64,000 nucleotides of DNA. Origin: Romanomermis culicivorax. Its lineage: Eukaryota; Nematoda; Enoplea; Mermithida; Mermithidae. The translations under genes and the position numbers were made by a program. The notes beneath the pieces are model-generated. The model was not told where the DNA came from. It ran no database searches and saw only the letters and a list, made by a program, of their open reading frames with translations. This document shows, in pieces, positions 1 to 64,000 of the stretch (the first letter of the stretch is position 1; every line of letters starts with the position of its first letter). The stretch is from the NCBI GenBank assembly GCA_963922205.1, contig CAWUHX010000119.1:186001-250000 (forward strand), given 5' to 3'.

Positions 1-565
1 ATTCCCGAGGTTGAGATTATCCTCAGCTTGGGTTAATGCCACCAAACTCCGGCTTTTATAGTGCTTAAGAACACCCTTTTAATCACAAGCATAAGTAGTA
101 AACAACAAAATGACTATAATTTGTCCGTCCATCTCTATTTTTCAGCCAGAGAGAGAGGCGCAGTTTCGAATCAGTCAGGCGCTAGAATGCTATTGGTTTA
201 CCATTTGTATACATTTGAGTGAAGTCAGCCGTCATCAGCATGATTGCACATAATTTTCATTCGGAAAAATTTTTCTGTAGGTGACACAATTCTAATAGAA
301 GGACAACATGTACGAAGCTGCAGAACATGCTTTTTCACAGACCTGGAAAATTCTTCAGTGAGAAAAAATGAAAATCCAATATTACAAAACTGGATTTTTT
401 AAAATTGGAAAAAAAACTTTAAAATTTTTTTTCTGATTGAAACTCTCACCCATGTTCTCAAAAGCCTAGTCCAGGCCTTTTTGTAGCTAGGCAAATCATC
501 CAAGCAAGTATATTCTGCTTTTAATGTCCCATCGGGGCATTTCCCAATAAACTTGTAAGAGAAAA
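1..565 (+). repeat. Right-hand end of a composite repeat, cut by the window edge
   Basis: Bases 1-300 resemble the inner part of the fold-back segment seen at 3180-3720 and 54290-54799, including the motif around GAGATTATCCTCA and a later stretch ATAATTTTCAT. Bases about 310-563 match the right inverted end of the same family at 3730-3943 and 13640-13845. It finishes with a CCCATCGGGGCATTT block followed by CAATAAACTTGT. The left part of this copy is outside the window. Open frames here (for example 399-596 on the minus strand) lie wholly in repeat sequence and are not genes. Confidence 0.7.
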
Positions 566-832
566 TATCCAGTGTAGAGATTTTTGCAACCGTCAATTGA
601 ATTTCCGAGCATGATCACTCTTGTCATTTTTTGGTTGATCGATGCTCTAAATGTTCAACTTTAATTTCCCAGCCCCGGGCCATTTTTTTAAAATACCTCG
701 GCCGAGGCTGGGGATTTTCGACTAGGGACCGGGGGCCGGGGACCGGCCACTTCCTACTCGTCAGCTGTTTTGTCATATTAAACTACTGCATCTAAATCGA
801 AAGGAAATTAGCTTATACTGAAACTCGCTTAC

Positions 833-1208
833 CCAGTGTTTTGTTCACAATCAACGAAGCACCATACAAAGAGTAATCCAGTTTTTCATCCTGTAAATTA
901 TACGGTTTCGAATAATCCGGTGCGATCAAATAATTTTTCCTAATATGATCAATCAGACGTGGATCAGTTTGATCCCATTCAGCAATATAATCGTCGTCCA
1001 TTTTCGCATATTCCTGCTTTTTTAGGTCAACGTTCATTTCTTCTAACAAAATTTTATCATAGTCGTCGAAACTTTTACGTAGATTTTGTATTTCAGTGCT
1101 CCTAGTCGTCAAAACGTTTTCTACACGGTAAATTTGGCCGAAAAGAATAAACAATATCAGCAAGATGGTGAGCAATATAAAAAGTAGAAAGCTGTTGTTC
1201 AACTTCAT
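833..1208 (-). CDS. First coding exon of a type II membrane protein, possibly Star/FkbM methyltransferase-like
   Basis: The minus-strand frame starts with ATG at 1208 and encodes a short basic head (MKLNNS), then a very hydrophobic signal-anchor of about 20 residues (residues 6-26), then a charged, probably coiled stem (residues 30-75). After that comes a segment with DPRLIDHIRKNYL and YSKPYNL. This arrangement, followed by a KLDYSLYGASLIV-type stretch, resembles the region just before the FkbM methyltransferase fold in Star-like single-pass membrane proteins. That assignment is from memory of the family and is tentative. The frame continues only 6 codons past a strong donor, G|GTAAGC, at 832-826, so the coding exon most likely ends at 833. 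Later exons would lie at lower coordinates, where bases 1-565 are repeat. The catalytic domain is therefore not in view. Alternatives are another Golgi or ER type II enzyme. The exon itself looks real; the family name is uncertain. Confidence 0.6.
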
Positions 1209-1714
1209 AATTTGATATTCTTCTTCGGCCTGAAAAATAATCGATTAAATCACATTTTTCAGAAGCAGATATACAGGGTGGTGCGTAAAAACGATCAGAA
1301 TAAGAGCCACATCGAACCTCCAACTCAGCCTACTTGATTACCCTCATTTATGATAGATTTTAGGTGGTTCATGGTCCGCTGGAATAATATGCGTTTCTCA
1401 CGCGTGAGTTAGAAGGTTGGAATCCCTCGATGATCAAAAATTGACATTTGTTGTACGGCCGGCCGTCAGATCGTCAGTGTGTGTCTGAGACTAAAGAATT
1501 TTTAAAATAAAAAAAAAGTATGTCAATTTTGGAAAAAAATAGAAACATCAGAGTACGTCAGCGTGGTACTGTCTTTTAGATTTTTTGTAAAATACGCGGT
1601 TTGGCAGTTGACCTCCCGATCGGCTACTCAGCATACCAGCACCTAACAAAACGTGACGGAAGTCAGTAAAACCAAACTTCATTTTATTCCCGTCAAAACC
1701 CGTCTTTTGGGGGT
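1209..1714. other. Non-coding stretch upstream of the first exon
   Basis: About 500 bases between the minus-strand exon start and the composite repeat. I see no convincing TATA box, no long frame and no recognised repeat. It must hold the 5' UTR and promoter of the exon at 833-1208 unless an upstream non-coding exon exists. Confidence 0.4.
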
Positions 1715-2224
1715 TTTGACGAGATGGAGCGATAGCGTCAACCTATAATATACTTGGCCACTAAATTTCGTCTCCCCCCTCTAGAGCCAAAATGGTAAGA
1801 GCTAGAACTTTCGGGTTTTTTTCATAATTTCGAGCATAGGGGCAGACTATGAGGTGCATTTTGTTTTCATTTCGCCTCTATCTGCAAGTGGTGCTCGGTG
1901 GGGCCACAAAAACATGAAAAAAACGCACTTTTTGAGGTCCCCCAGTTCCACCATGCCCAGCAATGGGTGTGCCGTATCCAACCTCCATACTTCGGTCTAA
2001 GCATCTTGGGAGTGCAATCTCAAACGCGATTTTTTATTTTTTTGAAATATGGCCTCAGTTCAATTAAATGGTTGTCCAAAGTCCCGAGAACCGCGAAATT
2101 TGGCAAATTTGTTATATAATCTTACGGCTTGAAAAAAATAATTTTTTTGCAGCATAATGCACTACGGCACCTGAATTTTTTGCAATTTCAATTAAACCAG
2201 TAGCCTTATTGGGATTTTCGGGGT

Positions 2225-2760
2225 GTAAGGGTTTTCGATCATGGGGAATTCAATGGACGCGGTCACTTTACACAAAAAACATCATTATTGTAAATGTAGG
2301 TACTCCCTGACTTTTTCGAGGAAGGGGTTTTCGACCATACGGAAGTTCGCGAGCGCGTTCACTTTACAAGAAAAATTATCTTGGGTGTAAACAAGCGTTT
2401 TTTCGTGATTATCTGGGGCAAAGAGTTTTCGACTACGGGGAATTTAATGAATGCGATCACTTTACACAAAAAAATATCTTGGGTGTAAACGAGCATTTTT
2501 TCGTGATTATTTGAGGCAATGAGTTTTTGACCACGGGGAATTTGATGAGTGCAATCACTTTACACACAAAAAACCATAGTGAGTGTAAACAAATGTATTT
2601 CTGTGATTTTTGGAGGAAAAGGTTTCCAACCATGGGGAATTCAATGGACACAGTCACTTCACACAAAAAATTGTTCTGTGTGTAAACAAAGGTTTTTCTG
2701 CGGTTTTTTCGGTTGAGCGGTTCTTGATCATGGGGAGTTCAATGGAATTGGTCACTTTAC
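2225..2760 (+). repeat. 97-bp tandem array in composite copy A, about 6 units
   Basis: Units are marked by the GGTTTTCGACCA-type phrase at about 2231, 2329, 2425, 2523, 2622 and 2720, a spacing of roughly 97 bases. Each unit then carries GGGGAATTCAATG, CACTTTACAC and GTGTAAACAA-type phrases. The units are diverged from each other, so the array is old. Confidence 0.85.
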
Positions 2761-2947
2761 ACTCTGTTTACAACGCGTTTCCAGTTTTGTGCGGTTTACG
2801 CAAATTTTACTATTACCGAAAGTGAGAATTCTTAGCTTTAAGATTGTTTTTTATTATTTTTTTGATATGAAGATGACCAAATTTAAAACTTCAATGTGCC
2901 TCTACGGAGGTTTTTATGCATGTCTGTGGCCCACTAAAAAGAGGTGA

Positions 2948-3943
2948 ACTAGTTAACTAGAAAATGCCCCGATGGGGCAGAAAAAAGAAGAATATACTTT
3001 CGTGGATAGTTGCCAAGCTAGAAAAAGAAGTGGACTAGATTTTTGAGAATTTGGGTAAAAGTTGGAAAAAATTAACTTTCGTTAGATCGAACTTTCAATC
3101 TTTCTCAAAAAAAAATTTTCCATGTCTGTGGTAAAGTATATTCTGCAGGTGAGTGCATCAACACATTTTCCAACCGAGGCCCAGTTGGACTAATGGGGTC
3201 TACGCTCGAGCTCAAGATAATCTCGAACAAGAAAGCAATTCGGCTTGATCTCAAGTTCGGTATAGATTGAATGTCATCAGGATTATAACATGCTCAATGT
3301 CGAGATTATCCCCAGCTCGAGCAGTCGGGTTGCACTAACATTTTCGCATAACTTTCTTATCTCTAAAACAAATAAATATGAAAATGTCTGCAATTCCCAA
3401 ACTCTAACTTAAACCTCAGTAATCCTGAAGTGAGTATTGTTTGTTGTCTGGAAGAAAATAATTTGGACATTGCGATTAGCTCAAAGTCAGGATCATGAAT
3501 TTAGTCCCGATGTTGAGATAATCCTGATGTTGGGTTAGTTCAACTAATCTCAGGTTTCTTTATAGTTCTGAAAATGACTATAATATGCCTCCCTCACTAT
3601 TTTTCAGCTAGTGTGACAGGCAGGAGTTTTGAATCGGTCGGGAGTTAGAATCCTACTGGTTTACTATTTTTTTACATTTGAAGTCATGTGCATATAATTT
3701 TCATATAGATAAATTTTACTGTAGTTGATGCCCAATGCTCGATGCCGCAGAATATACTTTTTCACTGACATGGAAATTTTTTTTGAGAAAAAATGAAAAT
3801 CTAATTCAACAAAAGTGATTTTTTCAAATTTTACCCAAATTTTCAAAAATCTAGTCCACTTCTTTTCCAAGCTTGGCAATTATCCAGGTAAGTATATTCT
3901 TCTTTTTTCTGCGCCATCGGGCCATTTTCTAATAAACTAGTCT
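2948..3943 (+). mobile_element. Fold-back (long inverted-end) element, non-autonomous
   Basis: The left end (about 2948-3165) and right end (about 3730-3943) are inverted copies. The left begins ACTAGTTAACTAGAAAATG followed by CCCCGATGGGG; the right ends CCATCGGGCCATTTTCTAATAAACTAGT when read on the plus strand. Inside the left end is a GTGGACTAGATTTTTGAGAA block whose complement occurs near 3846-3865. About 570 bases of internal sequence have no coding potential. The same segment recurs at 11622-13845 (inverted) and 53413-64000. No target duplication is obvious. Confidence 0.7.
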
Positions 3944-3949
3944 GCATAT

Positions 3950-6900
3950 AACTGAATTAATAGGCGAAATTTGATGAACGTTTCTAACAGCATAAAAACA
4001 TGTATACTTCTGACCTCCTCAACTCCAGCACTCGTGAACTCGTGGACACTGGGTATACACAAACACTCCCGAACTTCTGATTTTTCGCTAGCCGATTCAA
4101 TTTTAACAGGTTTAAATTGACAGGAATTACTCCAAATAAATTACTTTTACTGAAGGAGATAAAATTTGAAATAGTTTTCGACATCGTTTTCCAACTGAAA
4201 AATTTGTTGTTTTACTTGACATGTTGTTCAGGACTATTTTCGATCGGTGATTTAAAAGGTGCATTTTTCTAACTGGCGTGATGCACAAAAATTTATTCAA
4301 GTTTTGACTGTGGTCTCTGAGTTTAAAGAATTGCTTTGAAGTAAAGGTAATCATGCCAAACCGACACAATAAGGACGTTTTTCGTCCACTGCAGTACTAA
4401 TGAGAGAGGGTTTATTAGTGTTTCTGAAATCTTTCGAATTATAATTCATTTCGATAGCCTACGACAAGTTAAATATTATTACAATGACTATTTTTGCTCA
4501 TATGCCTTCCTTACACTGAAATTTGTTTAAATGCGCTAAACAATAGAACGTTTACCTAGGTGTAATCTCATGTACTATAACAGCTAAGGAGAAGTGAGAA
4601 ATCACATTCGATAAAGCTCACTAAGATAAGAAAAGTTTCTCACAAGGAGACAATCTAGTCTCGCATCATTTCCGATCTGTGAGTTTTTGAAATTCAGAAC
4701 TGTCTATTTTTCGAATATTGAAGATGAACGGGTTTTCTACTGGATATTATCACAGTCTGTCTAATGCATTCCTCAGCATCATTCATTGTTGCTGAAATTG
4801 GGTGTAGGCGAAACTACGACTGAAGACCACATTTATACAAATTGCAGGGAGAATATGATCTGTGAGCAAAAAGATAAGGATGATATCACCCGCATACCGA
4901 TAAGCATATTGAATGTACTGTAAAATGAAAATATTTGGAATGTACACCTGAAGACCCTTCCTCTTATGCAGCGCTGCAATTATTCGAATTCCGTATATGG
5001 ATTACCTTATGTCGAATACATCTTTTTTCATCAAAATCATTTCCACATGTTGTCGAAAAGTATAGAATTAATTTGTTTTAACAGGTTTTAGACACACATC
5101 CAATACAGTCAAAATGAATAGAACGCCTCACTTTTCACAATGTGCTAAGAACAGAGATGAACATTTCCATATGGATCAAAAAAATTATGTGTGCAGGTCC
5201 ACTTACCCCAAATATACGGATCTTAAAACATTATGATAAACAATTTTTTTGGATTCCGAAATCCTGACGCTAGAACAAGTCTATTAAAAAAAAGAGTTGT
5301 TCGTTGTCCGGAAAGTTGATCGACTGTCAATGCTTTACTCCATCCATTTTGAAATGATGAATGCAGCGAGGTTGTAGCTAAACTTTTATCGAAATTATGG
5401 AAGGCTCGTTGACTCTATTCAAAAAAAACTTTCCCTTCATGACGCGCACTCATTGATGATCACTCTTTTCAATGATTTCCAAATAATAGAAATTGATTTC
5501 CTGATCTTTAGTAACGCTGCGTTTTTCAAAACTCCAACCGCTCTTCATCGACCATTTCAAATTGAATGGAGCTTAATAACCTTTAAACATGATTCTTACG
5601 TGTTGTGGTTTTTGAGTCTATTGACCAAAACTTGACCAAAACGAAAGAAATTGAGTCTATTGACCAAAACTTGACCAAAACGAAAAGAAAAATGACCAAA
5701 ACCTATAGCCGTTTTTTTCGAAATTGTTAATGTTAAGAAATTATCCAAGTCCAATGCACAAAATGAACCATGCTGTAAATTCAGTTGTGAATTCTACAGC
5801 AAAATAGCACCCATTCACTGCTGTATATCATCATTAATATCATCATAAACACCATCATTAACATTATCATTAACAAGACAATTGATGGACTCGATGCATA
5901 TTCAACCAATTTGAACTTCATTCTTTTCTCGTTCCGAATAAAGCTATCTGTTTGATTCTGTGGAATTTTGCATGTCACGATCTGATTCGAAGTATCGAAA
6001 TGGAAAAGAGCTCTATTAAGTCAGCATTACAATACTAAACAATCAATATTAAAAGCAGGCATTCTTTCAAAACTCATCTGTGGTTCGGAAAACTGAAAAA
6101 ATTTTTCTAAATTTTTCAAATAGTAGTAGTACTTAGGTGTATAATATACATATTATGCGATTGAGTTTCTGAGACACACCACAACAATTTTATTTAATAA
6201 TTTTCTATAGAATCCGAAGACTATAGTCTATCTTTCCCATAGAGATCCCCGGAACGCAAAAAGATGTTCACACAAATTATCAGCACCCTGCGCTAACAGA
6301 CACTTTTTTATCCGGTTGACTGTAGCAGTTAGGGTAACAAATTGAGAAAAGGATTCGGCATACGATGCAGCTTTATTATCTACCCACAGATTTCTGCGCA
6401 CTATTCTGCGTTCTGGTGCTCATTTGAAAATAAACGATCTATAGTATTGTCGTCAAAACCGTCAGCACAAACGTGTCACCGTACAAAACTTTACTCGGAA
6501 AAAATTTTGAATAGTGAAGTAGTATCAGAATTTTTCGGTCCAATGTGCGGCACTGTTTAGCGAACAATCATAAACGTTAGAAATAGTATTTTTTGTCCAA
6601 TTTTACTATCTTTTTATAGTTTTGCTTCTTTGTTTCTCCTGCTAGTTTTATTAGATAATTTTACTATAAAGCGATAATACAGTGATGAGTACATTGCTTA
6701 ATTCGAAGATTTTTTATTCAAAGTACAAGAGTAGGAGCTCTGGTAAACTTTGTTCTATTTGAAACTTGGTCAAAACAGTTTTCGAAAAATCATCATCTGC
6801 AAGCAGTGAAATGAATGCAGTTTGGTATTGTACAATTCCTTCCAGTCTATTTACTTATCAGATATGATAAATTAAACCGAAGAAAGTAATTCCAACACTG

Positions 6901-7940
6901 AAAAATAAGTAAGCTTATTACTGCAGTCAATGAGAAAAATTTTCTCGTCTGATCGACAACGGACAAATTGATAGTTTTCTTCAATAGCATGATCAGATGG
7001 TCAACATTTTCCATTTTATGTATCAATATACACTTAAATCTGATGTTTTTCTGGGGCTCTGTATTATCGCTATGAAATTCAGGATTTCAGCTTACCGTAC
7101 GGTATGACGTTTTCCACTCCTTGAAAATGTTGTGTCAAGCTGATACTATTTATTTAGTTACCGCTAGGACTACCATTTATAGTAAACGGATAAAAGTTCG
7201 TACTCATATCTGTTGCTGCAGTACATTTTGAAATTTTGTGGTCAAGGGATTGTTCATCAATACCTGTGAGTGGTCGTCGGGTGTTAGGATTCAAAACTTT
7301 TTGTGTGTGCTTTCTTTACCAGCAAAGTTCGAAAAAAATGCGTTTTCTGATTTTTTTAAATTATACTGTTTTGTAACATTTTGTGGGCCTAAAAAATTAG
7401 ACTTCCATTTTTTCATTGAATGATCAAAACTGATGAATCTGACACATCATTTTATTCTTGTGTAATCGAATAGTTGAGTGAAGTCCGACACCATGCATTT
7501 TTCATTCTAGAGCACAAACTGTAGAAATGATAAAAATAATCATTTTCGTTTGGAATCAGGTGTAACGGGATAGATCTATATCGTAGGCCAAGATTTAAAG
7601 CAATCGGTAAGTTTGCGTTGGTTGAGGACCACGTGAATGGTGATAGTCTGTTCATTACGAAATGAAAAATATAGCGCATGTTGCAGTTTTGCAGACTCAG
7701 AAAGAAAAATAATTACTTTAATCTCAAAGTTGTTGTAAAAAATCAACATCGAACATTATCGGTCATGAACAACATGTTTCTCATATACTGTAAGTAAGTG
7801 TCACCCATTCTGAACAGAAATTTCGCAGATAAGTCATCGCTGCTTCTGCCGTTTCGGAATAAACTGTAAGATGCGCCTGATCCCGTTTTTTAACCTAAGG
7901 ATTGGAAGCAACTCAGAGGCGGCTTTATTGTAGAGAGTGA
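3950..7940. other. Four kilobases without a recognisable gene
   Basis: Only short random frames are present. I noticed two minor features. A 38-bp direct duplication at 5611-5686 contains TTGACCAAAACTTGACC twice. An ATCATCATTA-rich simple repeat lies at about 5827-5877. Small exons of an unrecognised gene could be hidden here, but none has a homology signature I can name. Confidence 0.4.
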
Positions 7941-7944
7941 ATTA

Positions 7945-8625
7945 AAAAAGGGTATTGACTTTCATAGATTTCGAATTGATGAAGCTTTTTAAATGTGGTT
8001 TGCTGCCATCGATAGATAAAACATATGGCATAAAAACTGCAAAGCTTCTTATTGGCAGACTGGAATCAAAAAAAAAACTAAACATCGATTTTTTTGCAAA
8101 TAAGAAAAAAAACTTGACAAAAGTCAATATGTTTTATAACAGAAAGAAGTAAAATAGATTCAATCATAAGAACCATATAATAGCTAAAAACTAGAAAAGA
8201 GCCATTTCTATTTTTCCTGCTTTCTGTCTCACCACTAATTTCAATCGTTTTCCGAAATTGTTAATGGATTCTTTTTGCACCATAACCTCATTCAAGCAAT
8301 TTCAAAACAAAAGCTCTTGATTTTGGCGAAATTTCGCCCATATCGAAACAAGAAACTAATGACTTTAAATACGTGTAATTTACAAATCTGGGTGATTTTA
8401 GTGTATTCTTGTGACCTCTACTTTAATTTCACAACTCTTACTTTTTGGAAAATAATCACTTTTACTAAATTTCTGTTTATGTCGGAAACATAAAGGCTAG
8501 CAGCATAAAACTTACCGGTTACAACAAAGACAAATAGAGGATTCTAATGCAACAATTCCCATTAAAAAAGGTTCATCCATTCGAAAGTTATGGAAGTCAG
8601 CACCGGTAGGAATTCTTTGGCTCAT
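7945..8625 (-). mobile_element. Mariner-like MITE, second copy (diverged)
   Basis: Read on the minus strand this stretch is collinear with the interior of the TA-flanked MITE at 47424-48180. Shared landmarks include the CAAGAGCTTTTGTTTTGAAA-type block (complement at 8290-8310), the block around ATGTTTTGTCTATCGA (complement at 8008-8030), and the GGAAGTCAGCACCGGT subterminal motif at 8591-8606, equivalent to 48143-48157. The outermost CAGGGT tips are not preserved. Confidence 0.6.
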
Positions 8626-9211
8626 CCACTATTATCGATTCATTTTCAAATGCAATTTGTTTGAGTTTCTCGGAACGTACCATTTTCTGATCGGGCCTAT
8701 ATCTACTGCTGTCAATTTTCGGAAAATAATGTCTGTAAACTTAGAGCTACGAGTCTCATTCAAAAAATATTGACCTATGACCTATGACCTAGGACTATAA
8801 GTATGACCTAAAAGAAGTCGGTGAAAAAAGACAGAAAACGAACGTAGAAAACATTTCAATATTGTAAAAACTTGGAAAAACGGAATACTTTGGCGCAGAC
8901 ACAGGGAATGATATGGGAAATGGAAAAGAGAGACATGCCGGAATGCTGCATTCTAGAATGAAATATTTTTTTAAATTGACCGAATAACCCATTTTATTTC
9001 AATCGACCGAATAACGCAAGACATCATGTCTTCGTCATCAGCCAATCTTATTTATTAGGAAACGTGCATCATACTATATTCGCATCTCTTACGGCAGAGC
9101 ATTTTCACCTTCTCACAACCGACATGATCGAAAAGATACTTAACCTTAAGACATATAACGCTGTGTGACCTTCCTGCGAAATACAGTATATTAAGATTCC
9201 CGGGTCGGTGC

Positions 9212-9277
9212 CACATCCGCTACCTAGTGCACATCCGCTACCTTAGTCAGATCCGCTACCTAGTGCACATCCGCTAC
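9212..9277 (+). repeat. Left MULE tip: four 18-bp tandem units
   Basis: The core CAC/GATCCGCTACC recurs at 9212, 9230, 9248 and 9266, exactly 18 bases apart. It is inverted relative to the right tip. Confidence 0.9.
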
Positions 9278-9453
9278 TTTTTGCAAAGAAATATATGTCA
9301 CATTTACTTTTGCATCGAATAACGTAGGCAAGATTCTATTATAAGAAAACATACAGTATGCATTTACAAATTATTAGGCTCATTTAAAACAACTCGCGAT
9401 TTCTTACCAATTAGATGACGCATATACCGTAAAAAATGAATGAATTTCATTCA

Positions 9454-9900
9454 TTAAAAATTGGAAAACTGCGGTTGCAAAACATTTGCATCAAAATTTT
9501 CTACTTGCCATATATTACCCGTATTTTCTGTGAAAGTGTTACATAAATTACGAATTCTATCGTGGAAAGCACTATATACTTCATCTCGTTGCTTTGGCAT
9601 GTATGCGCCACGGCTTAGATTTCTAACACCAATTTGGTCGCGATTATGCATTGGTTGAAGTAAATGCAAGAAGTTGCGTACTGCCAAATGCATGTCACGA
9701 ACCTCTGCCAGATTCAGACGGTTATGATAACCCTCAGCATGATTTGTTGTTCTTGGCCCTGGGTTATCCCAATGACTCCACATGGAAATGGGGAACTGGC
9801 CATGGATCCACGTTTGCTGAATATAATCAGAATGTGGACTGGTTTTTTCTGTGAAATGTGGACTTGTTTTTTCTGTGACCCAAGATGCTTGTGTGGTCAC
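9454..9900 (-). pseudogene. MULE transposase, C-terminal remnant (148 codons)
   Basis: The minus-strand frame contains WSHWDNPGPRTTNHAEGYHN near residues 41-60. This is the hallmark block after the catalytic core of MULE-type (often FLYWCH-associated) transposases, where RTTN..EG.HN is followed by a helical region with conserved hydrophobics. The catalytic DDE core and any FLYWCH zinc finger are missing, and the frame opens with a small internal duplication (TEKTSPH twice). It is probably the 3' part of the transposase gene left after internal deletion of the element. Confidence 0.75.
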
Positions 9901-10191
9901 TTTGATAGGTTACTTATATTTTTTACTCGTTACAATGTGTCTGTGTGGTTATTTTGATGGTTTTATTACACTCCTTTACTCATTAGTGACTTATATTTCG
10001 GTAGACTCGCCCTAGTATTAGGTCTTTTCAACCATTTTTGCGCACAGTTCCATAAAAGTGACAAAAGAAATATTTGTCACAACACAGACTGCCTACCGTC
10101 ATTCATGTTTTCGTTTTCTTTTAATGTTTTTTTCATTCGGAAAACCCTCATGAAAATGACGGCAAAATCTTTTTCATATTGTTTCATGTCT

Positions 10192-10300
10192 GGTAGCGGA
10201 TGTGACTATGGTAGCGGTCGTGCACTAGGTAGTGGATGTGCACTAGGTAGCGGATGTGCACTAGGTAGCGGATGTGCACAAGGTAGCGGATCTGCTACCC
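10192..10300 (+). repeat. Right MULE tip: six 18-bp tandem units
   Basis: The GGTAGCGG core recurs at 10192, 10210, 10228 (GGTAGTGG), 10246, 10264 and 10282. An open frame through it gives a Gly-Ser-Gly-Cys repeat protein, but this is a by-product of the DNA repeat. Confidence 0.9.
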
Positions 10301-10573
10301 AATCAAGATTCCCAGTGGTTCAGCTATATAAAAGTAGATATGCATGGAGAACGAATACTTTTTTGAATGAAGATGGCATCTTCGAAAAACATGACTCCGT
10401 ATTGGAAAAAATCAGATGCTATCCTGAATGAATGATTCCGTCATGAAAAAATTCAAGATTGTACTTTCCAATCTAAGCGTTTAAAAATTTTTCAAACATA
10501 TAAGAGGCCGTGGTCCGCCTTTTGAGAGTGGTCACAGCAGCCACGTGTATGTTCAGAGAGCATCTTTCCCATT

Positions 10574-10648
10574 GCTCGGAGGGCTCAGATGGTTAGAGAG
10601 CGTGCGGACGTTAGCCGCAGTGTCCCGTGTCCGAGCTCTGAACCGAGC
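10574..10648 (+). tRNA. tRNA-like sequence (tRNA pseudogene or SINE head)
   Basis: A cloverleaf can be drawn with acceptor GCTCGGA/ACCGAGC (6 of 7 pairs), D-arm GCTC/GAGC around AGATGGTTAGA, and anticodon arm TGCGG/CCGCA with loop ACGTTAG (anticodon GTT if taken literally). The T-arm does not pair: CCGTG, loop TCCGAGC, TCTGA. The universal T33 is C. Box A is recognisable and box B is weak. This fits a dead tRNA or the head of a tRNA-derived SINE rather than a working tRNA-Asn gene. Confidence 0.45.
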
Positions 10649-10649
10649 C

Positions 10650-11620
10650 TAGAATAAATTGTCTGAACACATCTAGATCGAGCTAGGCCGAGCTTCGGGC
10701 CGTGAGAAGCATTCTCTTGCCCGGTCGTAGGCCGTCAGGCCCGTAAAAGCCAGTTGGTGTGTCCCATTGTCTATTAATTTGACGTTCTGAAATGTTTTTT
10801 GAAGTATTAGGATGTTTTTCTGTCGTAAACTCATTCTGCTCATAGACAAATTCCTTTGAGTCATAATTATAGAATTAGCCAATGCAGTTCAAAATGATAA
10901 ACCCAGCAAAAATCAAACAAGTAGGTTCGATTTGATACGAAATTTTCACGAAGTAAAACCGTATGCTTTAGAAAAACATTGAATTTCTCCAAGAATGGGA
11001 AAGCAAAAATCATAGAAAAAACATCATACTTACCCATTATTTATTGTGTATCTACAGTCTGTTTTTCTAAAAACGCTTTCAAATAATAAATCGGGAAAGC
11101 AAATTCTATTTTATATTTTCCGCCAAGCAGTACGTCATATGGGACTGAAAATATGTCTGAAAATTTGTGACGACAACCACAAAATTTGTAAGTAACAAAT
11201 TCTACAGCAAATAGTTTATGTAGAAGACTTTCAAGTCACTGTGTAGTTTCGTCATTTTTTATTTTGGAAGCATCTCATAAAAAACAGATTGCATGCCATT
11301 CGACAAAGTACGCCCATTTACACCAGGTTATTAAAAGAACTTTTCAGCTGTTCTATTTGCCGCTCATTTGACAAATATTTGTTTTCAAAAATTACAATTG
11401 TAAGCTTAAATCAGTTTTCCTGTGTTAAACATACTCTCATGGGATCGTTGTTATCAACAATGTCAAGAAAAAGTATAGTTTTTTATTAATGTCAGAAAAC
11501 ATCACATCCATATAAATATTTGGGTTATTTTTCAACCAGCGACATGCCAAGTAGTTGTTCTAGACGGTATCGTTAAGCTGTATCACATGATTCTTTGCAA
11601 ATGAATATAAAATCATATTA
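10650..11620. other. Unassigned non-coding stretch
   Basis: Only short frames and no recognised repeat boundary. If the tRNA-like sequence is a SINE head, its body would run into the first 100-200 bases of this stretch. Confidence 0.3.
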
Positions 11621-11621
11621 A

Positions 11622-14600
11622 TGACTAGTTTATTGGAAAATGCCCCAATGGGACAGAAAAAAGAATATACCTGCTTGGATATTTGCCAAGCTAGAAAAAA
11701 GTGTGGACTAGATTTTTGAGAACTTGAGTAAAGTTTGAAAAATCCACTTTTGTAATATTGAATTTTGATTTTTCCTCCTTAAGAAATTTTTCATGTCTGT
11801 GTATAAAAGTATATTCTGCAACTTCGTGCACTTTGCCCTCCCATAGCATTGTATCAACCACAGTAAAATTTTTCTGAATGAAAACTATATGCAAACTAAC
11901 GGCTGACTTCCCTCAAATGTGGAGAAATGCTAAATCAATAGCAATATAGCATTGTAAGTCCTGACTGATCTGAATACATGCCTCTAACTCTATCTGAAAA
12001 ATAGTGAATGATCGGCATATTATAGTCATTTTGTTTTTTCCAACTTATGCCTGTGATTGAAAGTGCATCATTAGGCACTATACAAAACCCTTAGGTTAGT
12101 TGTACTAATCCAATCTAAGAAAAATCTGAATGTCTGTATTAAATTGTTGATCCTCAGTCGTGCTTCATGCAGGGTACCCAGGTATCTTGGTTACCTAGGT
12201 ATTCCTACCGAGGTCAATTTCAAAAACGAAACCTGGGTTCTACGTAGATATTCAGGTGACCTATTTACCCGGATTTCTAACAAGATATTGTATGGGTTAA
12301 GCACACTCCAATGTTAAGGTACTTAAATATGGTACTCAGGTTTAGAATGCAAAATAACTGGGAAACATGAGTGCTGTGAAGACTGGTTACCTAGATCATA
12401 ATATTCTCAAAGCACCAATTCTCAGCTTCAGCTAATCACAATGTCAAAATTATTTTCTTGCAGAACTAACAATCCTCACATCAGGCTTAGGATTAGCTAA
12501 TACAAAGGTACAAGGCCAAGTTCAGGAATTGCAGTTTAGAGACAAAAAAATTTGAGAAAATAGTACAACTCAACTATTCGAGATTGGGATAATCCTGATG
12601 GCATCGAAAATATAGCAAACATTTGATATCATTGACATGTTAGTGCAAAAACCGAGGTGGTTGCATTTTTGTTCGAGATCATCTTTGAGCTACCTTTAGT
12701 AGATAAGGGCCCTGGTTACAGCCATTGTGCACTATCTGTAAACAGGGCAACAGGATAAAGCATACAAAAATGTCTTAAAAAAGTTTTTGATTCAGCAATG
12801 AACATGCCACTTTGACACAATTATCATCGCCAAACTTAAGTCTCTAAATGGATGCATCCTTGATTTTACCTGAAACAAAATTGTATCAGGCACCCACATA
12901 TGAAATACCATTCGCCAATTATTCATCTCTATCTCTGTTAATGTGATGGGCAAACGTGCTCTGCTCTATGCCACGAAATCTTAATGTATTATAGTCCTTC
13001 TTGATCAACCTCTGCATTGAATTGTATGTCATACATTGAACAAAAAGTACACATATAGCGCCTGTTGAATGAAAATGCCATATTTTTAAGAAAATGTTTC
13101 ATGTCAATCTTATTTTTGAATTCCAGATGTTTTCCTCATCTGTATAATTTTAATGCTTGGCACACAATCAATCTAATTCTGTAGTAGTTTTTTCTCTAAT
13201 AAAACCTGAGTTGGATTTTATGCGTCAACCACAGTTGATTCCTGTCACAGTAAATTTTGTGAAAAAGTTCAATGCAGTTAGAAGCGTACATATGTGAGGG
13301 AAACAATTTTTAGTAAACTTTTCGAGATTTTTGTCCCGAAAAACCAGGGTCCATCTCTCCTGTGACCATCCTCCACTCGAAATTTCAGAGTTGCGCATGT
13401 ATGGTTGGAAGTAGAGATGCATGGAGAGAATTTTCGAGGGGGGAATTGAAAAGCAAAAAATTGATTTTCAAAAAAAATTCAACTTCAACCTGTTTTTCAC
13501 GTGTTTTCAGATTTTGAAAAAGTCTAGGGCGAATCTATTGATTTTTCCAGAGGCCATTCAGGGGTATCCATAGTTTTAGTAGAAGGGTTTACTCCCCTAC
13601 CCTATGTGCATCAATGATTCGTAGGTGTGCTGATGCACAACTGCAGAATATACTTTTCCACAGACATGAAAAATTTTTTAATGAGGAAGAATGAAAATCC
13701 CATATTACAAAAGTGGATTTTTCAAACTTTAACTCAAGTTCTCAAAAATCTAGTCCACTTCTTTCTCTAGCTTGGCAAGTATCCAGGCAAGTATATTATT
13801 CTTTTTTCTGCTCTATCGGGGCATATTCTAATAAACTATTTCACCTCTTTTAAGTGGTCCTCAACCATGCATGAAAACTTTCTTAGAAGCACATTGAAGT
13901 TTTAAATTTGGTCATCCTCACATCAAAGAAGCGATAAGAAACGTTTTAAAGTTACGAATTCCCAGTTTCGGTAAAAGTAAAAGATGTGTAAACTGCAAAG
14001 TACTTGAGACACGTTATAAACAGAGTGTAAATTGACCAGATCAATTGAATTCTCCATGGTTAAGAACCCCTCAACCCAAAAAATCGTAGAAATACCATTG
14101 TTTACAAAAAAGACAATTTTTTGTGGAAAATGACTGCGTCTATTGAATTCCCACGGTCAGAAACTCCTTCTCCAAAAATCGCGAAAATACGCATGTCTAC
14201 ATCCACGATAATATTTTGTGTGACGTGACTGCATCCATCGATCACCATAGCCGAAAACCTCTCCCCCAAAAAATAATTGCAGAAATACATTTTTTACAAC
14301 GGGGATAATATTTTTTGTGTAAAATCACCGCGTCCATTGAATTCTCCCCAGTCGAAAACCTTTCCCACTAAAAATTCATGAAAATACGCTTATTTACACC
14401 TGGGATAATTTTTCGTGTTAAATGACCGCGTCCATTGAATTCTCCACGATCGAAAATACTTGCACTCAGATATCCCAATGACGTCAATTGAAACTGCAAA
14501 CAATTTTGGCTCCAATAGTGCGTTATGCTGCAAAAAATTATTTTTCTAGCCGCAAGCATTAACAAAACTTCTGAATTATGCAGTTCCTGGAACTTTGGAT

Positions 14601-14945
14601 CACCATATAATTTAATTGAGGAAATGTTTCAAAAAAATGAAAAAAGGCATATGAGAGTTCACCCCCAAGATGCTTCGGCCGAAGTATGAAGCCTGGATAT
14701 GGCACACCCATTGTGGAGCATGGTGGAACTGGGGGTCCTAAAAAGTGCGTTTTTTGCATGTTTTTGGGGCCCACCGAACACCTCTTGCAGATAGAAGGAA
14801 ATGACAAAATGTACCCCATAGTCTGTCCCTATGTTCGAAATTATGAAAAAACCTAAGGTTCCAGCTCTTACCGTTTTGGCTCTAGCATGGTGGGACATGA
14901 ATTTTGGGGGAAAAGTATTTATAGGGTGATGCTATCGCACCACCT
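11622..14945 (-). repeat. Composite repeat copy B, inverted
   Basis: Read on the minus strand the order is module (14945 to about 14480), 97-bp array (14460 to 14030), linker (14030 to 13850), and fold-back segment (13845 to 11622). This is the same order as copies A and D. The left tip at 11622 begins ACTAGTTTATTGGAAAATG and the right tip at 13815-13845 is its inverted partner. Sequence at 13200-13640 is the complement of the segment that follows the left tip in copy D (about 53600-53880). About 2.2 kb of fold-back interior is present, more than in copy A. Confidence 0.75.
14030..14460 (-). repeat. 97-bp tandem array in composite copy B, about 5 units
   Basis: On the plus strand the complement phrase CGAAAACCTC or its variants recurs at intervals of about 95 bases between 14060 and 14450. 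Each is accompanied by complements of the TTTACAC and TGTAAACAA motifs found in the other arrays. Confidence 0.8.
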
Positions 14946-15094
14946 ACGGGTTTCTGATCTATTTTTTGCTGCATCTACCATTTCGAAATAAACCGACTTT
15001 AGTCGATTCAGTAATGCTTCTCGTTGAGTTGAAAATTAGTTGATAAAACCGATTTTCGCGCACTAAAGGTAAAATGGACTGAACTTCTCAAATT

Positions 15095-17440
15095 CAATTG
15101 AATCATAGGTGACGCGGACGCCCAATATGGTATACCTGGACCACCTTTTTCCCCCTACAGCCAAAAGGGTTACGGATAGAGGGATGCGGTTTTTTGCATA
15201 ATATCCGGCATAGATGCAAACTTGGGGAGGGCAAAGGTCATTGATGCTCTAAATTCAAATGTTGCATTGTGAAGTGCGAAAATCACACAAAAAATTGCCT
15301 TTTTGGGGCATTGTGCACCTGTAGGTTCCACATTGGGTATTTGATCTGAAAGTTTTATATCTTGAGGCATACATATACTAAATGACCTCTCGAATGCTTC
15401 ATATTTTTTGAAAATATCGACTGGGTCAAATTATATGAGTGACCAAAGTCCGAGAAACCCCTGAATTTGAAAATTTCGCATTACGCATCATTTGGGTCCA
15501 AAAAAACTTGAAAAAAACCTAGTCAGAAACAGGGTTGCTGTAACTTTTAGGCTAAGGGGGTTTTAGCTAAGGAAGTTGGTGGAAATCGCGATTTTGTTAA
15601 ACAATCGCCGGAAATCGCGATTTTCATGAAAAATGTCGAACTGTTTCCGAGGTCTTTTTAGGGAAGGGGCTTCGACCCTTGGGAATTCAATAGATTTAGT
15701 CACTTTAAAGAAAAAGGTTATCTCGGGTGTAAACAAGCGTGTTCTCATGATTTTTTGATGTAAGGGGTTTTCGACCACAGAGAATTCAATGAACGCAATC
15801 ACTTTGCACTGAAATTATCTTGCATGTAAAACAAAAATATTTCCGTGGTCTTCTTTGCGAAGGGGTTCTCGACTATTGGGAATTCAATGTATGCGGTCAG
15901 TTTACACAAAAAAATTTCCGGTGTGAACAAACGTTTTTCGTGATTTTTTGATGAAGGGGTTTTCGACTGCGGGAAATTCAATAGATGCAGTCACTTTACA
16001 CACATGAAATTACTGCGTGTGTAAACAAGCATATATTCGTGATTTTTTGGTGGAAAGGGTTTTCGACCGCGGGTAATTCAATGGACGTGGTCTTTTTACA
16101 TAAAAAAATTATCCTGAGTATAAACAAACATATTTCCGCGAATTTTTGGCGGAAGGAATTTCCACCATAAGGAATCCAATGAATGCGGCGACTTTGCGTA
16201 AAAAAATTATCTCGGCGTAAACAAACGTATTTTCGTGATTTTTGGTGGAAGAAAATTTTAGACCGTGGGGAAGTTATTGGATGCGTTCACTTTACACACA
16301 AAATTATCCTGCGTGTAAACAAACGTATTTCCGCGATTTTTAGGGTTGAGGGGTTCTTGACCATAGGGAATTCAATCATACACGTAGTTGGAGTGAAGTG
16401 TCATAGGGGCTCTCCAAAAATCGTCGGCGACATGGCTAGCCATTGGGCGACCCCCCCCCCTCCAGGATTTTCCAATCCTACGGCTAGCCATATGGTAGTC
16501 ATGAGGACCCCATATTTTTGGTCGAAAAAATACTGAAAGATGTCAATTTTTTGATGAAAATTCAAAAAATGGTCAAATAGTCGATTTTCTTGGCGCTTCC
16601 CGCCATGGATATATTTTTTACCGCTTTTAAGGGTTTTCATGCATGGTTGAGGCCCACTAAAAAGAGATGGACCAGTTAATTAAAAAATGCCCCGACGTGG
16701 CAGAAAAAGGGAATTTCCAGGCACGAAACTGGAGTGGAATAGATTTTTGAGAACTTGGGTTAAAGTTGGAAAAAATTTTGTAATATTGGATTTCCATTTT
16801 TTTCATTAAAAAATTTCCCATGTGTTTGAAAAAGTATATTCTGCAGCAACATCAACACACTACCAATCATGCATGTGCATCTCTGAAATTTCGGGGAGGG
16901 TACAGGGGGTGGATCCTGGTTTTTTGGCGTTTTTTGAGACAAAAAATTCGAAGAAAGTAGGCCAAAAAATTTTTTTCATAAAAAATTCATCAGTTTCAAA
17001 ACTCTTGGGGGAGTTTTTACTTCCCATGTTCCCCCTCACACATGCGTGCTTCAAACTGCGTTGAGCTTTTTTTACTAATTTTAGTGTAAATGAAACAAGA
17101 ATCAACTGTGGGAAAGTGACACATAGAATCTTTCTCAGTTTTCTTAGAAAAAAGGCAGCAGCACAAAGTCTTCTTAGGACTAAATAGATTGTGCTGGATA
17201 AATTTAATTCAGTCATTTTATATAACATATCGCATAGAATTCGCTCTGTAAGTTTTACTGATTTAGAAGCTATAAACAAATATATTTTCTCGATGTAGGT
17301 ACTCGAAATCAAGTTATCACAAGTGTATGTTAAAACTGTTCAACAAAACAGCATCATTCACTGTTTTTGATTCAAACTGAAATTTTCAGAAATAGCACTG
17401 TTTGCGGAATTGCAGATGGGAATCAATTTTAGTATTGTGT
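15095..17440 (+). repeat. Composite repeat copy C, left part
   Basis: A diverged module (about 15100-15540) is followed by a 97-bp array (15650-16375). A foreign-looking insert of about 230 bases (16385-16610, C-rich) and the linker come next. Then follows the left end of the fold-back segment (from about 16670: CCAGTTAATTAAAAAATG, then CCCCGACGTGGC), whose next 750 bases match 53415-54160. No right inverted end was found, so the copy is truncated near 17440. Confidence 0.7.
15650..16375 (+). repeat. 97-bp tandem array in composite copy C, about 8 units
   Basis: The unit marker (GGGGTTTTCGAC or close variants) occurs near 15667, 15768, 15866, 15959, 16060, 16159, 16256 and 16353, a mean spacing of about 98 bases. 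Confidence 0.85.
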
Positions 17441-17599
17441 TTTTGGAAACGTTGTCGGTTTTTATCTCCACTTCGCACTTTCTTTCACTTCACAGCCACA
17501 GATACCAGTATTGGGAGATGCACTGGATTGACGAAATTACTACAGTAATTTTGGTAATCCACTGTATCATTTCATCAATCCAGTATATCTTCTTTGCTA

Positions 17600-18950
17600 A
17601 GTGTCAATGAAGCTTGCATGACAGAGCTGGACAATTTAACCCTTGGAGCTACACAGCAGTAAGTGCTTTAGACGATGTGACTAAACTAGTCCAACAAAAT
17701 ATCCCTACCATAGCAACTGTTACCCAAATTCTTGGCCTGGTTGAAGATAAAACCAGAGAAATTAAAGAAAATAACTCGTGACTCCTCAGGGACCTTGAGG
17801 AGAAGCAAGTCAAACTTTCTGAAACTGTTCAACACCAAACTGTCACCATGTCTGCCACCCTCAATGCTTCAATGGAAAAATTCGACCTTTTTATTGATGC
17901 TACCCCCCTGTCCCACACAGAAAATCAAACAAGTAACCTCAATTTTCCTTCTGCCCCTAACACCCAAAGCAATCAGCTCGCTTCTCATCTTACCCCATTA
18001 TTCCATCTAATATTCCTCGCAGGTCCCATATATCAGCCATCCCACCCATAATTAAGTTTAAAAAAATGTTTCCGATCAATCCAGCCATTATAGCCTTTGC
18101 ACCCCTTCAATAGTCAAACAGGAACCTGTCCCTCCAAAATTCCCCATGACCTTTCCCATGCTGTGGTGCCTACTGGTTTTTATGAGTACTCCCTTCAAAT
18201 TTTACAAATAATTTTGGTTTTCTCCATACCAATATTCGTAACCTCTTACATCATGACAAGAAAGGCCAAACAGAGGTAATTGTCAAAAGTATGAATTCAT
18301 TGTGTATCAAACAGAGTACTCGGGATAAGAAATTGTTGCGATTTTTTACCCACCTCGAAAGGGAGTTCAGTTTTGACTTATGCAATTATGTCAAAATCAG
18401 CATGCTTCAAAGATTAACTTGCTATGCCCCTAGTGACACCATACAGGACATTAATGAAAATGAGGAAGCTGAGCATATGTTAATGTTCACCCTTAACCCC
18501 AACTGTGATAAGATGACCCTTGAATGTGAGCTAGAATCCATTCTCCCCAGTGGAGCTATAGATGCCACCGCGTGTCTCAGTCACATAATGAATTATTTCT
18601 AACTCCTTTTCCAAAATTAAGACCAAAAGTTTTGTCACCAAACGGTTATAAAAAAATTTTGGATGAAAATTCCAATTCTCTAGCAAATGTCTATTGGTGA
18701 TGATGCCCAAGAGTTTTCCACTGTCCAACAAGTTGTACCACTGTTTCAAAACTGAGGAAAATGTTTGATGGGACAAAAGCTGAGATGAGATTGGTACCAC
18801 AGAGCCACGCATTCTTATCTACCCAGATTTTCAACAACCACCTCCAACTCCCTCAAGTATAAGTCAAATATAAGTCAAATCAATGATCTACACACTCAAG
18901 ATTTTGAGCGAAATAATCACACATGCACATGGGGGGGGGGGGGGTTTGGG
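17600..18950 (+). pseudogene. Decayed coding-like segment, origin unknown
   Basis: Base composition changes here to noticeably C-rich sequence with coding-like periodicity, unlike the AT-rich flanks. One frame reads through TKLVQQNIPTIATVTQIL, then a stop, then a heptad-rich stretch (LLRDLEEKQVKLSETVQ) that looks like a coiled coil. After frame changes, another open piece (18291-18602, 103 codons) contains KKLLRFFTHLEREFSFDLC and ends in CLSHIMNYF. I do not recognise the family. The coiled coil could suit a Gag-like or L1 ORF1-like protein, but no nucleic-acid-binding or enzyme motif is visible. It may be a dead host gene, a dead element or a viral fossil. Confidence 0.45.
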
Positions 18951-19214
18951 AGAGTCTGGACCCCAGCGGATTCCACCCCTCAGCATTGACCAAAAATAAT
19001 GAAAGAAAATGAGGGAAGAAGAAAAAGACGTCATAAAAATGAAAAGGAAGTAGTTTGACAATTCTTCTGAACGAAGCATACTTGATTCCAAAGAGTATTA
19101 ACCTTAAGAAATGCTGCGCAAGTGCACACAATTTCTCATATTTGACCAATATAGACGTAAGAATTTGCTTCTAACCTATCTTTTGATCATCAAGAACTCG
19201 GTCCAAAATTTAGG

Positions 19215-19590
19215 AAATATTAGTTCCAGGTCCGGGTCAGGGTCTGGGTCCAAAATTTCAAAAATATTAGGTCCGGGTCTGCTTCCGGATCCAAAATTTC
19301 AAGAATTTTGTGTTCAGTTCCGAGTCCAGCAAAATAGTCGGGTAATTTCTGGTCTCATTTCGGGTCCGCGTCCACTATACTTTTCAAAATGCTTATCTGT
19401 GCGATATACATGAATATCTTAACACAATAAAAACAAGAGATGTAACGGGTCCAAAATTTTGAAAATATTGGGTCCGAGTCCAGGTCTGGGTCCTGATCCT
19501 AAATTTTAAGAGTATCGGGTCTGGGTCCAACAAAATGGCCAGGTAATATCAGGTCTCATTTAGGGTCCAGGTCCCCAATACATCTCTAGT
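19215..19590 (+). repeat. GGGTCC-rich degenerate tandem repeat
   Basis: Short phrases GGTCCGGGTC, GGGTCTGGGTCC and TCCGGGTCTG alternate with CCAAAATTTCAAGAAT-type spacers at 19224-19370 and 19440-19580. Two blocks with the same layout suggest one repeat family with GGGTCC-based units. No coding meaning. Confidence 0.65.
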
Positions 19591-19794
19591 AGGCGGACGC
19601 TGTTTTCAAATCGTGTGGCCGTATCAAATGCCCTTCCATATTTGTAAAACCCTTCCAAATAAAAAGTGAGAAAAATCACTAGTGTCGTCCAAATCATTTA
19701 CATAGAGCCCCTACTGTAAAAATTTTCACTCGATACAGACTGTAAGTCCACTTAGATTTTTGATTATCAATTTCGTTTCATTTTAATTTGGTTT

Positions 19795-20145
19795 GTAACG
19801 TCTGCACAATGAAAGAAAGAAAGAAATTTATTAAATGCGAAGAAAACATGAGAGTAAATATTTGTAATACAGAAAAGATCATGGATGTGACAAAAGCACG
19901 TTTGAATTGAGCTTTAAAAAATGATTCAATTAATATCGAAAGCAGGGCATATTGTTCCAACGAATGATCTCATCAGATAAGGAATTCCAAACATCAGTAT
20001 TTCGTAAGCAAAAGTTAAGTTAGAAATGTACTTCGATTTATACCATTTAAATGAGTTGAACGCGCCATAATTGAACGAGTTGAAGAAAAAATTATGGGAT
20101 GATAAAAATGCGATTCTCGAAATCTGATGATCAAGATACATAATA
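19795..20145 (-). pseudogene. 3' end of a CR1/Jockey-like non-LTR retrotransposon
   Basis: One minus-strand frame gives NTDVWNSLSDEIIRWNN (complement of about 19950-20000). This is the WNSLP.E-type block found near the C-terminus of CR1, Rex and Jockey-type reverse transcriptases. A stop codon follows it within a few residues and no catalytic YADD region remains. Downstream on the minus strand is a (CTTT)n-like tract (19807-19822), which could be the element's 3' tail repeat. A 5'-truncated dead copy is the simplest reading. Confidence 0.5.
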
Positions 20146-20334
20146 CTTATGTGTAAATCGTTTACTGTAGATTTATTTCACCTATGTACATGGACGATAT
20201 AGCCCTATTAATTCTATACGTTGTTTGCAAGTTCTAAGGGTTGTTTGATGCTTGTCGCAGTTTACGGTATGTATCCACACATGCATAACCAGCAAAACAC
20301 AGTCTGTATAGCACGCACGCTCAAGATCCGCAAT

Positions 20335-20650
20335 TAAATGAAACATTTTTTTGAAGCCGTAAGTTTACATAACAAAATTGTCAAATTTCGCGGTTCCCGA
20401 GACTTTGGGCAACCATATAATTGAATGGAGGCCATATCTAGAAAAAAATAAAAAATCGCATTCGAGATTGCACCCCCAAAATGCTTAGGTCGAAGTATGT
20501 TTCTTGGATATGGCACAGTCATTGTGGGGCATGCTGGGACTTGGGACCTTTAAGGTTCTAGCTCTTACCGTTTTGGCTCTAGAGGGTGGACATGGAAATT
20601 TGGGGTCAAGTATAGTATGGGTTGACGCTATCCCGCCACCAGTGATACCT
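20335..20650 (-). repeat. Fragment of the composite-repeat module
   Basis: The complement of this stretch matches the module of copies A and D, including the outer edge at TTGACGCTATCCCGCCACC (20622-20640) and GCTCTTACCGTTTTGGCTC (20561-20579). No array follows it. It confirms that the module can exist alone and marks its outer boundary. Confidence 0.7.
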
Positions 20651-20654
20651 TCAG

Positions 20655-21870
20655 CACAGGGAAGAACCTCTAACGTAAAAAGTATAAAAAGGAATGGTCG
20701 TACATTTTGTGGAACTTTTAAAAAATGCTTCATGACTACCATATAACAAGCGCACTCATGTGAAGCCTAAAAATTAGCACGTAGCCAAGCCATAGCATAA
20801 TCGATCATACTGAACCGGAAATTTTAGTACCATCTTACATGGATCATTATCCCGGAAGATACAACACATGCTGATGAGAAGCTAGGAAAGGAAAAAAGCT
20901 TAATGCCAATGTGGATGAACATGAATCATTGTGCATTCTCTGTGCCTACAGTACAGCTGTCCACATGAATTTTACATCTTTCGATGCTTTTCTTGCAATT
21001 ATTCTTACACGTCGGTCCCAAAAAATCTTGGCGTTTTCAAACAGCTTCCGCGAGAAACGTTAACCTACCTTTGTTCATAAGATAACCAGGATCGGCTGAG
21101 GAAGAAAACAGATACAAACGATAAATTTGTTGTAAATCTTATTAACATTCCGAATTAAATTCTCTTTAGAGCTGCCGAAATCAGTAGTCCACCATACTTA
21201 TGACATTTTACTGGAGAGTAAAATATTTAGTGGAGGATGTTCATTGAGATCTATGTTTTGATTCTTTGTATGCTTCTCGGGTGAAAAATGAAAAATAACA
21301 ATAAACGTGCTTGAGAGAACTAAAGCTCAGTAAACAAAGGTAGATGGACTGGCCATTCCTGAAATTGATAAAAATTGGTATATAGCATAGGTAGAAAATT
21401 TCAGAGTAGATCAACTTTTTTGTGTTCTCCAACGTTTGCTCCCAAAAGTGGATCATCAGAATCTGAAATTGACCAGTAATATTTTTTGTAGGATTATGCA
21501 CGATAGTCATTTTTTCACCGCCATTTGTCCACAATACTGTTGCTCCTGTCAAACTCTGAAGTCTTACTGTAGTTTTTATCCTTCTTACTGTGACTCTTTT
21601 TTATGCGCCTACCCATTTTTCGTTCCAATTATTTCCAACTTTCTTTTTCTGTTCCTATGTCATCACATCATCTCCTTTTTTATCTACATTCTCTTAGACA
21701 ATAATTTCTCGACAATTAAAACCCGAAATAACCTGATTTTACTTTTTCTTGGAATTAGAATTAGAATTCTAGAAATTAGCTCCAATTCTGAGAATTGGGG
21801 TACAAGGTCCGCCAAAATACAAGAAAAGCGCACAAACATCATCGATTCGTCATCGATTCACGTGTCCGCT
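20655..21870. other. Unassigned stretch
   Basis: I see no recognisable gene or repeat. A 194-codon frame (21436-22020) runs through pyrimidine-rich sequence and across the promoter candidate. Its translation has no family signature, so I do not call it a gene. Confidence 0.3.
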
Positions 21871-21879
21871 CAAGAGGAG

Positions 21880-21916
21880 TATAAAAAGATCAGTTCAGAG
21901 TGGATTCGCCAGTACT
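21880..21916 (+). promoter_or_regulatory. Candidate Pol II core promoter (TATA plus CAGT initiator)
   Basis: TATAAAAAG at 21880-21888 is followed about 30 bases downstream by CCAGTAC at 21909-21915, close to the YCAGT initiator known from arthropod promoters. The next 80 bases are CAG/CTC-rich, 5'-UTR-like, and lead to CCACAG|GTGTGT, a possible exon end at about 21978. It could belong to a host gene now disrupted by the elements to its right, or to a solo LTR. Confidence 0.35.
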
Positions 21917-22170
21917 TCATCTTCATTTCGCTCTCGTCAGCTCATCATTCAGTTGTCAGTCAGCTCGTCAACTCCACAGGTGTGTTTGAGCAACGTCGTC
22001 TAATTTGCATATTCTCCTGATATATTATATTATATTACATTATTGTTTTATATATTCTTAGCTATATGACTGGGTTATGACTACTGGGTTTTATCACATA
22101 CTACTATGCTTACCCGCTGATAATTCCACCGTGACGTCAGCAATCGTCGTTTGTTCGTCGTCTCCCTAGA

Positions 22171-22970
22171 GGCAGATTCATATTTCGTCCGGCATCCGGC
22201 GTCCAGCATCCGGCATCTGAAAAAAGTCTATTTTTAGATTTTTCATCCGGCAAATCGTCCGGCAATCCGGCACCGGATGACGTCATTTTTTTCCTTTTCC
22301 CACGCTGCCGTCTCATTTTTCTGCCGGAAGACTGAAATTTTGCCCGATGGGAAAAGTAGAAACAGTTTGTACTTTTCCGGATGCCGGAAAGCATATTTTG
22401 TATGTAATTTCAATTGAAGCGCGTGTTTGATTGATTTTTGCATATACAATGTATTCGAGAGATATCGATTTTTTAGTTGGCAAAATTTTTTGTTTTTAAT
22501 CACGGCGTTCCTTTAACTTTTGATTGCTGAGTATTTTTTATGTTTTTTTCGTTCTTGAAAGCATAATGTGCAGGGAGTCACATAAAGACTTTTTTCTAGG
22601 CGTAATTATAGTTTAGTCACGCCTATGGAAGACTGACAAATTTGACAAATTTGTCTTCAATAAATAGTACAAAATTGCTAGATCAAGCAAGTTTTCTTCG
22701 TCTGACATCGTAATAATTACGAGTAGACCTGGAAAATAATATTATGTATATTTTCCATACGCAATTTCTCCTGAAACAAAATATTGCACAGATTTCAAAA
22801 TATTTTAACATAGTAAAAGCAAGAATAAATTGTCATCCGGCATTTCCGGTGCTGGAAGAAGTATGAATTGCCATCCTATCCGGCAACTTGCCGGAAGCCA
22901 ATTTGCCGGATGCCCGGAAGCTAAAAATAGCTTGCCCGACGCCGGATGCCGGATGAAGTATGAATCCGCC
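22171..22970. mobile_element. Non-autonomous DNA element with CCGG-rich inverted ends
   Basis: The tips are inverted: GGCAGATTCATA at 22171-22182 and TATGAATCCGCC at 22959-22970 (10 or 11 of 12 pair). Each tip is followed by clusters of CATCCGGC/GCCGGATG for about 110-150 bases. The interior (about 500 bases) is AT-rich and non-coding. The superfamily is not clear from the tips, and I could not find an unambiguous target duplication. Confidence 0.65.
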
Positions 22971-23351
22971 TTAACATTCCTGCTCACTCTTTTTGGCGCC
23001 TTCTTTCTTCCAGTGAATACTGAAAAAGATTAGGTTGCAGTATACATCTGAGCACATTCTGAACTACAGTAACGATTAGCATAAGTTATCCCCTAAGCCT
23101 CAAGACATAAAAATAAACAACCCCCATTTAACCTCTTTGCACTCCTAAAACAGACTACAGTACAATTTAGTATAAAAGGCAGCTGAGTTTTTCTTGGAAA
23201 AACTATGTTGTCGGACAGCATGGTCATCTGTTGATGATGAAAGTCAAACAGTTTACTTTGATTTTTGGAAAATCAGTTTTTCGCATAACGTCAGATTTGT
23301 CATGACGGAAATAATTGCCGACAGGCCTCGAAAATGGTTTTTCAATGCCTG

Positions 23352-24236
23352 TGTAACGACCAGATTTTGTGAAGCACTTTACTTTAACCAAACTGTCGCT
23401 ACAGCGAACAAAAGGGGCGCGGGCGGGTAATATGGGGCGATACGGCTAACAATAATCGACGGCTGCTTTGAGACGTCGATACGACAATGATGAACGCGGC
23501 GAGTACAACAAGGGCCTAACTGCTTCCGAATAAAAAGGGTGCTCGCTCGCAATACAAAAACGCTTGCAAATAAATGGGGCGCGGGGTCGAAAATTGAAAG
23601 TTACAACAATAACAAAATCATGCTTTGCTTCTCTTTTTATACGACGTTTTTGGCCACTCCCTGGGCGTCGCGGGAGGTCGTGCTTCTGTCCATCTTCTTC
23701 CGCCAATCGTCACTTCTGGCTTTGCTTTTTACACTTACTTAGTCACGCCTTTCTAATGCTATCCTGGTACTGTATGCTTTTCATGCTTCGCTTGCTTTCT
23801 ATGGTGGGCTTAGCCACACCTCTGTGCTTCTGTGCATGCTTCCTGTATCGGTTTCTCTGTATACACACGTTTTGGTGGGGCCATCGCATCTGTTGCACTT
23901 GAGACTACTGTCTGGCGGGGCTTTTACTTATTTTACTGTGTGCAGGTGTTGTTTACGATTTTTACAGGGGATTACGGTAGCCGTGGAATGTGTAGTTTAG
24001 TGTAGGTTCTAGGGGACCAGCTGCCGTTTGTGCAAATTAATTGGGGCATCTTAATTGGGCTATCGGGGTGTGAATGGATCAAAATAAAGTACTTCACGTA
24101 ATTTTATAGGAATGTTTGGGTGTGAATCCCAGACACCCTTGAGACGATAAAATACGAAAATGAATAATATTTAATAAATGTTTATCACATACAGTATGCT
24201 ATATATTTACAGTACTGCTTTAGCAGGTACGTTACA
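23352..24236 (-). repeat. 3' LTR of copy 1
   Basis: 885 bp, ending TACGTTACA on the plus strand. It is nearly identical to 31718-32600 and clearly related to the copy 2 LTRs, except for the part around 23400-23600, which differs more. The short inverted terminus is TGTAACG/CGTTACA. Confidence 0.9.
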
Positions 24237-24250
24237 TTTCCCTCCTTCCG
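24237..24250 (-). promoter_or_regulatory. Polypurine tract of copy 1
   Basis: On the minus strand GGAAGGAGGGAAA directly abuts the 3' LTR. The same tract lies at the same place in copy 2 (55698-55711). It would prime plus-strand DNA synthesis. Confidence 0.85.
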
Positions 24251-24267
24251 GAGTTGAACATCCTCAT

Positions 24268-27200
24268 TCAAGGCTTTCGAGGTTGAGGAGTTGTTGGGGC
24301 AGATTCGATAGGTGCTTTCCGAGGGTAGAAAGGGGTTGTCTCGTTTACATGTACTGTAAATGTGATATTCTTATGGGGGTGTTTGAGTGTAACATTGGGG
24401 TACATGAAATTTGTAACTGTATAGGGCCCGTTTTGACGAGGAAGGAATTTGGGAGTCAGCCTCTGTTTACACCAATGATTTTTGTAGAGAATGAGATCAC
24501 CTGCTTTGTAGTGGATGTTTTGAGCATGCTTGTTATACTGAAGGGTATAGTGGTCTTGGGCTTTTTGTAAGCTTTTCTGCACGGTTGAGAGTGCTTCTGT
24601 AAAATGTGATTTTACATGAAGGGCGTAATCGTCTAAATCAACCATGTAGGACATTGGGAAAAAATTTAAGGCTGCGTCTGATGGCAGATTAGCTTGCCTA
24701 CCGTGGAGTAATTCAAATGGGGGATACGAGGCGCTATCATTCTTATGAATGTTGATCGAAAAAACGGCATATGGTAGATAAGTATCCCAATCAGTGTGAT
24801 TTGAATTGATGTACATGCGGATACGGGTGGCTAGAGTTTGGTTGCAACGCTCAACTTCCCCATTGGCAATGGGATGGTATGGGGTGGTATGAATTTTCTG
24901 AGTGTTGCATAAACTAGTGATCCGTGAATCGGAGCCACGATCACAGTGGATGATTTTTGGGAAGCCATGACGGCAAACAATTTTGGTTACGAATAACTTG
25001 GCGATAGTGGCTGCAGTGATATCAGGGGTCGGGAATGCTTCCACATATTTATTGAAGTAATTGATGAAAACGACAATGAGTCGGTTGCCGTCTTCAGTTA
25101 GGGGTAACAGCCCCATGCAATCAACACCAACTCTATGAAATGGGCCAGTCGGCTGAATTGGTACGAGATTTGCATGTATTTTGTGCTGGAGGGCTTTCTG
25201 TGTCTGGCATGGGTGGCAAGTTTTGCAGTAACATTTGGTATCACGGCTCATTTGGGGCCAAAAATATTTTTGTCTGAGCAAGTGTAGAGTTTTCCAGGCC
25301 GCGAAATGACCTGTGAATTTGCTGTCATGATGGGAGGCAATGAGATGCTGGACTTGTGACTTGGGAATGTATAGTTTTGCTTGTTTGTCGACTATACGGA
25401 AGAGGGTGTTTTGATGCACTGCGAATTTGATCAGGGTAAGGGGGTGTTTTTGGGCGATTTTTGCTAAAATACTTTTGACAGTTGGATCAGTGCGTTGGAG
25501 TTCGGCAAAATTTTTCTGTTGCTCTTCTTGTTCAGTTGCTTCAGCTTCCAAAACGGAATTGATAGTGGATATTTCGGGGCGGGTTTCTAATTGCTCAATA
25601 TCAAAGGATTGTTTTGCTGTCTGTGAGGGGAATCGAGAAACTGCATCTGCGTTGCAGTTAGCAGTGCCTTTCTTAGGTCGAATGTCTAGCTGAATACCAG
25701 AGAGGGCTAATCCCCAACGGGCAATGTGAGGGGACGGGATTTCCTTCTGTAAGACTGCCTGAACTGCTGTATGGTCAGTGTGTACAATAACATGTTGCTG
25801 GAAAAGATAGGGGTGAAAATACTTGACAAATTCGACTACTGCAAGGGTTTCCAACTCAGTGATCGGGTAGTTGCGTTCTGCGGGTTTCAATGTGCGGCTC
25901 CCAAAAGCAATGGGGCGATCCTGACCTTTACTGTCTAGCTGACTGAGAATAGCGCCGATTCCGAGTTTTGAGGCGTCGGTTTGCAGAATGAACGGTGTTG
26001 TGAAATCGGGGTGCTGCAGTATTGGGGCATGAATGAGTAATTCTTTTAGCTTGGTGAATGCGTTTTGCTGTTCGGGGCCCCAGGAAAATTCCGAATTCTT
26101 TTTGAGTAGCGATGTGAGTGGGCTAGAAACTTGGGAGCAATTTGGGATGAATCTGCGATAATACGAGGGTAGGCCAAGGAATGACTTAACTTCTTTTGAG
26201 CTTTTGGGTGTGGGTATGTCATAGATGGCCTGTACCTTATGGGGATCTGGGGAAATGCCTTGCTGAGAAATGACGTGGCCTAAGTATTGGATTTGGGGCT
26301 GGCAGAATTTGCATTTTTGTATATTTAGTTTAAGGCCTGCTTGTGAGAATCGGGCAAGAATAGTGTCTAAACGTTCCAGCATTTGGGCATGGGAGTCTGC
26401 GAATACCAAAACATCGTCGAGATACACAAGGCATGTGTTCCATTGCAGACCCGAAAGAATAACATCCATTAACCTTTGGAATGTGGCTGGGGCATTGGTG
26501 AGTCTAAAAGGGAGGTAATTGAATTGATACTGGCCAGCTGAGCAATTAAATGCAGTTTTTTCTCTGTCTGCTTGTGCAATGGGAATGGAATAATAGGCAT
26601 TTGATTGGTCAAGAGAGGTGAAATATTTCATGCCACGTAGAGTGTCTAGAATTTCATCTATGCGGGGCAAGGGGTATGTATCTTTTTTGGTTACTTTATT
26701 GAGGCCTCTAAAATCAATGCATAAATGATGGCCTCCATCTTTTTTGGGAACTAAAACTGTATTGGTACAACATGGAGAGTTACTCTGGCTTATGACACCT
26801 GCTGCTGCGAGTTGCTTGACTTCTGCTTGTATGATTTGCTTTTCCTTTGGGGAAGTACAAAAAAGGTGTCTGCGTACGGGTTGGGAACCATTAGTGTCAA
26901 TTGCATGTGAAACGAAGGTGGTTCTACCTAAGTCCATTTTGGATTTAGCATATAATGTAGGGTACTTGGATAGGGCGCGTAGAAGTTGGGTTTTTTCGGT
27001 TTCTGTGAGGTCACTGGAGGTTAAATTAACGTTTTGTTTTAACCATGTGAATGTATCAAAACGGTTGGGCTGGTTTTGCGTGGAGGGGGTTAGGTTAGCG
27101 GGAGCATTTTGTTTTGGGATGTAACAGGAGACTGTACCGATGCATGTTCCAGGGTAAAGAGTTTGGGCTGTTTCTTGTGTGTTTAGGACCGATATGCGTA

Positions 27201-28320
27201 TGCGACTGTTTTGGTTTTCAGAGACACAAGCTGCGAAATGGACTTTGGGATTCTGTTTGGGTTTCGGAGTAAATTCAAGCTGTTTAACTTGTAGGTACGA
27301 TTTGGGCAAGGGGACAGTAAATTCGGTTACTGTACCGGATGGTAATTCTAATTTTTCGTCTAGATAGGTTCCACCACGGGTCGAAAGGGGGCTATATTCT
27401 AGGCCATCACAGGGTAGTATGACATTGCCAAATTTGACCTGGGATTTCTGATTGTTGATAGTGTATTCCGAAAATCGACTGAGAAAGTTTTTGCCTAGAA
27501 GGATGTCTGCTGTGCAATCTTTTTGGACATGGACCATTATTGTTTCCTGGATTGTTTGGGCTGTCACTGTGACAAAAGTGGTCCCTACAAAGTGAATTGG
27601 GAGATTATTTGCTGCTTTTGCTTGGACTAGCGGGGGTTTCATGTTCAACTGTAAAATTTGAGTGATCCGTGAATCAATGAGTGAGTAGACTGCACCAGTG
27701 TCAATCATGTGTTTTGTGATTAATTTGCCGTTAAGTGTGATTGGAATATGAGGGGTATGTTTTTCAAGTACATTTTGGGGTGGCTTGTTTGATCCAGATT
27801 GATGAATTTGATTAATGAGTTCGATTGCAGGAGTTTGGGGGGTATCAATATCGACAAGGACATATTTCTGCTGCGTTTGTGCCCCAGGATGATTAGCTAA
27901 TTCTAAGAGAGCATGGTCGAGTGATGGGGAAATGGTCTCATGTAAATGTCTGTTGTGTGATGGTATTTCGTACGCATGTTCATTTGTGGCATGATGCTTT
28001 GGAGAAGGGAAATATTTTCGAAGAATGAGAAAAGAATAATAGATGCCCACAATAACTACAGTAATAACGGCTAGATTGATAATGATTTGCAGGGGTCCTT
28101 TGAGTAAATTGTTTAATCCCTCTGTGAGACTTTGAGTGGTACGGGTTATTACACATTCTATGCCTTGACCGGCGCCAGAGAGGGTATTTCCGATTGCTTG
28201 GCCAGTGCCTGAGATCATGTTGTAAACTGTATCAGAGTTAAGAGACATTTGGGCGGTGTAATTGACGAGTTTTTTAACAACATTTTCGAGTGTTTGAGTT
28301 TTGTAAATGTATTGTTTCAA
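24268..28320 (-). CDS. pol: Env-tail/protease/RT/RNase H/integrase polyprotein (copy 1)
   Basis: A 1350-codon frame, open upstream to a stop at 28477-28479. The TTG at 28320 is only a nominal start. It opens with the end of the env-like region: a transmembrane helix at about residues 78-101, followed by RKYF and a tail of about 100 residues. It continues without a stop into an aspartic protease (IDTGA, residues 206-210). Next come RT (YLDD, 633-636), RNase H (TDAS at 781-784, acidic partners near 822-824 and 849), an HHCC zinc-binding domain (from about 1010) and a DDE integrase (NGEVERCNQ). Compared with copy 2, the integrase lacks six residues just after HCDRGSD, and an N replaces D in the VFINYF stretch, so activity is doubtful. 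It ends 31 bases before the LTR. The family assignment is firm; the fusion to an env tail is the odd part. Confidence 0.92.
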   Translation of the reverse strand: MKQYIYKTQTLENVVKKLVNYTAQMSLNSDTVYNMISGTGQAIGNTLSGAGQGIECVITRTTQSLTEGLNNLLKGPLQIIINLAVITVVIVGIYYSFLILRKYFPSPKHHATNEHAYEIPSHNRHLHETISPSLDHALLELANHPGAQTQQKYVLVDIDTPQTPAIELINQIHQSGSNKPPQNVLEKHTPHIPITLNGKLITKHMIDTGAVYSLIDSRITQILQLNMKPPLVQAKAANNLPIHFVGTTFVTVTAQTIQETIMVHVQKDCTADILLGKNFLSRFSEYTINNQKSQVKFGNVILPCDGLEYSPLSTRGGTYLDEKLELPSGTVTEFTVPLPKSYLQVKQLEFTPKPKQNPKVHFAACVSENQNSRIRISVLNTQETAQTLYPGTCIGTVSCYIPKQNAPANLTPSTQNQPNRFDTFTWLKQNVNLTSSDLTETEKTQLLRALSKYPTLYAKSKMDLGRTTFVSHAIDTNGSQPVRRHLFCTSPKEKQIIQAEVKQLAAAGVISQSNSPCCTNTVLVPKKDGGHHLCIDFRGLNKVTKKDTYPLPRIDEILDTLRGMKYFTSLDQSNAYYSIPIAQADREKTAFNCSAGQYQFNYLPFRLTNAPATFQRLMDVILSGLQWNTCLVYLDDVLVFADSHAQMLERLDTILARFSQAGLKLNIQKCKFCQPQIQYLGHVISQQGISPDPHKVQAIYDIPTPKSSKEVKSFLGLPSYYRRFIPNCSQVSSPLTSLLKKNSEFSWGPEQQNAFTKLKELLIHAPILQHPDFTTPFILQTDASKLGIGAILSQLDSKGQDRPIAFGSRTLKPAERNYPITELETLAVVEFVKYFHPYLFQQHVIVHTDHTAVQAVLQKEIPSPHIARWGLALSGIQLDIRPKKGTANCNADAVSRFPSQTAKQSFDIEQLETRPEISTINSVLEAEATEQEEQQKNFAELQRTDPTVKSILAKIAQKHPLTLIKFAVHQNTLFRIVDKQAKLYIPKSQVQHLIASHHDSKFTGHFAAWKTLHLLRQKYFWPQMSRDTKCYCKTCHPCQTQKALQHKIHANLVPIQPTGPFHRVGVDCMGLLPLTEDGNRLIVVFINYFNKYVEAFPTPDITAATIAKLFVTKIVCRHGFPKIIHCDRGSDSRITSLCNTQKIHTTPYHPIANGEVERCNQTLATRIRMYINSNHTDWDTYLPYAVFSINIHKNDSASYPPFELLHGRQANLPSDAALNFFPMSYMVDLDDYALHVKSHFTEALSTVQKSLQKAQDHYTLQYNKHAQNIHYKAGDLILYKNHWCKQRLTPKFLPRQNGPYTVTNFMYPNVTLKHPHKNITFTVHVNETTPFYPRKAPIESAPTTPQPRKP

Positions 28321-29735
28321 AAAGAGTAAGTTTGTTGAAATTGTTGCGAGTTTATCATGAAAAATAGCAGGTGTATTAAGATGGAAAAGGGAGAAATTTT
28401 GGTTCCAGACGATTTCTAAAGGTAAATTTGTGACATGCGGGGATCCTGTTTCACTGACCCATGTATTATTCTGTTTTTAGAGGGCTACATGCATGTGATG
28501 GCAGTCAATGGTTTGTGAAAAAGAAGTTAAATCGTTGCCTCCTGGTTTGAAAACATGAGTTCGGTTCCTACCAGAATGGGCAAAAGTTTATAGCAGGTTT
28601 GGTTGATTTTATGGTTGTAGAAGACTTTAGATGCGTTTACTTGTTTACAGGGCCAGACGGTGAGGGCTACTCCTGTGAATTCTGCTATCATGTCAGTTCG
28701 CTGTAGGAATGCAGGCGCTCCAAGGGCTGCATCAAGGCACAAAATTTGCCATACGAGATCAAGGTGACGCTGTGCCTGTCTGCATAATTCACTCCATAGG
28801 TTTTTGAAATTTTGAATTTCGAATTCCTGGATTTTGTCTGCTAGATAATTTAGTTTCGCGTTAATGGGCTCAAAATCATCAAAATCGTAGAGTGTAGTAT
28901 GAGTTTCGTTGGTTTTTTGGGGTTAAAAATGTGTTACGATGTGGGGTGCTTTTGTCTAATTGTACAACAATGCCTTGTTCGGTGAGAATGCTGTCTTGGA
29001 TTTCTGGGCAGTTGGGGCTCGAAAAGAGTGTATTTTTAACGGAAAATGCACCTTGTAGCTCTTCTATTATCATGTGGGTTTGCGTGAGTTTTATGGGATG
29101 TGTATTTTTGTATTCGAAGGGGCATAAGTTTTCGAATGCTGTTTCATTCCAGATAATGGATCCGTCGGCTGTGACACAATGACCTGATGTAGGTTTGCAT
29201 GACCCCAGGTCACCTAATGTACCTATCATAGATTTTCCATTCCAAGATGCTATTTGTCCTATTTCTATGATGACGTTAGTGACTGACGTACAGTGGTCTG
29301 TACAACACCATGTGTATTCTACGCTTAGGGAGTTGTTTGTTGACCAAAATCCTGGTTGGGTTTCGTATATTTTTTGACCGTTGTGTTCTTTGTCTATAAG
29401 GATTGCCTTACAAACATGCGGGGTTAGATTTTGCATTTCCGTTTGGTCGAAGACAATACCTTTTGAGCCAAAAAATCCTGTATTAGTACAAATTTTCCAT
29501 TTGCGAACACTGCATTTGTATGTGTCTGTTATGTGAGGTTTAGTGGAGGGGATATAGATTTTTCCAAATGTCTGTACCGGTTTGTTACTGTGGAAAGGGG
29601 CATGCATGATACAAGTTTTGGTATGCTGAGCGAGTGACCCCTCAATGAAGTTCCACAGATCTGAAATTGGGCACTACACGATGTGGGGATCATTATACAA
29701 AGAAAAATACAAAACATTGGCCAATAGAATGTTTT
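28321..29735 (-). pseudogene. Env-like glycoprotein region of copy 1, frameshifted
   Basis: Homologous to the intact 627-codon frame at 59058-60941. Breaks seen by comparison are one base lost near 29588, one T gained in the T-run near 28915, one base lost near 28545, and an in-frame TAA at 28477-28479. The pieces keep the same cysteine pattern, including a CC pair and a DGSIIWNETAF stretch. The signal-peptide-like start (FCIFLCIMIPTSCSA) is in the same frame as the end of gag here. Confidence 0.85.
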
Positions 29736-31474
29736 AGTGGAGGCAGCGGGGCACTGTGTGTTTTCGTTCTGGCCAGTTTGGCGCGGCTGCTGTTGGTGTT
29801 TTGCGCTGTGTTGAGGGGGTGGCCGGATTGTTATCTGAACAGTCTGTAAAACTTTAGAAGTTGAGTCATGGGATGGGGTTTGGATTTGCTTACTTGTGTG
29901 GGTTGGTAGCAGTATTTGGCGGGGGCGGAATTGGTAGGGTTCGGGGATGAGGCCGTGTAAAAGTGACAACAAGTTGGGGCTGGGTTTGGAGGGTGTTTCG
30001 GGGGCAATGGGCGACTTGTTTTCCTGTTTCCAGGGGATTTTGTAGTCCGCCGGTATGGTGGGCGGCGATTTTTCGATTTTTGCCGCTTTGGGCATGGGGG
30101 ATGGTGACATGGCGCACCAATCGGGTATCTCCAGGTCCAGGACGTACTCCTCCTGACCACGGGGGTGGGTGTTGGGCATGATAGTTCCTAAAGTAGTCTG
30201 AGGGCCGTTAGTTATGGTGGGTAATGTTGAGTAAAATGTGGGGTCATCAATGTCCATGAGGGGTTGGGGTTGCCTGTACTCAATGCAATTTTGAATATTA
30301 CGACTCTGTTGATTCAGACAGTATCTACTTGTATGACCTCTCTGCTTGCATAGAAAACATTGAAAATTTGAGTAGGGTTTTGAAAGGCAGTTATCAGATC
30401 TATGTCCTGTTGGGAGCAGTGGATGCATCAGCTTTTACAATCACGTGTACTGTGATTATTACGAAAACAAATTTCACATGATTTTCGGGTGCCTACTGAT
30501 TTACAATTACGAGCTACATGTCCAAGTTGTCCACACTGGAAGCATGTGGGTTGCCTAGGGGTGGTATTGTTCCTGTAAGCGTTATTCCTGCTGAAAGTAT
30601 TGTTACTAAAATTGTTGTAGCTACTCTGTTGTGGGGGTTGAGGCTTTTGTTTGATCTGCAACTTTTGCAAATCTTTTACTTGTTGTTCTAACTGATGCAA
30701 AAGATCCTGTTGGTCTGTATTTTTGGTTAGGGAAAAGATGGGTTCGGGTTTTGGGGGTATGATGGGAAGGGCGTTAGATTGTCACTCATTTCTAAGAATT
30801 TGCTGTTTAATGTAAGCTGCTTCGTCTGACATTTCTTTTAGAGTTGCGAACCGTCTATACTTAATTGCTTCCCTGATTTCGTTTTGCATGCCTTCTACAA
30901 AGAGGGGTTTTATGATCATTTCTAGTGCGTCTGTGTTAAAGTTAGGGTAGGTGAGGGTTGCGAGGTGTTCTAGATCAAACAAGAATTCAGTGACTGTTTC
31001 TGATTGCTTTTGTTTTCTCTCACATAAAAATTGTTGATGTAGCTCATTATCCCGATTGTTTGGGAAAAATGCCTGTAATGCGACTTTATACTGCTCATAT
31101 GTGTGGGGAGGGTTTTCGGAATTGGCTAAACTTTTGAATTTCGCTAACGCGGCTCCTCCTAAATGAATCTCTAAACATGCCATTTTTAACTGTACATCTG
31201 TATCTTTCATGCCTTGGAGTGCCATGAATTGTTCTAAACGTTTGTTCCATTCACCATAGTGTTGGGTCATGCTGCCAGTGAATACTGTAGGTTTGGCGTA
31301 AAAATTATTTGCCATGTTATTGGGAATGTTTGCTGTTCTGAGATCATCTATTAGGGTAGGGTTTACTGTATTCTGATTCAATTGTGTGCGTAGGGTATGA
31401 AAATGTTCCGAAAATAAATCGTTTATCTGCTCTCTAACAATTTCTCCTAAATGATCTTGCGTTTGGTGGGTCAT
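29736..31474 (-). pseudogene. gag: Gag of copy 1, broken
   Basis: It starts at the ATG at 31474 (MTHQTQDHLG). The first open piece ends with a TGA near 30782. Further on, a TGA replaces a Gln codon of copy 2 at about 30426 and one base is lost near 30412. The capsid-like domain (FTGSMTQHYGEWNKRLEQF) and the four CCHC zinc knuckles are recognisable, the last two lying in the downstream piece. The proline-rich C-terminal part runs in frame into the env-like signal peptide. Its role would be particle assembly and RNA packaging. Confidence 0.88.
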
Positions 31475-31703
31475 TCTTGGTTTATGCTGGGTTTTCTGCT
31501 TAAATGCTTCAATTTTTGCTTCACACTGTATTCGTTTAAATGTATCGCTTAATGTTTCGTTGGAGGGGATTTCTAGTTTGCTTTCTAGGAATACTGTCTT
31601 ACTGTAGGAAATGATTACTACTGTATTATCTAATGCTTCTAAATGCCCGGATAAGAGTACACCTAATTGGGGGCAGGGAGTTCCAGTGGTTAACGGTATG
31701 GTA

Positions 31704-31712
31704 GGGTCACCA
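31704..31712 (-). promoter_or_regulatory. Primer-binding site of copy 1
   Basis: On the minus strand TGGTGACCC begins five bases after the 5' LTR. It is complementary to a tRNA 3' end GGGTCACCA. From memory tRNA-Trp ends this way, as used by avian retroviruses. The match stops after nine bases, so the tRNA identity is uncertain. Confidence 0.55.
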
Positions 31713-31717
31713 AAATA

Positions 31718-32600
31718 TGTAACGATCAGATTTTGTTAAGCACTTTACTTTAACCAAACTGTCGCTACGGCCAACAAAAGGGGCGCGGGCGTGTAATACG
31801 GGGCGATACGGCTAACAATAATTGACAGCTGCTTTGAGATGTCGATACGACAATGATGAACGTGGTGAGAACAACAATGGCTTAACTGCTTCTGAATAAA
31901 AAGGGTGCTCGCTCGCAATACAAAAATGCTTGCAAATAAACAGGGCACGGGGTCAAAAAATTGAAAGTTACAACAATAACAAAATCACGCTTTGCTTCTT
32001 TCTTTATACGACGTTTTTGGCCACTCCCTGGGCGTTGCGGGAGGTCGTGCTTCTGTCCATCTTCTTCCGCCAATCGTCGCTTCTGGCTTTGCTTTTTACG
32101 CTTACTTAGCCACGCCTTTGTAATGCTTTCCTGGTACTGTATGCTTTTCGTGCTTTGCTTGCTTTCTACGGTGGGCTTAGCCACACCTCTGTGCTTCTGT
32201 GCATGCTTCCTGTATCGGTTTCTCTGTATACACACGTTTTGGTGGGGCCGTCGCTACCGTTGCACTTGAGACTACTGTCTGGCGGGGCTTTTACTTATTT
32301 TACTGTTCAGGTGTTGTTTACGATTTTTACGGGGGATTACGGTAGCCGTGGAATGTGTAGTTTAGTGTAGGTTCTAGGGGATCAGCTGCCGTTTGTGCAA
32401 ATTAATTGGGGCATCTTAATTGGGCTACCGGGTTGTGAATGGATCAAAATAAAGTACTTCACGTAATTTTATAGGAATGTTTGGGTGTGAATCCCAAACA
32501 CCCTTGAGATGATAAAATACGAAAATGAATAATATTTAATAAATGTTTATCACATACAGTATGCTATATATTTACATACTGCTTTAACAGGTACGTTACA
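31718..32600 (-). repeat. 5' LTR of copy 1
   Basis: 883 bp, same termini as the 3' LTR. It lacks two bases in the TACTGTGTGCAGG region of its partner (ACTGTTCAGG near 32302) and has a few percent substitutions, so the insertion is not recent. Confidence 0.9.
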
Positions 32601-32604
32601 CTTG

Positions 32605-33283
32605 TCAGTGACACTAATAACCAAAAATGCTTGCTTCATAGCTTTCGCCTAGCATTTTGAGACTCGGTTTCCCGAATATGTACAAAGTACATTTTTATGC
32701 GATCTGCTTGGCAGTTTTCATCGGGAGGCCATGATCAAGAAAAGACACAAGCAAATTATACTAACAATAATAACTTTCTTAGAAATATTTTGAAGTATCG
32801 TGAAGTATTCAAATTAACCAGAAAAACATCAAATTCTTGTAAACAAAACATGTTTGATAAGTTAGGCTATTTAAAATCCTCGATAACTTTTCGACCAAAA
32901 TGCACTGCATTGCATATTTAGTTCAAAAATGTATCTTTTTGATTGCCCTACAACGTTGTAGAAGCAATTTTTCGCTTCGAATGTTTCCGATGTAAGCATT
33001 AAAGAACCGTCAAAATTAAGCTTTCCGTCTAGCTATCATTGAGAATTCCTCGATATGTAATGCAAAAAACTCTGTATAGCATTTTATATGATTTTCCAGC
33101 GTTCTATTCAGTACTATCCGTGACTAGCAATATTCGTTTTCGACGGAGTTTTCGGGTTTCGAAACATCCTTGTTTATTCAAAACATAGCTCTTTTAATCG
33201 ACAAACATCTGAAATTGGTTTACTGTTTTTCATAATTCCCTTCGTTTGAAAAAACGTGGAATTTTCGCTCGTCTTTGCTTGCT
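32605..33283. other. Unassigned stretch between two elements
   Basis: About 680 bases of AT-rich sequence with no frame or repeat that I recognise. It separates LTR copy 1 from the large hAT element. Confidence 0.35.
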
Positions 33284-33521
33284 GCGTCGCACAGTGTTGC
33301 CAGACTGGCATTTTCGATGCTGGATCCGGCACTAATTGCAATGGTCTAGCATTACTTTGGCATCATCCGAATCTGGTAAATCTGGCATAATGTCCCGATT
33401 TTTAGCAGAATTCCGACATCTTGTAGAATCAAGTTTTTACAGGCTGTGCATTTTAGTCTTTCGCCAAAATTTACTGTATACATAGAAATAAAACACGGTT
33501 TTTCGAGAAAGCATTTGCGGC

Positions 33522-33995
33522 CACCGTTTTTTTTCCTCAAATGGGGTGTTTTGAGGAAAAAAATTTCGAAATAAGGAAAAAAATTTTGGGTATGGTTCTC
33601 ATTGAGGAAAAAATTTTGGGGAATTCAAAACCGAAAAGATGCGTTACTTAAATTTTATTTATGGACTTTAATTTTTTCCCAACTGGGGGGGGGGGTTGGG
33701 GGGGGGAAATGATTTTGGGTACTGGGTTGGCCAAGTTGGGGGGGAGGTCCCCACCCAACTCCCCCAAGTACAGGTATGGTTCTTCATGAGCTCATTTTTA
33801 ACAAACATAACCATTTTGCAGGTTTATGACTCCAAATACAACAAAATGCTTGGGTATGCTCCTAAAATGCATAAAAAAGCATCCATAGCCACATTATAAG
33901 CGTTTTTAAAATTGAGGAAAATTTTTGGAAAATGAGGAAAAAAATTTTGGGTCCGGTTCTCATGTGGAAAAAATCTTCGAGGAAAAAAAACGGTG
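33522..33995. mobile_element. hAT-like MITE, CACCGTTTTTTTTCCTC tips
   Basis: Perfect inverted tips CACCGTTTTTTTTCCTC (33522-33538) and GAGGAAAAAAAACGGTG (33979-33995). A perfect 8-bp duplication TTTGCGGC lies at 33514-33521 and 33996-34003. The interior repeats GGAAAAAAATTTTGGGT-type phrases and carries a G-run (about 33685-33712). A relative with the same tip starts at 44341. No coding capacity. Confidence 0.85.
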
Positions 33996-34002
33996 TTTGC
34001 GG

Positions 34003-34866
34003 CAGTGTTTTTTTTGTGCCAAAACATGGTTTTTGGCACGAAAAAATTTGAAATGGCACAAAAAATTTGAGCGTTTGTGCTAATTGGCACAAAGTTTTTG
34101 GGTGGTCAAACATTAAATTTCCTTGATTTTTAGATGTTTTAGGGGCGAAAACGCAAAAAATTTTCGGCGCTTTGCGCCGAGTCAATGAATATAATGTTTC
34201 CTATTCCTATATTTGACCCGAAAGCGAACGATTTCTCTTCTAACAGTGTATTAGTGTCGTGGCAGAAAATTTTATAGGCTGTCAATGACTGATGAATGAG
34301 AAGAAATTTTGAATATTCTCTGTTAATTCAGTCAGATTTGGATTCAAAACTGCAATTCTTACTTTTTGTGTTTGATTGATTCAAATAGGAAAATCGATAT
34401 CGTTGGTAATGGTACAATATTTCGACCGAAAATTTACACAATTTTCAATTCTATTTTCCCTAGTCTTAACGTTGTTGTTAAATATATAAGAGATAATTCA
34501 TACTCTTAGTCGAATCCGAAGAGTGAATCTATTTGAACTTCATAAACAATTCTAGACTTTTAGAATTTTGTCAGCATTCCATTTCTTTTACACCGTTTCT
34601 TTTACAGTCGCCGTAAACCATTTTCTTGCACAGTTTTTTCTTATCTGACTGACATGACATGGTTTAGCTGAAAAATAGGTTGAGCACGATTTTTACAAAA
34701 AATTAATGCGTTTTAAACGTTAACCTTTTATCAAACTTTTGGCATAAAACTTTTCCGCAGTTTTCAGTATGTTTCTAGTAGAAAAAAATTTTTTGTGCTA
34801 TTGGCACAAATTTTTTTGGCCTCTTGTGCCAATTGGCACAAAAGTCCGTGCACAAAAAAAATGCTG
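34003..34866. mobile_element. hAT-like MITE, TTGGCACAA family, copy 1
   Basis: The tips are CAGTGTTTTTTTTGTGCC (34003) and, complemented, CAGCATTTTTTTTGTGCAC (from 34866). The subterminal palindrome TTGTGCCAATTGGCACAA lies at 34825-34842. The 8-bp duplication ATTTGCGG is at 34867-34874 and at 33513-33520, where it is separated from the left tip by the MITE 33522-33995. About 860 bp, non-coding. Relatives are at 36137-37136 (inverted) and 39418-40201 (inverted). Confidence 0.85.
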
Positions 34867-34981
34867 ATTTGCGGAGCGACAAAGCATTAAGGAGCGAGAT
34901 CTGCCATCAATTTGATTGGTTGAAAAATACCTACAATTTCATTGGTCGAAAAGTTGCAGTCTACTCCTTCCTAACCGTGAG

Positions 34982-36092
34982 CAGGGTTTTTTTTTTGACC
35001 TACGAGTCACAAGCCAAGTGGCTTGTTGACCTAAAATTTTACAAGCCATTCCAAATTTTTACAAGCCAATTTTATAATATCAGTATACGTGAATAAATTC
35101 CAATGCTAGGTTATTTTTTAAAGAAAATATATATTGAGCATCATGGCAATCGATCAGAAAAGAGATGTCATTCAACATTTATTAAATAACATTTTAGAGC
35201 CGTTAATTCATTAAAATTCAGGAAACTTTTGAAATTTTTGAGTTTGATCGAAGTCGAATCTACAAGCATTGTGGAACAAATTTTCGAGCAAACTATCCAA
35301 GAACATAATGACTTTGAATTACATGAGAAATCGGCGGTTAAATCGTTTATGATGAAAAGTGAGAGCCCAAAAAAGCTTTTAATCTTTCCTGCCTGAAACG
35401 CCGGAAAATTTTTTGGGTATTGACATTCTGCGATGTTGGAAAATCAATTTTCCAAACACTTATTTGAATAATTAGATTCGAATTTTCTGTTCAAAAGTCG
35501 TAATTTCTAGAATTTTATGTTTCAAAAATTTTAAAACCATTAATTTATTCTTACACTCTCATGAACTTGACCGAAAAGATATGAGTAAGAAGAGTAGAAA
35601 TAACCGAAAACTACTTCCACGAAGCTTTTGAATTGATCTTACGTTAAGAAAGGAATAATCGCTTCAAAAAGTTTACAGACTTGACGTATTGATCTTTCTC
35701 AAAAAATGTGTCAAGGGAAAAATGTGAATCTTCATTAAATATCAAGATGAAATATTGAAGATTACTAATTAAAACATGAGATAATACGTTTAAGATGATT
35801 AATACCATTAAAGATTAAATGATAAGTGAAGGCAGACATGTTAGAAGCGGCGCCTGAGCTAGGAAATAAATAATAATGCTTATTTAAGTTATAACCGGCG
35901 CGAAGCGCCGGAAAATTTTGAGATTATGACCTTCTAAAATGCACCAAGATGCATCTTTTCTGTATCCGATATGATCAAACACATGACTCAAAAAATTCTG
36001 ACAAGCCATTTTGGCTTGTTGGACAAAAATTCTACAAGCCATTTTGTCAGTCCAACAAGCCATGGCTTGTAAAATGCTAAAAAAAAACTATG
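34982..36092. mobile_element. hAT-like MITE, ACAAGCCA family
   Basis: The left tip is CAGGGTTTTTTTTTTGACC and the right tip, complemented, is CATAGTTTTTTTTTAGC. A perfect 8-bp duplication ACCGTGAG lies at 34974-34981 and 36093-36100. Both subterminal regions contain repeated ACAAGCCA/TGGCTTGT motifs. The interior includes the hairpin at 35895-35911. Its right half resembles, inverted, about 43400-43640 inside the element at 42984-44331. Confidence 0.88.
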
Positions 36093-36136
36093 ACCGTGAG
36101 TAGAAGCCTAAGCCTAGGCCCGCCTAAGCCTGAGTT

Positions 36137-37136
36137 CAGCGTGTTTTTTTGTGCACGGACATTTGTGCCAATTGGCACAAAAGATTTTTTTCCCTTAGAA
36201 ACATACTGAAAACTGCGGAAAAGTTTTAGGCCAAAAGAGTTAACGTTTAACGCACTGAATTTGTGTAGAAATCGTGCCCAATCTATTTTTCAGCTGAACC
36301 ATGTCAGTGAGATAAGAAAAAACTGTGCAAGAAAATAGTTCACAATCACTCTAAAAGAAATAGAATGCTGACAGTATTTGAATAACTCTAGTATTCTTCA
36401 GGAAGTTCAAATTGATCCAATTTTTGACTACGAATATGAATTATCTAATACTTAACAATGTAAAGACTAGAAAGTCGAACATTGCACCATCCAACGATAT
36501 CGATTTTCCTATTTGAATCAATCAAACACCAAAAGTAAGTATTTCAGTTTTGAATCCGAATCAAACTGAAGTAACAGAGAATATTCAGAATTTCTTTTCA
36601 TTCATCAGTCATTAGTTTGCTGCAACAATACCGTACCCGTATCCAGGATTATCAAAATAAGGGGGCAGTTTCCCAATTTTTTAAAGAATTTACTCAATAA
36701 AAAGAAAATGATTTTTGCAGTAAAGACGGCCTATGTTCAGTTAGTTTATGTCTGCTTAGATTAGTGGCTGGATTCTATGTTTGACGAAAAATATGTTAAT
36801 ATAATAATTTAATTTGGAAATTGTGATGTATAAGTACAATATAATACTGCTGGAAATTTTATTCTAAAAAAATTTAGGTGGGGGGGAATTCCCCCCCCCT
36901 CTAAATACGGGTCTGAACGATACTAATACACTGTTCGAAGAGAAATCGATCGCGTTCGGGTCAAATATACGAACAGGAATTCATTGATTTCAGCCCCTAA
37001 AACGTCTAAAAATCAAGGAAATTTAATGTTTGCCCAGCGAAAAATTTTGTGCCAATGGGCACAAACGCTCAAATTTTTTTCTGCCATCCCAAATTTTTTT
37101 GTGCCAAAAACCATGTTTTGGCACAAAAAAACACTG
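36137..37136. mobile_element. hAT-like MITE, TTGGCACAA family, copy 2 (inverted)
   Basis: Collinear with the complement of 34003-34866. The left tip is CAGCGTGTTTTTTTGTGCAC and the right end TTTTGGCACAAAAAAACACTG. Flanks CCTGAGTT (36129-36136) and CCTGAGTC (37137-37144) are an 8-bp duplication with one mismatch. It contains an extra segment of about 280 bases (36620-36920) with a G/C-run palindrome (GGGGGGGAATTCCCCCCC), itself perhaps an insertion. Confidence 0.82.
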
Positions 37137-37919
37137 CCTGAGTCTAAACCTGAGCCAAAAAATTTGCCAGAAACAACTGTAAAAATCAATAAATTTTTTC
37201 GACCAATCAAAATGATGACACATCTCGCTTCGCAATGCTTTCTTGCTTCGCGCCCGAAATGAATTTACCTACCGTTTATACCATAAATAGTTATTTTTTA
37301 ATTATTACTGGTGAAATGGAAGCGCGGAAAGAAAAAATGACGAAATTTGAACGACCGGTTCAGAGTCTGCAGGGTATTTTGCCATAAGATTCACATACTA
37401 TTTTCAGAATTTTATAATATTATGCAAATTTTCAGACCATGTTGGAAATGTTACCCTTTATTGTCGAAAGTCAACGAATTTGGAAATCTAATTTGAGTTT
37501 AGTATTTTAATAATTTCGATTTTCATCGATTTCTGTGATTAGTGAGTAGTCGTTTATTTTTCCTTTAAAATGTTCCTTAGGCTTAGGGTACAGCAGCTGT
37601 TCCTTAGGCTTGGGGTACAGCGAAGGGCGCAGCGCTGTTGAGGCTCTTCCAAATGAAGTTTTTAGTTTAAATAGTATCAAGGGTCAATATAGTGGTGATA
37701 CTTTCTGGGGAAATTGTGTAGTGGTACACGCATTAAGTCCATGGGCTGGTGGACCATATTCGATTCTTGATGTAGGTGGGATTTTTCTGTAGGGGCCATT
37801 CCGCGCTTTGAAAATGTGCTGGTTGGCTTTCTCTAGTGTCAAACTACTCGAAAAAGCCCAATTTGAGCAAATTTGAGAGTTTCAGCTAAAATATACTCGT
37901 TCCGTCTGCTTTCCTATGC

Positions 37920-38237
37920 ATATTTATATATGTGATGCATTGATACATTTTTTTGGTTGATTTCTTATGAGTTTTGATTACTTTATGTACATGACGTTAT
38001 TGTATATTTCCCTTTATTTGTCTTTTTTCCCCTTTTTTCTTGAATTTCCCCTTTACATATCCCATGCTGTGTTCAATTTTTAGTTCTCTTATGTTCTCCA
38101 CTCATCGTTTCTTTCTTGTGTGCCCGCTGTTACTGTATTTTTATTGCTATAATAGCGATTTCCTATAGCATCAAGTAATGACACTTCTGATAAGATTAAT
38201 ACTTCCAACTGCCATTTTAAGGCTACCTAACTAGTAT
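37920..38237 (+). repeat. Left arm of a ~320-bp inverted repeat
   Basis: It begins TATATATGTGATGCATTGAT and ends near GCCATTTTAAGGCTACCTAACT. It pairs with 40894-41205. Landmarks shared in inverted order include TTGTGTGCCCGCTGTTACTG and AAGTAATGACACTTC. Confidence 0.85.
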
Positions 38238-38239
38238 GC

Positions 38240-38741
38240 AACTTGGGGAAAAATTTTGGTTGCACAGATAAATTTTTGTTTGCTCACTCTAAAATCGATA
38301 AATTTGCTTAAATGCATCGAAAAAACCATCACAAACTAGTTTTCCTGTATTTTATTTGATCCGCGTCAGTTTTAGACCTTTAAAACCCTATTTTCTGAGT
38401 TTTGGGGAGAAAAGATTAATATGACTAGACTAGAGTAATGTGTCCGGCGCGTAGCGCCGAAAATTTTTTCTGTATTTCAATATTCTAGAACGCTAGCATG
38501 TGAATCTTTTCACCTTTTATTTCTCAGACAGAAGGTTTGATTTCTCGGTGAATTTAATGAATTTTCAGTCGGACAAACTAAAATTCAAAAGCTAGGCAAG
38601 CGACCAAGAATTTGGATCTTTCAATGGGCAAAAATTTCTACACTCAAAATGTTTTAATCACATAAAAGTTGCACTGTGCAACTTGGCGGAAAAAATTTGG
38701 TTGCACAGCCCGAAATTTGGTTGCTGTGTGCAAAAAAAACC
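38240..38741. mobile_element. hAT-like MITE, GCAACTTGG family, right part
   Basis: It ends GCAAAAAAAACCCTG at 38741, the complement of the left tip CAGGGTTTTTTGCAC seen at 46936. TTGCACTGTGCAACTTGG near the end and ATGCAACTTGGGG at its start are subterminal motifs. The hairpin CGGCGCGTAGCGCCG is at 38445-38459. The left tip is missing. Confidence 0.5.
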
Positions 38742-38884
38742 CTGAGTCTTAGGCTTAGGCTTCGAAAACACTTACATGAAGTGTTTAAGAGCCTTTTCAA
38801 GCGAAAAAACGAGGATTTTGAGACGAAAAAATATTTTTTCTACATGTGGAAAAAAATTTGACCTCTTTCCACATTTGTGGAAAA

Positions 38885-39300
38885 AACAGTGGGTCCGACC
38901 AGTTGGGGCATAACGTTCAATTGGGGGGAACATACATGTAATTGGGGGGGGAGGTTGAGGAGGACCCCCACCCCCAACTCGGTCGAACCCTGTACCCATA
39001 TTTCGGGACCCCCTCCCCAACTTGGCCAACCCTACCCAACCCCCCAAACTCGGAAAAATTAGCAAAAAAGCGGCTTTTTTGGCCTTTTTGGGCAAATTTC
39101 CGAAATTTTTTCGACTTTTTTGGAGGTTTTCGACCCCCTCCCCTAAATTTTGGAAATTTTGGGACCCTCCCCCCCAAAATTTCGGGTTTACCCTCCCCCC
39201 CCCCAACTGCTCGGTCCTCTTACAAGTATTAGTTGGGGGTGGGTGAACCCAAAATTTTGGTATGGAGAACCTTAGATTTTGGGTGGGGGGGGTCGAAAAA
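38885..39300. repeat. G/C-run rich segment related to the ACAGGTATG MITE family
   Basis: It begins with CATACATGTAATTGGGGGGG (38931) and carries CCCCCACCCCCAACTCGG and CTCCCCAACTTGGCC blocks. This matches the style of the elements at 43944-44127 and 41743-41983 and of the segment that ends CAATTACAGGTATG at 40317. It may be one element split by the insertion at 39418-40201, though the outer duplications do not match. Frames through it are low-complexity artefacts. Confidence 0.5.
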
Positions 39301-39417
39301 TCTTTAAAAAAATCGAAAAAATTTCTAAAATTTCCTCTTAAAAGGCCAAAAAAGCTACTGTTTTCCTAATTTTTCCAATTTTCCGGGTTTTGGGGGAAGA
39401 TTGCGTACAGTATTCCT

Positions 39418-40201
39418 TTGTGCACGCACATTTGTGCCAATTGGCACAAAGGGCCAAAAAAATTTTTGCCAATGGCACAAAAAATTTTTTTCACTCCAAT
39501 AGCATACTAAAAACCTTTGGAAAGTTTTATGCCAAAAGTTTGATAGAAAATAATTGAAGACTAATTGCTCTAATTTGTATAAAAATCGGGCCTACTCTAT
39601 TTTATCCAACCACGTCAGTGAGCTGAGAAAAACTGATCGAGAAAACAGTTAATATGATTCGTAAGGAAATCGAATAATGCGAGAAGTCAGATATTTTATA
39701 GAATTTGTGAGGAAATTTATATTTTTCTTCAATTTTCGGCTAGGTACGAGTTTCTTCCTAGCAGCAATATAAAGATTAAATTAAGAGTGTCTATAAGCCA
39801 CATCGCGTTAATTTCTGGTTGGAAAATTGTGGCAGAAATGTCAATTTTTCTGTTCGAATCAAACACCGAAAATGAAAATTTCGATACGAATCCCACTGAA
39901 TGAAAAGGAGAACTTGACAGTTTCTATTCTCTCACCAGTCATTGAAAATCTCAAAGTCCGTTGCGATAATACAAATATACTATTTGAATGGAATTCGCTC
40001 GAGTTCGAGACAAATAAAAGTAGATAACATTATATGTATACATATATACTGAAGCGCCGAGAAAATTTATCTTTTTCAGCCCCTAAAATGACTAAAATCA
40101 AGGAAATTCCGGCTTAGATCAGTCATAAAATTTGTACCAAATGGCACAAATGCTCAAAAAATTTTTGTGCCAGAAACCATGTTTTGGCACTAAAAAACCT
40201 G
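39418..40201. mobile_element. hAT-like MITE, TTGGCACAA family, copy 3 (inverted)
   Basis: Same order of landmarks as 36137-37136: GTGCACGCAC near the left tip, the TTGTGCCAATTGGCACAAA palindrome, the CGTCAGTGAG block and AGCCCCTAAAATG near the right. It ends TTTTGGCACTAAAAAACCTG. Flanks ATTGCGTA (39410-39417) and ATGGGGTA (40202-40209) agree at six of eight bases. Confidence 0.72.
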
Positions 40202-40369
40202 ATGGGGTATAGGGTTAACCAAGTTGTGGGTGTGGGTTCCGACATTTGGGTATAGGATTTGACCAAGTTGGGGTTGGGGATCCCCCCAATTCACCGCCCC
40301 CGCAATTACAGGTATGTATCTATTAAAGATTGCGAAAGCCTTTGAACTTGAATCACCACCTTGTCACCA

Positions 40370-40834
40370 ACTGCTCAGCAATTCAATGCTACACAAATTT
40401 TTAAACTTTGAAACTGATCGTTAAAGTACCTCAACATAATTTCATTTGTTGCTACGAAAACGGGAATTGTTTGAAGATACAGGTGATTCTGTTAGTTTTT
40501 TGGTTTAGCTTGTTTGGTCAAAAAGGTGTTCGAGAAACTAGTCATTTTGGAAACATTTGCAATTTTTTTTGCTTTATTGTCATTACCTTTCTCTAACGCA
40601 TCAGTTGAACGAGTTTTTTCAACAATTAATATTGTAAAGTCAAAATTACGTGGTTACAAATCAGGATGTTATATTCTATTTTTTGCACACGCCATTGCCT
40701 TGCTTGATGAAAAGAATCGCGCAAAAGCATTACTATCACAGAAAATATCAGGGTTGGCAAAAACCAAACTTTTGAAAAACTTTTTTTGCTTTTTCTATGG
40801 TTTTTTAGTGTTTTTTTCTGGTTTGATTCTTTAA
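40370..40834 (+). pseudogene. hAT transposase C-terminal (dimerisation) region, decayed
   Basis: The plus-strand frame at 40514-40834 includes LPFSNASVERVFSTINIVKS (40583-40642), the diagnostic C-terminal block of hAT transposases. About 60 bases upstream, in another frame, EDTGDSV and FWFSLFGQKG resemble the preceding helical part, so at least one frameshift is present. The RNase H-like catalytic core and BED finger are not visible. Its position near the right tip fits the C-terminus of the 33292-42763 element's own gene. Confidence 0.82.
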
Positions 40835-40893
40835 AATATTTTGACATTAAAATTACTATGTAAAAAACTGCTGGAAGCTCCCTCTATCATCTT

Positions 40894-41205
40894 ATACCAG
40901 TTAGGGAGCCTCAAAATGGCAGCTAGAAGTATCAATCTTATCGGAAGTGTCATTACTTTATGCTATATGAGGAGTCCCTATCATAACAATAGAAATACAG
41001 TAATAGCGGGCACACAAGAAAGCAACGATGAGTAAAGAACATAAGTGTAGTAAATATGGAAAAGAGCATGCGATATGTAAAGGAGAAATTCAAGAAAAAA
41101 GAAAAAAATGACAAATAAAGGAAAATACAATACGTAATGTACATACGTAATTAGAATTAAAATCAACCACAAAATTGTATCAATGCATCACATATATACA
41201 TTTGC
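40894..41205 (-). repeat. Right arm of the ~320-bp inverted repeat
   Basis: The complement of this stretch aligns with 37920-38237 along almost its full length at roughly 80% by eye. The two arms enclose about 2.7 kb including the hAT transposase remnant. Confidence 0.85.
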
Positions 41206-41742
41206 ACGGGAAAAATGAAATGACACAACTTTTGAGTATGCCGTTTTTGATAAGAGGGTCTTAAATTGATATATTATTGCATACAAACTGCAGTTGAAAG
41301 TCACACATATACTTTTCAGATGTTTCCAAATGTTTGCTTTCCAAACCTGTCCGTGAGCTAACTACGGCAAATGGGTCTTATTATACTAGTTTCCGGACAA
41401 CCCCATAGGGAGGGGTATAAGGGGGGGTATTACTCCTACATAAAGTCCTAAAAATTGATCACTGGTTGCCTGATTTTGAGACAAAAAGGAGTGTTTAGTG
41501 GACATTTAGCTACACTACCCGCGCAAATTTTCAACATTACCCCTACCTGGAAAATCTGACCTTGGGGACCTATGCTAGTTTCGCTTGCATGATGGATACA
41601 TAGTCTATCGATTGACTTATATATATTTTGTGTAAGATTTTTTTCAACTTATAGTAGCGACGTCAAGTCACATAAAAACGAGCTACCCAAAAATTCTTCT
41701 CTCTGTTAACCTACAGTATGCAGCCATTGGAAATATTGAACA

Positions 41743-41983
41743 CATACATGTAATTGAGGGGGGGGAGTGCTAAAATGTGAATTTTCTGGGCGCTACATTT
41801 TTCGGTCTTTTTAGAAAAAAATGCCAATTTCGCGAACTACTTTTCGGACTTTTTTTCGTGAAAAAATCGATTTGTTTCCCTGAGAGACGCCTCCCTCCAA
41901 AATTTTGGGAATTACTGACCCTGGCTCAAAAAAAAAAGTCGTCCGACCCCCTCCCCCAGATCTCGGGGCTCTGTAACATTATG
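41743..41983. mobile_element. Short hAT-like MITE, CATACATGTA family
   Basis: 241 bp starting CATACATGTAATTGAGGGGG and ending GTAACATTATG. A perfect 8-bp duplication ATTGAACA lies at 41735-41742 and 41984-41991. The tips are weakly inverted (CATA.ATGT). It has a G-run on the left and a C-run (CCCCCTCCCCC) on the right. Non-coding. Confidence 0.82.
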
Positions 41984-42983
41984 ATTGAACATATGGGGTT
42001 CAATCAAGCTTAACTGATCTGTATAACATTTTATAGTAGTTGTATGATGTATATTTTGAAATTTTGAGCTAAGAAAATTAAAAATCTTACTGTAGCAATA
42101 AATTCACGATATTAAACTCAATCATATTTTATAAAATTTTGATGATGATATAGATCAATGAATGTCATCCAGTATGGTCGGAATACACTCTACGAAAGAT
42201 TTAGCATCTAATTTTTTTGTGAGCACACTATAGCAAACTCGACTCATGTGCTAAATGTGTGCCTATATGATAGATACATAGAATATCGATCGATTTATAT
42301 ACATCTTTTGTGTACGAAATGTATCATAAAAATACATTTTTTTCTACTTTTTAGTGAAGTCAGTTAACTAAAAAACAAAAAACCAGAGATTTTCCAATTT
42401 TTTGTTTTTTTTAAACCAGAAACCAAAGCCTTGCCAACCTGGAAAACATGTTAAAATTGTTTAATGCCGAAATTAACAAGTTTAGCTTATTTAATGCTGA
42501 AATATAACTAGTCATGCTTGCTCAAAAATTAATTTTATGAAGCTTGTTGACATTTAAACATTTACAGCTTCTATTACCTGCAAATTATTGAATAAAGTTT
42601 CTATTATAGTGTCAGTCTCTGATTTTTATGTTTGAAAAGTTTCGCCATTTTTGCATTGAAAATCTGGCATTATTCTGGAATTAACTAAAATCAATCTGGA
42701 GTTTTTCTGGCATTAATGTTGAAAAAATCTGGCATTTTCAAAATATTTGATCTGGCAACACTGCCGTCGCAGAATCCCCCTAAATCAGTTAATATTTGCT
42801 ACTGTTTCGCCCATCAACCTCTGCTGTATCTAATTCCCTACGTTTCATTTTATGAGCTTTTATAGTCGCTGAGAAATTGCACTTATAATGGGAACGCTGT
42901 CTTTATCCGCTAAACGCGCGTCACAGCCAGGTGGATACAGACAGCAGTCAGTGTAGCCACAGCCTGGTCAATATACTCCAGTG

Positions 42984-44331
42984 CAGTGTTTTTTGCAGAA
43001 ACCCTTCGCCGCGAAAGAGGTCAAAAAATTTTTTCGTTATTTTCGCCATATCATTTTTTCGCTTAAAAATGCCACCATATGTTTCATTTATGCATTTTTG
43101 AGCTCTTCTGATCATACTCATGCTCCTGCACTTAGTAATTTATCAATAATGGAAAAAACTGAAATTTTTGATTTAGGGGTCAGATTATGATAAGAATTTA
43201 TGAAATTTCGTTGCAACAAAAAATGAAAGCGAGGAAAACATAAATTGCATACAAATTCGACGGCTGACATATCTGTGTTTGGCTAAAATAAAAAATCATA
43301 GACTGCATATGAATCATTCTTCCTTCCGGTGCACTGTTTTTTTCGGCATAGTGCATACTTTCTAGGCTTCGTGCAAAATTTTTTTTGGTGATTTCTGCAC
43401 TGGTGCAGAATTTTTTGAGTCGTGTGTTTGATCACATCGGATACAGGAAAGATGCATTTTGGTGCATTTTAGAAGGTCATAATCTCACATTTTTCTGGTG
43501 CTTCACGCCGGTTATAACTTTAATAAGCATTATTATTTATTTCCTAGCTCAAGTGCAGCTCCTAGCATGTCTACCTTCACTTATCATTTAATCTTTCATA
43601 GTTTTTATTATCTTGAACGTATTATCTCATGTTTTAATTGGTAATTTTCAATATTTTATCTTGATATTTAATGAAGATTTCTGTTCTTCTTACGCATACC
43701 TTTTCGGCCAAGTTCATGAGAGTTTGCGAATAAATTACTGGTTTTAAAATTTTTCAAATATAAATTCTAGAAATTAAGACTTTTAAACACAAAACTCGAA
43801 TCTAATTTTTGAAGTAAATGTTTAAAAAATTGATTTTCCAGCGTCACAGAAAACCCAAAAAATATATTTTAGGTGATAACAACTATTGAATGCTAACCAG
43901 TTACTCGTAAGTAAAGTAGACATGCTTACGGTTGCCCTCGAGCCATACCTGTACGAGGTCCGGCCAGTTGGGGAGAGTGTAAACCCAAAATTTTGGGGAA
44001 AAAATCGCAAAAAAAGATGGAAATTTTCCCAAAAAAAGGGTACTTTTTCTCAATTTACTCGAATCTGGGGGGTTGGGTATAGGGTTGACCTAGTTGAGAG
44101 GGGGGTCCCCCCTCAATTACAGGTATGCCCCGAGCTGAATTATAGAAGCAATAATAAAAAAATCATTACCGGTGCGAAATTTTCGGGGCTCTGACCTTCT
44201 AAAATGCACCAGAACGCATCTTTCCGACTTGAAAATCCGAAAAAAAATTTCACTATTTGGCGAAAGAGGCCACATTTTTCGCATTTCTAGATTTCTTTCG
44301 CCAAAAACACCGATTTGGCGAAAAAACAGTG
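42984..44331. mobile_element. hAT-like element, TTCGCC family
   Basis: The left tip is CAGTGTTTTTTGCAG and the right tip, complemented, is CACTGTTTTTTCGCC. Flanks CTCCAGTG (42976-42983) and CTCCCGTG (44332-44339) differ at one base. GCGAAAGAGG occurs near both ends in opposite orientation (43012-43021 and the complement of GGCGAAAGAGGCC at 44259-44271). A smaller element (43944-44127) sits inside, and a further insertion beginning CACTGTTTTTTTCGG at 43332 is likely. Confidence 0.78.
43944..44127. mobile_element. Short hAT-like MITE with CATACCTGTA tips
   Basis: 184 bp with inverted tips CATACCTGTA (43944) and TACAGGTATG (44118-44127). Flanks CCTCGAGC (43936-43943) and CCCCGAGC (44128-44135) form an 8-bp duplication with one mismatch. 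The interior has the GGTCCGGCCAGTTGGGG and GGGGGGTCCCCCCTC motifs. Confidence 0.85.
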
Positions 44332-44828
44332 CTCCCGTGGCACCGTTTTTTTTATCCTCGAAGATTTTTTCCACATGAGAACCGAACCCAAAATTTTTTT
44401 CATTTTCTAAAAATTTTCCACGTGTTTAAAAACGTTCAATGTGGCCACGGATGCCGTTTTCTGAATTTTAGTAGTATATTTAAACATTCTGATGTTTTCG
44501 TAGCCTTTAACCTGCAAAAATGAAGGAAAAATTGAGAAAATCCAGGTCTGTCAAATTAAGCCAATGAACGGTGCGTTGGTGTTCAACAAAAATTGAAAGT
44601 AAATTAAAGATAGATTTCATATTAATTTATTTGCTATTAACATTTCTGTGATTCCCATTACAGTTACCGAATTCTATTTGATTCTTTTGCTAGCGCCAAG
44701 CGCTGGAAAATTTTTCGAGTTTTGATATTCTAAAACCCTAGAAAATGAATCTCTGCAACAAATATTTCTGAACAGAATGACTGAAATACAGTATAGAATG
44801 ATGTATTTAATCTTCATCGTGTATAAAT

Positions 44829-45658
44829 TAGTGATCGTACGGGGACAGATTTTTTCGGGGACGGGGACGAGTTTTCCCCGTTCTTTCGGGGACTGGGACG
44901 GGGAGAGATATTTTCACATACATTAAATACTACATTAGTACTCATTTATATTATAGTCAAAATGAAAACTTATATAAGTTTGATTTTTCAGGTCAAGTAT
45001 GTACCTAATCAATTAAAAACTATCACAATATTCTTACAACATTGTCTGCCTCATTCAGTACTATATTCATCAACTGACTGCATCAGCCTAGACATGACTA
45101 AAAGATCTCGATAACTACCTACACTATACAAAACCATATAGGTACACTCAATAATGCTTAAAATAGAACCGTGTCTAGCACAACTTTGTAAGTTAATATA
45201 AACGCTTATGCATATCTATTATACCCATCCACCCACAGGTCCACAGGTGGGAATAATGTGTATTATATAGAGTATAATATATATTATGTGATATTTCGTT
45301 AGGCAGGCAGATTGAAAACATACAAGACAAACGATAATAACAAAAATAAAGCGTACGTAAAAGTGCTGGTTGAACGAGAGGCTTGAAATTTCATGTATAC
45401 GTAATGAAGTATATAAGTTCTTAATAATATGTATAATACAATATTTTTCTATAATTTTGTTCGTTGTTTTGTACCTAACAAATTAAAGTGTAGTCATATT
45501 AGTTAACGGAAAATGTGGTATGCTGAACAAATTGCATTACTAAAATGAAATTCCCCGAAAAACGGAATCCCCGATGACTTTTTTAGACCGGGGACGGGGA
45601 CGAAAATGCCGGGGATCCCCGGTATCCTTACGGGGACGGGGACCCCGTACGATCACTA
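44829..45658. mobile_element. hAT-like MITE with perfect TAGTGATCGTACGGGG tips
   Basis: 830 bp. Perfect 16-bp inverted tips TAGTGATCGTACGGGG (44829-44844) and CCCCGTACGATCACTA (45643-45658), fitting the hAT TAGNG pattern. A perfect 8-bp duplication GTATAAAT lies at 44821-44828 and 45659-45666. About 60 bases inside each tip are rich in GGGGACGGGGAC. The interior is AT-rich and non-coding. Confidence 0.9.
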
Positions 45659-45666
45659 GTATAAAT

Positions 45667-47130
45667 TCAAAAAAAAATTGAAAATGTTTGAAAAATTTCA
45701 AGCCGCGAGAGAAAAAAATTGAGCGGATTGATGAAAATTTTCTATTTTCGATGGAATACTGATCGGCGCCAAGCGCCGTCAAATTTCGAGATTCCGACTC
45801 TCGAAAGCATCTTCTCGGTTCTAAACTCTCAAGACTTGTTTAAAATAAGAACTGTGCCGAAAATTTGTTTTCTTCATTCCCAATTTTTTCATCGTAAGAC
45901 TTTATTTAAAGGAAAAAAGTGCATCTCCTTGTTTTTATCTAGAATGTTTGATATTGCGCCTCAATTTTTGACGAAAATCGAGATTTTTCTGATTATTTTC
46001 ACAATTTCTTTTTGTGATCCTTGAAAGCTCTTGAATTTTGTGAACATTTCGCTTTCGGCGAATGATTAAAACACTATCAGTTTCTTGAAAGTGACAGAAC
46101 TTTTTGCTAGTTGAAAAATAAAAATTTTTGGTTGCTCGTCTGATTTTTGAATTTTAGTTGCATACTCGCTTTTTGTCCAAGTATAGAAAATGATTGAATT
46201 GACTGCAAAGTTAGCCCGCTTATCCAGGAAATAAATATTGAAAAGATTCTTTTTCCAGCCTTCTGTTTAGAATATTAAAAATCCAAAAAACATTTCGGCG
46301 CTTCGCGCTGGAAGTATATTCATGAATTTTGATGTTTCGCTTGAATGTATGAAACATCGTTGACTTCAAGCTGATATTCAAGCTAGCTGATTGAAAACAA
46401 GAGCTCTTTTCACAAGTCTAAACATCGTTCTGAACTGAAAATTTAAATCTTAAGTCATTGAATAAGTCTTGAAAAGCTTCGTTTTCCATTGTTCTTGAGT
46501 ATAATAAAAACATAAAAAGAAAGATAAGTCAAATAAGACATCCCAAGCTCAGATTTTCAGGTAGGGATAAATATAAAAGTTTGCTGGTTAATGCCTCTTC
46601 ATACCCCTCCCTATGGGGTGGTCTGAATCAAATGCGGAGGCCATAATTCTATACTTTGGCTGGTAACAAAGATGTCAGCAGTAAAATTTCCAGGCAATTT
46701 AGGTTTTTTTGTCTCAGTTTTTGTTGTTGTTTCTTTGCAGGCCTTAAACCCAATTTTTTCTTCATTTTTGGTAAATTAGCAACTGCAGAAGCATGACAAT
46801 GTTTCAATAAGCTCAAAAAAGCATAAAAGACATGTTTTGAGAATTTTTTTGCGAGAAAACGATGTGGCGAGCATATCAGAAAAAATTGGCCTCTTTCGCC
46901 TAATGGATCGCAAATGAGTTCATGCGAATAACAAGCAGTAAGCAGGGTTTTTTGCACAAGCCAGGTTGCAATGTGCAAGAGAAAAATGTGGTTGCTCAGA
47001 TGAGTTTTTCGTTGCTCGCTGAAAAACTCATAAATTAACTTGATTTTACCAGAAAATTAATAAAAGCTACTTCCTTTGATTTCATTCAGTTCGTGTCGGC
47101 TTTGGACATTTAATGTAGCACTTCTGAATT
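45667..47130. other. Old MITE fragments, no gene
   Basis: It contains two GGCGC hairpins (45764-45778 and 46296-46310) and an inverted relative of the left part of 42984-44331 (about 46730-46900). It also holds the inverted partner of 41391-41418 (46601-46627) and a left tip CAGGGTTTTTTGCAC at about 46944. All frames are short and without family signatures. Confidence 0.45.
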
Positions 47131-47172
47131 CTGCAGAGTTAGTGAGGAAGAACTTGGAACGGAACAGAATTT

Positions 47173-48330
47173 GTGAGGAAACAAAAGATATACATAGATA
47201 TTCTGGCTTTACAGAAAACACATTTTAAAAGTAAAAAAGATTCATTCCTTTTTAGACGTACTTTTGAGAAACATTTTGGTTATAAACTTTCTTTTGCTAA
47301 CAAAAATTATACAGGCATAGCTTTACTAGTTAATCATACTTGTTACATTAAAAAAATAAATTTTTGAAATGAAAGGCAGGGTATTAGCATATCCTGCAGA
47401 ACTGTAAAAGAAAGAGTTTTATACAGGGTAAGCCAAAAAGAGGCGACCGATGTTGACTTCCATAACTTTTGAATGGATGGAGCTCTTTTAATGCAGATTA
47501 CTGCATTAGAATGCTCTGTTTATCTCTGTCATGAAGACCAAATTTTATGCTTCTAGCTTTTATGGTTACTGTACAAACAGAAATTTAGTAAAAGTGGTCA
47601 TTTTTCAAAAAGTAAAAATTGTGAAATCAAAGTAAAAGTTGTCTTATTGTGAGAAAAGTTTTGTAAGGCTTTTTACACACAATAATATTTTAAAAGTCAG
47701 CTAGATTTGTAAGTTACGGGTAATTTAAGGTCATTAACTTCTTGCCTCAATATGGGGCAAATTTCGCCAAAATCAAGAGCTTTTGTTTTGAAATAGGAAA
47801 AAAGTAAAATCAAAACAAAATCAATTCTGTCATTGTCCAGATCGAAAAACGATTAAAATTATTCGTGAAACAGAAAGTAGAACACGCTAAAATAGCTCTC
47901 TTGTAGTTTCCAGCCGTTATATGATTCTCATGGTTGAATCTATTGTACTTTCCTGTTGTAAAACATGTTGATTTTGTCAATTTTTCAAAATTTATTTGCA
48001 AAAGCCGACGTTTATCATTTTTGATTCTAGACGGTCAATATTAGAGCAATCTGGATGAAACTTAATAGTTTTTATGCCAGATGTTTTGTCTATCGACGGC
48101 AGGAAACCGCATTGAAAAAGCTTCACGCATTTGAAAGCTATGGAAGTCAGTACCGGTCGCCTTTTTTTTGGCTCACCCTGTATAATGGTTATTTATGTTC
48201 CAGCCAAGGTGTCTGAGAGCAAATTTCTATTATAGTGTTTATAAAAAAAGCGCGCGATCCTTTAGACATCATGATCAAGCAATTATCTTTGGTGATTTGA
48301 ATTTCACTGAATCAGGACACTTAGATAGAG
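47173..48330 (+). pseudogene. Non-LTR retrotransposon APE endonuclease, split by a MITE
   Basis: The first part (47173-47370) reads DILALQKTHF, then GIALLVN, the order seen at the start of APE-type endonucleases of non-LTR elements. The catalytic Glu of the usual LQETH is Lys here. After the MITE at 47424-48180 the homology resumes with VIYVPAKVSESKF (about 48185-48225) and IIFGDLNF (48276-48300, another frame), matching the NVYAP-like and GDFN-like motifs. Stops and a frameshift show it is dead. No reverse transcriptase follows in the window, so this is an isolated fragment. Confidence 0.75.
47424..48180 (+). mobile_element. Mariner-like MITE inserted in the endonuclease
   Basis: 757 bp with inverted tips CAGGGTAAGCCAAAAAGAGG (47424) and, complemented, CAGGGTGAGCCAAAAAAAAG (from 48180). 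Both tips are followed by GGCGACCG and TGACTTCCATA. TA (or TATA) flanks both sides: 47420-47423 and 48181-48184. The interrupted endonuclease homology continues across it. Non-coding interior. Confidence 0.88.
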
Positions 48331-48868
48331 ATTCTTTGAGAGTCAAGGATGATATAGAAAAAGGAGAGTTTGAGCCTTTGTTTCTAATAGACGTGAGACT
48401 TGGAGATTCTGGTCTTGCCTTTTGGAACAGACTTGGACATTCTGGCCTTGCCTTTCGGAAGGAAATTTTGTCTCCTATACATCATCTAGAGAACAATATA
48501 TCTTCCGCCTTTTTGAGAAAGAGAGACAAACTTTTCTTGCTTCGCATTTCTATAATTTCATCAAAACCCGTTTTCAGGAAAAACAGTTGAGAATACTGCC
48601 TTCCTTCTGGTAAAATTATAATTTGAAAATGTGTCATTCTTGTTCTGTTTTCTAGTTAGCGCTAGGCGACTGTAGAATGTTTCTGAAAGCTCATTCTACA
48701 ATATGCGAGTAAAGTCGAAATTTATGATGTGAAAATGAAATTTCTATTCCATCTTTACATCATGAATTTTGAATAAATTTCTCTTGAAGATTATTATTTC
48801 TTCAATGTTTAAGCATATATTATGATGCGGCTTTTATAGCTTTTTACACTGGCTAAATTTTACGTTTA
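48331..48868. other. Fragmented sequence and upstream region of the URB2-like gene
   Basis: Up to about 48613 weak continuation of endonuclease-like frames is possible. The last 250 bases before 48869 are AT-rich and would hold the promoter and 5' UTR of the next gene. I see no firm TATA box. Confidence 0.35.
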
Positions 48869-51409
48869 ATGTCTGAAGATCATCTCGCAAGTCGTAGACT
48901 CCTTGAAGACTGTTTTTCGTCAAACTTGAATGGCAGCTGCGATGCAAATACGTGGAAAAAGTTCAAGTTCAAATTTTACGATCTATCTTATAACGGAGCG
49001 ATAGATTTTGGTCGAATTTTGTTTGTAAAATGTTCCGAATTAGGATCATCGAGTAATGAAGATTCCGCTGCAGTTTTCGATCAACTTTGTTTTATCGTCG
49101 ATATGTATTTCGACTCGATCGATTACGTGCGTTATTTCAACTTTTTGCCGTCTTTTGCTGCTTTTTTCGACGAAAATTTGTCGAAAATAATTGAAAAGCT
49201 GACCGAAAGCCCTCGGCTATCGATCATATTTTCAATTTTAAGCTTGAAATGCGTTAAATTTAAACAATTTTGCGATTTTTACGGTTCCAGGTGCGAAAAC
49301 TTACATTTAAAATCGATTATAAAATCTGGTTTGAAAGCTTTGGCGCCTTCGGTCGATAAACGATTACTAGAATTTTCGAAATTGATCCTATCGTCCGGTA
49401 CTAAAAATGGCGAAATTCTGGACGATTATAATTTAGAGCATATTTGCGAATTGGACGTTTGCCAAAATCAATTTTGCATGGATACTTACCGAATTCTGTG
49501 TTATGTAAAGAATTTGCCATTTATCATGAATTTGATTTTAGAAGACGAATCGAGAACAAGGAAACTGTTTGAATTTTGCCTCCGATCGATAGAAAGCGAT
49601 GCAAAACAAAAAGTTCTCGATTTGTTGACCAATCAAGCGAATTGGAAATCGACGGATGCTTTTGGACATAACATAATTGGCATATTTTTCGATTTTTGCG
49701 CGAATTTTGTCGATAAAGCCTTCGTTTTCGGGTCGGACGTTGGTTTATGGCTCAGGAATTTCTACGTAGCCAATAACGAGTTAAATTTTAAAACAGCGCA
49801 AAAAATTTTGCGGAAATTTTTTCGACACTTCGGCGAAAAAAACGAGATATGGCGCGGCAAAATACAAAGTTTAGATATGATCCGGTCGTTCGACGTTTTT
49901 CTTGATTTTTTAACTCGGGTACCCTACGAAATTTTGAATGAAACGTCGAAATTTTTACTATTTAGCCTGAATTCTATTTTGTTGAAAATTTTCGACATGT
50001 GTGAACTTGATGTTGATACGAAAAAAATGTTGATTCATAAAATCGTGAATATCTTGTTATTTTCGACCCATAAATCCAACTTTTTGACAGAATTCGACGT
50101 CGTTTTCGAAAAATTGTGTGAATTGAAATTCGACGCAGACGCTTTTATCGAAATTTTGTCAAAAATCGATTACACTTTTTACGAAAAATTATTAGATAGA
50201 TTGATTATCGATCAAGGGGAAGAAAATCACGCTTTTCTCATCAAAGTTTTGAAAATTGGCGAAAAATTCGATCAGTGTCGCGAAAAAATTGATACTCTGG
50301 TCAGCAACGTTTTGAAACGTAATAGCAAACGTTGGTCGATTGTTCTCCCACTTTTTTTGCCCATTTTTATCTCCAGAAACCCTCTTTCAAGCAAATTATT
50401 CGGCAAAATTTGCAAACATATAATAGAATCGATGGTCAACGAAAATTTTGCCCTGTATATTACTTTCATCGTTGAAAATTTTGATCGCGTTTCAGGGATA
50501 TATCCTAACATTAAACAAATTTTGCTTTCCAACCTACGTCAGTCTTCGTCGACAATTTTGCGACAAAATTCTCAAATTTTGGTGTCATGCGCCGCCAAAA
50601 TTTTTAATCACTTGACAATAGATGATGTAAAATTCGTTTTCGATGAATTAGAGCACGAAAAATTGCTGTTAATCCTCGATATTTTTGTGAATTGCGTTGA
50701 AAATTTACCGGGCGACGAGGAATTTTCACCAATTATCAAAAGTTTAAAACGTTCATTATCGAGCACATTAAAATCAGCCCCTTTCAACATAACTTTAAGC
50801 ACGAAAAATTGGCAAATGACGGAGGATACTTTACATATTTGCAATGATTTATGTAAAGAGAGGCGGAAAGTTCGCCTTTTGAACGTCAAAGCTGTGAACA
50901 ACATCTTTGGAATTTTATACGCAATAAATTATGATTCGATCCAAGTGGAAAATTTACATATTTTCACTCTAGTTTGCGACATATTACGACATCTGTTGAA
51001 GCCCAAATCAACCTACGTTGTGAATTCGGCTCATATTTTTTTGCACATTTGGATCAATATTCAGAAATCATCAATTAAATGGATTCATGACGAACCCGAT
51101 AACCGTCAAATTTCGAACTTAGTTTCCAAATTTTGTTCCGTCTTGATTTTTGGCGCTAAAAAATTCTCGACCGATTTTTGCAAAATCGCGCCTTATTTGG
51201 TAGCCGAATTTGTCCTAAATTTGAAAAATTACCCGTTGAAAAAACGTCAATTGGACTATTTTTTGCCTTATATTTTCGAATTTCTGGATATTTGTGATAA
51301 ATACGCGTCGGCTATGTTGGCTACGAATTTGGATGATGGGTCAAAAGAAGTTTTTCGTATGATATTCGACGAATACACGAAATTTCATAAGTTCAGAATG
51401 TTCACCTGA
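48869..51409 (+). CDS. URB2: URB2/Npa2-like ribosome biogenesis protein, intronless
   Basis: An uninterrupted 846-codon frame from ATG (MSEDHLASRRLLEDCF) to TGA, consistently coding-like, with no splice sites needed. The sequence is rich in alternating helical segments, as in HEAT/ARM-type scaffold proteins. The last ~50 residues (FEFLDICDKY, then EVFRMIFDEYTKFHKF) match the C-terminal signature of the Urb2/Npa2 family. In yeast and humans that protein acts in the nucleolus in early assembly of the large ribosomal subunit. Family members are usually about 1100-1500 residues, so this one is short; the N-terminal part is either truncated or very diverged. The start is the first ATG of the frame. 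It is flanked by repeats on both sides, yet the frame is clean, which argues for a functional gene. The C-terminal family match is from memory, with no search run. Confidence 0.8.
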   Translation: MSEDHLASRRLLEDCFSSNLNGSCDANTWKKFKFKFYDLSYNGAIDFGRILFVKCSELGSSSNEDSAAVFDQLCFIVDMYFDSIDYVRYFNFLPSFAAFFDENLSKIIEKLTESPRLSIIFSILSLKCVKFKQFCDFYGSRCENLHLKSIIKSGLKALAPSVDKRLLEFSKLILSSGTKNGEILDDYNLEHICELDVCQNQFCMDTYRILCYVKNLPFIMNLILEDESRTRKLFEFCLRSIESDAKQKVLDLLTNQANWKSTDAFGHNIIGIFFDFCANFVDKAFVFGSDVGLWLRNFYVANNELNFKTAQKILRKFFRHFGEKNEIWRGKIQSLDMIRSFDVFLDFLTRVPYEILNETSKFLLFSLNSILLKIFDMCELDVDTKKMLIHKIVNILLFSTHKSNFLTEFDVVFEKLCELKFDADAFIEILSKIDYTFYEKLLDRLIIDQGEENHAFLIKVLKIGEKFDQCREKIDTLVSNVLKRNSKRWSIVLPLFLPIFISRNPLSSKLFGKICKHIIESMVNENFALYITFIVENFDRVSGIYPNIKQILLSNLRQSSSTILRQNSQILVSCAAKIFNHLTIDDVKFVFDELEHEKLLLILDIFVNCVENLPGDEEFSPIIKSLKRSLSSTLKSAPFNITLSTKNWQMTEDTLHICNDLCKERRKVRLLNVKAVNNIFGILYAINYDSIQVENLHIFTLVCDILRHLLKPKSTYVVNSAHIFLHIWINIQKSSIKWIHDEPDNRQISNLVSKFCSVLIFGAKKFSTDFCKIAPYLVAEFVLNLKNYPLKKRQLDYFLPYIFEFLDICDKYASAMLATNLDDGSKEVFRMIFDEYTKFHKFRMFT

Positions 51410-51760
51410 TGTTTTTACTTTTTATAGATTTTATCAGGAAAATGTTGACTTGTCCCTGATCTGCCTCACTGTCGTGTGTATTTTCGCAGATTTGGTCCAA
51501 CAGAAAGCAATATTTGCGCAGAAGAACATTATAGCCTTTTTTTCTCGAAATGCTTCCAAATTATAACAGTGGAAGGAAAGTACTATGTTAGATTTTTACA
51601 AATTTCTGCTAAACCATTGATCGTGATAACCTGGAAATTTGAGAGTTGATGGTATCAAATTTTAATAATGTTTTAATGAAAAATCTTACTGTGAGAGCTT
51701 TGTTTACGTATTTTTGACGAGATACTTGGTTTTTCCTTTTTCAATTTAGAAGTATTTATA

Positions 51761-51766
51761 AATAAA
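51761..51766 (+). terminator. Polyadenylation signal of the URB2-like gene
   Basis: AATAAA about 350 bases after the stop codon, followed by TAGTTCATCTTCACAC. It is the first canonical hexamer in a plausible position downstream of 51409. Confidence 0.5.
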
Positions 51767-52489
51767 CTATAGTTCATCTTCACACTCAAATTATCCATGC
51801 TTATCTTTGAAATTAATTTGAAAAAATATGACCTTGAAATGTTCCAAAGCCTAAAAAGTATAGACGTTATTTTGCAATAAATTTTTCAAGAATTAATAAT
51901 ATTTCGACTAAATAATGGAACACCTTGTACTTGAAGTTTTTTTAACAATATCAAGAATGCATTTTACTTTGTGTAATTTCCCACATAAGGGATTATGATA
52001 TTATGACTAAACCTTATCATAGGTGGCGCGACAGCGTCAACCTACTTGGCCCCCAAATTTCATGCCCCCCGTCTAGAGCCAAAACGGTAAGAGCTAGAAC
52101 CTTCGGGTTTTTTTGCATAATATCGGGCATAGGGGCAAACTATGGGGTGCCTTTTGTCATTTCGCCTCTATCTGAAAGTGGTGCTCGGTGGGGCCCCAAA
52201 AACAGGTAAAAAACGCACTTTTTAAGGCCTCCCAGTTCCACCATGCCCAGCAATCGGTGTGCCATATCCAACCTCCATACTTCGGCCTAAGCATCTTGGG
52301 GATATAATCTCAAATGCGAATTTTTTTTGAAATATGGCCTCAATTCAATTATATGGTTGTCCAAAGTCCCGGAAAACGCCAAATTCCCCAATTTTGTTGT
52401 ATAATACCTATGGGTTCAAAAAAAATTTTTTTTGCAGCATAATGCACTACCAATTTTTTTGCAGTTTCAAATATACCTGTAGCCTTATT

Positions 52490-53225
52490 GGGATTTTTGG
52501 GCTGCAAGGGTTTTCGACTATTGGGAATTCGATTGACACGGTCACTTTACACGAAAAATTATCCCGGGTGTAAACAAGCGTATTTCCGTGATTTTTCAGT
52601 GGAGGGAGTTTTCGACCGCGGGGAATTCAATAGACGTCCTCACTTTACACAAAAAAATTATCCACAGTGTAAACAAGCGAACTGCCGTAATTTTCTTGTG
52701 GAGGGGATTTTCGACCACGAGGAATTCAATGAATGTGATCACTTTACACAAAAACTTATCCCGGTTGTAAAAAAACGTATTTTCGTGATTTCCCGGTGGG
52801 TGGGGTTTTCGATCAGGGACAATTTGATGAATGCGATCATCTTACAAAAAAAACTATCGCGGGTGTAAACAATCGTATTTTCGTGATTTTTATGGAAGGG
52901 GTTTTCGACTGCGGGGAATTCAATGGATGTGTCACTTTACACAAAAAATGATTCCGGATTTAACCAAGCCTGTTTTCGTGAGTTTTTTGTGGGAGGGGCT
53001 TTCGACCACTGGGAATTTAATGAAAGTGATCACTTTACACACTAATTCATATTGAGTGTAAACAATTGTATTTCTGCGATTTTTGAGGGAAGATGTTTCT
53101 GACCATGGGAAATTCAATGAACGGAGTCAGTTTACACGAAAAAAATCATTTGTGTAAACAAAGGTATTTCTGCGATTTTTTGGGTTGAAGGATTCTAAAC
53201 CATGAGGAATTCAATAGATATGGTC
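52490..53225 (+). repeat. 97-bp tandem array in composite copy D, 8 units
   Basis: Unit markers (TTTTCGACC or variants) lie near 52510, 52609, 52708, 52806, 52902, 52999, 53094 and 53191, so spacing is 95-99 bases. Most units contain GGGGAATTCAATGGA, CACTTTACAC and GTGTAAACAA. The last two units are the most diverged. Confidence 0.9.
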
Positions 53226-54799
53226 ACCTTTCAGTATCTTTACAACGTTTTTTAAGTACTATGCGGTTTACACATCCTTTACTTTTGCCGGAGGTGAGAA
53301 TTCGTTGCTTGAAGTATTTTTTATTGTTTTTTGAAGTGCAGATGACCAAATTTAAAACTTCAATGTGCTTCTATGAAAGTTTTCGTTCTTGGTTGAGGCC
53401 CACTAAAAAGAGGTGAACTAGTTTATTAGAAAATGCCCCGATGGGGCAGAAAGAAGGAGAATATACTTGCTTCCACAGTTGTCATCGTAGAAAAAGAAGT
53501 GGACTAGATTTTTGAGAACTTGGGTCAAAGTTGGAAAAAATTCACTTTCTTTATATTGGATTTTCATTCTTTCTCAAAAAAATTGTCTATATCTGTGAAA
53601 AAGTATATTCTGCAGCTGAGTGCATCAACACACTTTCCAACCAATGTGCATCTCTGAGATTTTTAGGAGGGTACAGGCGTGGACCATGGTGTTTTAGCAT
53701 TTTGTGAGGCAAAAAATTCAAAAAAAATTGACCAAAAAATTTTTTGCATAACAAATTTTCCACTTTCAAAACCTTTGTGGAAGTTTATACCCCCATGTCC
53801 CCTCTCACACATGTTTGCTTCCAACTGTGTTAAACATTTTTACTGAATTTGGTGTCAACAAAAGGAATCAACTGAGGGAAAGTGGCACATAAAATCCCAT
53901 TCAGCTTTTTTAGAAAAAAGAGATACAGCACAAAGTCTTCTAAGAACTAAATCGATTGTGCAAGATACGTTTCATTCACTCATTTTATATAACATATCGT
54001 ATAGAATTCACTCGGTTAGTTCTACTGATTACAAGCTACAAACAAATTTATTCTCTTCTATTTAACTATTGAACAAAATAGCATCATTCACAGTTTCTGG
54101 ATTTAAACTGAAATTTGCAGAAAGAGCGCTTTATGCGGGATTGCAAATGAGAAGCAATTCCACCCATCTTTGTCGCTCTGATTAGAGTCCGGGAGAACCG
54201 GATATGGGATTTGGTGCACACCCCCAATATATGCATGGCTGAATCCCATTTACAGATCGGTGCCCAATGACTGTAACCAAATCCCAGTTGCACTAAAGGG
54301 GTCTGAGCTCAAGCTCAAGGTAATCTCGAACAAAAAAGCCACTCGGTTTGATCTCAAGTTCAGTATAATTTGAATGTCATCCGGATCATAACCAGCTCAA
54401 CGTCGAGATTATCCCCAGCTCGAGCTGTCGGGTTGCACTAAAATTTTCGCATAATTTTCTTATCTCTAAAGCAAATAAATATAAAAATTTCTGCAATTCC
54501 CAAACCCGAACTTAAACCTCAGTTTTAGTTAATCCTGAAGTGAGTATGATTTGTGCATTGGAAGAAAATAATTTGGACATTGTGAATAGCTTAAACTCAG
54601 GATCATCAATTTAATCCCGATGTTGAGATTATCCTCATGTTGGGTTAGTGCAACGAACCTCAGGTTCCTTTATAGTTCTGAAAATGACTATAATATGCCC
54701 CCTCACTTATTTTCAGCCAGTGTGAAAGGCAGGAGTTTTGAATTGGTCGGGAGTTAGAATCCTATCGGTCTACCATTTCTTTACACTTGAAGTCAGGTG

Positions 54800-55697
54800 T
54801 GTAACGACCAGATTTGTGTGAGGTACTTTACTTCTAACTAATCGGTCGATACGGCGGGGACAAAAGGGGCACGGGCGGTACAAATACGGGGCGATAATAC
54901 ACGAACGATCGACGGTCGCTTGAACGTCGACAATACAAAACGCGCTTCGATTTATAATACAAACGGGGGCCTCGGTTTAAGTTGCTTTCGGATAATCGGC
55001 CGCTCGCAAATGTAGAAAAAGGACGGGGCGAGTGCGGAAGTCAAAAACGTGAAACCACAAGAATAAGAATGAATCAAATCACGCTTTGCTTCTTCTTTTA
55101 TATGGCGATTTTGGCCACTCCCTGGGCGTCGCGGGAGGTCGAGCTTCTGTCCATCTTCTTCCGCCAATCGTCGTTTCCTGCTACGCTTTTTATGCTTACT
55201 TAGTTACGCCTCTCTAACGCTTTCCTGGTACTGTATGCTTTCTGTGCTTTGCTTGCTTCCTACGGTGGGCTTGGCCACACCTTTGTGCTTCTGTGCATGC
55301 TTCCTGTATCGGTTTCTCTGTATACACATGTTTTGTGGGGCCGCCGCTACCGTTACACTTGAGACTACTGTCTGGCAGGGCTTCTAAATATTTTACTGTG
55401 TGCAGGTGTTGTTTACGATTTTTACAGGGGATTACGGTAGCTGTGGAATGTGTAGTTTAGTGTAGGTTCTAGGGGAACAGCTGCCCTTTGTGCAAATTAA
55501 TTGGGGCATCTTAATTGGGCTACCGGGGTGTGAACGGATCAAAATAAAGTACTTCACATAATTTTGTAGGAATGTTTGGGTGTGAATCCCAGACACCCTT
55601 GAGACGATAAAATGTGAAAATAAAATAATATCTAATAAATGTCTATCACATACAGTATGCTACATATTTACAGTACTGCTTTAGCAGGTACATTACA
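54800..55697 (-). repeat. 3' LTR of copy 2
   Basis: 898 bp, TGTAACGACC to CATTACA on the plus strand. Related to the copy 1 LTRs, with the best match in 55080-55690. No full-length frame. Confidence 0.92.
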
Positions 55698-55711
55698 TTT
55701 CCCTCCTTCCG
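55698..55711 (-). promoter_or_regulatory. Polypurine tract of copy 2
   Basis: GGAAGGAGGGAAA on the minus strand, immediately next to the 3' LTR and identical to that of copy 1. Confidence 0.85.
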
Positions 55712-55728
55712 GAGTTGAACGTCCTCGT

Positions 55729-58700
55729 TCAAGGCTTTGGAGGTTGAGGAGGGGTGGGGGTAGATTCGATAGTTGCTTTCCGAGGGTAGAAAGGGGTTGT
55801 CTCATTTACATGCACCATAAATGTAATATTCTTATGGGAGTGTTGAAGTGTAACGTTGGGGTACATGAAATTTGTGACTGTATAGGGTCCGTTTTGGCGA
55901 GGGAGGAATTTGGGAGTCAGCCCTTGTTTACACGAATGATTTTTGTAGAGAATAAGATCACCTGCCTTGTAATGTATGTTCTGAGCAAGCTTGTTATACT
56001 GACGGGTATAGTGGTCTTGAGCTTTTTGCAAACTTTTCTGCACGGTTGAGAGGGCTTCTGTAAAATGTGATTTTACACGAAGGGCGTAATCGTCTAAATC
56101 AACCATGTAGGACGTGGGGAAAAAGTTTAAGGCTGCGTCTGACGGCAGATTAGCTTGCCTACCATGGAGTAATTCAAATGGGGGATACGAAGTGCTATCA
56201 TTTTTATGAATGTTGATCGAAAAATCGGCATAGGGCAGGTAAGTATCCCAATCAGTGTGATTTGAATTGATGTACATGCGGATATGGGTGGCTAGGGTTT
56301 GGTTGCAACGCTCAACTTCTCCATTGGCAATGGGATGGTATGGGGTAGTATGAATTTTCTGGGTATTGCATAGACTAGTGATCCGTGAGAAGAGATCGGA
56401 TACAAAATCGGAGCCACAATCACAATGGATGATTTTTGGGGACCCATGACGGCAAACAATTTTGGTTACGAATAATTTGGCGATAGTGGCTGCAGTGATA
56501 TCAGGGGTCGGGAATGCCTCTACATACTTTGTGAAATAATCGATGAAAATGACAATGAATCGGTTGCCGTCTTCAGTGAGGGGTAACGGTCCCATGCAAT
56601 CAACACCGACTCTATCAAATGGGCCAGTCGGCTGAATTGGTACCAAATTTGCATGTACTTTGTGCCTAAGAGCTTTCTCTGTCTGGCATGGGTGACAAGT
56701 TTTGCAGTAACATTCGATATCACGGCTCATTTGGGGCCAAAAATATTTTTGTCTGAGCAAGTGTAAAGTTTTTCGGGCTGCAAAATGACCTGTGAATTTG
56801 CTGTCATGATGAGAGGCAATGAGATGCTGGACTTGTGACTTGGGAATGTATAGTTTTGCTTGTTTGTCGACTATACGGAAGAGGATGTTTTGATGCACTG
56901 CCAATTTGATCAGGGTAAGGGGGTGTTTTTGGGCGATTTTTGCTAAAATACTTTTGACAGTTGGATCAGTGCGTTGGAGTTCGGCAAAATTTTTCTGTTG
57001 CTCTTCTTGTTCAGTTGCTTCAGCTTCCTAAACGGAATTGATAGTGAATATTTTGGGGCGGGTTTCTAATTGCTCAATATCAAAGGATTGTTTTGCTGTC
57101 TGTGAGGGGAATCGAGAAACTGCATCTGCGTTGCGGTTAGCAGTGCCTTTCTTAGGTCGAATGTCTAGCTGAATACCAGAGAGGGCTAATCCCCAACGGG
57201 CAATGCGAGGGGACGGGATTTCCTTCTGTAAGACTGTGCTGCAGTATTGGGGCATGAATGAGTAATTCTTTTAGCTTGGTGAATGCGTTTTGCTGTTCGG
57301 GGCCCCAGGAAAATTCCGAATTCTTTTTGAGTAGCGATGTGAGTGGGCTAGAAACTTGGGAGCAATTTGGGATGAATCTGCGATAATACGAGGGTAGGCC
57401 AAGGAATGACTTAACTTCTTTTGAGCTTTTGGGTGTGGGTATGTCATAGATGGCCTGTACCTTATGGGGATCTGGGGAAATGCCTTGCTGAGAAATGACG
57501 TGGCCTAAGTATTGGACTTGGGGCTGGCAGAATTTGCATTTTTGTATATTTAGTTTAAGGCCTGCTTGTGAGAATCGGGCAAGAATAGTGTCTAAACGTT
57601 CTAGCATTTGGGCATGGGAGTCTGCGAATACCAAAACATCGTCGAGATACACAAGGCATGTGTTCCATTGCAGACCCGAAAGAATAACATCCATTAACCT
57701 TTGGAATGTGGCTGGGGCATTGGTGAGTCTAAAAGGGAGGTAATTGAATTGATACTGGCCGGCTGAGCAATTAAAGGCCGTTTTTTCTCAGTCTGCTTGT
57801 GCTATGGGAATGGAATAATATGCATTGGATTGGTCGAGGGACGTAAAATATTTCATTCCACGTAGGGTGTGTAGAATTTCGTCTATGCGGGGCAGGGGGT
57901 ATGTATCTTTTTTGATTACTTTATTGAGGCCTCTAAAATCAATGCATAACCGATGGCCTCCGTCTTTTTTGGGAACTAAAACTGTGTTGGTACACCATGG
58001 GGAATTGCTCTGGCTTATGACACCTGCTGCTGGGAGTTGCTCAACTTCTGCTTGTATGATTTGCTTTTCTTTTGGGGACGTCGGATAAAGTTGTCTACGT
58101 ACGGGTTGGGAGCCATTGGTGTCAATGGTATGTGAAGCGAGGGTGGTTCTGCCTACGTCCATTTTGGATTTAGCTTATAATGTAGGGTACTTGGATAGGG
58201 CGCGTAGGAGTTGCATTTTTTCTGCTTCTGTCAGGTCACTGGAGGTTAAATTAACGTTTTCTTTTAACCATGTGAATGTATCAAAACGGTTGGGCTGGTT
58301 TTGCATGGAGGGGTTTACGTTAACGGAAGCATTTTTTTTGGGATGTAACAGGAGACTGTACCAATGCATGTTCCAGGGTAAAGAATTTGAGCTGTTTCTT
58401 GTGTGTTTAGGACCGATATGCGTATGCGATTGTTTTGGATTTCAGAGATACAAGCTGCGAAATGGACTTTGGGATTCTGCTTGGGTTTCGGAGTGAATTC
58501 GAGCTGTTTAACTTGTAGGTACGATTGGGCAAGGGGACAGTAAATTTGGTTACAGTACGGGGTGGTAATTCTAATTTTTCGTCTAAATAAGTTCCACCAC
58601 GGGTCGAAAGTGGGCTGTATTCTAGGCCGTCACAAGGTAGTATGACATTGCCAAATTTGACCTGTAATTTTTGATTGTTGATAGTGTATTCCGAAAATCG

Positions 58701-59057
58701 ACTGAGAAATTTTTTGCCTAGAAGGATGTCTGCTGTGCAATCTTTTTGGACATGGACCATGATTGTTTCCTGGATTGTTTGGGCTGTCACTGTGACAAAA
58801 GTGGTTCCTACAAAGTGAATCGGAAGATTATTTGCTGCTTTTGCTTGGACTAGCGGGGGTTTCATGTCTAACTGTAAAAGTTGAGCGATTCGGGAATCAA
58901 TGAGTAAGTAAACTGCACCAGTGTCAATCATGCCTTTTGTCATTAATTTGCCGTTAAGTGTGATTGGAATATGAGGGGTATGTTTCTCAGGTACATTTTG
59001 GGGTGGCTTATTTGATGCAGATTGGTGAATTTGATTAATGAGTTCGATTGCAGGAGT
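55729..59057 (-). pseudogene. pol: Protease/RT/RNase H/integrase region of copy 2, broken
   Basis: Protease (IDTGA, in the frame starting 58943) follows the env-like frame in phase. One in-frame TGA (59058-59060) and 38 codons separate the two recognised parts. Further damage is one base lost near 58523, a stop near 58174, TGA for Arg after QAD in RT (about 57788), a 254-bp deletion at 57237 removing the RNase H core, and a stop near 57030. The integrase part (55729-56904) is open for 391 codons, keeps HHCC and the six residues missing from copy 1, but reads CDCGSDF where copy 1 has CDRGSD. It cannot make an active polyprotein. Confidence 0.9.
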
Positions 59058-60941
59058 TCAGGGGGTATCAATATCGACAAGGACGTATTTCTGCTGCGTT
59101 TGTGCCCCATGACGATTAGCTAATTCTAAGAGAGCATGGCCGAATGATGGGGGTATGGTCTCATGTAAATGTCTGTTGTTTGATGGTATTTCGTATGCAT
59201 GTTCATGTGTGACCTGATGCTTTGGGGAGGGGAAATATTTTCGTAGAACCAGAAACAAATAAAAGACGCCTGCAATAACTACAGTAATAACGGCTAGATT
59301 GATAATGATTTGTAGGGGTCCTTTGAGTAAATTGTTTAATCCGTCCGTGAGACTTTGGGTGGTACTGGTTATTATATGTTCTTTGCCTTGACCCGCGCCA
59401 GAGAGTGTATTTCCGAGTGCTTGGCCAGTGCCTGAGATCATGTTGTAAACTGTATCTGAATTGAGAGACATTTGGGCGGTGTAATTGACGAGTTTTTTGA
59501 CAATGTTTTCGAGTGTGTGAGTTTTGTAAATGTATTGTTTCAAAAAGAGTAAGTTGGTTGAAATAGTTGCAAGTTGATCATGAAAAATGGCGGGTGTATT
59601 AAAATGGAAGAGGGAGAAATTTTGGTTCCAAACGATTTCTAAAGGTAAATTTGTGACATGCGGGGATCCAGTTTCACTGACCCATGTATTATTCTGTTTG
59701 TAAAGGGCTACATGCATGTGATGGCAGTCAACGGTTTGTGAGAAAGGGGTCAAATCGTTGCCTCCTGGATTTGAAAACATGAGTTCGGTTCCTACGAGAA
59801 TGGGTAAAAGTTTGTAGCATGTTTGGTTTATTTTGTGGTTGTAAAAGAATTTAGATGCGTTTACCTGCTTGCAAGGCCAGACTGTGAGGGCTTCTCCTGT
59901 GAATTCTGCTATGATATCGGTTCTCTGTAGGAATGCACGGGCTCCAAGGGTTGCATCAACGCGCAAAATTTGCCATATGAGATCAAGGTGACGCTGTGCC
60001 TGTCTGCATAATTCATTCCATATGTTTTTGAAATTTTGAATTTCGAATTCCTGGATTTTGTCTGCTGGATAATTGAGTTTCGCGTTAATGGGTTCAAAAT
60101 CATCAAAATCGTAGAGTGTAGTATGGGTTTCGTTGGTTTTTGGGGTTAAAAATGCGTTACGATGTGGTGTGCTTTTATCTAATTGTACAATAATGCCTTG
60201 TTCGGTGAGAATGCTGTCTTGGATTTCTGGGCAATTGGGGTTGGAAAATAGTGTGTTTTTAACCGAGAATGCACCTTGTAGTTCTTCTATTATCATGTGG
60301 GTTTGTGTGGGTTTGATGGGATGTGTGTTTTTGTATTCGAAGGAGCATAAGTTTTCAAATGCTGTTTCATTCCAGATAATGGATCCGTCAGTTGTTACAC
60401 AATGGCCTGATGTCGGTTTGCATGACCCTAGGTCACCTAATGTACCTGTCATAGATTTTCCATTCCAAGATGCTATTTGTCCTATTTCTATGATGACGTT
60501 AGTGACCGAGGTACAATGGTCTGTACAACACCATGTGTATTCTACGCTTAGGGAGTTATTTGTTGACCAAAATCCTGGTTGGGTTTCGTATAATTTTTGA
60601 CCGTTGTGTTCTTTGTCTATAACGATTGCCTTACAAACATGTGGGGTTAGATTTTGCATTTCAGTTTGGTCGAAGACAATACCTTTTGATCCAAAAAATC
60701 CTGTATTAGTACAAATTTTGCGTTTGCAAACACTGCATTTGTATGCGTCTGTAATGTGGGGCTTAGTGGAGGGGATATAGATTTTTCCAAATGTCTGTAG
60801 GGGTTTGTCTACTGTGGAAGGGGGCATGCATGATACAAGTTTTGGTATGCTGACTGAGTGACCGCTCAATGAAATTCCACACATTTGAAATTGGGCACTA
60901 CACGCTGTGGGGATTATTATACAAAGAAAAATACAAAACAT
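59058..60941 (-). CDS. Env-like membrane glycoprotein, copy 2 (627 codons)
   Basis: The frame begins with a signal-peptide-like start (MFCIFLCIIIPTACSA, residues 1-16). A cysteine-rich ectodomain follows, with a CC pair (EYTWCCTDHC), DGSIIWNETAF and many potential N-glycosylation sites. A membrane-proximal Gly-rich stretch (NMISGTGQALGNTLSGAGQG) precedes the transmembrane helix at about residues 546-567, then RKYF and a tail of 57 residues to a TGA. In copy 1 the codon at the TGA is Gln and the frame runs on into protease. Such a protein would sit in the ER and plasma membrane and could serve particle budding or cell-to-cell transfer, but fusion activity cannot be judged. I cannot assign it to a known viral glycoprotein class. 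It starts 25 bases before the gag stop, in a different frame. Confidence 0.82.
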   Translation of the reverse strand: MFCIFLCIIIPTACSAQFQMCGISLSGHSVSIPKLVSCMPPSTVDKPLQTFGKIYIPSTKPHITDAYKCSVCKRKICTNTGFFGSKGIVFDQTEMQNLTPHVCKAIVIDKEHNGQKLYETQPGFWSTNNSLSVEYTWCCTDHCTSVTNVIIEIGQIASWNGKSMTGTLGDLGSCKPTSGHCVTTDGSIIWNETAFENLCSFEYKNTHPIKPTQTHMIIEELQGAFSVKNTLFSNPNCPEIQDSILTEQGIIVQLDKSTPHRNAFLTPKTNETHTTLYDFDDFEPINAKLNYPADKIQEFEIQNFKNIWNELCRQAQRHLDLIWQILRVDATLGARAFLQRTDIIAEFTGEALTVWPCKQVNASKFFYNHKINQTCYKLLPILVGTELMFSNPGGNDLTPFSQTVDCHHMHVALYKQNNTWVSETGSPHVTNLPLEIVWNQNFSLFHFNTPAIFHDQLATISTNLLFLKQYIYKTHTLENIVKKLVNYTAQMSLNSDTVYNMISGTGQALGNTLSGAGQGKEHIITSTTQSLTDGLNNLLKGPLQIIINLAVITVVIAGVFYLFLVLRKYFPSPKHQVTHEHAYEIPSNNRHLHETIPPSFGHALLELANRHGAQTQQKYVLVDIDTP

Positions 60942-62701
60942 CGGCCAATAGAATGTTTTAGTGGAGGCGGCGGGGCACTGTATGTTTTCGTTGTGGCCGG
61001 TTTAGTGTTGGGGCTTTTGGTGTTGTCGTTTTGCGATTTTGAGCTGGGGGGTGGCCGGTTTGCAATCTGAACATTCTGTAAAACTTTAGAAGTTGAGTTA
61101 TGGGATGGGGTTTGGACTTGCTTACTTGTGGGGGTTGGTAGAAGTGTTTGGCGGGGGCGAAATTGGTAGGGTTCGGGGGTCAGGCCATGGAGAAGGGATA
61201 ACAAGTTGCGGCCTGTTTTCGATGGGGTTTCGGGGGCGGTGGGCGGCGTAGTGTCTTGCTTTCCGGGGATCTTGTAGCCTACGGGGATGGTGGGCGGCGA
61301 TTTTTCGATTTTTGCGGCTTCAGGCATGGGGGGTGGTGACATGGCGCACCAATCGGGTACGTCCAGGTCAAGGACGTATTCGTCACTACGGCGGTGGGTG
61401 TTGGGCATGATAGTTCCTAAAGTAGTCTGAGGGCCGTTAGTTATGGCGGGTAATTTTGAGTAAAATGCGGGGTCGTCAATGTCCATGAGAGGTTGGGGTT
61501 GCCTGTACTCAATGCAATTTTGAATATTACGATTTTGCTGATTTGGACAATATCTGCTTGTATGACCTCTCTGCTTGCATAGAAAACATTGAAAATTGGA
61601 GTAGGGTTTTGAAAGGCAGTTATCTGATCTATGTCCTGTTTGGGAGCAGTGGATGCATTGGCTTTTACAATCACGTGTACTGTGATTATTACGGAAACAG
61701 ATTTCACATGATTTTCGGGTACCTACTGATTTACAATTACGAGCTACGTGTCCGGTTTGTCCACACTGGAAGCATGTGGGCTGCCTAGGGGTGGTATTGT
61801 TCCTGTGAGCATTATTCCTGCTGAAAGTATTGTTACTGGAATTGTTGTAGCTACTCTGTTGTGGGGGTTGAGGTTTTTGTTTGATCTGCAACTGTAAATC
61901 TTTTACCTGTTGTTCTAACTGATGCAAAAGATCCTGTTGGTCTGTATTTCTGGTTAGGGAAAAGATGGGTTCGGGTTTTGGGGGTATGAAGGGAAGGGCG
62001 TTGGACTTTAACTCATTTCTAAGAATTTGCTGTTCAATGTAAGCTGCTTCGTCTGACATTTCTTTTAGAGTTGTGAACCTTCTATACTTAATTGCTTCCC
62101 TGATTTCGTTTTGCATGCCTTCTACAAAGAGGGGTTTTATGATCATTTCTCGTGCATCTGTGTTAAAGTTAGGGTAGGCAAGGGTTGCAAGATGTTCTAG
62201 ATCAAATAAGAAGTCCGTTACTGTTTCTGAACGCTTTTGTTTTCTTTCGCGTAAGAATTGTTGATGTAGCTCATTATCTCTGTTGTTTGGGAAAAATGCC
62301 TGTAATGCCACTTTATACTGCTCATATGTGTGGGGAGGGTTTTCGGAATTTGCTAAACTTTTGAATTTTGCTAACGCGGCTCCTCCTAAATGAATTTCTA
62401 AACATGCCAACTTTAACTGTACGTCTGTATCTTTCATGCCTTGGAGTGCCATGAATTGTTCTAATCTTTTGTTCCATTCACCAAAATGTTGGGTCACACC
62501 GCCCATGAATACTGTAGGTTTCGCGTAGAAATTATTTGCCATGTTATTACGAATGTTTGCTGTTCTTAGATCGTCTATTAGGGTAGGGTTTACTGTATTC
62601 TGATTCAATTGTGTGCGTAGGGTACGAAAATGTTCTGAAAATAAATCTTTTATCTGTTCTCTAACGATTTCTCCTAAATGATCTTGCGTTTGGTGGGTCA
62701 T
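60917..62701 (-). CDS. gag: Gag of copy 2, with four zinc knuckles
   Basis: Taken from the ATG at 62701 (MTHQTQDHLG), the start shared with copy 1, this is about 594 residues. The frame is actually open to an ATG at 62986 inside the 5' LTR. A capsid-type domain lies at about residues 60-220 (GEWNKRLEQFMALQGMKDTD, then HQQFLRERKQK). Four CCHC knuckles lie at about 309-384 (CFQCGQTGHVARNC, CEICFRNNHSTRDC, CIHCSQTGHRSDNC, CFLCKQRGHTSRYC), which is more than the usual one or two. A proline-rich tail of about 200 residues follows. It should form the particle and package the RNA. An 8-base length difference from copy 1 near 61000 changes the frame in which the tail meets the env-like start. Confidence 0.9.
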   Translation of the reverse strand: MTHQTQDHLGEIVREQIKDLFSEHFRTLRTQLNQNTVNPTLIDDLRTANIRNNMANNFYAKPTVFMGGVTQHFGEWNKRLEQFMALQGMKDTDVQLKLACLEIHLGGAALAKFKSLANSENPPHTYEQYKVALQAFFPNNRDNELHQQFLRERKQKRSETVTDFLFDLEHLATLAYPNFNTDAREMIIKPLFVEGMQNEIREAIKYRRFTTLKEMSDEAAYIEQQILRNELKSNALPFIPPKPEPIFSLTRNTDQQDLLHQLEQQVKDLQLQIKQKPQPPQQSSYNNSSNNTFSRNNAHRNNTTPRQPTCFQCGQTGHVARNCKSVGTRKSCEICFRNNHSTRDCKSQCIHCSQTGHRSDNCLSKPYSNFQCFLCKQRGHTSRYCPNQQNRNIQNCIEYRQPQPLMDIDDPAFYSKLPAITNGPQTTLGTIMPNTHRRSDEYVLDLDVPDWCAMSPPPMPEAAKIEKSPPTIPVGYKIPGKQDTTPPTAPETPSKTGRNLLSLLHGLTPEPYQFRPRQTLLPTPTSKQVQTPSHNSTSKVLQNVQIANRPPPSSKSQNDNTKSPNTKPATTKTYSAPPPPLKHSIGRCFVFFFV

Positions 62702-62931
62702 CCTTGGTTTGCATTGGGATTTCTGCTTAAATGCTTCAATTTTTGCTTCATGCTGTATTCGTTTAAATGTATCACTTAATGTCTCGTTGGAGGGGATTTC
62801 CAGTTTGCTTTCTACGAATACTGTCTTACTGTGGGAAATGATTACTACTGTATTATCTAATGCTTCTAAATGCCCGGATAAGAGTACACCTAATTGGGGG
62901 CAGGGAGTTCCAGTGGTTAACGTAACGGTAC

Positions 62932-62939
62932 GGTCACCA
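62932..62939 (-). promoter_or_regulatory. Primer-binding site of copy 2
   Basis: TGGTGACC on the minus strand, five bases after the 5' LTR, in the same position as in copy 1. The match to a tRNA-Trp-like end is only eight bases. Confidence 0.5.
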
Positions 62940-62944
62940 AAATA

Positions 62945-63842
62945 TGTAACGACCAGATTTGTGTGAGGTACTTTACTTCTAACCAATCAGTCGATACGGC
63001 CGGGACAAAAGGGGCACGGGTGGTACAAATACGGGGCGATAATACACGAACGATCGACGGTCGCTTGAACGTCGACAATACAAAAGGCGCTTCGATTTAT
63101 AATACGAACGGGGGCCTCGGTTTAAGTTGCTTTCGGATAATCAGCCGCTTGCAAATGTAGAAAAAGGATGGGGCGAGCGCGGAAGTCAAAAACGTAAAAC
63201 CACAAGAATAAGAATGAATCAAATCACGCTTTGCTTCTTCTTTTCTATGGCGATTTTGGCCACTCCCTGGGTGTCGCGGGAGGTTGAGCTTCTGTCCATC
63301 TTCTTCCGCCAATCGTTGTTTCCTGCTACGCTTTTTATGCTTACTTAGTTACGCCTCTCTAACGCTTTCCTGGTACTGTATGCTTTCTGTGCTTTGCTTG
63401 CTTCCTACGGTGGGCTTGGCCACACCTTTGTGCTTCTGTGCATGCTTCCTGTATCGGTTTCTCTGTATACACATGTTTTTTGGGGCCGCCGCTACCGTTA
63501 CACTTGAGACTACTGTCTGGCGGGGCTTCTAAATATTTTACTGTGTGCAGGTGTTGTTTACGATTTTTACGGGGGATTACGGTAGCTGTGGAATGTGTAG
63601 TTTAGTGTAGGTTCTAGGGGAACAGCTGCCGTTTGTGCAAATTAATTGGGGCATCTTAATTGGGCTACCGGTGTGTGAACGGATCAAAATAAAGTACTTC
63701 ACGTAATTTTGTAGGAATGTTTGGGTGTGAATCCCAGACACCCTTGAGATGATAAAATGTGAAAATAAAATAATATCTAATAAATGTCTATCACATACAG
63801 TATGCTACATATTTACAGTACTGCTTTAGCAGGTAACTTACA
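62945..63842 (-). repeat. 5' LTR of copy 2
   Basis: 898 bp, TGTAACGACC to AACTTACA on the plus strand, so the outer tip has two changes from GTTACA. About 24 differences from the 3' LTR by eye, of which about 14 are CG versus TG or CA. Confidence 0.92.
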
Positions 63843-64000
63843 GGTGCATATAATTTTCAACTAGCAACTGTAGAAAAAGTTTACTGTAGTTGATGCCAGT
63901 TGAAGGACAAGATGCACGATGCTGCAGAATATACTTTTTCACAGACATAGACAGTTTTTTTGAGAAAGAATGAAAATCCAGTATAAAGGAAGTGAATTTT

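What the first reader, a model, noticed from the sequence alone, without database searches (positions are those of the whole stretch)
55729..62986. LTR element with an env-like gene between gag and pol, in frame with protease
Seen directly: in both copies a signal peptide, cysteine-rich ectodomain, transmembrane helix and tail lie between the gag zinc knuckles and the aspartic protease, and nothing follows integrase. In copy 1 the frame runs from the transmembrane helix through protease, RT, RNase H and integrase without a stop. In copy 2 a single TGA separates the parts, still in phase (38 codons from TGA to the next Met). Known retroviruses and errantivirus-like elements carry env after pol. 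An env-pol fusion polyprotein would put the glycoprotein ectodomain in the ER lumen and pol in the cytosol, which is topologically consistent. I know of no well-described lineage with this order, but I could not search.
Basis: partly seen in the sequence, partly recalled or inferred. Interest (0 to 1): 0.92.

Follow-up and report, generated by a model that had tools for sequence, protein, structure and literature searches.

The report
Retrovirus-like element with Gag-Env-Pol order
These are two decayed copies of a virus-like jumping gene in which the membrane-fusion (envelope) protein sits between the capsid and enzyme genes and is fused to them, and distant database relatives with the same order suggest that this is the plan of a whole lineage rather than an accident.

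Summary
Two Ty3/Gypsy-type LTR elements lie on the minus strand (23352-32600 and 54800-63842). In both, a signal peptide, a Cys-rich ectodomain, a TM helix and a tail lie between the gag zinc knuckles and protease, and nothing follows integrase. The env is a class III fusion glycoprotein of mononegavirus type (PF24664, 5e-18; gB-like fold). The arrangement is not private to this window. Three protein searches gave 13 close env relatives; all 9 that also carry protease or RT in the same ORF have env in front of it. Four are single ORFs of 2327-2604 aa running Gag-CCHC-Env-TM-PR-RT-RH-IN. A divergent hookworm polyprotein has the same order. The copy-2 TGA is not conserved, and in copy 1 both junctions are in frame. 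Env dN/dS (0.18) is like that of gag and IN. Best reading: enveloped metaviruses whose Env is made inside a Gag-Env-Pol or Env-Pol polyprotein threaded through the ER, as in flaviviruses. Known relatives differ: Dingle (Gypsy, gB-like env after IN), Anakin (BEL/Pao, chuvirus G), Atlas (Gag-Pol-Env, class II). I found this order in no paper seen. Host, expression and processing are untested.

The parts
54800..63842 (-). copy 2, whole LTR element
   Evidence: LTR pair, TG..CA, 4-bp TSD GGTG
62945..63842 (-). copy 2 5' LTR (element sense)
   Evidence: 97.3% identical to 54800-55697
54800..55697 (-). copy 2 3' LTR; polypurine tract directly before it
60917..62701 (-). copy 2 gag ORF from its ATG to stop
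   Evidence: PF03732 5.5e-5 (just under its cut-off), PF00098 8.7e-8, PNMA and Ty3 capsid weak; ATG
61547..61774 (-). four zinc knuckles of copy 2 gag
59058..60941 (-). copy 2 env ORF with its TGA (627 aa)
   Evidence: PF24664 Monjiviricetes_fusion 5e-18
60885..60941 (-). hydrophobic signal sequence
   Evidence: hydropathy scan
59616..60137 (-). stretch matching the Monjiviricetes fusion glycoprotein profile
   Evidence: residues 269-442
59253..59309 (-). transmembrane helix at the end of env
   Evidence: hydropathy scan
58410..59057 (-). linker and aspartic protease, in phase with env after the TGA
   Evidence: PF13975 2.1e-8
57155..58174 (-). copy 2 RT, in two broken pieces
55732..57027 (-). 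copy 2 integrase; last gene of the element
   Evidence: PF17921 1.1e-20, PF00665 3.6e-8
23352..32600 (-). copy 1, whole LTR element (LTRs 23352-24236 and 31718-32600)
30785..31474 (-). copy 1 first part of gag
30431..30781 (-). copy 1 gag part with the first two zinc knuckles
29532..30434 (-). copy 1 frame running from the fourth gag zinc knuckle into the env signal peptide
24271..28476 (-). copy 1 open frame: env C-terminal part, TM, tail, PR, RT, RNase H, IN
   Evidence: 1402 codons, Pfam domains in order

Best explanation
The two elements belong to a lineage of Ty3/Gypsy-type LTR elements (metavirus-like) that acquired a class III fusion glycoprotein of mononegavirus/chuvirus type between the gag nucleocapsid and the protease. 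In the ancestral plan Gag, Env and Pol are one reading frame. Shown: gene order, fusion in frame in relatives, fold class, selection. Inferred: translation starts in Gag (or, in some members, at a Met before the signal sequence); the hydrophobic segment after the zinc knuckles acts as an internal signal that opens the ER channel; the ectodomain enters the lumen; the TM helix stops transfer; PR-RT-RH-IN is made in the cytosol. Signal peptidase would separate Gag from Env, leaving Gag with a membrane-anchoring C-terminus, and the element's own protease would free Pol from the Env tail at assembly. Env then works as the entry fusogen. This is the logic of a flavivirus or HCV polyprotein inside a reverse-transcribing element. 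The window copies are decayed members.
Against: Both window copies are defective. In copy 2 gag and env are in different frames. P0007 and P0011 begin at a Met before the signal peptide, and P0013 stops about 88 aa after the TM, so not all members make one continuous protein. Ascertainment: the searches see single proteins of limited length, so elements with a separate env ORF would show only as env-only hits, and 4 of the 13 relatives do not reveal where pol lies. Each protein is one sequence on one contig. P0012 has two hydrophobic segments before the ectodomain, and P0006 one at its N-terminus; P0001, P0004, P0006, P0009 and P0014 have further segments over the threshold inside pol, so the simple topology is not read off in every member. 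The sequon excess over pol is small in P0012. The RT tree nests L001 (no env seen) and L002 (region not covered) within the env-bearing six with weak support (84/89; AU test of one clade p 0.10), so one capture is not shown. The AF2 model is confident only for part of the ectodomain (mean pLDDT 55, pTM 0.36) and whole-chain TM-scores are low (0.3). No expression, topology or cleavage data.
Confidence: 0.7

Rival explanations
1. Env-Pol is a fusion but Gag is separate: a spliced or internally initiated RNA starts at the Met of the signal peptide and makes Env-PR-RT-IN, while the unspliced RNA makes Gag.
For: In the window element and in P0006, P0007, P0011 and P0012 a Met lies at or within a few residues of the start of the signal core. 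In copy 2 gag and env are in different frames with the env ATG about 20 nt before the gag stop.
Against: 5 of 8 single-frame gag-env proteins have no Met within 35 residues before the signal core. 4 long relatives are open from gag to IN, which a separate start would not require. Copy 1 keeps the last zinc knuckle and the env start in one frame.
Confidence: 0.3
2. The env-protease fusion is a private accident of these two related copies.
For: The two copies share most of their history (92% identical) and both are broken.
Against: The same order and frame occur in 9 of 9 informative close relatives, with 31-41% env identity to the window. dN/dS is low in env and in the linker plus PR.
Confidence: 0.03
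3. Several Gypsy lineages captured class III glycoproteins independently into the same place, so this is a recurrent insertion spot rather than one lineage.
For: The hookworm protein P0014 has the order but a long RT branch elsewhere; L001 without env nests among env-bearing RTs.
Against: Env and RT trees agree on the window/P0012 grouping and show no supported conflict, although 7 of 11 inner branches of the env tree are drawn open. One clade of six is not rejected (p 0.10).
Confidence: 0.25

Closest known systems
Dingle (Ty3/Gypsy of the annelid Dimorphilus gyrociliatus; PMC7854359, passages seen)
   Same: Ty3/Gypsy pol with an env that resembles herpesvirus glycoprotein B (class III)
   Different: Its methods passage speaks of the protein downstream from the integrase as the one modelled as envelope; here env precedes protease and is in frame with it. 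Its sequence was not compared.
Anakin (BEL/Pao elements of mosquitoes with a chuvirus glycoprotein; PMC7642597, passages seen)
   Same: LTR element that captured a chuvirus-type glycoprotein
   Different: BEL/Pao, not Ty3/Gypsy; the passages seen do not place the glycoprotein between gag and pol. A follow-up (PMC10084718, passages) reports no clear capture by Gypsy.
Atlas virus (hookworm Belpaoviridae; PMC9094657, abstract and section 6 read)
   Same: One polyprotein that includes Env
   Different: Order is Gag-Pol-Env; the Env is a phlebovirus-like class II protein; BEL/Pao.
Errantiviruses (gypsy, ZAM) and retroviruses (from general knowledge)
   Same: LTR, gag, pol, env
   Different: env follows pol and is expressed from a spliced RNA
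Flavivirus/HCV polyproteins (from general knowledge; HCV core-E1 in an abstract start listed)
   Same: Cytosolic capsid protein, internal signal, lumenal glycoprotein, TM, cytosolic enzymes in one chain: works alike
   Different: Unrelated positive-strand RNA viruses

Membership tests
Ty3/Gypsy LTR retroelement (Metaviridae) | LTRs with TG..CA ends, short TSD, PPT | tested here: met
   (TSD seen for copy 2 only)
Ty3/Gypsy LTR retroelement (Metaviridae) | pol order PR-RT-RH-IN | tested here: met
Ty3/Gypsy LTR retroelement (Metaviridae) | RT closest to Ty3/Gypsy RTs | tested here: met
   PDB best match Ty3, 7.6e-89; no GyDB-wide tree was possible
Errantivirus/retrovirus | env downstream of integrase | tested here: not met
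   31 nt between IN stop and 3' LTR; env lies before PR
Class III (gB/rhabdovirus G-like) fusion glycoprotein | profile and fold match | tested here: met
Class III (gB/rhabdovirus G-like) fusion glycoprotein | membrane fusion activity | not testable with these tools
   needs a bench assay
Anakin | BEL/Pao pol | tested here: not met
   RT best match is Ty3; no BEL/Pao sequence was compared
Dingle | gB-like env after integrase in a Gypsy element | tested here: not met
   env lies before PR; kinship of the pol genes not tested
Atlas-type Gag-Pol-Env polyprotein | env at the C-terminus, class II | tested here: not met
   env before PR and class III; Atlas described

The most novel reading that the evidence does not exclude
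An undescribed, probably family-level lineage of enveloped reverse-transcribing elements of animals makes its whole proteome as one Gag-Env-Pol chain that crosses the ER membrane twice. Gag, Env and Pol are thus produced in fixed proportion, Gag is membrane-targeted by the Env signal sequence, and there is no frameshift and no spliced env RNA: a flavivirus-like expression plan in a retroelement, present in the window's host, in several unnamed sources and, in divergent form, in a hookworm.
Probability: 0.55. Interest if true: 0.92.

Novelty: new variant of a known kind. Interest (0 to 1): 0.86.

Why it matters
In retroviruses and the env-bearing LTR elements known to me, env comes last and is usually expressed from its own spliced RNA; this lets the virus tune Env separately from Gag and Pol. 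A lineage that puts the fusogen inside the polyprotein breaks that rule. It raises testable questions: how capsid, envelope and polymerase are separated, how 1:1:1 output could still give a working particle, and how glycoproteins are repeatedly captured by retrotransposons. It also means that searches for env only downstream of integrase miss such elements; the hookworm protein P0014, for example, is named only as an integrase core domain protein.

Tried and rejected
Rejected: conserved stop between env and protease; private accident; Cer1 of C. elegans as a hidden relative (protease given from residue 735 and the extra ORF after pol, PMC10309623 passages); Troyka as relative (no env, 3-bp TSDs; PMC12440569 abstract and passages). 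Led nowhere: scans with env alignments of viral contigs and genome contigs and a phage tblastn found no env relative. RT scans gave 1 viral contig (none) and 18 genome contigs; my env profile hit no ORF of 100 aa or more in these 19 loci at E 1e-3. That is a weak control, because several contigs are too short to show the stretch before protease (L002, L004 and L006 begin at or near RT). The RT tree was given 7 proteins and all loci; the script dropped L015, L018 and L019 (under 180 aligned residues); the partial RTs of P0001, P0007 and P0010 were not entered. The first dN/dS of RT (0.61) is probably an artefact of a deletion at the end of that piece; trimmed, the piece is 99.1% identical. Rfam and tRNA scans were empty. 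The host could not be identified. Papers: ten full-text searches; I saw listings (titles and abstract starts, of capped lists: 30 of 130, 11 of 11, 25 of 44, 20 of 88, 12 of 13, 20 of 337, 15 of 55, 2 of 2, 4 of 4, 21 of 21) and passages of eight papers (the six cited above and in Closest known systems, plus PMC8220671, and PMC5408684, whose rotifer env-like ORFs are described as downstream of pol). None describes env between gag and pol. VIA-align lists no solved structure other than gB among the 50 rows shown; that excludes nothing.

Full report
What is there. Two LTR elements lie on the minus strand. Copy 2 spans 54800-63842 with LTRs 97.3% identical; copy 1 spans 23352-32600 with LTRs 94.7% identical. 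The LTRs begin TG and end CA; copy 2 is flanked by GGTG on both sides, and a related un-inserted sequence near 3690 shows the uninterrupted site; a purine tract abuts the 3' LTR and TGG lies five bases after the 5' LTR. Pfam finds gag and zinc-knuckle matches, an aspartic protease, RT, RNase H and an H2C2 integrase. RT is closest to Ty3 among solved structures, 7.6e-89. Between zinc knuckles and protease lies the env ORF of copy 2, 627 aa, with a signal sequence, a TM helix at residues 545-563 and a tail. After IN 31 nt remain before the LTR in both copies.

Is the order shared? The last third of env (residues 1-240 of the copy-1 frame) searched among long proteins gave one hit, P0001, 1500 aa, which is Gag-CCHC-signal-Env-TM-PR-start of RT in a single frame. 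The env of copy 2 searched among proteins of similar size gave two env-only hits, P0002 and P0003. The env region of P0001 gave 12 proteins: itself, ten close ones and P0014. Domain scans and my env and RT profiles give the order. P0004 (2327 aa), P0006 (2461), P0009 (2597) and P0012 (2604) run Gag-CCHC-Env-PR-RT-RH-IN without a break; their gag part is recognised by the zinc knuckle and by similarity to the window gag (E 2e-9 to 5e-44) rather than by strong Pfam gag matches. P0011 (1925 aa) and P0007 (1079 aa, ends in RT) start at the signal peptide and run into PR and RT. P0008 and P0010 are env-PR and env-PR-RT pieces. P0005 and P0013 are gag-env. Of the 13 close env relatives (P0001-P0013), 9 carry PR or RT in the same ORF, and in 9 of 9 env precedes it. 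The other 4 do not show where pol lies, and a separately encoded env after IN would not be placed by a protein search. P0014, named by its source as a protein of the hookworm Ancylostoma duodenale, has CCHC, signal, a weak env match (my profile 1.8e-20; database search 9.4e-5; Pfam 2.4e-4, below its cut-off), a TM, a PR-like motif and RT, in that order. P0012 is nearest to the window: RT plus RNase H 57%, env 41%, gag 32%.

Is env coding and constrained? Between the two copies dN/dS is 0.16 in gag, 0.18 in env, 0.27 in the linker plus protease and 0.15 in integrase; the short tail gives 0.40 on 15 changes. Such values need selection during replication of the lineage, in env as much as in gag and integrase.

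Frames. Copy 2: gag frame to 60917, env in another frame from 60941, TGA at 59058-59060, PR in phase, then further breaks in pol. Copy 1: breaks in gag and inside env, but the frame with the fourth zinc knuckle runs into the signal peptide, and the frame from the last third of env runs through to the end of IN. The stop of copy 2 is a sense codon in copy 1. With the relatives, the simplest reading is an ancestral open Gag-Env-Pol frame and copy-specific decay.

How it may work. A chain with a hydrophobic signal-like segment after the nucleocapsid and a TM at the end of the ectodomain has the right topology: Gag in the cytosol, ectodomain in the lumen, PR-RT-IN in the cytosol. The scan shows these two segments in all 7 close gag-env proteins; it also shows a second segment before the ectodomain in P0012, one at the N-terminus of P0006, and segments inside pol of P0001, P0004, P0006, P0009 and P0014, where they overlap PR or RT and are probably buried core. 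The ectodomains hold 16 Cys in 4 of 4 long relatives and 17 in the window, and more N-glycosylation sequons per residue than gag or pol in 4 of 4, though in P0012 the pol value is close. In 5 of 8 single-frame gag-env proteins no Met lies within 35 residues before the signal core or at its start (6 of 8 by the script's criterion; P0014 has Mets inside its core), so an env-only start would need a splice in those. Cleavage by signal peptidase and by the element protease is inferred. Members with a Met at the signal (window, P0006, P0007, P0011, P0012) leave room for a spliced Env-Pol RNA, which is the main rival.

Phylogeny. On RT plus RNase H, window and P0012 pair with full support; P0004, P0006, P0009 and P0011 are near, with L001 and L002 nested weakly; a single env-bearing clade of six is not rejected (p 0.10); P0014 sits on a long branch elsewhere. 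The env tree joins window, P0012 and P0002 (97/98), with most other branches unresolved. A single capture is plausible but not shown. L001, without env or TM before PR, may be a loss or an artefact of weak branches.

What is known. Dingle, Anakin and Atlas (passages) show that gB-like, chuvirus-type and polyprotein-borne envs each occur in LTR elements, but env comes last in Dingle and Atlas, and the Anakin passages do not show the order found here. Ten full-text searches of the held open-access library gave no title, abstract start or passage that I saw describing env between gag and pol; most subscription papers, bioRxiv and Repbase entries were not searchable, so priority is not proven.

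Verdict. Real, shared with distant relatives, and structurally coherent; the position of env is new to me and to the papers seen. Host, expression and function are open.

Noticed in passing
57236-57787 versus copy 1 (about 26011-26562): This RT stretch is 99.1% identical between the two copies, while the aligned blocks as a whole are about 92%: probably a recombination or gene-conversion patch.
   Followed up: partly
2359-2697, 14252-14456, 15681-16341, 52508-53184: Tandem arrays of a unit of about 98 bp recur across the window, within larger dispersed repeats.
   Followed up: no
48869-51409 (+): A long single-exon ORF matches Urb2/Npa2 (ribosome biogenesis), 9.5e-13.
   Followed up: no
9454-9909 (-) and 40496-40834 (+): Short open stretches that by eye look like remnants of MULE and hAT transposases; not tested with profiles.
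   Followed up: no
P0014, database protein from Ancylostoma duodenale: A hookworm polyprotein carries a divergent glycoprotein between zinc knuckle and protease, and its source names it only as an integrase core domain protein.
   Followed up: partly
L001 (IMG/VR contig, 9984 bp): A Gypsy-like element filed as a viral contig has a 2053-aa open frame with about 850 aa before protease and no env or TM there.
   Followed up: partly
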